From: a virus
IMG/VR virus record: IMGVR_UViG_3300024264_000074
Coordinates: 1 to 40,992 of that record
Strand: one strand, 5' to 3'
Length of the DNA: 40,992 bases
Shown: in pieces, positions 1-40,992 of the stretch
Layout: every line of letters starts with the position of its first letter
How positions within the stretch are numbered: the stretch's first letter is position 1
Made by a program: the position numbers and the translations under genes
Notes under the pieces: generated by a model
Seen by the model: the letters and a program-made list of their open reading frames with translations, nothing else
Told to the model about the DNA's origin: nothing
Database searches by the model: none

Positions 1-270
1 CGCGTATATGAAGGCGGTGGTTTCCGATTTAGATTTTTACGAATAACTATTAGGTGTTATGTCAACGACAATGATGACGTTATACTGGCATTAGAAGAGT
101 TATTAGAAGACGTTGAAACTGTACTTGAAGATAATGATCCTTTGACGTACAAAGATTCAACAAATACGTCTCATTCTACTGCTAAGACCACAATCTTATC
201 AGTCGATACAGACGAAGGCGTTTTGGAGCCTCTCGGTGTCGGAGAAGTCATCGTAGAGATTCAATACTAG
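1..270 (+). CDS. Tail completion/terminator-like protein (partial, 5' end missing)
   Basis: This is the C-terminal 89 codons of a gene that begins before the window. The frame is open from base 1 and stops with TAG at 268-270. The visible part has an acidic helix-like stretch (LALEELLEDVETVLEDND) followed by a beta-rich end (VGEVIVEIQY). That layout, and the position directly before the major tail protein, fit the small tail terminator or head-tail joining proteins (lambda U/Z-type position). The assignment rests mainly on gene order; sequence similarity alone would not prove it. A clear AGGAG ribosome site for the next gene follows 50 bases later. Confidence 0.5.
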   Translation, partial: RVYEGGGFRFRFLRITIRCYVNDNDDVILALEELLEDVETVLEDNDPLTYKDSTNTSHSTAKTTILSVDTDEGVLEPLGVGEVIVEIQY

Positions 271-332
271 GAAAAGCCCAAGCTGAATAAACATTTAGTA
301 AGGCTCTTCCAGAGAATATTAGGAGAAAAATA

Positions 333-1730
333 ATGGCATTTCATTTTAGTAGAGATACCAAAGTATTTATGAAGTTTCACGCGAGTGCAAATAGCACGGA
401 CGACGCGCTTTATGAATTACCAGTACTAGACGGTTACTCCTTTAGTCAGGCTACAAATAGTTCGGAGATTACTCTGAACGAGGCAGCCGACTCGTCGGGT
501 AACAGCAAGAGAGGAAGAGCAATGTTCAACGACTCTTTTGCACCAGCAGAATGGAGCTTCAGCACTTATATGAGGCCGACTACTTCAGGATCTGAGTCTA
601 CGTGGGCGTCTAACGAACACGCAGGAAACGCAAAGAAATTTGCAGTAGAAGGACCTTTATGGGCAGCTATGTCTGCAACAACCTACAACCTAGGAGCAGG
701 CTATGCATCAGCTCCAACTGCGGCAAATTTTGAGCCGAATGTATTTAACTTTCAGAACTCAAATAAAGTAGCATTAGGTGTATTTGACTTGTTCTTTGTA
801 TTAGGAGCAGCAAAAGATACAGCTGTAGGAGACTACACTACAGGCACGGAAGGCGTCACAGTTTATAAAATTAGTGATTGCTCAATCGGTACCGCATCCA
901 TAGACTTTGATATTGAAGGCTTAGCACAAGTTGCTTGGTCTGGTCAGGGTAAGAAGATTAGTGAAATTCAGAAGCTACAAACAGCTGCTGGCACTATGAC
1001 AACTAAAGGTTTAATTAACGAAGGAGTATCAAGTACTTCAAATTATATTAGACAAAAACTTACTTCATTAGCTATAGCATCTGATGTTTCAGATGGCTCT
1101 GGCGGAGATGGATTTAACGACATCGCGATTGCCGCTACAGATATGGTACAGGGTAGCAAATATAAAATTGCTACAACAGGAAATACTGACTTTACAGCAA
1201 CTAACGTTGGTGGATCCGCTAGTACTCCAGGCACTATCCTTACAAGAGGATCAGCTGCTGCTACGGGTACTGGTACCGTTTTTGAAGAAGTATACGGTCA
1301 AACAGACACAACTTACAGTGTTGTATTGACAGGAGGTAACATTTCGATTGAAAATAATCTAACTTACCTAACCCCAGAAACTCTAGGGTCTGTTAATCAG
1401 CCTCTAGGACATGTTATGGGCACAAGAAACGTTTCAGGTAACTTTACCTGTTATCTAAACAGTGCTGCAAATGGTTCACAAGATCTCTTGGAAGATTTGC
1501 ACGAAGCTACTAACACTATTACAAATAGCTTTGATATGACATTTAGTATTGGTGGATCAAGTACACCGAAAGTATCAGTGGCATTGCCAAATTGTCATCT
1601 AGAATTACCGACTCATTCGATTGAAGACGTAATTAGTGTAGATGTTAATTTCCATGCTTTACCAGCTGATCTTTCGTCTGCAACTGCTTCATCAGGTGCT
1701 AACGAGATGAGTATAACTTACGAATCATAA
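333..1730 (+). CDS. Major tail tube protein
   Basis: A 465-aa protein that should polymerise into the tail tube around the tape measure (lambda gpV role). Its position after the tail-completion gene and before the chaperone pair and tape measure is the strongest evidence. The ATG has AGGAG 7 bases upstream. The protein is rich in Ser, Thr, Gly and Asn with alternating beta-strand patterns and no membrane segment. It is long for a tube protein. Residues of about 267-320 (from DMVQGSKYKI to GTGTVF) form a Gly/Thr-rich module of a kind I recognise in structural proteins of marine phages, probably a surface decoration inserted in the tube fold. A strong terminator follows directly, which suits a product needed in many copies. 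Confidence 0.8.
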   Translation: MAFHFSRDTKVFMKFHASANSTDDALYELPVLDGYSFSQATNSSEITLNEAADSSGNSKRGRAMFNDSFAPAEWSFSTYMRPTTSGSESTWASNEHAGNAKKFAVEGPLWAAMSATTYNLGAGYASAPTAANFEPNVFNFQNSNKVALGVFDLFFVLGAAKDTAVGDYTTGTEGVTVYKISDCSIGTASIDFDIEGLAQVAWSGQGKKISEIQKLQTAAGTMTTKGLINEGVSSTSNYIRQKLTSLAIASDVSDGSGGDGFNDIAIAATDMVQGSKYKIATTGNTDFTATNVGGSASTPGTILTRGSAAATGTGTVFEEVYGQTDTTYSVVLTGGNISIENNLTYLTPETLGSVNQPLGHVMGTRNVSGNFTCYLNSAANGSQDLLEDLHEATNTITNSFDMTFSIGGSSTPKVSVALPNCHLELPTHSIEDVISVDVNFHALPADLSSATASSGANEMSITYES

Positions 1731-1741
1731 TAAAACTTAAC

Positions 1742-1773
1742 GGTGGGCAGGAGAACCCTGTCCACCTTTTTTT
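1742..1773 (+). terminator. Rho-independent terminator after the major tail protein
   Basis: Bases 1742-1751 (GGTGGGCAGG) pair with 1757-1766 (CCTGTCCACC) in a 10-bp stem with one G-T wobble and a 5-base loop, followed by seven T residues at 1767-1773. It lies in the 53-base gap between the tube gene and the chaperone gene. It would reduce transcription into the low-copy chaperone and tape measure genes relative to the abundant tube protein. Confidence 0.9.
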
Positions 1774-1783
1774 GGAAAAATAA

Positions 1784-2230
1784 ATGAACGATACAGTAAA
1801 AAAAGAGGCTCCAAAAGCAGTCTCACTAAAGAGTCTAATGACTCCAACAAAAACGGTAGAATTTGACTACCCCGGTTGTGAAGGGTTCAAAGTAAAACTT
1901 TGTTACCTAGCACGTGAAGAACTAATGAAACTTAGAACTCGTTGTGTATCTCAAGTATTCAATAAGAAAACTAGAGGTTACGAAGAGAAGATGGATGATG
2001 ACAAGTTCTTAACAGAGTATACTAGTGCAGTAATTAAAGGATGGTCAGGTTTTAAACTTGGTTATGCAAAAAATATGCTACTACTAGGCGACTTAACTCC
2101 AGAGCAGGAAGAATCAGAATTAGACTTCTCTCCAGAGAATGTTGAAGTTCTTATGAAGAACTCTGGTGATTTTGATACTTGGGTAACAGAACAGGTCGGA
2201 GAGTTAGAAAATTTTACTCAGAGCAAGTAG
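1784..2230 (+). CDS. Tail assembly chaperone, G-like (zero-frame product)
   Basis: A 148-aa protein in the position of lambda gpG, between the tube protein and the tape measure. It is charged, with no membrane segment or enzyme motif. Chaperones of this type coat the tape measure protein and recruit tube subunits and are absent from the finished virion. The downstream frame 2179-2604 is in the -1 frame and overlaps this gene's end, as in lambda G/GT. A canonical slippery heptamer lies at 2209-2215, shortly before the stop at 2228-2230. Most ribosomes should make this short form and a minority the 273-aa fusion. The start ATG has a GGA-type site 8 bases upstream, beside the terminator. Confidence 0.8.
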   Translation: MNDTVKKEAPKAVSLKSLMTPTKTVEFDYPGCEGFKVKLCYLAREELMKLRTRCVSQVFNKKTRGYEEKMDDDKFLTEYTSAVIKGWSGFKLGYAKNMLLLGDLTPEQEESELDFSPENVEVLMKNSGDFDTWVTEQVGELENFTQSK

Positions 2231-2604
2231 CCTGGGCACTTGCACAGATAGAAAGAGTTTTTAACAACAACATAAGTGTAGATGCTTATCTACAAATGTG
2301 TCACCAATTAGACCAAGAACCAGACCCAGACGAAATGCCACCTGAAATAGGGGACTTCCCTTTAGAAATTCAGGAGGCTTTTCTTATACATGCAATGTTA
2401 CCAGATAGATGGGACGGAGCAAGCGGCTCTTATATGGGGAAAGACTGGGCTCCCTTAAGAGACCTATTAGATATACACGAAGTTGAAGACAAGCGCACAG
2501 TTTGCTATTTCTTGAAACACGTTGAGAGCACTAACACGATAAATATCAATGAGGAGCTTAAACGTAAGCAAGATGCCGATAAAAGGCGTGCAAAGAGCAA
2601 ATAA
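2179..2604 (+). CDS. Tail assembly chaperone, T-like C-terminal part (reached by -1 frameshift)
   Basis: This frame encodes the C-terminal extension of the chaperone fusion. It is open from 2179, where only a TTG could act as a start and no ribosome site is seen, so independent initiation is unlikely. Entry by frameshift at 2215 adds 129 residues to the first 144 residues of the upstream gene, giving a 273-aa GT-like protein. The extension has a helical acidic part (DQEPDPDEMPPEIGDFP), a Trp-containing middle and a basic Lys/Arg-rich tail. In lambda the T domain binds major tail protein and is needed for tube assembly. The tape measure gene starts 3 bases after the stop. Confidence 0.8.
   Translation: MGNRTGRRVRKFYSEQVAWALAQIERVFNNNISVDAYLQMCHQLDQEPDPDEMPPEIGDFPLEIQEAFLIHAMLPDRWDGASGSYMGKDWAPLRDLLDIHEVEDKRTVCYFLKHVESTNTININEELKRKQDADKRRAKSK
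2209..2243 (+). promoter_or_regulatory. Programmed -1 ribosomal frameshift signal
   Basis: In the zero frame the sequence reads A AAT TTT at 2209-2215, which fits the X XXY YYZ rule for simultaneous -1 slippage. After a 7-base spacer (2216-2222), GCAAGT at 2223-2228 is the exact reverse complement of ACTTGC at 2238-2243. This gives a 6-bp hairpin with a 9-base loop, at a spacing typical for stimulatory structures. The first base of the zero-frame stop TAG is in the stem. After slippage translation continues Tyr-Ser-Glu-Gln in the downstream frame. The heptamer and complementarity are seen directly; function follows from the conserved G/GT mechanism. Confidence 0.85.
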
Positions 2605-2607
2605 ACA

Positions 2608-5600
2608 ATGGCGAGTAAAAAAGTCGAAGCAGCAGAGATTATTATTAAAACCACAGATGGTGGTTCTTTTAAAATTTTTGGGCAAAAAGCAAAAAAGGCA
2701 AAAGATGCTGTCGAAGGGCTTGGCGGAGCTGCACATAATACTGATCGCCGAATCAAAGGTGTAACCCAACAGTCTTCCAACGCAACAAAAAACTTTAGTA
2801 AGCAAGCACAAACCATGCAAGGTGGTATTGTTGCTGTTTATGCAACTATTGCTGCTCAAGTATTTGCTGTTTCAGCGGCATTTCAATTCTTAAAATCCTC
2901 AATGGAAACCCGAAACCTCATAGAGGGCCAAAAGGCCTTCGGGTCCGTCACGGGTGTAGCGTACAAAACCCTAACTAAAGACTTACAAATGGCAACCGAA
3001 GGTATGCTAGACTTTAAGGCGGCCGCAAGTTCTGTAGCTATCGGTACTGCTTCTGGTCTAAGTGCAAGTCAAATGACCGCACTAGGAACAGCAGCAAAGA
3101 ACGCATCTATGGCACTAGGCCGAGATTTAACAGACTCATTCAACAGGTTAGTTCGAGGTGTGACAAAAGCCGAACCAGAACTATTAGATGAATTAGGTAT
3201 TGTTTTAAGACTAGAAAATGCTACTAGAGACTACGCAACGGCTGTAGGTAAAGCTAGAGAGGATCTAAATGCTTTTGAAAGAACGCAAGCTGTATTTAAT
3301 GATGTCATGGAGCAAGCCGCAACAAAGTTTGGTAGAATAACCGAACTGATGGATCCGAACGCTTTTGCACTTGGACAGCTTACAAAAGAAATTGACGATT
3401 TAGTACTAAGATTCCAAGAACTCTTAATTCATGGGCTTTTACCTATGATTACCTTTTTTAAAGACAATGCCGCAGCACTTGTTGCAGCTATCGGTTTATT
3501 TGTTACTCCTATCATAAAAAGCCTACTCCCAGACTTAGATGCGTCTATACTTAAGTCCTCTGAAGCGCAAAGAGATGCTCTAGATAATATGGGAGCATCT
3601 TATAGAGCTGCGAGCCAGGAAGCAAAGACCGCATTTGCAGGTATAAGAAAAATAACCGAAGCAGATATTAACGAATCAGCAGCTGGGTTTGAGTCTTTAG
3701 GAATTAAAGGTAAAGGCGATGCTATAATGGAGGCCAAAAGAAACAAAGACGGCTCTCTTTCAAAGAAAGGAGGCCAGGTTGACACAGGGTACAAACAGCT
3801 AAACAGACGACAAGTAGCCGCGTATAGACGAGCAATTAGCGAACAAAAAGGCATCTATATGAAGATGACTAAAGAAAATCAAGCAAGATTTAAACGCTAC
3901 TTAGCCATTCAAGAAGCTCAATTAAATAAGAGCCAAAAAGTTCAAATAGGAATTGTAAAACGAGGCCAGATGGCAAAAGATGCTATTGTTAGAGCCGGTG
4001 TTACGGTGTTTGCAGGAGCAGAAGCAGCTAAGCTACAAATAGCAAAAGCAGGCGCTATAGCTATGAATGCAGTTATGAGTATTGCAGGAATTCTTGGAGT
4101 AGTCGCTATGGTTATCGCTGGGGGTAAAGCACTATTTGATTATTTTGCAAAATCAGATAAAGCGGCAATGAAGCTAAAGAAAGAAACAGAAGAAGTTGCT
4201 AGCAGACTAAAAGACATAAATGAAGAAATGGAACGCATGGGCAAAGTACGTGGAGAAGGATTACTAGGTCTTGTTGATGGAGTAGCCCAAACCGGAAAAG
4301 CACTACAATCAGCAGATGTTACTAAGCTAGTTGCTAACTATAATCAGGAGTTAAAAAAGTCAGGTAAAACAGCAAAAGAATTTGCAAAAACTGATCTTGG
4401 ACAGGCGTTTGCACAACAAGCCTTCCACATAGAACAACTTGCACCTGATATGAAAGGATTCCAGAAAGACTTAATGACAGGGGCTAAATCCGGCAAAGCT
4501 TTTAAGCAAATTGCTGTAGATATAATTGATGGGGCACAAGCCTTACAAAGATTTGGTGATAATACTAAATCAGTTAATAAACAAATTGAATCTACTATAG
4601 GAAGAATGGCAAAGTTACCTTTCCAAGATTTAATGAAGCCTCTTCAAGCTTCTATTGATGATTTTGCTCTTTCTATGATTCGTATGATATCCAGAATAGC
4701 AGAAATGAAGGGTATGATAGCAGAGGCAAAAAGTCTATCATCAGAATTTGGACAAGACATATTTACCAAACGTCAGGCCACTATTAAAGGCTCCGCACCT
4801 GGCGTTTCAACGTCGTACGAAGTGACGGACTTTGATCAAGCCGCAATGGAACAAGCAAGGAACAAGCTGCTTGGTAGTGGAGCACTCGGAAGGTACTCAC
4901 AAGATGCGCTGGGCATGAAGAATATGTCCCAACAACTAGGACTAAACGATGGCTCGAAATGGAATGACAATGCATATGAAATTGATTTTGATCCTGATAG
5001 AAGCATGATAGACATCTTAGACGATCTACTATCTATAGAAGGTAACGCGGATAAAATCGGAGCTAAGTTTGGTCAGAGTGCAGATGAAATTAAGGTTATG
5101 TCAGACGCACTTGATAAAGCTGAAGACGAAATGAAGTTAATGCAGCTTACTAATCTGACCAATATAGACTTATTGAGTAAAATGACTAACATTCAAAAAG
5201 AATCTCTTGGGTTAGATGCAACAAAAATAGAGAATGCACAAACACTTGCAAATGCAGGAGTGGGAAGTAACAAAGGCGTGGCGATGGCTAAGGCTCAATT
5301 TAAGGTTGACCAAGCAAATCAGAAGGCAACGAAAGCAGGTATAGATCTGAAAATAGCAGGAGCCAATAAAGAACTTGAAGTAAATAGACTATTAGACAAA
5401 CTAGAAGTTGATGGAGTGATAACTGCAGACCAAAGGCTCGAAAGAGCAGGTGACGCAACAAAACTAGAGGAATTAGCACTTGATCACGCAGGTGAGAACT
5501 ATAAGACTCAAGTACTCGCAGTAAACAACGGCAAAAAAGCTGTTGAAAATAAAACTGCAGAAGTAACTCTAAGTGGGACGTTGGTTACTAATGCAGGTGC

Positions 5601-6777
5601 CCAACTTACATTAGATCAGGCAAAAATTAACATACAGTTTCAAAAACTAGCAGCAATCAGAGAAGAGATAAGACTGCAAGGATTGTTAAATGATATAACT
5701 AGAGGCTTAAAGACTAGCAACAAGTTTGGATTTGCAGCAGCACAACAAAAGCATGGAGCAAAAGGCGATACAATAACAGCAAAACAGAATATAAATAACG
5801 ATAAGTTAGGTACTAACCTTAAGAATATCAATGCAAATGCATCAACAGCCGGCTTTAAGGCAGGAGATGATATTGGAGCAGCAATTGATGGCTTAGATAA
5901 GAAGAAGGATGATTATCAAGAAGCACTTAAGTTTCTTCAAGCTAGGGCTGCGCTACTAGAAACACAAAAGAACCTTACTGCAGACATGACTGCTTATACT
6001 GGAGAGGCTGCAAAATATATTACTGACCAACTGGGGACACAAAACGAAATTCTTGAATTTAAAAGAGAGCAAGTATTTACCTTAAACCCTGCAGAAAAGA
6101 TTTTCCAAGAACAAAGGCTGGCACATATAAAGCAGTTTGGAAATGATACAGAGTTCAATAAAGAAAAGGTAGCTGAATTAGCTGTCGAACAAGCAAATCT
6201 AAATATTGAAATGGATTTAATGGACGGAATTCAAAGTACATTAGAAAATGGTTTTGTATCTATGTTCCAATCACTTGTAGATGGCACTAAGTCATTTAAA
6301 GACTCTATGAAAGATTTAGCCAAATCAGTACTTGCTGATTTAGCAGCAATGTTCTTAAAAGCCGCAGCGTTAAAAATGATGCTGGCCTTTATGCCAGGAG
6401 GCGACAGCGTAATGAGCTTCTTACAAGGCAAGAGATACGGTGGGCAGACCACACCTGGTGGAAAAGGGTATGCATCTGGTGGAATTGCAGACGGACCAAA
6501 TTCAGGATACTTAGCTACCCTACACGGCAGAGAAGCTGTAGTACCATTAGGAAACGATAGAAGTATTCCTGTTGAAATGCGTGGCGGTGGAGGCGGTGGA
6601 AACACAGTTAATGTTTCTATTAGTATGAATGGACAAGGACAAGGATCATCACAAGTATCAGGTGACGGTATGCAAGGATTAGGAAGAAGTATCGGAAATA
6701 TGGTACAACAACATTTACAACAAGAAATGAGACCTGGTGGATTATTAAATCAACAAGGCGCAAAAGGTAGATCATAA
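2608..6777 (+). CDS. Tail tape measure protein
   Basis: A 1389-aa protein that should set tail length and sit inside the tube, as expected for the longest gene after the chaperone pair. It is mostly helical and rich in Ala, Lys, Gln and Glu. It has hydrophobic segments near residues 70-100 and 270-300, a strong one near 485-515 (MSIAGILGVVAMVIAGG), and one near 1240-1265. The Gly-rich C-terminal end (KGYASGGIADGPNSGYLATL, then HGREAVVPLG) is a hallmark of tape measure proteins. Using the usual ~0.15 nm per residue, the tail would be roughly 200 nm, an inference. No peptidase or lysozyme motif was recognised. The stop overlaps the next ATG as TAATG. Confidence 0.93.
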   Translation: MASKKVEAAEIIIKTTDGGSFKIFGQKAKKAKDAVEGLGGAAHNTDRRIKGVTQQSSNATKNFSKQAQTMQGGIVAVYATIAAQVFAVSAAFQFLKSSMETRNLIEGQKAFGSVTGVAYKTLTKDLQMATEGMLDFKAAASSVAIGTASGLSASQMTALGTAAKNASMALGRDLTDSFNRLVRGVTKAEPELLDELGIVLRLENATRDYATAVGKAREDLNAFERTQAVFNDVMEQAATKFGRITELMDPNAFALGQLTKEIDDLVLRFQELLIHGLLPMITFFKDNAAALVAAIGLFVTPIIKSLLPDLDASILKSSEAQRDALDNMGASYRAASQEAKTAFAGIRKITEADINESAAGFESLGIKGKGDAIMEAKRNKDGSLSKKGGQVDTGYKQLNRRQVAAYRRAISEQKGIYMKMTKENQARFKRYLAIQEAQLNKSQKVQIGIVKRGQMAKDAIVRAGVTVFAGAEAAKLQIAKAGAIAMNAVMSIAGILGVVAMVIAGGKALFDYFAKSDKAAMKLKKETEEVASRLKDINEEMERMGKVRGEGLLGLVDGVAQTGKALQSADVTKLVANYNQELKKSGKTAKEFAKTDLGQAFAQQAFHIEQLAPDMKGFQKDLMTGAKSGKAFKQIAVDIIDGAQALQRFGDNTKSVNKQIESTIGRMAKLPFQDLMKPLQASIDDFALSMIRMISRIAEMKGMIAEAKSLSSEFGQDIFTKRQATIKGSAPGVSTSYEVTDFDQAAMEQARNKLLGSGALGRYSQDALGMKNMSQQLGLNDGSKWNDNAYEIDFDPDRSMIDILDDLLSIEGNADKIGAKFGQSADEIKVMSDALDKAEDEMKLMQLTNLTNIDLLSKMTNIQKESLGLDATKIENAQTLANAGVGSNKGVAMAKAQFKVDQANQKATKAGIDLKIAGANKELEVNRLLDKLEVDGVITADQRLERAGDATKLEELALDHAGENYKTQVLAVNNGKKAVENKTAEVTLSGTLVTNAGAQLTLDQAKINIQFQKLAAIREEIRLQGLLNDITRGLKTSNKFGFAAAQQKHGAKGDTITAKQNINNDKLGTNLKNINANASTAGFKAGDDIGAAIDGLDKKKDDYQEALKFLQARAALLETQKNLTADMTAYTGEAAKYITDQLGTQNEILEFKREQVFTLNPAEKIFQEQRLAHIKQFGNDTEFNKEKVAELAVEQANLNIEMDLMDGIQSTLENGFVSMFQSLVDGTKSFKDSMKDLAKSVLADLAAMFLKAAALKMMLAFMPGGDSVMSFLQGKRYGGQTTPGGKGYASGGIADGPNSGYLATLHGREAVVPLGNDRSIPVEMRGGGGGGNTVNVSISMNGQGQGSSQVSGDGMQGLGRSIGNMVQQHLQQEMRPGGLLNQQGAKGRS

Positions 6778-7160
6778 TGGCAATAGGATTACACCCCAAA
6801 ACAGGAAACATACCAGGGTTTAGTGCCCCTGTAATTTATGATAGAGGTATCTCAGATACTCCTAAACCTCGAGTACTTAAAGCACAGTTTGGAGATGGGT
6901 ACGAAATGAGAGTACGAGATGGTATAAATACTACTCCAAGAACTTTTGCCCTTACATTTAATAATAGGACTAAAGCAGACATTGATAATATATATGATTT
7001 CTTAAATGGATTAGCAGGAGTAGACACTTGTAAGTTAACTATTCCTTATGACGGAGGAGAGTCCACAGTAGTAATAGTAGTCGAGCAGTGGGCGAGAACT
7101 TTAGCATACGATGAGTATTACACATTAACTTGTTCTGCAAGAGAGGTCTTTGAAGCATGA
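6777..7160 (+). CDS. Minor tail protein, gpM-like
   Basis: A 127-aa protein matching the small tip protein family of lambda gpM. Diagnostic parts are the N-terminal KAQFGDGYEMRVRDGINTTP stretch, the RTFALTFNNRTKADIDNIYDF segment and the C-terminal Trp-Arg/Tyr-rich strand pattern. It should sit in the tail tip complex that joins the tube end to the L and J proteins. It starts within the tape measure stop (TAATG) and overlaps the next gene by 4 bases (ATGA), so it is translationally coupled on both sides. Length is close to the family's usual 100-130 residues. Confidence 0.85.
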   Translation: MAIGLHPKTGNIPGFSAPVIYDRGISDTPKPRVLKAQFGDGYEMRVRDGINTTPRTFALTFNNRTKADIDNIYDFLNGLAGVDTCKLTIPYDGGESTVVIVVEQWARTLAYDEYYTLTCSAREVFEA

Positions 7161-8698
7161 GTCAACCCATAGTAGGCACACTACCAGCAGACTTACAAGC
7201 ACAATCTCAGTCCAGTGGTTTAATTACTGTGTTTGAAATTGAAGTGCCTAACAGTGATATAGGCGGAGCGGGTCAAGACAAGCTTTATTTTCACGATGGA
7301 GTAACTACAGATCTTGCAACCAATCAGGGGAATATCCAGTGGTACACGCTACTAGATGATAACAATTTTGGGTCAACTAATGATTTACACTACGGAGAGC
7401 AACTTTATACTCCATTTCCATTAGAGTCGGAAGGATGGGAAATTAGAGGGACAGGCAGTTTACCAAGACCTACAGTTAGGTTTGCAAATATAAATCAATA
7501 TTGGAGCGCTCACTTAAGTAATTATGACGACTTAGTAGGAGCAAAAGTTATTCGTAGAAGAACCTTAGAAAAATATCTAATTGGTGGAAGTGCCGCAGCA
7601 AACCCACCTGTTGAATTTAACCGAGATGTGTACTATATAGAAAGAAAAACTACAGAAACTGCCACTATGGTAGAATTTGAACTTGCAAGTGCATTTGACG
7701 TACAAGGAATTCAACTACCCAGAAGAGCGGTTATAGCTGCTCGCTGCCCTTGGAAATACAAAGACCCAGAGCAAGGCGGGTGCGACTGGCCAGTAGATAG
7801 TAGACCAAGTGACATACCAGGGCATCTTGCTACTGTTCCTTTATACTTTGATAAAGACGATAATCGAATTAGTTCTCACCCTACTTGGGGCAGACAAGAT
7901 CTTTCTAGTAACAGAACTAGTAATCTATACGCGGCTACAAGTTACTCTGTAGGAAACTATGTAGAGTACCACAGACCTATAGGAGGCCTAATATTAGCGA
8001 GTGAGGTTACTTCGGGAGCAAATGTAACTTTCACTGTAGGAAGCAATCACGAGATAGATACTGGCGATTTTATTATTGCGAAAGGGTTTACGGATGAAGA
8101 TGCAAACTTCAAATCTATACCTCTTTATGTGAGTAACGCAGGAGCTACTACTATTACTGTTCAAAATCCAAGTAAAACTATAACATCATCAGTGGGGTAC
8201 TTGCAACTTACTAGAGTGACTTTATATAAATGTATAACAGCTCATAGTATTGCAACTGGAGACGATGCAGACGAAATTATAAAACCTACTAATATAAGTT
8301 ACTGGGAATTTGGAGATGTATGCGGCAAGAGACTAACTTCTTGTGCAAAGCGATACGGGCATGAACCTGCAGGAACAAGCGGTGTAACAAGTATTACTAT
8401 AGATAAAGGAAATGGAGTAGCAGGTGGTGGAAGCGGATATACAAGTGCACCTACTGTGACTATTACTGGGTCCTCTGTTACTAACGCTACAGCAACCGCA
8501 GCTTTTGGCAATGGAAAAGTTCAGTCTATATCAGTAACTTTTGCAGGAGCTGGCTATAATGACACAACTAATAAACCTGTAGTTACAATCACAGGTGGTG
8601 GCGGATCTGGAGCAACAGCAACAGCACATATTAACGTAAGAGGTACAAGAAATATATCTCTACCATTTGGAGGGTTCCCAGGAGCCGCATTAGGATAA
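7157..8698 (+). CDS. Minor tail protein, gpL-like, with large insertions and predicted Fe-S ligands
   Basis: A 513-aa tip protein, about twice the length of lambda gpL (about 230 aa). The N-terminal ~195 residues and the C-terminal end (LPFGGFPG) match the family. The four cysteines that bind a [4Fe-4S] cluster in lambda gpL appear as C197, C209, C389 and C396. The last pair keeps the C-x6-C spacing (CGKRLTSC), while the first pair is C-x11-C. Two insertions make the extra length. One of about 160 residues lies between the Cys pairs. The other, residues ~409-497, lies just before the last strand and contains two GSGYTSAPTVTITG-like repeats. The insertions are probably exposed on the tip. The stop overlaps the next start as TAATG. 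Confidence 0.85.
   Translation: MSQPIVGTLPADLQAQSQSSGLITVFEIEVPNSDIGGAGQDKLYFHDGVTTDLATNQGNIQWYTLLDDNNFGSTNDLHYGEQLYTPFPLESEGWEIRGTGSLPRPTVRFANINQYWSAHLSNYDDLVGAKVIRRRTLEKYLIGGSAAANPPVEFNRDVYYIERKTTETATMVEFELASAFDVQGIQLPRRAVIAARCPWKYKDPEQGGCDWPVDSRPSDIPGHLATVPLYFDKDDNRISSHPTWGRQDLSSNRTSNLYAATSYSVGNYVEYHRPIGGLILASEVTSGANVTFTVGSNHEIDTGDFIIAKGFTDEDANFKSIPLYVSNAGATTITVQNPSKTITSSVGYLQLTRVTLYKCITAHSIATGDDADEIIKPTNISYWEFGDVCGKRLTSCAKRYGHEPAGTSGVTSITIDKGNGVAGGGSGYTSAPTVTITGSSVTNATATAAFGNGKVQSISVTFAGAGYNDTTNKPVVTITGGGGSGATATAHINVRGTRNISLPFGGFPGAALG
8381..8650 (+). repeat. Two-unit 'GxGYxxxPTVTITG' beta repeat inserted in the L-like protein
   Basis: Within the gpL-like gene, two related units occur in tandem: GSGYTSAPTVTITG followed by ATATAAF and KVQSISV, then GAGYNDTTNKPVVTITG followed by GSGATATAHI. 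Similar Gly-Thr-rich units occur in marine phage virion proteins and are likely surface-exposed beta modules that move between structural genes. The unit lies between the KRYG of the Fe-S region and the conserved LPFGGFPG end. Confidence 0.7.
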
Positions 8699-9402
8699 TG
8701 ATTGAACCAGTACTAGAAGATATTAAACAATACGTTTATGAACGCGAGCATATAGAAGCTTGTGGCTTATTAAGCTTAGAACGAGGAAGAATAAAATGGA
8801 ATCCTTGCTTTAATAAAGCAGAAAATCCAAAGAACGATTTTATTATCGATCCTTTAGATTATAAAGCAGTAGCAGATAAGGGAGATGTAGTAGGTGTAGT
8901 ACATAGTCACCCAGGATGCTCTCCAACTCCAAGTGAGTTAGACCGAGCTGCGTGTAATAAATTAGGAATTCCGTGGTATATTTTTGGAGAAAATGATGAA
9001 TGGATAAAATTGGAACCAAGCGAAAATACTTATGATTTGCTGGGGAGACCATTCGTTTATGGCATCTATGATTGTTTCACTATCATAAAAGATCATTTCG
9101 AGACAAAAGATATAAATATATACCCATACTCATACGAGTGGGAATTTTGGGAAAAGGGCAAAAATCTTTATTTGGACAACTTTCAAAGTGAAGGGTTTAT
9201 AGAAGTAACAGATGGTAGCCTACAGCCAAATGACCTCATTTTAATGGCTCTAAATAGTGACATTACTAATCATGCGGGAGTATATGTAGGAAAAGGAAAA
9301 ATGCTTCATCATGCACCTAACAGGTTATCGTGCAGGGACAACTACGCGGGAATATGGAAACAGATTACCAGAATGGTAGTAAGACATCAGAGTATGCAAT
9401 GA
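8698..9402 (+). CDS. Tail tip peptidase, gpK-like (JAMM + NlpC/P60)
   Basis: A 234-aa two-domain protein with the architecture of lambda gpK. The N-terminal domain has a complete JAMM zinc metallopeptidase motif, H69-S-H71-x7-S79-x2-D82, with Glu20 a candidate for the upstream acidic residue. The C-terminal domain is NlpC/P60-like with catalytic Cys126 in YGIYDCFTII and His192 in NHAGVYVG. NlpC/P60 enzymes cut cell-wall peptides, so this protein may open peptidoglycan locally during entry, while the JAMM domain may process tail proteins. Both active sites look intact. It overlaps the L-like gene by TAATG and the I-like gene by ATGA. Confidence 0.92.
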   Translation: MIEPVLEDIKQYVYEREHIEACGLLSLERGRIKWNPCFNKAENPKNDFIIDPLDYKAVADKGDVVGVVHSHPGCSPTPSELDRAACNKLGIPWYIFGENDEWIKLEPSENTYDLLGRPFVYGIYDCFTIIKDHFETKDINIYPYSYEWEFWEKGKNLYLDNFQSEGFIEVTDGSLQPNDLILMALNSDITNHAGVYVGKGKMLHHAPNRLSCRDNYAGIWKQITRMVVRHQSMQ

Positions 9403-10262
9403 GAAAAATTTATTTAGAAGGACAATTAGGAGAGAAGTTTGGAGAGGAATGGTCTCTAGACGTTTCTTCGCCTGCAGAAGCGTTACAAGCAATCATGGCA
9501 CAGCGTCCTGGTATGCGTCAATTTATTACTTCATCTGAGGGAATACAAGGTTACGAAGTACTAGTAGATAATGAAAGTATTGATATGCTAGAGGAGCTAG
9601 TAATACAAGACCCAAGTATGAAACAGTCCTATACTTTTGTACCAGTAATTGGTGGCTCAAAGAGTGCAGGACTCATGATGGTACTCGGAGTAGCTTTAAT
9701 AGCCGCAACAGGTGGTTTTGCAAGTTTTGGTATTAGTGGTTTTATGACGGGTAGTGCGGGATTAGTAGGAGCGCAAGGTGCTGCTCTATCAACTGCCCAA
9801 CTAGCCGCCGTTGGGGGCTCTAGCGCGATTGGAGCTGCTGGTTTAACAGGTGCTCAAGCTGTTATTGCAGCGCAAACTGCAATGACTATGAGTAGCACCG
9901 CCATCATGGCTACATCAGGACTTGGATATTTAGGTACAGGACTTATGTTAGGAGGAGCTGCAATGATGCTTGCTCCAGATGTACCAGACGGAACTTCAGC
10001 AGAAAAAGCAGAAAACTACTTATTCAGTGGACCGGTCAATACAATCAAACAAGGATCAGCAATTCCTCTCGTATACGGAAGGGCCATTGTCGGATCTAGT
10101 ACAATCTCAGCATCAGTTTTTACAAACACATCGAGACAAAAATTAACAGCAGGAAGAAAGATGGTAGGAATACCCAACTTCAGAACTGACGGAAGTCAAT
10201 CAGGATTAACAGCTACTACTACTAGTTACACTAATCAGTTTGACCTTAATATAAGATTTTAA
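9399..10262 (+). CDS. Tail assembly protein, gpI-like
   Basis: A 287-aa protein matching lambda gpI. It has an N-terminal ubiquitin-like fold (MRKIYLEGQLGEKFGEEW...), a long Gly/Ala/Met-rich hydrophobic middle at about residues 85-205, and a C-terminal segment with AIPLVYGRAIVGS. I chose the ATG at 9399, which overlaps the K-like stop as ATGA. A longer frame reaches TTG at 9330, but that would overlap the K-like gene by 73 bases. In lambda, gpI helps assemble the tail tip and is not in the virion. The hydrophobic middle could insert in a membrane or pack inside the tip. The J-like gene starts 3 bases after the stop. Confidence 0.87.
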   Translation: MRKIYLEGQLGEKFGEEWSLDVSSPAEALQAIMAQRPGMRQFITSSEGIQGYEVLVDNESIDMLEELVIQDPSMKQSYTFVPVIGGSKSAGLMMVLGVALIAATGGFASFGISGFMTGSAGLVGAQGAALSTAQLAAVGGSSAIGAAGLTGAQAVIAAQTAMTMSSTAIMATSGLGYLGTGLMLGGAAMMLAPDVPDGTSAEKAENYLFSGPVNTIKQGSAIPLVYGRAIVGSSTISASVFTNTSRQKLTAGRKMVGIPNFRTDGSQSGLTATTTSYTNQFDLNIRF

Positions 10263-10265
10263 ATT

Positions 10266-13200
10266 ATGAAGAAGAATCAACACTTAATATCAATACGAGG
10301 AGCCAAAGGAAAAGGCGGCGGTGGAAGCACTTTTGAAGCAGATGATAACATGTTTGCAAGACAGAGTGCAGCTTTTATTGATGCCCTGTGCGAAGGCCCA
10401 ATTAAAGGATTAGTTTATGGAGACGCTTCAATTCTAATTGATGAAGTACGTCTTAGAAACGTAAATCAGTCCACAGGTCGTATAAGTCAAAAAGCTAACT
10501 TTAATAATTTTACTGTAATTACAAAAAACGGAGATGCAACACAAGTAGTGGATGCAGACTTCTTCGCAGAGTACCCTAGTGCAGCTACAACAAAGGATAT
10601 AGGTAGCGCAGAACTACTAGAAGGCGAACCGCAATATTTTACTATATCAAGTGGTACTTTTGAAAAAAGAGAAACAGATTATATAAAAATTACTGTATCT
10701 ACTACAGGTATGTCTGCTATTACAAAAACAGGGGATAATAAGGGGGACATAAATACTACAGCTGTTTATTTCCATATTGATTTCCAGTGGGTAGATAATG
10801 CAGGAACACATCACACAAGACAAATGTTTGATACTGGTTTTGAGGGAAAAGTTAGCGGTAAGTACGCACATACATTTGGTTTTAATATTGAGACAATTAA
10901 AGACACTTCTACTATTAACGATTGGTCAATAAAAGTAACAAAATTATCAGCTAGTCCAGAAAGCTCAGATAGTAGAGAAGTTCAAAATGCTATTTATGTA
11001 GATAGTATTGAAGCTGCGATTGCTGATAAGCTTGAGTACCCCTATACTGCTTATGTAGGTGGAGTTATAGATGCAGAAGCATTTAATAGTATTCCTGCTA
11101 GAGGGTATGAAATTGATGGTAAGTTAATAAGTGTTCCAACTAATATGTACCCATGTGATTATAATGGACGTAAACTTACTCTATCCTCAGCTTCAGGATT
11201 TAGTATTGGTGACGTAATTAGTCAAACACTAACTATAAGCAGCCTTACGGCAGCAGGTACTGAGGCAGAGGGGTACACAGCTACTGCAACTGTTCCTGCT
11301 CATGGAGTAGCAACTGGAGAAACTTTTAAAGCAACTATAGCAACTACTTCCGCTACAGATCAAGAACATTGGGAAGGAGAATTTGTCTGCGTAGCAGCTT
11401 CTAGCACTACGTTCACTTACACACTAAATAAGCCTTTCGACGCAGCTACAGGAGAATATAAAACTCTTACTGGAGGAACTACCTGTGGGGGTACAAAAAC
11501 CGCAGTCATGTTTAGTGGAGGTTTAGTTGACAAAAAAGTAAGTAACACACTTTATCTTAGAAATGTTTCGGGATCAACAAGTGCAGTTACTGGTACTATT
11601 TCAAATGGTACTACTACTGGAACTGTAACTAGTGCCTCACAAGTATTTATACCCGCAAACTATAGAAGAAGGAAGTCTGATGAAAAACCTGTAGCACAAG
11701 AACAAGATTGGGATGGCACTTACTATTCAACCTGGTGCAACAATCCAGCATGGGTATATCACGACCTTATAGTAAATAAGATATACGGACTCGGAAACTA
11801 CGTAGATTCTACGCAAATAAACAAATGGGAACTATTCCAAATTGGCAGGTACTGTGATGAACTCGTACCTGCAGGTGTAGCAGCAGCAGATTTACTAAGC
11901 ATACATTGCACAGCAGATACCAACTATATTCCAAGCGGCGCAAGTGGAGAGCACGAGCCTAGATTTAGTGCAAACTTAGTAATTGGTGGAAAACAAGAAG
12001 CTTATAAAGTACTTAACGATGTTTCTAGTATATTTAGAGGAATGGCGTATTGGCTAAATGGAGAAGCCTTTGTAGTACAAGACTCTGAGAAAGACCCTGT
12101 ATATCAGTTTACAAATGCTAATGTAATAAACGGAGAGTTTAAGTACGAAGGAACAGCAAACAAAACAAGAACAAATTCTATTATGGTTAATTGGAATAAT
12201 CCCCAAGACTATTATAGAAGCAGAACAGAAATTGTAGAGCTAGAAGAAAGCCTACAGAAAGATAACGAATGGGTCAAGCCAGAAGCAACTACAGCGTTTG
12301 GCTGTACTTCAAGAGGCCAAGCAAGAAGGCTGGGTAAATGGAAGCTCCTTACTAATAATTGGAACACTAATACTGTAACGTTTGAAACTTCTTTGAACGC
12401 AGCATTTTTACGCCCCGGTGATATTGTACAGGTTATTGACCAACATAAGGAAGGCAAATCATGGGGTGGAAGAATATCTTCTAGCTCTAGTACTTCAGCA
12501 ATCAATATAGATAGGAAGCCTTCAGGTTTTGGAAATACAAGTGTCGAATCAGGCTATGCTGTTGGTGATTATAGGCTTACATTAAGTTATGTAGGGTATA
12601 AAGCAATTCTAGCACAAGATACTGCTACTATTAGTGGAACTGCATATGTACGAGGGGACCACTTAACAAGTATTACTACTGAAGAAGCTGCTCTTACTTT
12701 ACAGGATTCTTCTAATAATTTAGTATTTGTACAATGGACTCCGTTTACCTTTACAGAAACGAAAACAGTCTCAGCAGTATCAAATAGTGGAAAAACTTTA
12801 TCAGTAGCTTCTGCTTTCAACGCCGCTCCTGATCAAGATCAAGTATGGATATTATCAAGAGCAGCTTTAGCAACAGGAAAAACTAAACAAGAAGCCAAGC
12901 TCTTTAGAATGATGGCTATGGTAGAAAAAGATAAGAATCTTTATGAAATCACAGCACTCGAATACAACGCATCTAAATTTGATGCAGTTGATAAAAATGA
13001 AGCACTCACACAAGACAGACAGATATACTTACCTGATAGTTTTAAAGAAGTTCCTGCTGTAACAAATTTAGACGTAGAACCAAGAATTAGAAAGGCCGGT
13101 AGTGGAGGCACTATAAATTCATTAGTAGTAGACTGGGACCCAGCTACAAATGCTGATGGCACACTATACAATTCTGTTAGGCACTACGAAGTTGAGTTTT

Positions 13201-16200
13201 CACAAGATGGACAAGTATGGCATAAAGCAGGAACAAATCAAAGTACCGACTTTGAAATAACTGATATGACCGTAGGGGATATTGCAGTACTTAGTGGTAC
13301 TTACTATTTTAAAGTATACTTAGTAAGCTTAAACGGGGTAAGAAGTCCTGTAACTGAAAGTGGTGCGAAAACTATAGACTTTAATAGAGCTGTAGGCCCT
13401 GCAGAAGGTAGTATAGGTACTACCAACCATTTTATTAACTTTATTGGAAATATTAGCGGAGACTTTAGTCTTGAAGCGGGTAAAGTAACATTTAGCCCAC
13501 AAAATCTTTTTCATAATGACGGAGTAAATGAACACGCAGTCAGTAGTCAAGCTCAACTCGATTTTACAGGATTAGACCATACTTCTACAACAGGTGGAAA
13601 TGAAGGTTATGTTTATTTTGATCACAGTGCTGGCGCCTTTATAGCCGCTGCTTTCGATGTAACTTCAGGACAATTTTATACTGTAGGCGCTAGTATATTT
13701 AGTACTGCTACAGGTACACTTACCTCTGCAAATAGAAAAAGCTGGACAGGCTTGGACAGCACTGATTTTACCGGAGAGCTATCAAGAGGCAATGTATTTA
13801 AGTTTACTCACAGTAGAAGCGGAAGTTCCGTAGACTACTATCACAGAGTAAAAGAAATTGTAGCAGATTGGGAAATGCTCAGCTATGTGTCCTCAAACCA
13901 AACTATAACTAACGCACATAATCAAGCATTTTCAAAACCTAACCTTTTAGTAGATTATGGTACTGGTGGTGACACCATTATGGGTAAGGTTACAAAGACA
14001 GGGGCAGATACTTATACCCTACAAAAGTATGGGTCGTCTCAGGGCGAATCTGCTTATGGTGTAGGCGCTACAAATCTAAACTTTACATTTGACGCTAATC
14101 TTGATGGAGAAGTAACAAATGAAAGTGCCTATAGTTGTGACTTCATTATTAGAAAGGGTGGTCAGGATTATACTTTTGCAAGTAGTGGTGATGCGCAACA
14201 TACTTTTGGATTATCTTTACAGGCAAAAACAGGTTTTACTGCTAACTCTGATATAGTTATTAACGCAACATCTGGGCAAGTAACAATTGCTGATACAAAG
14301 ATGGATAGCTTGACGGCAGCCACTGCAACAATACGAATATTTGACAGAGGTCGTGCAGACTTACTAATTGAAGATAAGACTTTATCTTTTACAAAGTCTT
14401 CACAAGGAACAGCAGGAGAAGATGCAAAGGTCGTAGTCGTAACCCCTAGTTCTCAGATGATGACAAAAGAGGTGTTCCCAGAGGATTATGGATCGACGTC
14501 TACTTTTTTCCATCCCACAAGTATAACAATTACGGCACAATGTACAAATACCACGCAAAATGGAACATGGTCAAACTCTCTGGGTGCTATAACCTCTAGC
14601 AATACCATTACAAACGGAAAAGCTACTGCCACAGTAAATTCTACTCAACTTGTAGATGATATGACAATTACATATACATTACATGCAGACGATGGTGGTG
14701 CTTCAGATACTACTCAACTTCATTTATTAGAAAGTTTTGCAGGCTCAGTGCAGCCAATTGTTTCTAACCCTGCCCATGTACTTGCAGCAAGTAAGACAGG
14801 AGTAGTCAGCGACTATACTGGTAGTGGTACACGTATAGAAGTGTACCAAGGAACCAATCGATTAGACTATGATGGAGTTGGAACTTCTAATGGGCACTGG
14901 AAAGTAACTGTAGGGGATGTAGACGATATTACAGAAGGTCAGCCCACCTCTGGAGGAACGACTGGCGGCAGATATGCAAATATTGGGGATCATTCCGAGA
15001 TGACCGATTCTGTAGATTTTAGAACAATTACTTATACTATTACAGGTAAGGCCACAGATGGCACTGCATTTAGTTTTGCACAACCGCAAACAATTACAAA
15101 AAGCAAAACAGGACAGGACGGTGATGCTGGGCAAAGTGTAAAGCACGAAACTATTTTTAGAAAGAATAGCAATATTATCGATGACGACGTAGGTACTTTT
15201 GCTAGTCCTCTTACGGGTAATACTAATTGGTCTCTTTCAATGCCCGCCCTTACAGCAGATGGCGATGTAGCATACGCATCATCTAGAACTTTTACTTCAG
15301 ATGGAGAGTCTCCCCAAGACTCAACTTGGTCGCCGCCTATAGCCGCACTTACGAGAACAAATGGTACAAATGCTACTCCATTAACAATTACTAGTACTGA
15401 CACCTCAGTTGCAGGTGAAACTACAATTACCTTTAGTGATGGTACTCCCTTTACAATAAATGATGGAGATAATGGAGATGATGGGGATGGTATAGATGTA
15501 ATTTATCAAAATTCAAGTACAGCCCTTACAACCGCTCCAGCTAATTCAGCAGGTGCACCAGACGGTTGGTCATTCACCGCTTCGGCTCCTTCGACTAACG
15601 AAAAGACTTATATTTCAATTGGAGTACGGACACACAATACAGGCTCATATGATTGGTCAGTTCCTTCTGCAATAACAGCATTTGACGGAGATACAGGAGC
15701 AGGTACTAACTTTGTATTTGCAAGAGCCGCTACTAAACCTAATGTTCCAACGGCTGATGGTCTCAATATTCCTTCTGCAGATATTCAATGGTATGATGAT
15801 CCACCAAGTGGAACAGATATTTTATGGTCTTCTAAAGGTACAGTAGCAGCGGGAGGAACCGCTTATACTTGGGGTGCTGTATTCCAAGTAGAAGGATCTC
15901 ATGTTGCAGAAATAAAATGTTATTCAGATGTTGTAGCAAGTGCTGGAGCTTCTCCTGAAAAACCTCAGTCATCTACATATAATGCAACTAATTCCACTAT
16001 TACACTAGGAGATACAGACTGGAATCTTACTCCTCCAAGCATATCAAGCAACGGAGATACAGTATATTTATGTACTGCTCTTATAAGTGGATCACCTTCA
16101 GATACTAGCATATCTATTACATGGTCAACACCTGTAATACATACTAGAAAAACAGACGGAGATAATGGAGCAGGAGTAAACTTTGTATTTGCTAGAAGCG

Positions 16201-18959
16201 CTACTAAACCAAACGTTCCAACCGCAAACGGTCTCAATATTCCTAGTGCTGACATACAATGGTATGATGCTCCTCCAACTGGAACAACTACTTTATGGTC
16301 TTCAAAGGGCACCGTAGGAGTTAATGGAACAGCATACGTATGGGGAGCAGTATTCCAAGTAGAAGGAAGCGCAGTAGCCGAATTAAAATGCTACTCGGAT
16401 GTTGTAGCAAGTAATGGAGCTTCCCCTGATAAGCCTGCTAGTTCTACTTATAATGCGACTACTTCTGTTCTTACACTTAACGACACAGATTGGAATCTTA
16501 CTCCTCCAAGTGTGACAAACAATGGAGATACTGTATATTCTTGTACTGTTCTTGTAAGTGGGTCACCCAACGCTACCGCAATAGCTATTGGTAGTGGCTG
16601 GTCAACACCTGTAATACATACTAGAAAAACAGATGGAGCAATAGGAGATCCAGGCAAAAAAATTGCAGAAATAGAACTTTATTATCCAATTACTATTGCT
16701 ATTGGGTGGAACGCTGGGTCAACAACTACATTCCCAAGTGCGGCGCCAACTACCGGAACCTATAACTTTGGTACTGGTGTAGTTGCAAGTATACCAACTG
16801 GGTGGACACAAACTAAACCAGCAATTGAAAGTGGCACAATTGCTTCCAGATCTAGAGCTTTAGTAACAGAAGCTACTTCACAAGGTGGTGTCTCTGGTAG
16901 TATAACTTGGAGTACTCCTAGTCTAAGTGACAAAGGTGTCCAAGATGTTAACTTTATATTCTTAAACCATGACGGCAGTCCAGGAACTCCAACTGCAACA
17001 GCATACCCAGACTTACCAACAAACAACCCCAACAGTGGAGATAATTGGAGTGATAGCCCTCCTGCAGCAGTAGCAGGAAAACAGTTATGGTCTTCAAAGG
17101 GTGTGGCTAAACTTACGGGAAGTTATCCTAATCTTAGTTTTAATTATGCTTGGGAAACTCCAGTAATTCATGTACAGGGCAAGGCTGATATAGACTTAGA
17201 TCAAGTAGATAATACAAGTGATGCAGACCAACAAGCCGCAACTCTTACTGCAGCAACTTCAGCTGACGTAGGCTTAGACGAACTAGTAAATGAAAGACAG
17301 ATAACTATATTTAGACAAGACGGTATTCCTACATCTCTAGCTGTAGGAGATTTATGGATTGACACTAATGATGGAAACCGAGCGTATAGAGCAAAGATAG
17401 TAGGCGCTGATCAGACTAACGACGATGAGTGGGTATCTATTCTTGACGAAGGAGGAAGGCGAGCTAGGGATGCATTTGCTTTATCAGGAACAACTCCGAT
17501 ATTGAATGTAGCCAATGCTAATACAGCACTTAGAAATGCTAATATAGTAGAGGCAGATATAGTAGGCACAGGCAAAACATTTACGGGCGGAAAGCCGAAT
17601 CTAACAACATTTGCTGATGGAAGTACTGAAGGAACATTTGAGTTTCAATTAGACGGCGCCACTGCTGTAGGTGTCAATGTATTCTCATCAGATGAAAGAA
17701 CAAAACTAACTAGACTAAGAGCTGGGCAAAATCCTGCCGATGCGAGTGAATCGATTCTAAATAGTGGTATTGTTGCAGCTGACCTAGGTGGAACAGGAAA
17801 AGCATTTGCAGTCTTACCAGCTTCAGGAGCTGACGTAACTTCAGCAAATACAGCTAACAATGTTGCTAATGTAGGGAACCAAACTGTAGCAAATGCTCAA
17901 GATGGAATAGCAAGAGCTAGAACAGGGTTAACCGCTGCTGGAGTTATTAAAACAACAGTCCCAAGAGATAAAGGTGGATTTGGTATAGATATAGATGCTC
18001 TAGTGGGTAACGCAGCAAAAATTCCAAGATGGAATGGTACTGGTTGGGTAGCAGATACACCTGCTGAATTGAGAGGAAATATTGGAGCAGGTACGTCAAG
18101 CTTTAGTGGACAATATGTAGACTTGTTAAATATTTCTATTACTGATGCACAATTAGCAGCAACTGCTACAATTACAAAAACCTCAGACTTTGAGTTTAGT
18201 AGTATCGGAGTATCTAGTGGTTCCGCAGCTTGCTCCTTCACCACAACAGACGGCTCTAACTATACTGCAAATAACACAACAGGTACAGTTACAGTTGACC
18301 ACCCATTAGATAGTGTAGCATCTCAGAGTTGTACCTACACATGGTCTAGAAGTGGAGATAATGTGAGTGCTTTTGCTCTTACAAATACAGGTACAGGAGC
18401 TGATGCATGGACTTCTTCAACTTTTGGAACAGCAGCAACAACTAAAACTATTACTGTTACACATACTCAAAGTGGTTTAACAATTGATATGAGTTGTTAT
18501 GTTATTGATACAAGTTCTTCTGGAGGCACCAGCGGCGGAGGCGGAGGAGGCTGTTTCCTTCCAGGTACTCTCGTAGACTTAGAAGAAGGACAACAAGCTA
18601 TCGAAACTTTAAAAGTAGGACAAAAAATAAAGGGTGCTACAGTTACTAAGAAAGAGTCATTTGAAGTTGATTATTGGTACAAACTAAATGATACACAGAT
18701 TACAGCAGGACACCCAGTATGGGTAGAAGATAAAGGCTGGTCTTGTATTGACCCAGGAGAGTACTATAGGGAACATCAGGTATTTGGTCATAAAATAGAA
18801 CTAGAGCCTAAACAAATAGAAATAGGCGATATGACTACTAATGGTTCTATAAACATAATTAACAGAATTGATGAAAAGCAAACTGTATGGAATATTACAG
18901 TTGATAACGAACACACCTATTATGTAGACGGCATGTTAGTACATAATAGTAAAAATTAG
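10266..18959 (+). CDS. Tail tip attachment protein, gpJ-like, with C-terminal Hint domain
   Basis: A 2897-aa protein, about 2.5 times the length of lambda J (1132 aa). The first ~900 residues carry the J core: N-terminal SAAFIDALCEGPIKGLVYG and the LRPGDIVQVID segment near residue 715. A fibronectin-III-like domain follows at about 931-1040. The middle is a chain of beta-rich modules, including two ~157-residue tandem copies (about 1811-2124) and a diverged partial third. Near residues 2190-2330 is a fibre-like segment (LAVGDLWIDTNDGN). A poly-Gly linker leads to a Hint/intein-like domain from Cys2763 to the end. It should form the central tip and contact the receptor. The Hint domain predicts self-cleavage, so the mature protein may be about 2762 residues. 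Confidence 0.9.
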   Translation: MKKNQHLISIRGAKGKGGGGSTFEADDNMFARQSAAFIDALCEGPIKGLVYGDASILIDEVRLRNVNQSTGRISQKANFNNFTVITKNGDATQVVDADFFAEYPSAATTKDIGSAELLEGEPQYFTISSGTFEKRETDYIKITVSTTGMSAITKTGDNKGDINTTAVYFHIDFQWVDNAGTHHTRQMFDTGFEGKVSGKYAHTFGFNIETIKDTSTINDWSIKVTKLSASPESSDSREVQNAIYVDSIEAAIADKLEYPYTAYVGGVIDAEAFNSIPARGYEIDGKLISVPTNMYPCDYNGRKLTLSSASGFSIGDVISQTLTISSLTAAGTEAEGYTATATVPAHGVATGETFKATIATTSATDQEHWEGEFVCVAASSTTFTYTLNKPFDAATGEYKTLTGGTTCGGTKTAVMFSGGLVDKKVSNTLYLRNVSGSTSAVTGTISNGTTTGTVTSASQVFIPANYRRRKSDEKPVAQEQDWDGTYYSTWCNNPAWVYHDLIVNKIYGLGNYVDSTQINKWELFQIGRYCDELVPAGVAAADLLSIHCTADTNYIPSGASGEHEPRFSANLVIGGKQEAYKVLNDVSSIFRGMAYWLNGEAFVVQDSEKDPVYQFTNANVINGEFKYEGTANKTRTNSIMVNWNNPQDYYRSRTEIVELEESLQKDNEWVKPEATTAFGCTSRGQARRLGKWKLLTNNWNTNTVTFETSLNAAFLRPGDIVQVIDQHKEGKSWGGRISSSSSTSAINIDRKPSGFGNTSVESGYAVGDYRLTLSYVGYKAILAQDTATISGTAYVRGDHLTSITTEEAALTLQDSSNNLVFVQWTPFTFTETKTVSAVSNSGKTLSVASAFNAAPDQDQVWILSRAALATGKTKQEAKLFRMMAMVEKDKNLYEITALEYNASKFDAVDKNEALTQDRQIYLPDSFKEVPAVTNLDVEPRIRKAGSGGTINSLVVDWDPATNADGTLYNSVRHYEVEFSQDGQVWHKAGTNQSTDFEITDMTVGDIAVLSGTYYFKVYLVSLNGVRSPVTESGAKTIDFNRAVGPAEGSIGTTNHFINFIGNISGDFSLEAGKVTFSPQNLFHNDGVNEHAVSSQAQLDFTGLDHTSTTGGNEGYVYFDHSAGAFIAAAFDVTSGQFYTVGASIFSTATGTLTSANRKSWTGLDSTDFTGELSRGNVFKFTHSRSGSSVDYYHRVKEIVADWEMLSYVSSNQTITNAHNQAFSKPNLLVDYGTGGDTIMGKVTKTGADTYTLQKYGSSQGESAYGVGATNLNFTFDANLDGEVTNESAYSCDFIIRKGGQDYTFASSGDAQHTFGLSLQAKTGFTANSDIVINATSGQVTIADTKMDSLTAATATIRIFDRGRADLLIEDKTLSFTKSSQGTAGEDAKVVVVTPSSQMMTKEVFPEDYGSTSTFFHPTSITITAQCTNTTQNGTWSNSLGAITSSNTITNGKATATVNSTQLVDDMTITYTLHADDGGASDTTQLHLLESFAGSVQPIVSNPAHVLAASKTGVVSDYTGSGTRIEVYQGTNRLDYDGVGTSNGHWKVTVGDVDDITEGQPTSGGTTGGRYANIGDHSEMTDSVDFRTITYTITGKATDGTAFSFAQPQTITKSKTGQDGDAGQSVKHETIFRKNSNIIDDDVGTFASPLTGNTNWSLSMPALTADGDVAYASSRTFTSDGESPQDSTWSPPIAALTRTNGTNATPLTITSTDTSVAGETTITFSDGTPFTINDGDNGDDGDGIDVIYQNSSTALTTAPANSAGAPDGWSFTASAPSTNEKTYISIGVRTHNTGSYDWSVPSAITAFDGDTGAGTNFVFARAATKPNVPTADGLNIPSADIQWYDDPPSGTDILWSSKGTVAAGGTAYTWGAVFQVEGSHVAEIKCYSDVVASAGASPEKPQSSTYNATNSTITLGDTDWNLTPPSISSNGDTVYLCTALISGSPSDTSISITWSTPVIHTRKTDGDNGAGVNFVFARSATKPNVPTANGLNIPSADIQWYDAPPTGTTTLWSSKGTVGVNGTAYVWGAVFQVEGSAVAELKCYSDVVASNGASPDKPASSTYNATTSVLTLNDTDWNLTPPSVTNNGDTVYSCTVLVSGSPNATAIAIGSGWSTPVIHTRKTDGAIGDPGKKIAEIELYYPITIAIGWNAGSTTTFPSAAPTTGTYNFGTGVVASIPTGWTQTKPAIESGTIASRSRALVTEATSQGGVSGSITWSTPSLSDKGVQDVNFIFLNHDGSPGTPTATAYPDLPTNNPNSGDNWSDSPPAAVAGKQLWSSKGVAKLTGSYPNLSFNYAWETPVIHVQGKADIDLDQVDNTSDADQQAATLTAATSADVGLDELVNERQITIFRQDGIPTSLAVGDLWIDTNDGNRAYRAKIVGADQTNDDEWVSILDEGGRRARDAFALSGTTPILNVANANTALRNANIVEADIVGTGKTFTGGKPNLTTFADGSTEGTFEFQLDGATAVGVNVFSSDERTKLTRLRAGQNPADASESILNSGIVAADLGGTGKAFAVLPASGADVTSANTANNVANVGNQTVANAQDGIARARTGLTAAGVIKTTVPRDKGGFGIDIDALVGNAAKIPRWNGTGWVADTPAELRGNIGAGTSSFSGQYVDLLNISITDAQLAATATITKTSDFEFSSIGVSSGSAACSFTTTDGSNYTANNTTGTVTVDHPLDSVASQSCTYTWSRSGDNVSAFALTNTGTGADAWTSSTFGTAATTKTITVTHTQSGLTIDMSCYVIDTSSSGGTSGGGGGGCFLPGTLVDLEEGQQAIETLKVGQKIKGATVTKKESFEVDYWYKLNDTQITAGHPVWVEDKGWSCIDPGEYYREHQVFGHKIELEPKQIEIGDMTTNGSINIINRIDEKQTVWNITVDNEHTYYVDGMLVHNSKN
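15696..16638 (+). repeat. Tandem ~157-aa module in the J-like protein
   Basis: Two adjacent copies begin at about 15696 and 16168, with a period of about 471 bases. Shared landmarks are FVFARxATKPNVPTA, LNIPSADIQWYD, LWSSKGTV, AVFQVEGS, CYSDVVAS, DTDWNLTPPS and STPVIHTRKTDG. A more distant partial copy starts near 16943 (NFIFLNHDGSPGTPTA) and keeps LWSSKG and TPVIH. The first two copies remain close in DNA, which suggests fairly recent duplication, probably to lengthen the tip fibre. Confidence 0.85.
18552..18956 (+). other. Hint/intein-like self-processing domain at the C-terminus of the J-like protein
   Basis: Residues 2763-2897 form a compact Hint domain. It starts with the nucleophile Cys2763 after a poly-Gly linker (GGGGCFLPGTLV). 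It has a TxxH block (ITAGHPVW) and the terminal block NEHTYYVDGMLVHNS with the His-Asn pair needed for Asn cyclisation. Only Ser-Lys-Asn follows the His-Asn, so there is almost no C-terminal extein and no homing endonuclease. This resembles bacterial intein-like and Hedgehog C-terminal domains more than a splicing intein. Expected activity is thioester formation at Cys2763 and release of the tip protein, or its transfer to a nucleophile. Confidence 0.85.
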
Positions 18960-18968
18960 GAGAAAGAC

Positions 18969-19607
18969 ATGGCAACAACAACAATATGCACAGCAAGTAA
19001 TGGGTGGAAGTTTAGACCCCTCGAAGAAACTGCGTCAGACCAAGACTTCTTTATGAGATGTTGGAAAGACTTTCCACAAGGAAGTAAAACATACATAGCA
19101 AGACTAAATAGATTTAGTAGAATGTTATTAAACAATGATAACTTCAATGAAACAAATATACATACGTACGATAGTGACAATTTCCAAATAGCAACGTATG
19201 TTTCAGAGAAAGACGGAACAGCCGTAGGAATTAGCACTTGGGTATTCGGAGAAGAAGCAGGCAAGATGAATGTAAGATTTGGAATAGTTGACCCCCTACA
19301 TAGAGGTAAGGGATATTTTTCAGATCATAATATAATGACACTAGGAATGATGGAGAGATGGAATCTTACACACATAAACGCGTGGTTTCAAGCTCCTGGT
19401 AACGCTGGGCACAATACTGCAGTATCTACAACTCGAACAAAATGGGACGACTTAGGGTTTGATTTAACAGGAACCACAACTACAACTCCTGGCGACTTTC
19501 ACCTAGAAGCTCAAAACCTAGAAAAGAACGAAGCTACTATAGCACAATATAGAACTTTGAAAGCGGGAGACTCAGACTGGTCTTCAGTAACTTGGGCATA
19601 CTCTTAA
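18969..19607 (+). CDS. GNAT-like N-acyltransferase fold protein
   Basis: A 212-aa soluble protein starting 9 bases after the J-like stop, with AGGAGA 6 bases before its ATG. The centre shows the GNAT acyl-CoA-binding pattern: a strand (KMNVRFGIVDP), then HRGKGYFSDHNIM, equivalent to the R/Q-x-x-G-x-G/A motif A, then a helix and the strand THINAWFQAP. A later stretch with N-x-A and WDDLGFDLTG resembles the usual GNAT 'Asn ... LGF' end. The acceptor is unknown. Being between the tip protein and the fibre operon, it may modify a virion protein or be a packaged accessory protein. Fold call moderately sure, function not. Confidence 0.6.
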   Translation: MATTTICTASNGWKFRPLEETASDQDFFMRCWKDFPQGSKTYIARLNRFSRMLLNNDNFNETNIHTYDSDNFQIATYVSEKDGTAVGISTWVFGEEAGKMNVRFGIVDPLHRGKGYFSDHNIMTLGMMERWNLTHINAWFQAPGNAGHNTAVSTTRTKWDDLGFDLTGTTTTTPGDFHLEAQNLEKNEATIAQYRTLKAGDSDWSSVTWAYS

Positions 19608-19707
19608 TCTAGAGAAAACCACCACCACTAATTTTTGGTTATGTTTCTGAGAACTGAATAAGCAGAGCTATACCAAACCAATTAAACTCACCTTCCAAAT
19701 TTAGTTC

Positions 19708-19736
19708 TTGACATGACCTATGATTTTTGCTATAAT
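19708..19736 (+). promoter_or_regulatory. Consensus sigma70 promoter with extended -10
   Basis: TTGACA at 19708-19713 and TATAAT at 19731-19736 are both perfect consensus hexamers separated by exactly 17 bases. TG at 19728-19729, one base before the -10, adds an extended -10 element. It lies in the longest gap between genes in the window (19608-19762), 27 bases before the next ATG. It should drive the fibre operon with host RNA polymerase. The rest of this gap shows no convincing terminator hairpin. Confidence 0.88.
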
Positions 19737-19762
19737 TTAACAATAGGAGTATAATATTTAAT

Positions 19763-20101
19763 ATGGCAGCAGGAACTTACGATATAGTTATTGACCAAGG
19801 ATCTGATTTCTCTATAGAAATAGCGATTTCACAAGATGGTACAGCAACAGCGATACAAACACATTCAGCGAGGGCACAACTTCGCCCATCGCCTACGTCT
19901 ACAACAAAGACAGCAGACTTTACTTGTGCAATATCTGATGCAGCGGGAGGTAAACTAACTATGAGTTTATCTAATGCTACTTCCAGTGGAATACCTGCGG
20001 GAAAATATTACTATGACATAGAGCTAGTAAATACTAGTACCAATGTGGTAACTAGATTACTACAGGGCGTGGCAAGAGTCACTCCAGAAGTAACTAGATA
20101 A
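19763..20101 (+). CDS. Small virion protein, beta-sandwich/BppU N-domain-like
   Basis: A 112-aa protein and the first gene after the consensus promoter. It has alternating beta patterns: YDIVIDQGSDFSIEIAIS, ARAQLRPSPTSTTKTADF, GKYYYDIELV and RLLQGVARVTPEVTR. These match a small family I recognise from phage baseplate or fibre-attachment regions (BppU N-terminal-like). Such proteins often anchor fibres. AGGAG lies 13 bases before the ATG, a wide spacing, so initiation may be modest. The stop overlaps the next start as TAATG. No catalytic motif is seen. Confidence 0.6.
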   Translation: MAAGTYDIVIDQGSDFSIEIAISQDGTATAIQTHSARAQLRPSPTSTTKTADFTCAISDAAGGKLTMSLSNATSSGIPAGKYYYDIELVNTSTNVVTRLLQGVARVTPEVTR

Positions 20102-20511
20102 TGGCTACTACACTAACGATCACTCCACAAGTATCTAATACTGTTACTGTTACTAATAGTAATACTATAGTACAGCCGCAGAATCAGGTAACTACTCTTA
20201 CCATTTCAAGTGCAATTCCAGGTGCAGCACAAGACGCACAAGCAATAGCATTTAGTAATGCAGCCCGAACACTTAGTTCGGCAACTACAGTTGAACAAGC
20301 ACTTTTACAACTTGCTGACCAACTGTTTGTTCAAACAAGTGCACCAACAGCAGGAACAACTAATCTTGCAGAAGGTGACTTCTTTTACGACACTGATGAT
20401 AATCAGTTAAAGATCTATAGAGAAACGTCGACGGGACAGTTTAGTTTTGTTCCTGTAATGATAGGAAACGATTCAGCGAACTCAGACACTATAGACGCAG
20501 GGAGCTTTTAA
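20101..20511 (+). CDS. Small fibre-associated structural protein
   Basis: A 136-aa protein coupled to the previous gene by TAATG. The N-terminal half is Thr/Ser/Val-rich with alternating strands (TLTITPQVSNTVTVTNSNT). The middle has a helical part (ATTVEQALLQLADQLF). The end has GDFFYDTDDNQLKIYRET, a fibre-type motif also typical of marine phage tail fibres. It is probably an adaptor or fibre base subunit. I do not recognise a specific family. The next gene follows after 19 bases with a weak GGAA site. Confidence 0.6.
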   Translation: MATTLTITPQVSNTVTVTNSNTIVQPQNQVTTLTISSAIPGAAQDAQAIAFSNAARTLSSATTVEQALLQLADQLFVQTSAPTAGTTNLAEGDFFYDTDDNQLKIYRETSTGQFSFVPVMIGNDSANSDTIDAGSF

Positions 20512-20530
20512 GCTCTAACAGGAAATAATA

Positions 20531-22066
20531 ATGGCACAAGTAATTAAAATTAAACGAAGTACGTCTACTTCAGCTCCAGGGTCTCTTGTAGCTGGTGAGT
20601 TAGCCTACTCTTCGAATAGTAATAAGCTATTTATTGGTCATCCTACTACTAATGCAGTAACTGCAATCGGTGGAGCTCTATACGTTGAGATGTTAGACCA
20701 CACTGCTGGCACACTAACAGCAAGTTCAGCTGTCTTAGTTGACGCTAATAGTAAGATTGATCAATTAAAGACAGGCAACATAGTTGTAACTGGCTCTAGC
20801 AATACAATAAGCACTTCATCAGGAAATCTAACAATTGCACCTACTAGTAATTTAGTACTTACTCATGGTGGAACAATTGATCTCGATGGACAAGCAAACT
20901 CAATAACAATGCCGGATAACCAAGCGGCAGCTGTCGACTTCAATGAAGGAGGCACTTCTTACCTAAAATTCGTAACTACTAACTCTGGAGAGAAAGTTGT
21001 TGTCGGAAAAGATATGGACACTGCATCTATTGATGTAACTAGTGGAAATCTTAAGGTAGGTTCAACAAAATTCACAGTAGCTTCTGGTACTGGTAACACA
21101 GTAATTCAGGGGACAGTTAATGTACAAGACGCAGTTGATTTAGATTCTACACTTAATGTAGATGGCAACACAACTCTAAATGGTAATGTTACTTTAGGTA
21201 ACGCAGGTTCGGACACCGTTACTGTTACAGGTACTGCAACATTCACACCTTCAGCGGACTTTGACGGAGGCTTTACAGTTGCCGGATCGCAGACTGTTGA
21301 TGTAGGTGGAAATAGAATATTAAATGTAGGAACTCCTACATCAAGTACTGATGCAACTACAAAAGCATATGTTGATAGTGTAAAACAAGCACTCGACATC
21401 AAAGACTCAGTTAAATTAGCTTCAACAGCTAATATTACGGGAACTTATGATAATGGGGCTGGTACATTAACGTATGATGCTACCGGTGTACAAGCAGTAG
21501 ATGGCGTTAACTTAGCACTTAATGATAGAGTTCTTGTTAAAAGTCAAACTACTCAAACACAAAACGGTATATACAAAGTCACAACTGCTCCAGCAGTAGG
21601 TGTGGCGGGAGTACTTACAAGAGGAATAGACGCTGACTCAAATAGTGAAGTTACAGGCGGAATGTTCTGTTTTGTAGAGGCAGGAACAGTTAACGCTGAT
21701 AATGCATTTGTATTAACTTCTATAACTGGAGCAGCAACACTAGGGACAGACAATCTAGTATTTACACAGTTCTCAGGAGCAGGTCAAATTGACGCAGGTA
21801 ACGCCCTTACAAAAACAGGGAATACTCTTGCAGTAGATGTAGATAACAAAACAGTTTCTCATAACAGTGGAACAGCCTTAAGTTTAAAAGGTATTTCAGC
21901 AACATCTAACGGAGATATCCTATACGGAGCCAACGGGGCTAACGGTGGATACTCTAGGCTATCTATAGGCTCTTATGACTCTACTAATAGCGTAGGACAA
22001 ATACTACAAGTAGGAGCAGCTTCTACAGTAGCATGGTCTAATACATTAGATGGGGGTACATTCTAA
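20531..22066 (+). CDS. Tail fibre protein with 'IKIKRS' N-terminal attachment motif
   Basis: A 511-aa Thr/Ser/Asn/Gly-rich fibre. The N-terminus (MAQVIKIKRSTSTSAPGSL, then GELAYSSNSNKLFIG) is a widespread attachment module in marine phage fibres. The body (residues ~60-250) is a beta-rich repetitive shaft of GNITLGN-type turns. From about residue 265 there is a distinct domain with TSSTDATTKAYVDSVKQALD and YDNGAGTLTYDATG, seen in many phage fibres, followed by a Gly/Asn-rich tip domain. It probably forms a trimeric side fibre that binds the host surface. The next gene repeats its first ten residues almost exactly. Junction TAATG. Confidence 0.8.
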   Translation: MAQVIKIKRSTSTSAPGSLVAGELAYSSNSNKLFIGHPTTNAVTAIGGALYVEMLDHTAGTLTASSAVLVDANSKIDQLKTGNIVVTGSSNTISTSSGNLTIAPTSNLVLTHGGTIDLDGQANSITMPDNQAAAVDFNEGGTSYLKFVTTNSGEKVVVGKDMDTASIDVTSGNLKVGSTKFTVASGTGNTVIQGTVNVQDAVDLDSTLNVDGNTTLNGNVTLGNAGSDTVTVTGTATFTPSADFDGGFTVAGSQTVDVGGNRILNVGTPTSSTDATTKAYVDSVKQALDIKDSVKLASTANITGTYDNGAGTLTYDATGVQAVDGVNLALNDRVLVKSQTTQTQNGIYKVTTAPAVGVAGVLTRGIDADSNSEVTGGMFCFVEAGTVNADNAFVLTSITGAATLGTDNLVFTQFSGAGQIDAGNALTKTGNTLAVDVDNKTVSHNSGTALSLKGISATSNGDILYGANGANGGYSRLSIGSYDSTNSVGQILQVGAASTVAWSNTLDGGTF

Positions 22067-22275
22067 TGGCGCAAGTTATTAAAATTAAAAGGTCAGAGAC
22101 AAGCGGAGGCACCCCCACACCTAGTGATTTAGCTACTCATGAAATCGCTATGAATCCGACCGACAAAAAGATTTATACTAAGAACTCAAATGGCGATATT
22201 GTAATCGTGGCTTCTCATTCAGAAGCAATCGCAACTGAAGATGATATTTTAGCACTTAGTATAGCATTAGGATAG
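22066..22275 (+). CDS. Short protein copying the fibre attachment motif
   Basis: A 69-aa protein whose first ten residues (MAQVIKIKRS) are identical to those of the preceding fibre. Its next part (PSDLATHEIAMNPTDKKIYT) aligns with the same module (GSLVAGELAYSSNSNKLFIG). Only this module and a short helical end (EDDILALSIALG) remain, with no shaft or tip. It may be a free-standing attachment unit, a decoy, or the remnant of a second fibre. It starts in the fibre's stop (TAATG) and lies in frame with clean gene borders, so I treat it as a real gene. Confidence 0.65.
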   Translation: MAQVIKIKRSETSGGTPTPSDLATHEIAMNPTDKKIYTKNSNGDIVIVASHSEAIATEDDILALSIALG

Positions 22276-22279
22276 CATA

Positions 22280-22612
22280 ATGGCATCAGCATTTAAAACT
22301 AAAACTGCAGTAAATATAGGTACATCTTTAACAAGTGTCTATACCGCTCCCGCAAATACTACCGTCACCGTAATTGGTTGCTACATATGTAATCAAAGCG
22401 GAGGAGCTATTGAGGGCACTGTTGAATTTTATGATACTAGTGAGTCCCATCACGCTACTCTAGTTAAGTCAACTCCAATACCGAGTGGCTCAACAGTAGT
22501 AGTAATCGGTGGAGATGGTAAAGTAGTTCTTGAAGCTGGTGATATAATTAAAGTACAATCAAACGTTGTAAGCTCGATAGACGTAACTCTATCGTATTTG
22601 GAGCAGACATAA
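22280..22612 (+). CDS. Small beta-sandwich virion protein
   Basis: A 110-aa protein with a regular beta-strand pattern (LTSVYTAPANTTVTVIGCYI, TVEFYDT, VVVIGGDGKVVLEAGD, SSIDVTLSYLEQT) and no membrane segment or catalytic motif. Similar small proteins lie among fibre genes in marine phages and may be fibre-head or adaptor domains. It starts 4 bases after the previous stop and ends one base before the next ATG, so it belongs to the same fibre operon. The family name is not known to me. Confidence 0.6.
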   Translation: MASAFKTKTAVNIGTSLTSVYTAPANTTVTVIGCYICNQSGGAIEGTVEFYDTSESHHATLVKSTPIPSGSTVVVIGGDGKVVLEAGDIIKVQSNVVSSIDVTLSYLEQT

Positions 22613-22613
22613 C

Positions 22614-25600
22614 ATGCCACTCATAGGAAAAGAAAATCACTTAGTCTCCACGCTAGAGGCAAACGCAGTAGGGACTACAGAAATTGTAAGTAACTCTATT
22701 ACTGCGAGTGAGATCGCTGGGAACGCAGTCGGCTCATCAGAAATTGCAGCAAACGCAGTAGGCACCTCCGAAATAGCAACTAATGCTATCGGGGCAGCAC
22801 AATTACAGGGCGTGGCAGTAACAGCCGTAGGAGATAATTCAATTGACGCAGCAGCTATAGCTTCTAACTCAGTAGACTCAGCTCAGCTCGTATCGGGCAG
22901 TATAGATACTATACATATCGGATCAATTCAAGTAACAGCGGCTAAATTAGCAACTGACTCAGTAACTACACCAAAAATAGCAGATAATGCTATTACTACA
23001 GTAAAAATTGCTACTAACTCAGTAGGTTCAGAGGCAATTGCAAATAACTCTATTACAGCCACACAAATACCGAGCGGAACAATCACAGCAGATTTGTTAG
23101 CGTCAGACTCAGTAGATAGTGCAGAAATAGTAGATGGAAGCATTGATACCGCGCATCTTGGTAACTTACAAGTTACTGAAGGAAAAATAGCAAATAATTC
23201 TATCACAGCTGCAAAGATAGCAGCAAACGTTGTAGGTACGTCAGAGATAGCACAAAATTCTATCACAGCGACGCAAATACCAGCAGGTACAGTCGTAACA
23301 GACTTACTAGCAGATTTAAATGTTACTACTGGAAAACTAGCTGCAAATGCAGTTACTACTAATCAGATAGCACAGAATCAAGTAACAGCACATCATATAG
23401 CAGATGGCAGTATTACAGCAGTTCAATTATCTACAAACTCTGTAGATTCAGCAGAACTAGTAGATGGGAGTATTGATAGCTCACATTTATCAACAGGTTC
23501 AGTCATTACGACAAAAATAGCAGACAATGCTATTACAGCAGCCAAATTACCTTCTGGAGTTATCGCTTCAGACCATATTACGGACGGTACTATTGTATCG
23601 GGAGATATTGCAGCAAATACTATAGTAACAGGGAATATAGCAGACAACGCCATAGATGGCACTAAAATCGCGCAGAACTCGATACTTACCCGACACATTG
23701 ACGATGCTCAGATAGTCACTTCGCATCTACTGGATGCGAATGTGACAACTGCTAAAATAGCCGATGCTAATGTAACGACTGCAAAAATATTAAATGCTAA
23801 CGTAACGACAGCAAAGATAGCCGCTAATAATGTTACTTCAGCAAAAATTGCTACTGACCAAATTTTATCAAGACATCTAGCAGCTAATACAGTAGATACT
23901 GCAGAAATAGTAAGTGGCTCTATTGATGCTATTCATATAGCTACTGATGCAGTAATAACAGCAAAAATACTAGATGCTAACGTAACGACAGCAAAGATAG
24001 CAGATAACGCAGTCACTGCCGCTAAAATTGCAGATGGAAGTATTACTAGCACACAACTGGGAGCTAACTCAGTAGATAGCGCGGAACTTATTACTGGTAG
24101 TATAGATACTATCCATATCGGCGCCTCACAAGTCACAACAGCAAAAATAGCAGATGACAACGTAACTAATGCAAAAATTGCAACCAACGCAGTAAATGCT
24201 GATAGCATAGCAGCAAACGCTGTATCTGCCGCAGAACTTAAATCAGATGCATTAAGTGGACAAACCATGTCAGGTAATGTTATCTTTTCAGGAGATGTTA
24301 CAGTATCAGGATCTAGTTTTATAGCTTCTGCTACTACAATCACTTCTGGGGACTCTCTCATATCGTTAGCTACTGGAAACAATAGCTCTGATGCAGTAGA
24401 TATAGGTATCTATGGATTATATGATACATCGGGTTCACAAGATTTATACTCTGGTATATTTAGGGATGCAGATTCTTCTGGAAAATGGAGACTCTTTAAG
24501 GACTTACAAACACAACCAACTACTACAGTTAACTTAAGTGCTGCAGGGTACACAGTAGCTACATTAGTAGCAAACATAGAAGGCAACGTAACAGGAGCTG
24601 TAACAGGAAATGCAGATACAGCGACAACTCTAGCTTCTGCTAGAAATATTGGCGGAGTATCTTTTAACGGTTCAGCAGATATCAACTTACCGGGTGTTAA
24701 CGCAGCAGGTAATCAAGATACTTCAGGTAACGCAGCAACAGCTTCCGAAGCTGTTATACTATCTACTGGAAGAACAATTGGAATGACTGGAGATGTCGTT
24801 TGGACGTCCGCCTCTTTTAATGGCTCAGCAGCAGTAACAGGTAGCGCAACAATTCAAGCAAATGCTGTAGAATCAGCAATGATAGCAGAGAATAATATTA
24901 CTGCACGAGAAATTGCAACAAACGCAATTGTTAGTGCATCTATTGCTCAGAACTCTATCCTAACCAAACATATAGATGACGCACAAGTTAATACGGCACA
25001 ACTAGCAGGTAACTCTGTAACAGCAGCTAAGATACAGACAGACGCTGTAGGAACGGCAGAAGTAGCAGCTAATGCTATAGACGGTACTAAGATAGCTTCT
25101 AACAGTATTCTTACTAGACACATTGATGATGGACAGGTTACTACAGACCAAATTTTGGACGGTACAATCGCCACAGGAGATATTGCAAATAATGCTATCT
25201 CTAGCGCAAAAATTGCTACCAATTCCGTAACAGCAGAGAGTATTGTAGCTGGTTCTTTAGATGCTTCGCATTTAGCCGCTAACTCAATAGACTCCTCCGA
25301 ATTAGTTTCTGGTAGTATAGACACTATACACTTAGGAGCGCTACAAGTTACATCAGCAAAACTAGCAGCTGACTCTGTAATATCAGGAAAAATAGCTGCA
25401 GGTGCTATTAGTCAGTCAACAGATTTTGGAGCAGGAGTAGTGGATTCTACCGCTCTAGCTACTGATTCGGTTATCGCAGGTAAGATAGCCGCTAATGCAG
25501 TAACTTCTGCTAAAATAGGAGCTAATCAAGTAGGTAGTTCCGAGATAGCACAAAATGCAGTAACAGCTACCCAAATTCCTAGTGGGACAATTGTAGCAGA

Positions 25601-26249
25601 CTTAATTGCTGCAAACGCAGTTGATAGCTCAGAAATAGCTACAGGTAGTATTGATACTATCCATCTCGGTGCGCTTCAAGTAACAGCAGCAAAACTAGGG
25701 GCTAATTCTGTAACAGCAGCAAAAATAGCAGCTAATGCAGTTGGTGCAAGTGAGATTGCAAATAATTCTGTAACTAATCTACAATTATCAAGTGCTGCAC
25801 TTAGCGGCAAAACGATGTCTGGCACGGTTAACTTTAGTGGTAATATTACTTCAGAAGGGAATGTAACACTAGGCAACGGAACATCAGATACTGCTAAAGT
25901 AAGTGGAGATCTGAATATACAAGACGTGGCTCATTTAAATGTAGCTACTCTTACTAGTAACTCTACAGGGCAACAAACGCTCGATACTGTTGCTAAAGCT
26001 ACGTATAGAACTTGCAAATGGTTAGTATCGGTAACTAATACTACTGATGGAGACTATCAAGCAATTGAAATTTTGTGCTTCCATGACGGAACTACAGCTT
26101 ATCTAACGCAGTACGCATCTATTTTCGACAATGGAGCACAGGCTACTTTTGATGCGGATATAAGTGGTGCTAACTTAAGATTAAGAGTTACCCCAGCATC
26201 AACAGACAACATGACATTCAAAGCCATTAGGCAAGCAATCGAGGTATAA
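22614..26249 (+). CDS. Long tail fibre built of decapeptide repeats
   Basis: A 1211-aa fibre. Two long arrays (about residues 12-545 and 750-1060) consist of 10-residue units of the form N-[SA]-[IV]-T-x-x-x-I-A-x, for example NSITAAKIAA and NAVGTSEIAQ, with variants GSIDTIHIGS and NSVDSAELVS. The regular Ile/Val/Ala positions suggest a left-handed beta-helix-like or triple-stranded shaft. Between the arrays is a globular domain (~545-750) with DSSGKWRLFKD and a Gly/Asn-rich end. The last ~150 residues (YRTCKWLVSVTNTTDGDYQA through LRLRVTPASTDNMTFK) form a beta domain common at the tip of marine phage fibres, likely the receptor-binding head. No chaperone domain is seen. Confidence 0.82.
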   Translation: MPLIGKENHLVSTLEANAVGTTEIVSNSITASEIAGNAVGSSEIAANAVGTSEIATNAIGAAQLQGVAVTAVGDNSIDAAAIASNSVDSAQLVSGSIDTIHIGSIQVTAAKLATDSVTTPKIADNAITTVKIATNSVGSEAIANNSITATQIPSGTITADLLASDSVDSAEIVDGSIDTAHLGNLQVTEGKIANNSITAAKIAANVVGTSEIAQNSITATQIPAGTVVTDLLADLNVTTGKLAANAVTTNQIAQNQVTAHHIADGSITAVQLSTNSVDSAELVDGSIDSSHLSTGSVITTKIADNAITAAKLPSGVIASDHITDGTIVSGDIAANTIVTGNIADNAIDGTKIAQNSILTRHIDDAQIVTSHLLDANVTTAKIADANVTTAKILNANVTTAKIAANNVTSAKIATDQILSRHLAANTVDTAEIVSGSIDAIHIATDAVITAKILDANVTTAKIADNAVTAAKIADGSITSTQLGANSVDSAELITGSIDTIHIGASQVTTAKIADDNVTNAKIATNAVNADSIAANAVSAAELKSDALSGQTMSGNVIFSGDVTVSGSSFIASATTITSGDSLISLATGNNSSDAVDIGIYGLYDTSGSQDLYSGIFRDADSSGKWRLFKDLQTQPTTTVNLSAAGYTVATLVANIEGNVTGAVTGNADTATTLASARNIGGVSFNGSADINLPGVNAAGNQDTSGNAATASEAVILSTGRTIGMTGDVVWTSASFNGSAAVTGSATIQANAVESAMIAENNITAREIATNAIVSASIAQNSILTKHIDDAQVNTAQLAGNSVTAAKIQTDAVGTAEVAANAIDGTKIASNSILTRHIDDGQVTTDQILDGTIATGDIANNAISSAKIATNSVTAESIVAGSLDASHLAANSIDSSELVSGSIDTIHLGALQVTSAKLAADSVISGKIAAGAISQSTDFGAGVVDSTALATDSVIAGKIAANAVTSAKIGANQVGSSEIAQNAVTATQIPSGTIVADLIAANAVDSSEIATGSIDTIHLGALQVTAAKLGANSVTAAKIAANAVGASEIANNSVTNLQLSSAALSGKTMSGTVNFSGNITSEGNVTLGNGTSDTAKVSGDLNIQDVAHLNVATLTSNSTGQQTLDTVAKATYRTCKWLVSVTNTTDGDYQAIEILCFHDGTTAYLTQYASIFDNGAQATFDADISGANLRLRVTPASTDNMTFKAIRQAIEV
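22650..24240 (+). repeat. First decapeptide array of the long fibre
   Basis: About 53 consecutive 30-base units, each encoding a variant of NSITAAKIAA, in perfect codon register. Third codon positions and several codons differ between units, so the periodicity is held at protein level. A higher-order pattern is visible: blocks such as NSVDSAELVS-GSIDTIHIGS-xQVTAAKLA recur several times. Confidence 0.85.
24860..25800 (+). repeat. Second decapeptide array of the long fibre
   Basis: About 31 further 30-base units of the same decapeptide type, resuming after the central globular domain. The block NSIDSSELVS-GSIDTIHLGA-LQVTSAKLAA closely repeats blocks in the first array, which suggests copying or recombination between the two arrays. 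Confidence 0.83.
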
Positions 26250-26252
26250 AAA

Positions 26253-26471
26253 ATGGGACAAAAATTACAATTCAATATTGAAGACGCAGGTCTTAGTGTT
26301 GACGGAACAGAAATAGTTAACAGTAGCCGACAGGTTACTAATCTGGACGTACCAGGTACAAAAATGACGGGGGTTATTGCAGCAGCAAGATTACCGTATA
26401 CTATAACAACTTCTGCACCGTCTGGAGTAGGTTCAACATCAAGCGGTCACGTTTGGTACGTTTACTCATAG
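26253..26471 (+). CDS. Small fibre-operon protein, hypothetical
   Basis: A 72-aa protein between the two giant repeat proteins, 3 bases after the fibre stop. It has alternating hydrophobic residues (KLQFNIEDAGLSVDG, RQVTNLDVPG) and ends in SGHVWYVYS. The segment LPYTITTSAPSG resembles junction segments in fibre proteins. It may be a fibre-tip or connector subunit. No known family recognised and no enzyme motif. Confidence 0.55.
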   Translation: MGQKLQFNIEDAGLSVDGTEIVNSSRQVTNLDVPGTKMTGVIAAARLPYTITTSAPSGVGSTSSGHVWYVYS

Positions 26472-26479
26472 GAAACTAA

Positions 26480-29400
26480 ATGGCGATTTATGTAAACGAC
26501 GGAGGTACTCTCCGTACGATACGATTTATTGCGGTCAATGATGCAGGCACGGTTCGTCGTGTCCATCACGTTTATGTAAATGATGGAGGGACTGTTGCAG
26601 GCCCGTTTGATGCAATCCACAATACTGCTAGAACTACTAATACTGAGACTACTTTTGTTTCAGGAACGCAAGAAACTGCATTCTCCACTACATGCTCCTT
26701 CGAAACAAATGTAAATACTAGTACAATATTTGACACAGACAGAGACACCACCACCACTTTTAACACTACTAGAGCTACGGGAAGCGTAATTGCGACTACT
26801 AGGTCTACAACAACTGTATTTAATACTACTACATTATTTAGCACCACTACAGCGTATGCAACTACTCGTGATACTACTACAACGTTCAATACTACTACGA
26901 ACTTTACTACGACCACAACATATGCGACTACTCGTGATACGACGACAGCATTTAATACTACTACGAACTTTACTACCACCACGACGTTCAATACTACGTT
27001 AGATACAACAACTGTATTTAATACTACTACAAACTTTACTACAACTACTACGTATGCAACTACTCGTGCTACTACTACTACGTTTGATAGTACAACAACT
27101 TATACTACTACGACTACGTTTGATACGAGTAGAGCAACTACTACTGTATTTAATACAACTACTAACTTTACAACTACAACCACGTATAACACGACGAGGG
27201 CTACAACAACAGTATTTAATACTACGACAAACTTTACTACTACTACTACGTATAACACCAGTAAAGCAACTACTACTGTATTTAATACAACTACTAACTA
27301 TACTACTACAACCACGTATAACACGACGCGTGCGACAACAACTGTATTTAATACTACTACAAACTTTACGACTACAACGACGTATGAGACTAGTAAGGCA
27401 ACCACTACAGTCTACAATACGACAACGACGTTTAATACTTCTTACGACACAACGATAAATACTAGTAGATCAACAGGGTTTACTAACTCTACGTCACAGA
27501 ATACAAACACAAGCTATAATACTAGCTTTACAAATGCTACTACTCGTAATACTAGTACCTCGTATAACACTAGCTTTACAAATACGACTACTCGTAATAC
27601 TACTACTTCGTATAATACTCAGTTTGAAAATGCTACTACTCGTAACACTACTACTTCGTATAATACTACCTTTACAAACACTACTACTAGGAGTACGGCT
27701 ACTGCATGGAACACGGCCACAAGTAGAACAACGGATAATGTAACAGTATCTACAAATACATCATATGCTACAAATACATCCTATGCTTGTACATTTACAG
27801 CATCTACAAATACTTGTTATAGTACAAATACTTCATATGCTTGTGCATTTACAGTAGCTACTAATACTTGTTACTCCACTGCTACAAGTAGAACAACAGC
27901 TCAAACAGCATCTACAAATACTAGTTATAGTACGAATACTTCTTATCAATGTGCGTTTACTAATAATACAGCTACTAGCAGAAGTACAGGCTTTACAGCA
28001 TCTACAAATACTTGTTATAGTACAAACACGTCATATGCTTGTCAGTTTACTAATAATACAGGGTTTACAAATAATACTGGTGCTCATACTAATAATACAG
28101 GCTTTACGAATACTACAAACACTTGTTATAGTACAAACACGTCATATGCTTGTCAGTTTACAAACAATACGAATACTAGTTACCAGACTACATTTACAAA
28201 TAATACTGGTGCTCACACTAATAACACAGGGTTTACGAATACTACAAATACGTGCTACTCTACAAATACGTCATATGCTTGTCAGTTTACAAACACTACT
28301 ACTGGGTCGAATAATACCGGCGCCCATACTAATAATACAGGCTTTACGAATAGTACAAACACTTGTTATTCTACTAATACGTCGTACGCTTGTCAGTTTA
28401 CAAACAGTACCTCTAGAAATACACAAACAGGGTACCAAACTGCATTTACAAACGCTACCGCGTATGGTACTTCTAGAAATACAAATACGTCATACAGTAC
28501 AGCGTTTAGTAATAGCACTAGCAATAGCTTTAATACGAATACATCGTGGACTACCACATATTCCACTACCTATTTAGTATATATTGATGCAGAAATTGGC
28601 TGGACGCCGGTAACTCTGAGTACATCAAGAACTACTTCTGGTACAAACGTTAGTCAGTACACATTTAACACGGCCACAAGTAGAACGACAGCAGCAACGG
28701 CAAGTACCGCGTATAACACAAGTAGAAATACAAATACCTGTTATACTTGTTTCTTCTCCAATGCTACATCGTATAACACAAACACTAGTTACCAGACTAC
28801 ATTTACAAACAATACTGGTGCACATACTAATAATACGAATACTACAAGGTCTACTAATACTAGTTACTCTACGAATACATCGTGGAGTACGAATACTTCG
28901 TATCAATGTGCTTTTTCAAACAATACTGGTGCACATACTAATAATACGAATACTACAAGGTCTACTAATACTAGCTATGCTACTAATACTTCGTATGCCT
29001 GTGCATTTACAGCAGCTACAAACACTAGTTACCAGACTACATTTACAAACAATACTGGTGCACATACTAATAATACGAATACTACAAGGTCTACTAATAC
29101 TAGTTACTCTACGAATACTACAAGGTCTACAAACACTAGTTATCAGTCTACGTTTACAAACAATACTGGTGCACACACTAATGATACTGCCACAAGTAGA
29201 AATACAGCCTTTACGAACAGTACAAATACTTCGTACGCTTGTACGTTTACAAACAATACTGGTGCACACACTAATAATACGAACACGTCGTATACTACTA
29301 GCTTTACAAACAATACTGGTGCGCATACAAACAATACTAATACCAGTTATCAGACACAATTTACAAACAATACTGGTGCGCATACAAACAATACTAATAC

Positions 29401-30682
29401 TAGTTACCAAACTACATTTACAAACAATACTGGTGCACACACTAATAATACAAATACGTCGTATACTACTAGCTTTACAAACCAGACTACTGGAACAAAT
29501 AGTACCTCGTATAATACTAATACTAGCAGATTAACAAATGTGGATTCAATATCTACAACGTACAATACTTCTACTAGCAAATTAACAAATGTGGATTCAA
29601 TAGCTACTAGTTATAATACTAATACGAGTAAAGTAACTCATGTAGATTCAATAGCTACTAGCTATAACACTAATACTTCGAGAGTTACTAACATTGTAGT
29701 AACAACTACTTGGAATACAAATACTGCTAGAACTACTACTTACGAGACAACCTTTGCTACTTCTAGATCAAGTTCAAGAGCTACTTCAACAAGTAGGTCT
29801 ACAACAACAGTATTTAACACTAGTACTACTACTGCAAGTTCAAGGGCTACACAAACAAGTAGAAGCACAACATGTACGTTTAATACCGCGCACTCTACTG
29901 CAAGTTCAAGAGCGACTGCGACAAGTTTATCAACTACTACAACGTATAATACTACTACTACTACTGCAAGTTCGAGGTCTACTTCAACAAGTAAGTCCAC
30001 TGTATGTACCTTTAATACGTCACATGCTACTGCAAGTTCAAGAGCAACGGCAACAACTCTATCTACTTCTACAGTATATGCCACAACATTAGGAACACTC
30101 ACTAGTAGAGCTACAGATACTACTAGATCAACTACTTGTACATTCAATACTACAACTACAACATCTAGTTCTAGAGCGACTTCAACAAGTAAAACAACTA
30201 CTTGCACATACGAGACTACTAAGTCTACTGCAAGTTCGAGGGCTACGAATACTACAAGGTCAACTACTTGTACATTCAATACTACTACCTCAACAGCTAG
30301 TTCTAGGGCGACTTCAACAAGTTTAACAACTACTTGTACATTCGATACTACAACTACAACAGCAAGTTCAAGATCTACTTCAACAAGTAGACCTACAACT
30401 TGTACCTTTGAGACTTCGGCAGGAACTACTACAACGTTCGAAACCTCAAGTACTACAGGGTCTGTATTTGCTACTACTAGAAGCACCACGAGTGTATTCG
30501 GTACTACTAGAGTAACAGATACAACAATAACAACGGAACATTTGACAACTTTTGCTACTGCAACAGCTACAAATATTTTTGAAAGAATAACTTCCGCCCA
30601 AGCTGGGACTATATTCGATACTGAAGTATCAAGCGCTTCAGATATCGGTGCCTCATATTGGGACGGATCAACATGGAGTTAA
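26480..30682 (+). CDS. Giant Thr/Asn/Ser-rich repeat protein, putative virion appendage
   Basis: A 1400-aa protein of extreme composition. The N-terminus carries three copies of a YVNDGGT-type unit (IYVNDGGTLR, IAVNDAGTVR, VYVNDGGTVAG), a known fibre attachment motif in marine phages. Blocks follow: residues ~91-321 have 22-aa units (VFNTTTNFTTTTTY plus xTTRxTTT), ~331-411 have 16-aa units (SYNTSFTNxTTRNTxT), ~417-687 and 734-1007 have Cys-containing and GAHTNNT units, ~1011-1074 have TNVDSI units, and ~1092-1317 have 22-aa SSRATSTS units. A non-repeat island lies near 690-721 (VYIDAEIGWTPV), and a unique C-terminal end follows 1318. Aromatic residues sit at fixed intervals, suggesting a repetitive beta shaft. 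SD AGGAA precedes the ATG. Function unproven. Confidence 0.75.
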   Translation: MAIYVNDGGTLRTIRFIAVNDAGTVRRVHHVYVNDGGTVAGPFDAIHNTARTTNTETTFVSGTQETAFSTTCSFETNVNTSTIFDTDRDTTTTFNTTRATGSVIATTRSTTTVFNTTTLFSTTTAYATTRDTTTTFNTTTNFTTTTTYATTRDTTTAFNTTTNFTTTTTFNTTLDTTTVFNTTTNFTTTTTYATTRATTTTFDSTTTYTTTTTFDTSRATTTVFNTTTNFTTTTTYNTTRATTTVFNTTTNFTTTTTYNTSKATTTVFNTTTNYTTTTTYNTTRATTTVFNTTTNFTTTTTYETSKATTTVYNTTTTFNTSYDTTINTSRSTGFTNSTSQNTNTSYNTSFTNATTRNTSTSYNTSFTNTTTRNTTTSYNTQFENATTRNTTTSYNTTFTNTTTRSTATAWNTATSRTTDNVTVSTNTSYATNTSYACTFTASTNTCYSTNTSYACAFTVATNTCYSTATSRTTAQTASTNTSYSTNTSYQCAFTNNTATSRSTGFTASTNTCYSTNTSYACQFTNNTGFTNNTGAHTNNTGFTNTTNTCYSTNTSYACQFTNNTNTSYQTTFTNNTGAHTNNTGFTNTTNTCYSTNTSYACQFTNTTTGSNNTGAHTNNTGFTNSTNTCYSTNTSYACQFTNSTSRNTQTGYQTAFTNATAYGTSRNTNTSYSTAFSNSTSNSFNTNTSWTTTYSTTYLVYIDAEIGWTPVTLSTSRTTSGTNVSQYTFNTATSRTTAATASTAYNTSRNTNTCYTCFFSNATSYNTNTSYQTTFTNNTGAHTNNTNTTRSTNTSYSTNTSWSTNTSYQCAFSNNTGAHTNNTNTTRSTNTSYATNTSYACAFTAATNTSYQTTFTNNTGAHTNNTNTTRSTNTSYSTNTTRSTNTSYQSTFTNNTGAHTNDTATSRNTAFTNSTNTSYACTFTNNTGAHTNNTNTSYTTSFTNNTGAHTNNTNTSYQTQFTNNTGAHTNNTNTSYQTTFTNNTGAHTNNTNTSYTTSFTNQTTGTNSTSYNTNTSRLTNVDSISTTYNTSTSKLTNVDSIATSYNTNTSKVTHVDSIATSYNTNTSRVTNIVVTTTWNTNTARTTTYETTFATSRSSSRATSTSRSTTTVFNTSTTTASSRATQTSRSTTCTFNTAHSTASSRATATSLSTTTTYNTTTTTASSRSTSTSKSTVCTFNTSHATASSRATATTLSTSTVYATTLGTLTSRATDTTRSTTCTFNTTTTTSSSRATSTSKTTTCTYETTKSTASSRATNTTRSTTCTFNTTTSTASSRATSTSLTTTCTFDTTTTTASSRSTSTSRPTTCTFETSAGTTTTFETSSTTGSVFATTRSTTSVFGTTRVTDTTITTEHLTTFATATATNIFERITSAQAGTIFDTEVSSASDIGASYWDGSTWS
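26750..27440 (+). repeat. 22-aa (66-bp) Thr-rich repeats, block A
   Basis: About ten units of the pattern V-F-N-T-T-T-N-F-T5-Y-x-T-T-R-x-T-T-T. Aromatic spacing is 6, 6 and 10 residues. Thr codons vary freely among ACT, ACA, ACG and ACC between units, so amino-acid order is kept while synonymous positions have diverged. This argues for selection on the protein and against recent slippage. Confidence 0.85.
28778..29118 (+). repeat. 101-bp exact direct repeats in block D
   Basis: Bases 28778-28878 and 29018-29118 are identical over 101 bp, offset by 240 bp (80 codons, in frame). A shorter copy of the same core (about 58 bp, CAATACTGGTGCACATACTA onward) starts at 28920. Related 57-bp, 19-codon units continue to about 29450. 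These are recent duplications, unlike the diverged repeats of block A. Confidence 0.9.
29755..30430 (+). repeat. 22-aa SSRATSTS repeats, block F
   Basis: About ten units of SSRATSTSxSTTCTFNTTTTTA type, again 22 residues (66 bp). Most units have one Cys in TTCTF and paired Ser-Arg. The period equals that of block A though the sequence differs, which suggests both blocks build the same structural rung. Confidence 0.8.
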
Positions 30683-30685
30683 AAT

Positions 30686-30907
30686 ATGGCACAGCCAAAT
30701 AACAAACCTAAACCAGGCGATATAAAAGAAGCGGATGATCATTGGACTAAGAAGTATCGTAATGACGATATAACGCCAGAGTACATCAATAGAAAGATGG
30801 AGAACCTTATGTCGGCTCTCTTTGATACAATAGGGGAGAATGAGGAGAGAATTAAAGATCTCGAAGCTCAAGTCTGGAAACTATCACAAGCAGTAAGGAC
30901 AGACTAA
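30686..30907 (+). CDS. Small coiled-coil protein, hypothetical
   Basis: A 73-aa hydrophilic protein after the Thr-rich gene, coupled to the next gene by TAATG. The N-terminal half is charged and Pro-containing. The C-terminal half (MENLMSALFDTIGENEERIK, then DLEAQVWKLSQAV) has heptad-like hydrophobics and is probably a coiled coil. It may be a fibre oligomerisation or connector subunit, or a regulator. No family recognised. Confidence 0.55.
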   Translation: MAQPNNKPKPGDIKEADDHWTKKYRNDDITPEYINRKMENLMSALFDTIGENEERIKDLEAQVWKLSQAVRTD

Positions 30908-31785
30908 TGGCTTTAGACGCGTTAGCTTTAAATGAAGAATTAGGTGATGTTCCAACTCACTTTATGAAATCAGGGAGTTGCATGCCTCCCAAAGAAAGAC
31001 TTGCTACAATGCTAGAATTTCAAAGGAGAGTACTCCCTAAAACACATAGAGGAGTAAAATTTGAATTTGACCTTTGGTATAATACGAATGAATTAAGAAC
31101 TATTAGAAACTTCTTATACACCGACTTTCTAGGGGATGGAATTTTTATTCGTGTTAACACTATAAAGATAAACGATAGAATAATGCATAGTATTGCTGAT
31201 TCCGATATTAAGATAGACGAAGAAAGAATACAAAAAATTATTGATAATCTAGGAAATAAATATACATTACAAATAAATCACGATACTTTTGATAAGGTTG
31301 TGTTTCCGCCAGGAAGTAACTTAATACAAGGCGGAAAAAATGTAATGGATTGGAAAAAACTTGACCAAAAGGTCAGAGAAGGGTTTATAATTAAACCACA
31401 CCCTATCACAGCGCACGTTTGGGTTGCTAAGTATAAGGAACGCTACGGCGCAGATAAGGTACTAAATAAAAAGTATGGTGGGTCAGAAATATTATCAAAG
31501 TGTTCTGACTTAGCATTTTGCCCGAATAGTCAAATGGGCATAGAAGGGCTGCTTCTAGGAAAAAATATTCATTCAATAGCTACTCCCAGAGTTGCTAGAG
31601 AGAAGAATCACCTAACATATGAAGCAATTTATCAAGGCATCGCAGGAAAAGAGTGTGGATCTAGAACTGCTCTTTTGAAAATATTATCCAGTAAAAGATC
31701 TGGCATAGTATTTCACTATGACGATGATGCAGAGGAACGTGTCGAGAGGTATCTCGAACAATTTTGGGAATATACATTAAAATGA
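30907..31785 (+). CDS. Capsule/Kdo-transferase-like glycosyltransferase (GT-B)
   Basis: A 292-aa protein whose C-terminal half resembles the capsule polysaccharide biosynthesis family (KpsC/KpsS, Kdo transferase type). Diagnostic parts are KPHP at residues 163-166 and SQMGIEGLLLGKNI at 208-221, the nucleotide-sugar-binding end of GT-B enzymes, where a small residue-Gly-Glu-hydrophobic-Leu-Gly-Lys run is conserved. The N-terminal half has no recognised domain and is short for KpsC. It may add a sugar to a virion protein or host glycan. It is translated from the preceding gene's stop (TAATG) and overlaps the next by ATGA. Family assignment moderate, substrate unknown. Confidence 0.55.
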   Translation: MALDALALNEELGDVPTHFMKSGSCMPPKERLATMLEFQRRVLPKTHRGVKFEFDLWYNTNELRTIRNFLYTDFLGDGIFIRVNTIKINDRIMHSIADSDIKIDEERIQKIIDNLGNKYTLQINHDTFDKVVFPPGSNLIQGGKNVMDWKKLDQKVREGFIIKPHPITAHVWVAKYKERYGADKVLNKKYGGSEILSKCSDLAFCPNSQMGIEGLLLGKNIHSIATPRVAREKNHLTYEAIYQGIAGKECGSRTALLKILSSKRSGIVFHYDDDAEERVERYLEQFWEYTLK

Positions 31786-32768
31786 TAGATATAATTATTC
31801 TAACAGAAGAAATAAACAGTGAGTTTACTCTCTCTTCATTACTGAAGTATGATGAAAACTTTCGTATTCACCTATTTAACAGGAGGGGCTTGCTTATCGA
31901 AAATATGGAGCCAACTATTAACTGGGCGATGAAAAACTTCAGAGAAGTTTATAGCTATCAGACTCCTTACGCTTTTAGAGGGCCAACCTCTAATAGAATG
32001 GCTAGAGTATTATGTCAATTTAGAGAGCATTGGAAAGATAAAACTCCTGCCGGAGGCGCAATAGAAAGAGTTATAGTACACACTAAAGGTGCAAGAATAT
32101 TTAATGGTGGTTTAAAAGAAAACATCCCAACTGTCACACAAATGGGAGATAGAGTTTGTTATTTTTCTAGAAAACATCAGTACTTTGATCATAAATTTTA
32201 TGGCAACTATTACCAAATCCTAGGATTAGAAGCAAAAAAGGATGATTATGAGAAAGATTTTCTTTTACTAAACTGGAAGAAGTTTAAAGCACTAAACCAA
32301 TTTCATATGTTCTTTAATGGAGGTAAGCCAACTATGCATCAATTACCGAATTCTATTGAATGGTTTAACGAAAAAGACTCCTTTATACTATCTGCAGAAA
32401 ATAATCAACTATTTAAGTATCTTAAAGAGCAGAATCATGGGTACATGCCTCTATATATGGATATGAATGTAGACGAGTTAATCAAGAAAGAGTCTATTGG
32501 ACCAAAAGATACTATAAATCATAATATTATGATGCGAAAAGCTTTCTCAGTAAATTTACAAACAGCAGAGCTATTTATGGACTACTACCTGCTACCTAGT
32601 TTATTTTATATGGCAGTACCTTGGGATATGTGGACAAAAGTTATAGACGATATTCCTTTGAATTTAAGAAGAGAAGGAGTAAACGAGAGAATACTACAAA
32701 AAGCAAATAAGCAGAAGAAATATTTAAGAAAAGTAGTAGAAGCAGGATATTTACTAGGGAAAATTTAA
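31782..32768 (+). CDS. Unknown protein, possible glycosyltransferase-type
   Basis: A 328-aa soluble protein. I chose the ATG at 31782, overlapping the previous stop as ATGA. A TTG at 31764 would add six residues and has no support. It starts with a Rossmann-like strand (MIDIIILTEEIN) and has many aromatic residues, without a DxD motif or clear nucleotide-binding motif. The segment ERVIVHTKGARIFNGGL is a likely strand-loop. The segment MNVDELIKKESIGPKD is helical. Between two putative glycan/lipid-related genes it could act on sugars, but no family was recognised. Its stop overlaps the Coq4-like start as TAATG. Confidence 0.6.
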   Translation: MIDIIILTEEINSEFTLSSLLKYDENFRIHLFNRRGLLIENMEPTINWAMKNFREVYSYQTPYAFRGPTSNRMARVLCQFREHWKDKTPAGGAIERVIVHTKGARIFNGGLKENIPTVTQMGDRVCYFSRKHQYFDHKFYGNYYQILGLEAKKDDYEKDFLLLNWKKFKALNQFHMFFNGGKPTMHQLPNSIEWFNEKDSFILSAENNQLFKYLKEQNHGYMPLYMDMNVDELIKKESIGPKDTINHNIMMRKAFSVNLQTAELFMDYYLLPSLFYMAVPWDMWTKVIDDIPLNLRREGVNERILQKANKQKKYLRKVVEAGYLLGKI

Positions 32769-33433
32769 TGTTTCGTAGTATTCAGCTATTGTCTCAACTA
32801 ATTAGGTATAAGCCCAATCAACCAGATAATGCAGACCTAATAGCTAAGGTTGTATTACACTTCACAGGAACTTCAATCGATCATCAAATAGAACTCTGGT
32901 CAAAGACTGATACTGGCCAGCGTTACCTTGCAGGCGAACGTATAATAGATAATATTGAATCTTTTCGCACTAGAGATGAAAACACCTTAGGACATCAATA
33001 CTTACAATTTATGGATAAATATTACTTTGATAAATTAGGGAGTATGTTAGATTTGAATAAAAACGGTAAAGTAGGTAATAATACAAAACAAAAATATGGA
33101 TTGTTTATTATGGACTGCCATGACTTTCTTCATGTTATAACTGGATATCCGCCCACTCCCCACGGAGAGCTAATGCGTATAAAAATCTATAAACAATATG
33201 AGGGTAGAGGTTGGGCAGCAGTCGATGCTGTAGGCAAGCTTTGGGCATATAGTAAAGGAATAAAAGAAGCAAAAAGATATCGCGAACTTGCCCAAGAAGC
33301 TAGACAGACTAGAAAATTAGTAACTAATTATATATTTGAAGATTGGTTCGAAATGTTAGGGTGGCATGTCAATAAAGTTCGGAAAAATCTCAGCACCAAA
33401 TCGACAACCCTTTACGACTATAAAAGTCTTTAA
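32768..33433 (+). CDS. coq4-like: Coq4-family ubiquinone biosynthesis protein
   Basis: A 221-aa protein with the Coq4 signature. The zinc motif HDxxHx11E is complete: H118-D119-F-L-H122, then 11 residues to E134, in CHDFLHVITGY ... HGELMRIK. Family landmarks align in order: GQRYLAGERI (compare GAQILQERPRI of human COQ4), ENTLGHQYLQFMDK (compare GSLGREYLRFLD), and a C-terminal NYIFEDWFEM segment (compare LYYERRWEQS). Coq4 is required for coenzyme Q assembly and has been linked to the C1 oxidative decarboxylation step. It binds zinc and lipid. As the last gene on the + strand, it overlaps the converging GT29-like gene by 4 bases. A phage copy could sustain respiratory quinone during infection, an inference. 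Confidence 0.85.
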   Translation: MFRSIQLLSQLIRYKPNQPDNADLIAKVVLHFTGTSIDHQIELWSKTDTGQRYLAGERIIDNIESFRTRDENTLGHQYLQFMDKYYFDKLGSMLDLNKNGKVGNNTKQKYGLFIMDCHDFLHVITGYPPTPHGELMRIKIYKQYEGRGWAAVDAVGKLWAYSKGIKEAKRYRELAQEARQTRKLVTNYIFEDWFEMLGWHVNKVRKNLSTKSTTLYDYKSL

Positions 33434-34101
33434 TCTTCCAGTATTTCTGTTTCTAGGTCAGAAAGAACTTCCCATTTAATAATCCCATTGCGGGACATTT
33501 CTAAAGCGTACTCTCTTTCTGCGGGGACGTTGTGAGGAATCTCATCAACGGTATTTCTAGGTAAATGCCAGCTATTCGGGTATGCGGCTCCTACTTTAAA
33601 TGGAGCAGATTTTGCAAAGAAATCAAACCCAACAATCGTAAGACTCTTCCAAACCCATGCTTTCTTTATTAACCATAGTAAAGTAATAAAGCCATTAGAG
33701 GGACGCCCTAATAAAGCATTATTCTCATATCCAAACTCGTCATACAATTCTAGTAATTCTGCGTCTGTAAACATTGTATGAAACTCTCCAATCAACGACT
33801 TATCTACTTCTTTTGCAGTATTTAAGTTTATTCGTGTACGATTTAGTAATTTTGGCACATTCTGTAAATTAGGACGTTCCGCCATTTGTGCAGCCCTTAA
33901 AAATCCAGTTGCCCAAATATCTGTTCGTATTCCTATATTTCTGTAATGCCTTTCACGAGGTATTCCTTTACCCATGCGAATAACTATATCATGACCATCA
34001 ATAAACTCTCCTTTATCATAATTTAGAATCTCTACAGAGTTGCCTACTAAGACCACATTTTTATTTTCTAGTAGTTTTAATATTAGTTCTGCAGTAGCCA
34101 T
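33430..34101 (-). CDS. GT29 sialyltransferase-like glycosyltransferase
   Basis: A 223-aa protein with sialylmotif-like elements in the right order. An L-like motif is at residues 16-43 (VVLVGNSVEILN, then DGHDIVIRMG), an S-like motif at 133-161 (RPSNGFITLLWL, then TIVGFDFF), and a VS-like H-x4-E at H190-E195. These are the CMP-sialic-acid-binding and catalytic elements of family GT29, best known in eukaryotes but also present in some marine viruses and bacteria. No signal peptide or membrane anchor is seen, so it would act in the cytoplasm. Last gene of the minus-strand operon, overlapping the SDR gene by 19 bases and Coq4-like by 4. Donor may be CMP-sialic acid, CMP-Kdo or another CMP-sugar. 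Confidence 0.7.
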   Translation of the reverse strand: MATAELILKLLENKNVVLVGNSVEILNYDKGEFIDGHDIVIRMGKGIPRERHYRNIGIRTDIWATGFLRAAQMAERPNLQNVPKLLNRTRINLNTAKEVDKSLIGEFHTMFTDAELLELYDEFGYENNALLGRPSNGFITLLWLIKKAWVWKSLTIVGFDFFAKSAPFKVGAAYPNSWHLPRNTVDEIPHNVPAEREYALEMSRNGIIKWEVLSDLETEILED

Positions 34102-34640
34102 TCTAAGTCCTTGATTGCTTGTTTATCTGATTGTACATCTCTATAATTTGCCCGATTATGTAAAGTTATCTCGGGTACTTCTAGTTCTGTAGACTGTGCC
34201 ATAATAAGTAATTGTTTAATACCTTCAGCAACCTCGTCATGAGATACGCTAGGTAAGTCATTACTATTTAGTAAACCGAGATTGATTGTACTTATACGGC
34301 ATTGCTTGTCACTATTATAGACAAGACTATTAGTAAGATGATTAAGACTTGCTTTTTGCGCACTATACATATATCCTTGTGAAATATTTGGTTGAGCAGC
34401 TCTGCTCGAAATGTTAATTATATACTTACTACTATCTTTCTTCCAAGCCTCGTAAGCTTGGAATAATAGTTTTGTTTGATCAAATCCTAGGTGAGCACAA
34501 TTGATAAACACATCGTTTTCTTCCCAGACCCACTCACAGTTCATAATGTCTTCAATACGAACATGGTTAATTGAGCAGTCCTGCAAAGCACCCGCTATGG
34601 CTGCTGCAAGACCTGATGCTCCTGTTATCGCTATTTTCAT
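34083..34640 (-). CDS. Short-chain dehydrogenase/reductase (SDR) family enzyme
   Basis: A 185-aa Rossmann-fold protein. It has the N-terminal dinucleotide-binding loop TGASGLA (residues 6-12), Ser78/79 in IINISSRAA, and the catalytic YxxxK as Y92-S-A-Q-K96 in GYMYSAQKAS. It is short for an SDR (about 250 aa) because the substrate-binding C-terminal part is reduced, but the catalytic core is intact. It probably uses NAD(P)H for a sugar or other small-molecule oxidation-reduction. Between the small unknown gene and GT29-like gene, a role in sugar modification is plausible but not shown. The start overlaps the previous stop by ATGA. Confidence 0.75.
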   Translation of the reverse strand: MKIAITGASGLAAAIAGALQDCSINHVRIEDIMNCEWVWEENDVFINCAHLGFDQTKLLFQAYEAWKKDSSKYIINISSRAAQPNISQGYMYSAQKASLNHLTNSLVYNSDKQCRISTINLGLLNSNDLPSVSHDEVAEGIKQLLIMAQSTELEVPEITLHNRANYRDVQSDKQAIKDLEWLLQN

Positions 34641-34852
34641 TTAAATGCCTCGCTGATACAAAGAGATTCTCCATCACTAAAACCATATCCCATTGCTTTC
34701 ATAAATCCTTCAAGTACTTCAACTATATCATCACGTGACAAATCCTTCTCCATCACATCAATAGTGACACGAGTGTTCACCGATGTTTCATGTTCGTAGG
34801 GATGACAGATCAGTTGTATGTACGGTTTATCCAGTTTATAACCCATACTCAT
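34637..34852 (-). CDS. Small conserved-looking hypothetical protein
   Basis: A 71-aa protein in the minus-strand operon. It overlaps ThyX's end and the SDR start by 4 bases each (ATGA), which argues it is a real translated gene. It has a strand-rich first half (YIQLICHPYEH, NTRVTIDVMEK) and a helix with DDIVEVLEGFMKAMGYGF. The helix plus 'GYGFSDGE' pattern recalls small phage proteins of unknown role. Start could be M1 or M3. No function assigned. Confidence 0.6.
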   Translation of the reverse strand: MSMGYKLDKPYIQLICHPYEHETSVNTRVTIDVMEKDLSRDDIVEVLEGFMKAMGYGFSDGESLCISEAFK

Positions 34853-35487
34853 ATTTTAAATACCTCGTTTATTACTTGACCACATGCTTTAGCTAGGTCA
34901 ATATGTTCTAGTTGTGTTCCATTAGCAGATCGTAGTTCAATATAATGAATCCATGATCTTAATGTACCATTTACATAAAGACGACTCATTGTATTCCCTT
35001 CTGGAAGTACCGCACGTGCCTGCTCCTTTGCGATACCATTCTCAATAGCCCAGTTATAGGCATCTTGTGCAAGTAATATAACACTTCTTTGTCGTCTATG
35101 CCATTCAATCTGCAGTCCATCATTATCTGACTTTATACTATTTTGCCTATTCTTGGGGTCTTGTAAACGTGCTTCTCGAGTCATAAACTCTAAGTCATTA
35201 GTTGGGTCAGCATAGCGCTGACTAAACTCTTGGAAGCTAAAGCTACGATGACGTAAGAACTGACGAGCAATGTCTCTTGTTGTTTCTATCTCCATACATA
35301 CACTGACCATTTCTAGTGGACTCCAGTGCTTGTGTTTAATTAGATACTTGACAAGTTTTTCATTTGTTTCTTTATTCATCTGATTAGATGGGTTACTCAC
35401 TCTAGCGCAGTAAGCTACTAAATCTAATAATTCTAGTGGTACTGCTACTTTAGGTGTTTGGCTATAACTAATTAGTTCTACTTTCAT
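34849..35487 (-). CDS. thyX: Flavin-dependent thymidylate synthase ThyX
   Basis: A 212-aa enzyme making dTMP from dUMP with FAD, NAD(P)H and methylene-tetrahydrofolate. The ThyX signature RHRxxSxxxxSxRY is present (RHRSFSFQEFSQRY, residues 79-92), with a typical EMVSVCMEIET segment before it and RAVLPEGNTMSRLYVNGTLR near the C-terminus. I chose the ATG at 35487; a longer frame to 35532 would extend the overlap with the radical SAM gene from 20 to 65 bases and adds residues not typical for the family. Together with NrdAB it secures dTTP and dNTP supply for phage replication. Confidence 0.93.
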   Translation of the reverse strand: MKVELISYSQTPKVAVPLELLDLVAYCARVSNPSNQMNKETNEKLVKYLIKHKHWSPLEMVSVCMEIETTRDIARQFLRHRSFSFQEFSQRYADPTNDLEFMTREARLQDPKNRQNSIKSDNDGLQIEWHRRQRSVILLAQDAYNWAIENGIAKEQARAVLPEGNTMSRLYVNGTLRSWIHYIELRSANGTQLEHIDLAKACGQVINEVFKI

Positions 35488-36400
35488 ATGTTTGTATAAT
35501 CTCGAATGATTCCTTTCCAAATAGTGTCCCATCTACGGAACACCCGTTACATGGAGATTGACTTCTGTCTCCTTTTGCTAATTTACGTCTAATTTTCCTC
35601 ATAGGTTTACCAAACCAAACGTTCATTAAGCTGTCATTTAATAAATTTCCTACTATATGTTCTCTACCCCAATCATTGGAGCAAAAGAGAACGTCTCCAT
35701 TCCAGTCTACAAACATTTTGTAGAACGGATAATGGCACGGCTTTCCTTTCAAAGAATCTATATCACTTTCATCTATGCCGAGCCAGTCTATTGTACCACT
35801 TCTGTTATTAAGAATAAGTCCATGATCTTTCATACTCCAGTGCATACGGTACTTGTACCTGTCTCCTGGAATATCCTTCATAATTTTATCAAATGTATAC
35901 ATCTGATGCGCTCCATCATACAAGTTAATGTACAACAAAGATAAACCATTCTCAAAGAGGTCATTTGCATACTTTGGCGAAAGTTTATCCCCATTAGTAT
36001 TGCACTCGATTATGTTGGAATGAAGATGTGTTCTAAAACTTTTAATTACTTCCTGAAACTGCGGATTAAGTAAATTTTCTCCAAAACCGCTAAGAGAGAT
36101 CTTTCCACGATAGTTATTACGTGCAAGTTCCTTAGCTATTCTTGCTGCTCCTTTCGGAGTCATATGCAAGTTTCTGTTCCCAAAGACTTCAGGGTCATGT
36201 CGCGGACAAAAGACACAAGTTCGATTACAAAGTTCGGTAGTATTTACTTCGACTGTGAGTATGGACGAAATTGGGTCAAATTCTTCGTTTGATAGTCTTT
36301 TATGGTGGGCGGCTTCTTGATTTCTTCGGTGTTCTAGGAAACTATGCTGATCTTCTTGATTCTTCAAGTACATTTCTCCATTCATTAGCGTATGGTACAT
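35468..36400 (-). CDS. Radical SAM/SPASM-like protein
   Basis: A 310-aa enzyme with the radical SAM CxxxCxxC motif (CNRTCVFC) near residue 60, which holds the [4Fe-4S] cluster that cleaves S-adenosylmethionine. A GE-type loop (LSGFGENLLNPQ) and a TNGD segment follow as expected. The C-terminal part has extra cysteines (KPCHYPFYKM, VLFCSNDWGR, PCNGCSVDG), typical of a SPASM auxiliary cluster region. I prefer the start at 36400 (third codon of the longest frame) because AAGGA lies 7 bases upstream; the ATG at 36406 is too near it. SPASM proteins often modify peptides or sugars. Among glycosyltransferase genes, a sugar epimerase/dehydratase or virion-peptide modifier is possible; substrate unknown. 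Confidence 0.85.
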   Translation of the reverse strand: MYHTLMNGEMYLKNQEDQHSFLEHRRNQEAAHHKRLSNEEFDPISSILTVEVNTTELCNRTCVFCPRHDPEVFGNRNLHMTPKGAARIAKELARNNYRGKISLSGFGENLLNPQFQEVIKSFRTHLHSNIIECNTNGDKLSPKYANDLFENGLSLLYINLYDGAHQMYTFDKIMKDIPGDRYKYRMHWSMKDHGLILNNRSGTIDWLGIDESDIDSLKGKPCHYPFYKMFVDWNGDVLFCSNDWGREHIVGNLLNDSLMNVWFGKPMRKIRRKLAKGDRSQSPCNGCSVDGTLFGKESFEIIQTYESRTN

Positions 36401-36995
36401 CTTCATATCCTTTTAACCACGGTCCGCCATCTGTGAAATGAACTGCTTTAGGTTGATGGATATCATAGTACCCTACCATATTATTATAAGTTGCAGGTAG
36501 ATTACCTACGTTTTCTGCCCATTTGAAACCGTGTAGGTCACCCGCTGGGGCTTGGTTAACTTCATCATCATCAATTACCATTTCTTCGCAGTTAATGTAC
36601 ATGAGAGATGACCAATATTTATAAGGGTAAGGACGGTTTACTTTACCATCCATTTTTATCCCTTTTTTAGTTATTAGTTCGGGGTGTTTTACTACAAAGA
36701 CATCATGTATATCGTCTCTGTACTGTTCTAGTTCAGCAGGGTCTGACCTCCATAAGAAGTCTCCATCACAGAATAAAGACCAACCTCTATAACGTGATAG
36801 AAATGGAACTAAAAAACGAGTAAAGGCAAAGTCTGTTGCTTCGCCTTGATACTCGCGAGTATACACTCCTGAAGATACTAAGGAGGCTTTCCTTAGTGGT
36901 TGTATGTTATGTGCAGTCGAGAATCTTTCAATACTCGCCTTACACACTTCATACATTTCAGGGTGTGCTTCTTCATACCCAATGAAAATGTTCAT
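36342..36995 (-). CDS. GT8-like glycosyltransferase
   Basis: A 217-aa GT-A fold protein. It opens with a strand (MNIFIGYEEAHPEMYEVC). It has the metal- and nucleotide-sugar-binding DxD as D77-G-D79 in LFCDGDFLW, preceded by ATDFAFTRFLVPFL, typical of GT8 and related enzymes. A C-terminal AVHFTDGGPWLKGY supplies the conserved His and Gly-Pro-Trp. It would transfer hexose from a UDP-sugar. The start overlaps the preceding stop as TAATG. Its end overlaps the radical SAM gene by about 59 bases, so the operon is compressed. Acceptor unknown: host glycan, virion fibre or small molecule. Confidence 0.75.
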   Translation of the reverse strand: MNIFIGYEEAHPEMYEVCKASIERFSTAHNIQPLRKASLVSSGVYTREYQGEATDFAFTRFLVPFLSRYRGWSLFCDGDFLWRSDPAELEQYRDDIHDVFVVKHPELITKKGIKMDGKVNRPYPYKYWSSLMYINCEEMVIDDDEVNQAPAGDLHGFKWAENVGNLPATYNNMVGYYDIHQPKAVHFTDGGPWLKGYEDVPYANEWRNVLEESRRSA

Positions 36996-37237
36996 TACGT
37001 ATTGCTGTTGTTTACTATTTCTGGAGTGAATCCTTTATCTTCTTTGCCAAGCTCTTCCCCAAGTTGGTTAATATAAGCCTGTCTTCCAGTAGTCATAATT
37101 GCAATTTCTGTTTGCATTTGTTGAACTGCTATATCTGCTACTTGAATATGGTTTATAATAGACTTGTGGTCTTCGCTTAACTGATCAATAACGTACTCTG
37201 TTCCGTCAATAGTAATTGTTTGAATTTCTTCGCTCAT
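36995..37237 (-). CDS. Small DUF6447-like protein
   Basis: An 80-aa protein. I chose ATG 37237 because it overlaps the NrdB stop by ATGA and has AGGA 9 bases upstream; a TTG 18 bases earlier was set aside. It starts with a short beta hairpin (QTITIDGTEYVIDQLS) and continues as a helix (IAVQQMQTEIAIMTTGRQ, YINQLGEELG). This hairpin-plus-helix layout matches a family I know as DUF6447, frequent in marine phages and without known function. It sits between ribonucleotide reductase and the GT8-like gene. Confidence 0.65.
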   Translation of the reverse strand: MSEEIQTITIDGTEYVIDQLSEDHKSIINHIQVADIAVQQMQTEIAIMTTGRQAYINQLGEELGKEDKGFTPEIVNNSNT

Positions 37238-38196
37238 TTGAATATATCCTGCCAATTTCCTTGTGTACTAGCCTTAGCATACTCGGTAGCACGGTTTTCA
37301 AAAAAGTTGGTATGCTCAACTGCGTTAACTTGCATGTCAATCCAAGGTAAAGGATTTTCTGTACTATGGAAGATATTCTTCATACCTAATCCTAGTAACC
37401 TTCTATCAGCGATATATCTGATATATTCTTTTACTTCTTTTGCAGTCAGGTCTGGTACTGTAACTTTATTGAAGCAAACGTCAATAAATGCATCTTCTAA
37501 TTCTACAGTCCTTTCAGCAGCGCAATAGATTTCATACTTTAACTTGTCCGTCCACAACTCAGGGTTTTCCTGCATAAAAGTTCTGAATAGTTTTGACAAA
37601 CCCTCAACATGTAGTGACTCGTCACGAATACTCCATGTTACAATTTGCCCCATTCCTTTCATCAAGTTATGTCTTGGGTAGTTAAGAAGAATCGCAAAAC
37701 TACTAAATAGTTGTACTCCTTCTGTAAATGCACTATATACTGCCATTGTTTTAGCTATTTCATGCTTTGAGTTCATGTTGAAATCGGTTAGATACTCATG
37801 CTTATCTGACATAGCTTGTATATCGAAAAACTCTTGGTACATCTGATCGTCCTTACCTAGAGTTTCGAGTAGAAGTGAGTATGCTTCTTGGTGTACTGCC
37901 TCCATAGCAGCAAACGCAACAAGCATCATTCTTACTTCTGGTTGTTTAAATGTAGGGAGGTAATGCTTGGCATAGCCACAACATACATCTACATCTGCTT
38001 GAGTAAAGAATCTAAATATATTATCTATAAGTAGTCTTTCTTCTTCACTTAATTTTTCTTTATAGTCCTTAATATCATCTTGTAGTGGAACCTCTTCTGG
38101 AAGCCAATGCATTTGTTGCTGTTTTTTATAAAACTCAAACGCCCACGGATAACTAAAAGGTTTATAATAGTCTCTTTCTTTTAATAAATTACTCAT
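37234..38196 (-). CDS. nrdB: Class I ribonucleotide reductase, beta subunit
   Basis: A 320-aa ferritin-like subunit that generates the radical for ribonucleotide reduction. The metal ligands are in place: D68, E99 and H102 (EAVHQEAY), E159 (FTEGVQLF), E193 and H196 (RDESLHVEG). Tyr106 lies seven residues after E99, as Tyr122 does after Glu115 in E. coli, so a tyrosyl radical enzyme is likely. The spacing D68-E99 (31) and E159-E193 (34) equals that of E. coli NrdB. It is shorter than E. coli NrdB (376 aa), common for phage versions. It is coupled to nrdA by TAATG and to the next gene by ATGA. Confidence 0.95.
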   Translation of the reverse strand: MSNLLKERDYYKPFSYPWAFEFYKKQQQMHWLPEEVPLQDDIKDYKEKLSEEERLLIDNIFRFFTQADVDVCCGYAKHYLPTFKQPEVRMMLVAFAAMEAVHQEAYSLLLETLGKDDQMYQEFFDIQAMSDKHEYLTDFNMNSKHEIAKTMAVYSAFTEGVQLFSSFAILLNYPRHNLMKGMGQIVTWSIRDESLHVEGLSKLFRTFMQENPELWTDKLKYEIYCAAERTVELEDAFIDVCFNKVTVPDLTAKEVKEYIRYIADRRLLGLGMKNIFHSTENPLPWIDMQVNAVEHTNFFENRATEYAKASTQGNWQDIFK

Positions 38197-39962
38197 TATC
38201 CCTCACAACTCAGACATTCCTCTTGCTCAAAGATAATCTCTCTTTTAGCTTCTTGAGTAACATTGTCTGCTCTTGAAATGGCTTCACTACGGAGATAGTA
38301 AAGCGTTTTTAAATTCTTTGCCCATGCTAACATATGAGCATTGTGTAAATCACCTTTATTTACATCAGGCGGGAAAAATAGATTCAATGACTGACTCTGA
38401 CAGATAAACTCTTGTCGGGCCGCTGCATGTTCTATAATCCATGCTTGATTGATCTCAACAGCAGTCTTGAAAGTATCTCTTTCGTTCTCTGTTAAGAAAT
38501 CTAAGTGTTGTACACTACCTCTTTGCATGATAATGCCTTTCCAGACCTTATCAGTATTTTGTCCATAGCCTTCCAAAACCTGTTCTAGAAACTTATTTTT
38601 CAATAAATTACTACCAGATTTTGTCTTTTGTGTAAAAGCGTTAGCTCTAAAAGGCTCAATACTTGGACTTGTATTACCACAAATAATACTAGAAGAAGCG
38701 TTAGGAGCAATTGCCAATAAGTGTGCGTTTCTTACTGAGCAAGAATCGTCGTCTGGGCAAGCACCTTTTTCTACTGCTAATTTCTTTGTTGTTTCCATTG
38801 CGTCATGCTTGATTTTATCAAACATCTGCAAGTTGGCTGAAGTTGCCTGCATACTTTCAAATGGTATTCCCATTTTCTGTAAATACGCATGAAACCCCAT
38901 AGCGCCTAAACCAATACTTCTTTCTCGCATAGCACTAAATTTAGCTCTATGTAATTGGTCAGGTGCTCTAGCAATAAAGTCATCTAAAACATTATCTAAC
39001 ATTCTTACTAGATCGGGGATAAACGCGGGATGCTTACTCCATTCGTCATAATTTTCTAAATTGACGGAGGATAGGCAACAAACAGCTGTTCTTTCGTCGT
39101 CGGTGGCTAGTGTAATCTCACTACACAAATTACTGTGGTGTACTTGTAGCCCTTTCTTCTTTTGGAAGTCTGGTAAACCCTGCTGCACTGCATCCTCAAA
39201 CATTAGGTAAGGCTCTCCTGTCTCCATTCTATTTTGCAATAGTTTGACCCAGAGTGCTCTTGCACTAACAGATTTCTTTACTTGTCTCGTGTGGGGATCC
39301 ACAAGAGCCCAGCTATCGTCAAAATCAGGATATTTAGTGGCGGAGTGTATGAGTTCCATAAAGGCATCAGGAACCACGACACCGTGATGAAGGTTAATAC
39401 TCTTCCGGTTAGTGTCGCCACCTGTAGGTTTTCTAACATCTAAAAACTCCTCTATTTCGGGGTGGCTCATATGTAGATAAGCTGCATAACTACCCCTTCG
39501 AGTTATCCCTTGTGAAAATGCTAACATTTCCGCATCTACTACTTTGAGAAAAGGTATCACTCCAGTACTCTCACTTCCCTTAGAAGTTTTTGTACCTTGC
39601 GCACGAACATCACTCCAGTGTCCACCAATACCACCGCCAAACGATGATAAATAGGCATTTTCTGTGTAATGATCTGTTATACCTTCTCTACTGTCCTCAA
39701 CATAGTTAAGAAAACAACTAATTGGTAAGCCACGAGCCGTTCCACCATTAGATAGTACGGGTGTAGCAAACATAAACCATAGATTACTTACATAATCATA
39801 TAGTCTTTGTGCATGGGCGTCATCGTCAGCAAACGCTGTACATGCTCGGGCAAATGCCTCCTGTGGGGAATCCTCGCCCGGTATCATATACCTATCCTTG
39901 AGAGTTGCTATTGCAAACTCATCAAGTAAGGCGTCTTTACTAAAATCTACTTTAACTGACAT
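38196..39962 (-). CDS. nrdA: Class I ribonucleotide reductase, alpha subunit
   Basis: A 588-aa catalytic subunit that reduces ribonucleoside diphosphates. Active-site residues are present: C83 (PISCFLNYV), N278-L-C280-S-E282 (the thiyl radical Cys and its partners), and C295/C296 as the second redox Cys candidates. The radical-transfer tyrosines are in TLYYLRSEA near the C-terminus, and the tail ends CLSCEG, the Cys pair that is re-reduced by thioredoxin or glutaredoxin. It lacks the N-terminal ATP cone (E. coli NrdA 761 aa), so it may escape dATP feedback inhibition, as in other phage reductases. It overlaps the exonuclease gene by 11 bases. Confidence 0.95.
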   Translation of the reverse strand: MSVKVDFSKDALLDEFAIATLKDRYMIPGEDSPQEAFARACTAFADDDAHAQRLYDYVSNLWFMFATPVLSNGGTARGLPISCFLNYVEDSREGITDHYTENAYLSSFGGGIGGHWSDVRAQGTKTSKGSESTGVIPFLKVVDAEMLAFSQGITRRGSYAAYLHMSHPEIEEFLDVRKPTGGDTNRKSINLHHGVVVPDAFMELIHSATKYPDFDDSWALVDPHTRQVKKSVSARALWVKLLQNRMETGEPYLMFEDAVQQGLPDFQKKKGLQVHHSNLCSEITLATDDERTAVCCLSSVNLENYDEWSKHPAFIPDLVRMLDNVLDDFIARAPDQLHRAKFSAMRERSIGLGAMGFHAYLQKMGIPFESMQATSANLQMFDKIKHDAMETTKKLAVEKGACPDDDSCSVRNAHLLAIAPNASSSIICGNTSPSIEPFRANAFTQKTKSGSNLLKNKFLEQVLEGYGQNTDKVWKGIIMQRGSVQHLDFLTENERDTFKTAVEINQAWIIEHAAARQEFICQSQSLNLFFPPDVNKGDLHNAHMLAWAKNLKTLYYLRSEAISRADNVTQEAKREIIFEQEECLSCEG

Positions 39963-40800
39963 AATCTTTAACTAATCCTATAATTTCTTTACTGTGGCCA
40001 AGCACTGCTGCATCTGGGTCGTATGTTAAGTCCATTAACTCTATATTCTTAGCAAGATTCTCTGCACCAAACTCGTTTAAGTTTTGCATGAATTTATACT
40101 TGCTTTGTATAGGAAGTTGACTCATTAAATCAAATACATCTCCGTGGTCTGCTATCAGACTACTAGCGCGCTTCGGGCCTATTCCATTTACTCCTGGAAC
40201 GTTATCTCCTTTATCTCCACATAAGCACTTAAAAGTTAAGTACATATCTGGATGAAAGTCGTAATGTTCGTCCCAATTACCCATTGTTGTCTCTTTTCTT
40301 GTTACGGTAGAGAACCGTGATATGTTCTCGGTGATTAGAAGATCCCAGTCTTTATCTGAACTTACCATCCAAATATCCTGTATACCTATATCTTCTCTAG
40401 CAAGAGCTATAACTGCTGCAATGTCATCAGCTTCTACACCATTATACTTAATAGTGAGATAACCTTTCTCGTTACATAAATCAATACACTTCTGAAATTC
40501 TCCGAGAAAATTCAAAAACTCTTGTCTTTCTTCTTCTGTTTGGTCTGCATACCGTTCCTTACGGTTTGCTTTGTACTCTGGGTCGATAGTTTTTCGGTAA
40601 TCACTACCACCATCGCCAAGTACTACTATTTCTCCGCAATCGTAAGATTTCGCAAGACTTTCTATAGTCCTGAGATATTCTACTTTGAAGAACTCTTTCT
40701 TTTGATGTTTCCATCTAAACGCCAAGTTAAGCCCGTCAACTACTAACAGATTACCGTTAGGAGTTGGAGGGTTTCCAAGGCTCGTAAACTCTATCGCCAT
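39952..40800 (-). CDS. 5'-3' exonuclease/flap endonuclease (FEN/PolI N-domain type)
   Basis: A 282-aa structure-specific nuclease like T4 RNase H or the 5' nuclease domain of DNA polymerase I. It removes RNA primers or 5' flaps and degrades DNA from 5' ends. Acidic metal-binding motifs are seen in order: VVDGLNLAFRW, VLGDGG, GVEADDIAAV, SSDKDWDLL and GDKGDNVPGV, followed by the helix-3-turn-helix DNA-binding loop GVNGIGPKRASSL. It is a replication gene leading into nrdA by an 11-base overlap. The upstream partial gene overlaps its start by 44 bases. Confidence 0.92.
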   Translation of the reverse strand: MAIEFTSLGNPPTPNGNLLVVDGLNLAFRWKHQKKEFFKVEYLRTIESLAKSYDCGEIVVLGDGGSDYRKTIDPEYKANRKERYADQTEEERQEFLNFLGEFQKCIDLCNEKGYLTIKYNGVEADDIAAVIALAREDIGIQDIWMVSSDKDWDLLITENISRFSTVTRKETTMGNWDEHYDFHPDMYLTFKCLCGDKGDNVPGVNGIGPKRASSLIADHGDVFDLMSQLPIQSKYKFMQNLNEFGAENLAKNIELMDLTYDPDAAVLGHSKEIIGLVKDYVS

Positions 40801-40992
40801 GTGTCCATTCCTGTTTTTCTAGTGTCAGCCACCTCTCTGCTAGGCATATATAAGCATCAAGCCAAGGCAGATGCATATACTGTTCTAACTTTTGAGGTTT
40901 CCGAACGGTTGATACAAAAAATTGTGCATGGTTGGCTTTGAAGAACAGCAGAGGTTCTTGATTACAGAGCTCTGCTTGTTGTCTTGCCTTAG
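40757..40992 (-). CDS. Unknown protein, C-terminal part (start beyond window)
   Basis: On the minus strand the frame is open from the window edge (first full codon at 40990-40988) to TAA at 40757-40759, giving 77 residues of C-terminus. Visible parts are KARQQAELCNQEPLLFFKAN, then FFVSTVRKP and LPWLDAYICLAERWL. The 'KARQQAE...PLLFFKxNxAQFFV' layout recalls the end of PD-(D/E)xK nucleases such as Holliday junction resolvases, but no catalytic triad is within the window, so this is only a suggestion. It overlaps the start of the exonuclease gene by 44 bases, which fits the compressed operon. Confidence 0.45.
   Translation of the reverse strand, partial: KARQQAELCNQEPLLFFKANHAQFFVSTVRKPQKLEQYMHLPWLDAYICLAERWLTLEKQEWTHGDRVYEPWKPSNS

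Follow-up and report, generated by a model that had tools for sequence, protein, structure and literature searches.

The locus described here raises the question of how two overlapping reading frames, situated between the genes for the major tail protein and the tape measure protein of a virus, come to be translated. The window analyzed is the whole of IMG/VR virus record IMGVR_UViG_3300024264_000074 (40,992 bases), in which the first of the two frames (1784–2230, plus strand, 148 aa) ends with ..GAA AAT TTT ACT CAG AGC AAG TAG. Our answer, to which we assign a probability of about 94% from sequence comparison, is that the junction carries a programmed −1 ribosomal frameshift signal in a tail assembly chaperone gene. 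The elements named in the first-pass annotation are present on the plus strand: a slippery heptamer A AAT TTT (2209–2215), conforming to X XXY YYZ in the frame of ORF 1784–2230, a 7-nt spacer (2216–2222), and a hairpin (2223–2243) composed of the 6-bp arms GCAAGT (2223–2228) and ACTTGC (2238–2243) and a 9-nt loop (2229–2237). The zero-frame stop codon, TAG at 2228–2230, had been placed inside the stem, which is correct for its first base (2228) only, the remaining bases lying outside. The −1 frame (2215–2604, TAA at 2602–2604) encodes a T-like domain of 129 aa after the shift, and the fusion that had been predicted, of 144 + 129 = 273 aa with the junction ENF-YSEQ, is indeed an open frame to 2604, directly upstream of the tape measure gene.

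Among the 10,815 codons of the 21 plus-strand window genes scanned, 29 in-frame XXXYYYZ heptamers were found, and that at 2209 alone precedes a stem of 6 bp or longer; as such a stem occurs at 89 of 4,715 sampled window positions, about 0.5 coincidences of heptamer and stem are expected by chance. The RNA fold of 2216–2250 has a predicted energy of −9.3 kcal/mol (z −0.99), with 29 of 200 shuffled sequences folding equally well, and a claim of significance for the window hairpin from the single sequence was dropped on this z value. Judged from the window by itself, the cassette is suggestive, not decisive.

The genes around the junction form a tail module. The chaperone pair is placed between the plus-strand genes of the major tail (tube) protein (333–1730, 465 aa; PHROG 3575 major tail protein, 9.6e-51; Pfam Phage_tube_2, 1.4e-6) and the tape measure protein (2608–6777, 1389 aa; PHROG 3779 tape measure, 4e-37), and the module continues with lambda-like tip genes (Pfam Phage_min_tail and Phage_tail_L) and with genes matching minor tail, tail assembly, and central tail fiber J families in PHROG. 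The zero-frame, G-like tail assembly chaperone belongs to PHROG 313 (1.3e-17), and the −1 ORF matches the tail assembly chaperone family PHROG 3914 (2e-14). With regard to lambda-like G/T chaperones, the searches gave a match to the XkdN-like PHROG 389 (8.8e-4) and one to Pfam Phage_TAC_5 below the cut-off. Among annotated phages, 887 records match the zero-frame ORF, every one at less than 60% identity and mostly from phages of Vibrio, Salmonella, Escherichia, and Klebsiella, and 335 records, all Vibrio phage, match the −1 ORF; the fetched relative records that carry taxonomy are Demerecviridae. The AlphaFold2 model of the zero-frame protein (pLDDT 80.4) retrieves chaperones of Vibrio, Salmonella, and Proteus phages at ranks 1–4 in BFVD (E 3e-12 to 1.4e-8), and a fold search at E 0.001 gave no PDB match either for this model or for that of the T domain (pLDDT 90.9). 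A fold link to lambda and HK97 was dropped, as the HK97 chaperone 2ob9 matched only weakly (E 1.4).

Beyond the tail fiber J-like gene, the window contains large plus-strand ORFs (20531–32768), of which the 1211-, 1400-, 292-, and 334-aa products have no Pfam match at 0.01 and a 511-aa product matches PHROG structural and unknown families only. At the end of the structural module are two genes that are unusual phage cargo, one with a Pfam Coq4 (ubiquinone biosynthesis) match (32768–33433, plus strand, 1.9e-9) and one with a short glycosyltransferase family 29 match (33430–34101, minus strand, 3.6e-7). A search of genome contigs with one peptide pattern found a single relative, a 16-kb contig (PBHZ01000026.1) binned in a Euryarchaeota MAG, which may reflect either the host or a binning error; a host guess from this one binned contig was set aside.

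The collection of relatives comprises 402 sequences, that is, the window and 401 loci, one of which is the window again and several of which are contigs fetched repeatedly. In 399 of them, one of three signals is found at one and the same Phe codon: A AAT TTT with the second frame in −1 (type A, 223 sequences), G GGA AAC or G GGA AAG with the second frame likewise in −1 (type G, 120), and TTT CGN with the second frame in +1 (type P, 56). Of the remaining three, one is unclassified but fits the +1 type on inspection, and two break off short of the junction. Every classified sequence has 90 or more open codons in the expected frame, or keeps that frame open to the locus end (13 of type A), and the opposite shifted frame falls short of 90 codons throughout. 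Apart from the 157 legible sequences of the motif-blind set described below, the environmental loci, which were picked by protein similarity, divide into 64 of type A and 120 of type G among 184 legible sequences; the named T5-like phages with their IMG/VR copies, picked by source, give 53 legible sequences, 52 of type P and the unclassified one; and the five other loci are one of type A and four of type P, the latter environmental and likewise with TTT CGN and the +1 frame.

That the two proteins are translated separately, the second ORF starting at TTG 2179 or at ATG 2296 (inside the domain), perhaps by coupled initiation, is very unlikely, though the likeliest of the alternatives. In its favor, a TTG does open the −1 frame of the window, many relatives have downstream ATGs, and in several T5-like records the second ORF is entered as a gene of its own that begins about 60 nt beyond the first stop. 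The window is, however, one of only 13 among the 120 distinct type A sequences with a −1 start before the heptamer. In the other 107, the −1 frame runs from its upstream stop to the heptamer without an ATG, GTG, or TTG, and in 14 of the 120 that stop directly abuts the heptamer. The first downstream start lies 36–135 nt away (114 of the 120 with the codon listed), and the stretch that precedes it changes in the manner of coding sequence: from the zero-frame stop up to the earliest start available, the third-position share of changes equals nearly that of the body in type A (0.52 vs 0.53, 35 columns) and type P (0.50 vs 0.52, 20 columns), and is 0.43 vs 0.57 in type G, where only 6 columns are available. 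All type A sequences tested have 90 or more open codons in the −1 frame, or a −1 frame that stays open up to the end of the locus. Separate initiation would, moreover, have no need of the frozen third bases of the heptamer.

This freezing could in turn be ascribed to a protein constraint or some other nucleotide constraint, with the hairpin incidental, an explanation that we consider hardly tenable even though E-N-F are highly conserved as residues and the window stem by itself is non-significant. Among the first 80 relatives, fetched by protein similarity, GAA AAT TTT ACN is kept in each of the 78 whose locus includes the junction. In a motif-blind set consisting of the window and loci fetched by protein similarity (159 fetched, 157 legible, 91 distinct), A AAT TTT is present in 157 of 157 legible sequences and GAA AAT TTT is unchanged in all 91 distinct ones. 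In the codon test on this set, 67 columns (M and W left out) are at least 90% conserved in residue, and the only three without a synonymous change are the GAA, AAT, and TTT of the heptamer, against 1–27 codon changes in each of the other 64; the third bases of E, N, and F are thus fixed while other conserved residues switch codons. An earlier count over the motif-defined classes (120 type A, window included, 36 type G, and 45 type P distinct junctions), which also included a tree-based codon-change count, had given 4–35 changes for the other columns, its invariance being partly built in because the classes were defined by the motif; the motif-blind repeat agrees with it at a smaller margin. 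The Leu codon immediately 5′ of the heptamer uses all six codons over the 120 distinct type A junctions. None of the 184 legible environmental relatives has neither A AAT TTT nor G GGA AAC/AAG, and none of the 402 sequences has an open −1 ORF with a broken heptamer and no substitute. Selection evidently acts on the codon-aligned heptamer beyond coding needs, and its conservation in related phages, which had been proposed as a check, holds without a synonymous exception in the motif-blind set.

The second half of that check, conservation of the stem, gave a covarying structure. The 114 type A rows whose zero-frame stop is in the usual position yielded 87 different 42-mers, in which a 10-pair stem is paired in 76.7% of cells, compared with 19.5–39.3% when one arm is slid by 1–3 columns. 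The covariation score over the 87 distinct rows is 0.151 vs 0.073 in shuffles that ignore the relatedness of the rows (0 of 500 as high) and 0.023–0.095 in slid registers, and 39 double-change cells are found vs 11.3 in shuffles (0 of 500), the +1 slide still giving 26; in two of the five measures, how many pairs show a double change (270/500) and how many pair types occur (242/500), there is no excess over shuffles. The commonest compensation affects the pair with its 5′ base two positions ahead of AAG, where G-C (52 rows) is replaced by C-G (9) or U-A (9). Several members off the main register have an alternative stem at similar spacing, such as CAAGTAGAGA/TCTCTACTTG in one type A relative (L059, fold z −7.1). 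In the 45 nt 3′ of the site, the median z is −3.52 in type A (74% of 119 rows below −2), −1.81 in type G (45% of 49 rows), and −0.94 in type P (12% of 51 rows), compared with 0.10, 0.81, and −0.29, respectively, in the upstream segment and −0.59 (20% below −2), 0.04, and 0.18 further downstream. An internal Shine-Dalgarno stimulator was rejected as a general element, because an SD-like 4-mer within 18 nt upstream occurs in only 27 of 124 type A rows, and in 0 of 49 type G and 0 of 51 type P rows. With the relatives added, the invariance of the heptamer and the covariation of the stem settle the case, and the identification of the cassette appears secure. Joining of the frames by transcriptional slippage, or by a sequencing artefact, merits next to no credence: the heptamer does include a run of four T, but three A and four T in a row are short for polymerase slippage, the arrangement recurs in 223 type A sequences (some of them re-fetches of one contig; 124 distinct), and selection is on the codon-aligned heptamer.

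A programmed −1 shift of the lambda G/GT kind is thus the reading we infer, supported by the identity of the genes, the adjacency of the tape measure gene, the invariance of the heptamer, and the covariation of the stem, and backed as well by the third-position bias of changes from the zero-frame stop to the first start. In the predicted mechanism, most ribosomes would terminate at TAG 2228–2230 to give the 148-aa G-like protein, while a minority, meeting the downstream hairpin when positioned over A AAT TTT, would slip as tRNA-Asn and tRNA-Phe re-pair one base back, on AAA TTT, and read on to 2604 to give the 273-aa GT-like fusion. By analogy with lambda, for which the roles of G and GT are described in the consulted part of PMC5009743, the G part may bind the tape measure protein and the T part may recruit tail-tube subunits; the slip itself, its efficiency, and these roles of the two products are put forward as inferences.

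The heptamer of lambda is G GGA AAG. The window resembles the lambda gpG/gpGT system in having a chaperone gene before the tape measure gene, a heptamer near the end of the first ORF, and a −1 fusion, and G GGA AAG itself occurs in five distinct relatives. It differs in its A AAT TTT heptamer with the covarying hairpin and in its proteins, which fall in PHROG 313 and 3914. The first-pass annotation had regarded the locus as a useful extra case for its departure from the lambda heptamer; the departure is real, but the description undersells a family whose other members use G GGA AAC/AAG or a +1 TTT CGN. In type G, CTG or TTG is followed by GGA AAC or GGA AAG one codon 5′ of the Phe, which is TTC in 7 of 36 distinct sequences. 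In type P, the Phe codon is followed by CGT, CGA, or CGC (the last in L398–L401), and among the T5-like loci picked by source, 52 of 53 have TTT CGN and at least 90 open codons in the +1 frame. The 49 distinct sequences of this T5-like set share 20 conserved columns, of which TTT alone has no codon change, the others having 2–16, and TTT CGN is uniform over 20 representative lineages. Such uniformity is not expected from usage, as TTT accounts for 451 of the 744 Phe codons and CGN for 266 of the 621 Arg codons in the P loci (ORFs of at least 150 codons, near-copies left out). In the window, the Phe codon is followed by ACT and the second ORF is in −1, so that the UUU_CGN +1 pattern does not apply to it.

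A −2 shift in T5-like phages was considered because of the deposited record of phage Shivani (KP143763), in which a joined CDS annotated as 'tape measure chaperone' gives a fusion of 277 aa, the length of a −2 reading, compared with 276 aa for a +1 reading; the record thus apparently annotates the fusion as −2. The whole text of the Shivani paper (PMC4342426) does not mention the joined chaperone CDS. The −2 reading was disfavored, since TTT is preceded by 9 kinds of codon in 45 sequences and tRNA-Phe would have no conserved partner two bases back, whereas a move from TTT to TTC pairs fully at +1. For T5, the junction predicted from a +1 shift is HLDTF-VAQK, and a −2 shift would insert a second Phe (DTFFVAQK).

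The sequence left unclassified is from Aeromonas phage AhSzq-1 (NC_047949, represented by L146, L404, L405, and L407) and has TTT CGA and, if TAG is read through, a second ORF in +1. Late genes of this phage are open only with TAG as a sense codon: in 14 kb (L404), ORFs of at least 150 codons number 16 under this assumption vs 4 under the standard code, and the chaperone frame passes six TAG codons, but no TAA, before it ends at TGA. At L407:2796–2870 is a tRNA with anticodon CTA (labeled Pyl by ARAGORN). This T5-like phage record, which is annotated in fragments, apparently has a reassigned amber codon.

The relationship among the three types was compared through the domains that the signals join. 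Profiles of the C-terminal domains align between types A and P with a probability of 99.8 in hhalign (E 3e-29), between A and G with E 1.3e-33, and between G and P with E 4.5e-28; the N-terminal alignments (A5 and A6) show no exception to the Phe of the shift site, which is F144 in the window protein. On a tree from which the signal was left out (83 representatives and 131 columns; unrooted, with few columns and some long P branches), one branch (100/99) separates type P from all −1 types, and the five signal sub-states need nine changes. Rows with GCA AAT TTT sit among the type G rows, pointing to turnover of the heptamer there, and as the C-terminal domains are homologous across types, the direction has apparently been switched at one orthologous site. 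We consider it probable that orthologous chaperones with the same two domains have switched shift direction at a single codon, being −1, with turnover of the signal, in the environmental members and +1 at UUU_CGN in T5 and its kin.

Referring to known systems, the T5 pair T5.143/T5.142 of the Demerecviridae has orthologous N- and C-terminal domains and the same Phe switch codon as the window, but its second ORF is in +1, at TTT CGN and without marked downstream structure. PHROG 313 spans both T5 domains, and at least one fused entry is therefore likely to be included in that family. The T5-like relatives share UUU_C, with CGN in the A site, with the +1 site UCC_UUU_CGU of influenza PA-X and with UUU_C sites of other viruses, and UUU_C +1 sites seem to favor CGN according to the part of PMC3498833 (2012) consulted; PA-X belongs, however, to another gene and host system, and the window itself is −1. 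The same source, in that part, describes tail genes with non −1 shifts in Mu (−2, given as the sole known natural case) and in Listeria phage and SPP1 (both +1), whereas in the present family the direction differs within one set of orthologs. Shift efficiencies on record are 7% for a phage chaperone cluster (PMC3711429) and about 2.2% for Mu (PMC3498833). The G-T frameshift of long-tailed phages is presented as −1 in the part of PMC5009743 consulted, with +1 very likely in one haloarchaeal myovirus, and phage Sugarland, 'similar to T5', is described without a predicted frameshift signal in PMC6256483. Among the listed titles and abstract openings and the passages covered, we found no report of a +1 UUU_CGN shift in T5-like phages or of A AAT TTT in a tail chaperone gene; among the matches listed for AAATTTT with slippery and phage, the sole one concerns a Wolbachia phage hydrolase (PMC10299305).

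The signal of the window as such is one more −1 chaperone signal of a known kind. Frameshifting in tail chaperone genes is textbook recoding, usually presented as a conserved −1 event, and what is new in this family is the changed slip site, together with an apparent change of direction at one orthologous codon. What has been kept is the protein architecture and the residue that joins the frames; the heptamer and, apparently, the direction have changed, making the evolution of a frameshift signal directly testable, for instance as to which intermediates function and which ratio of the products is under selection. If the switch is real, the UUU_CGN +1 mode of influenza PA-X would have a cultured bacterial counterpart in the T5-like phages, and the 'GT' signal missing from T5 would have been located. 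The finding amounts to a prediction, both concrete and cheap, for this model phage, which is reported to be without such a signal.
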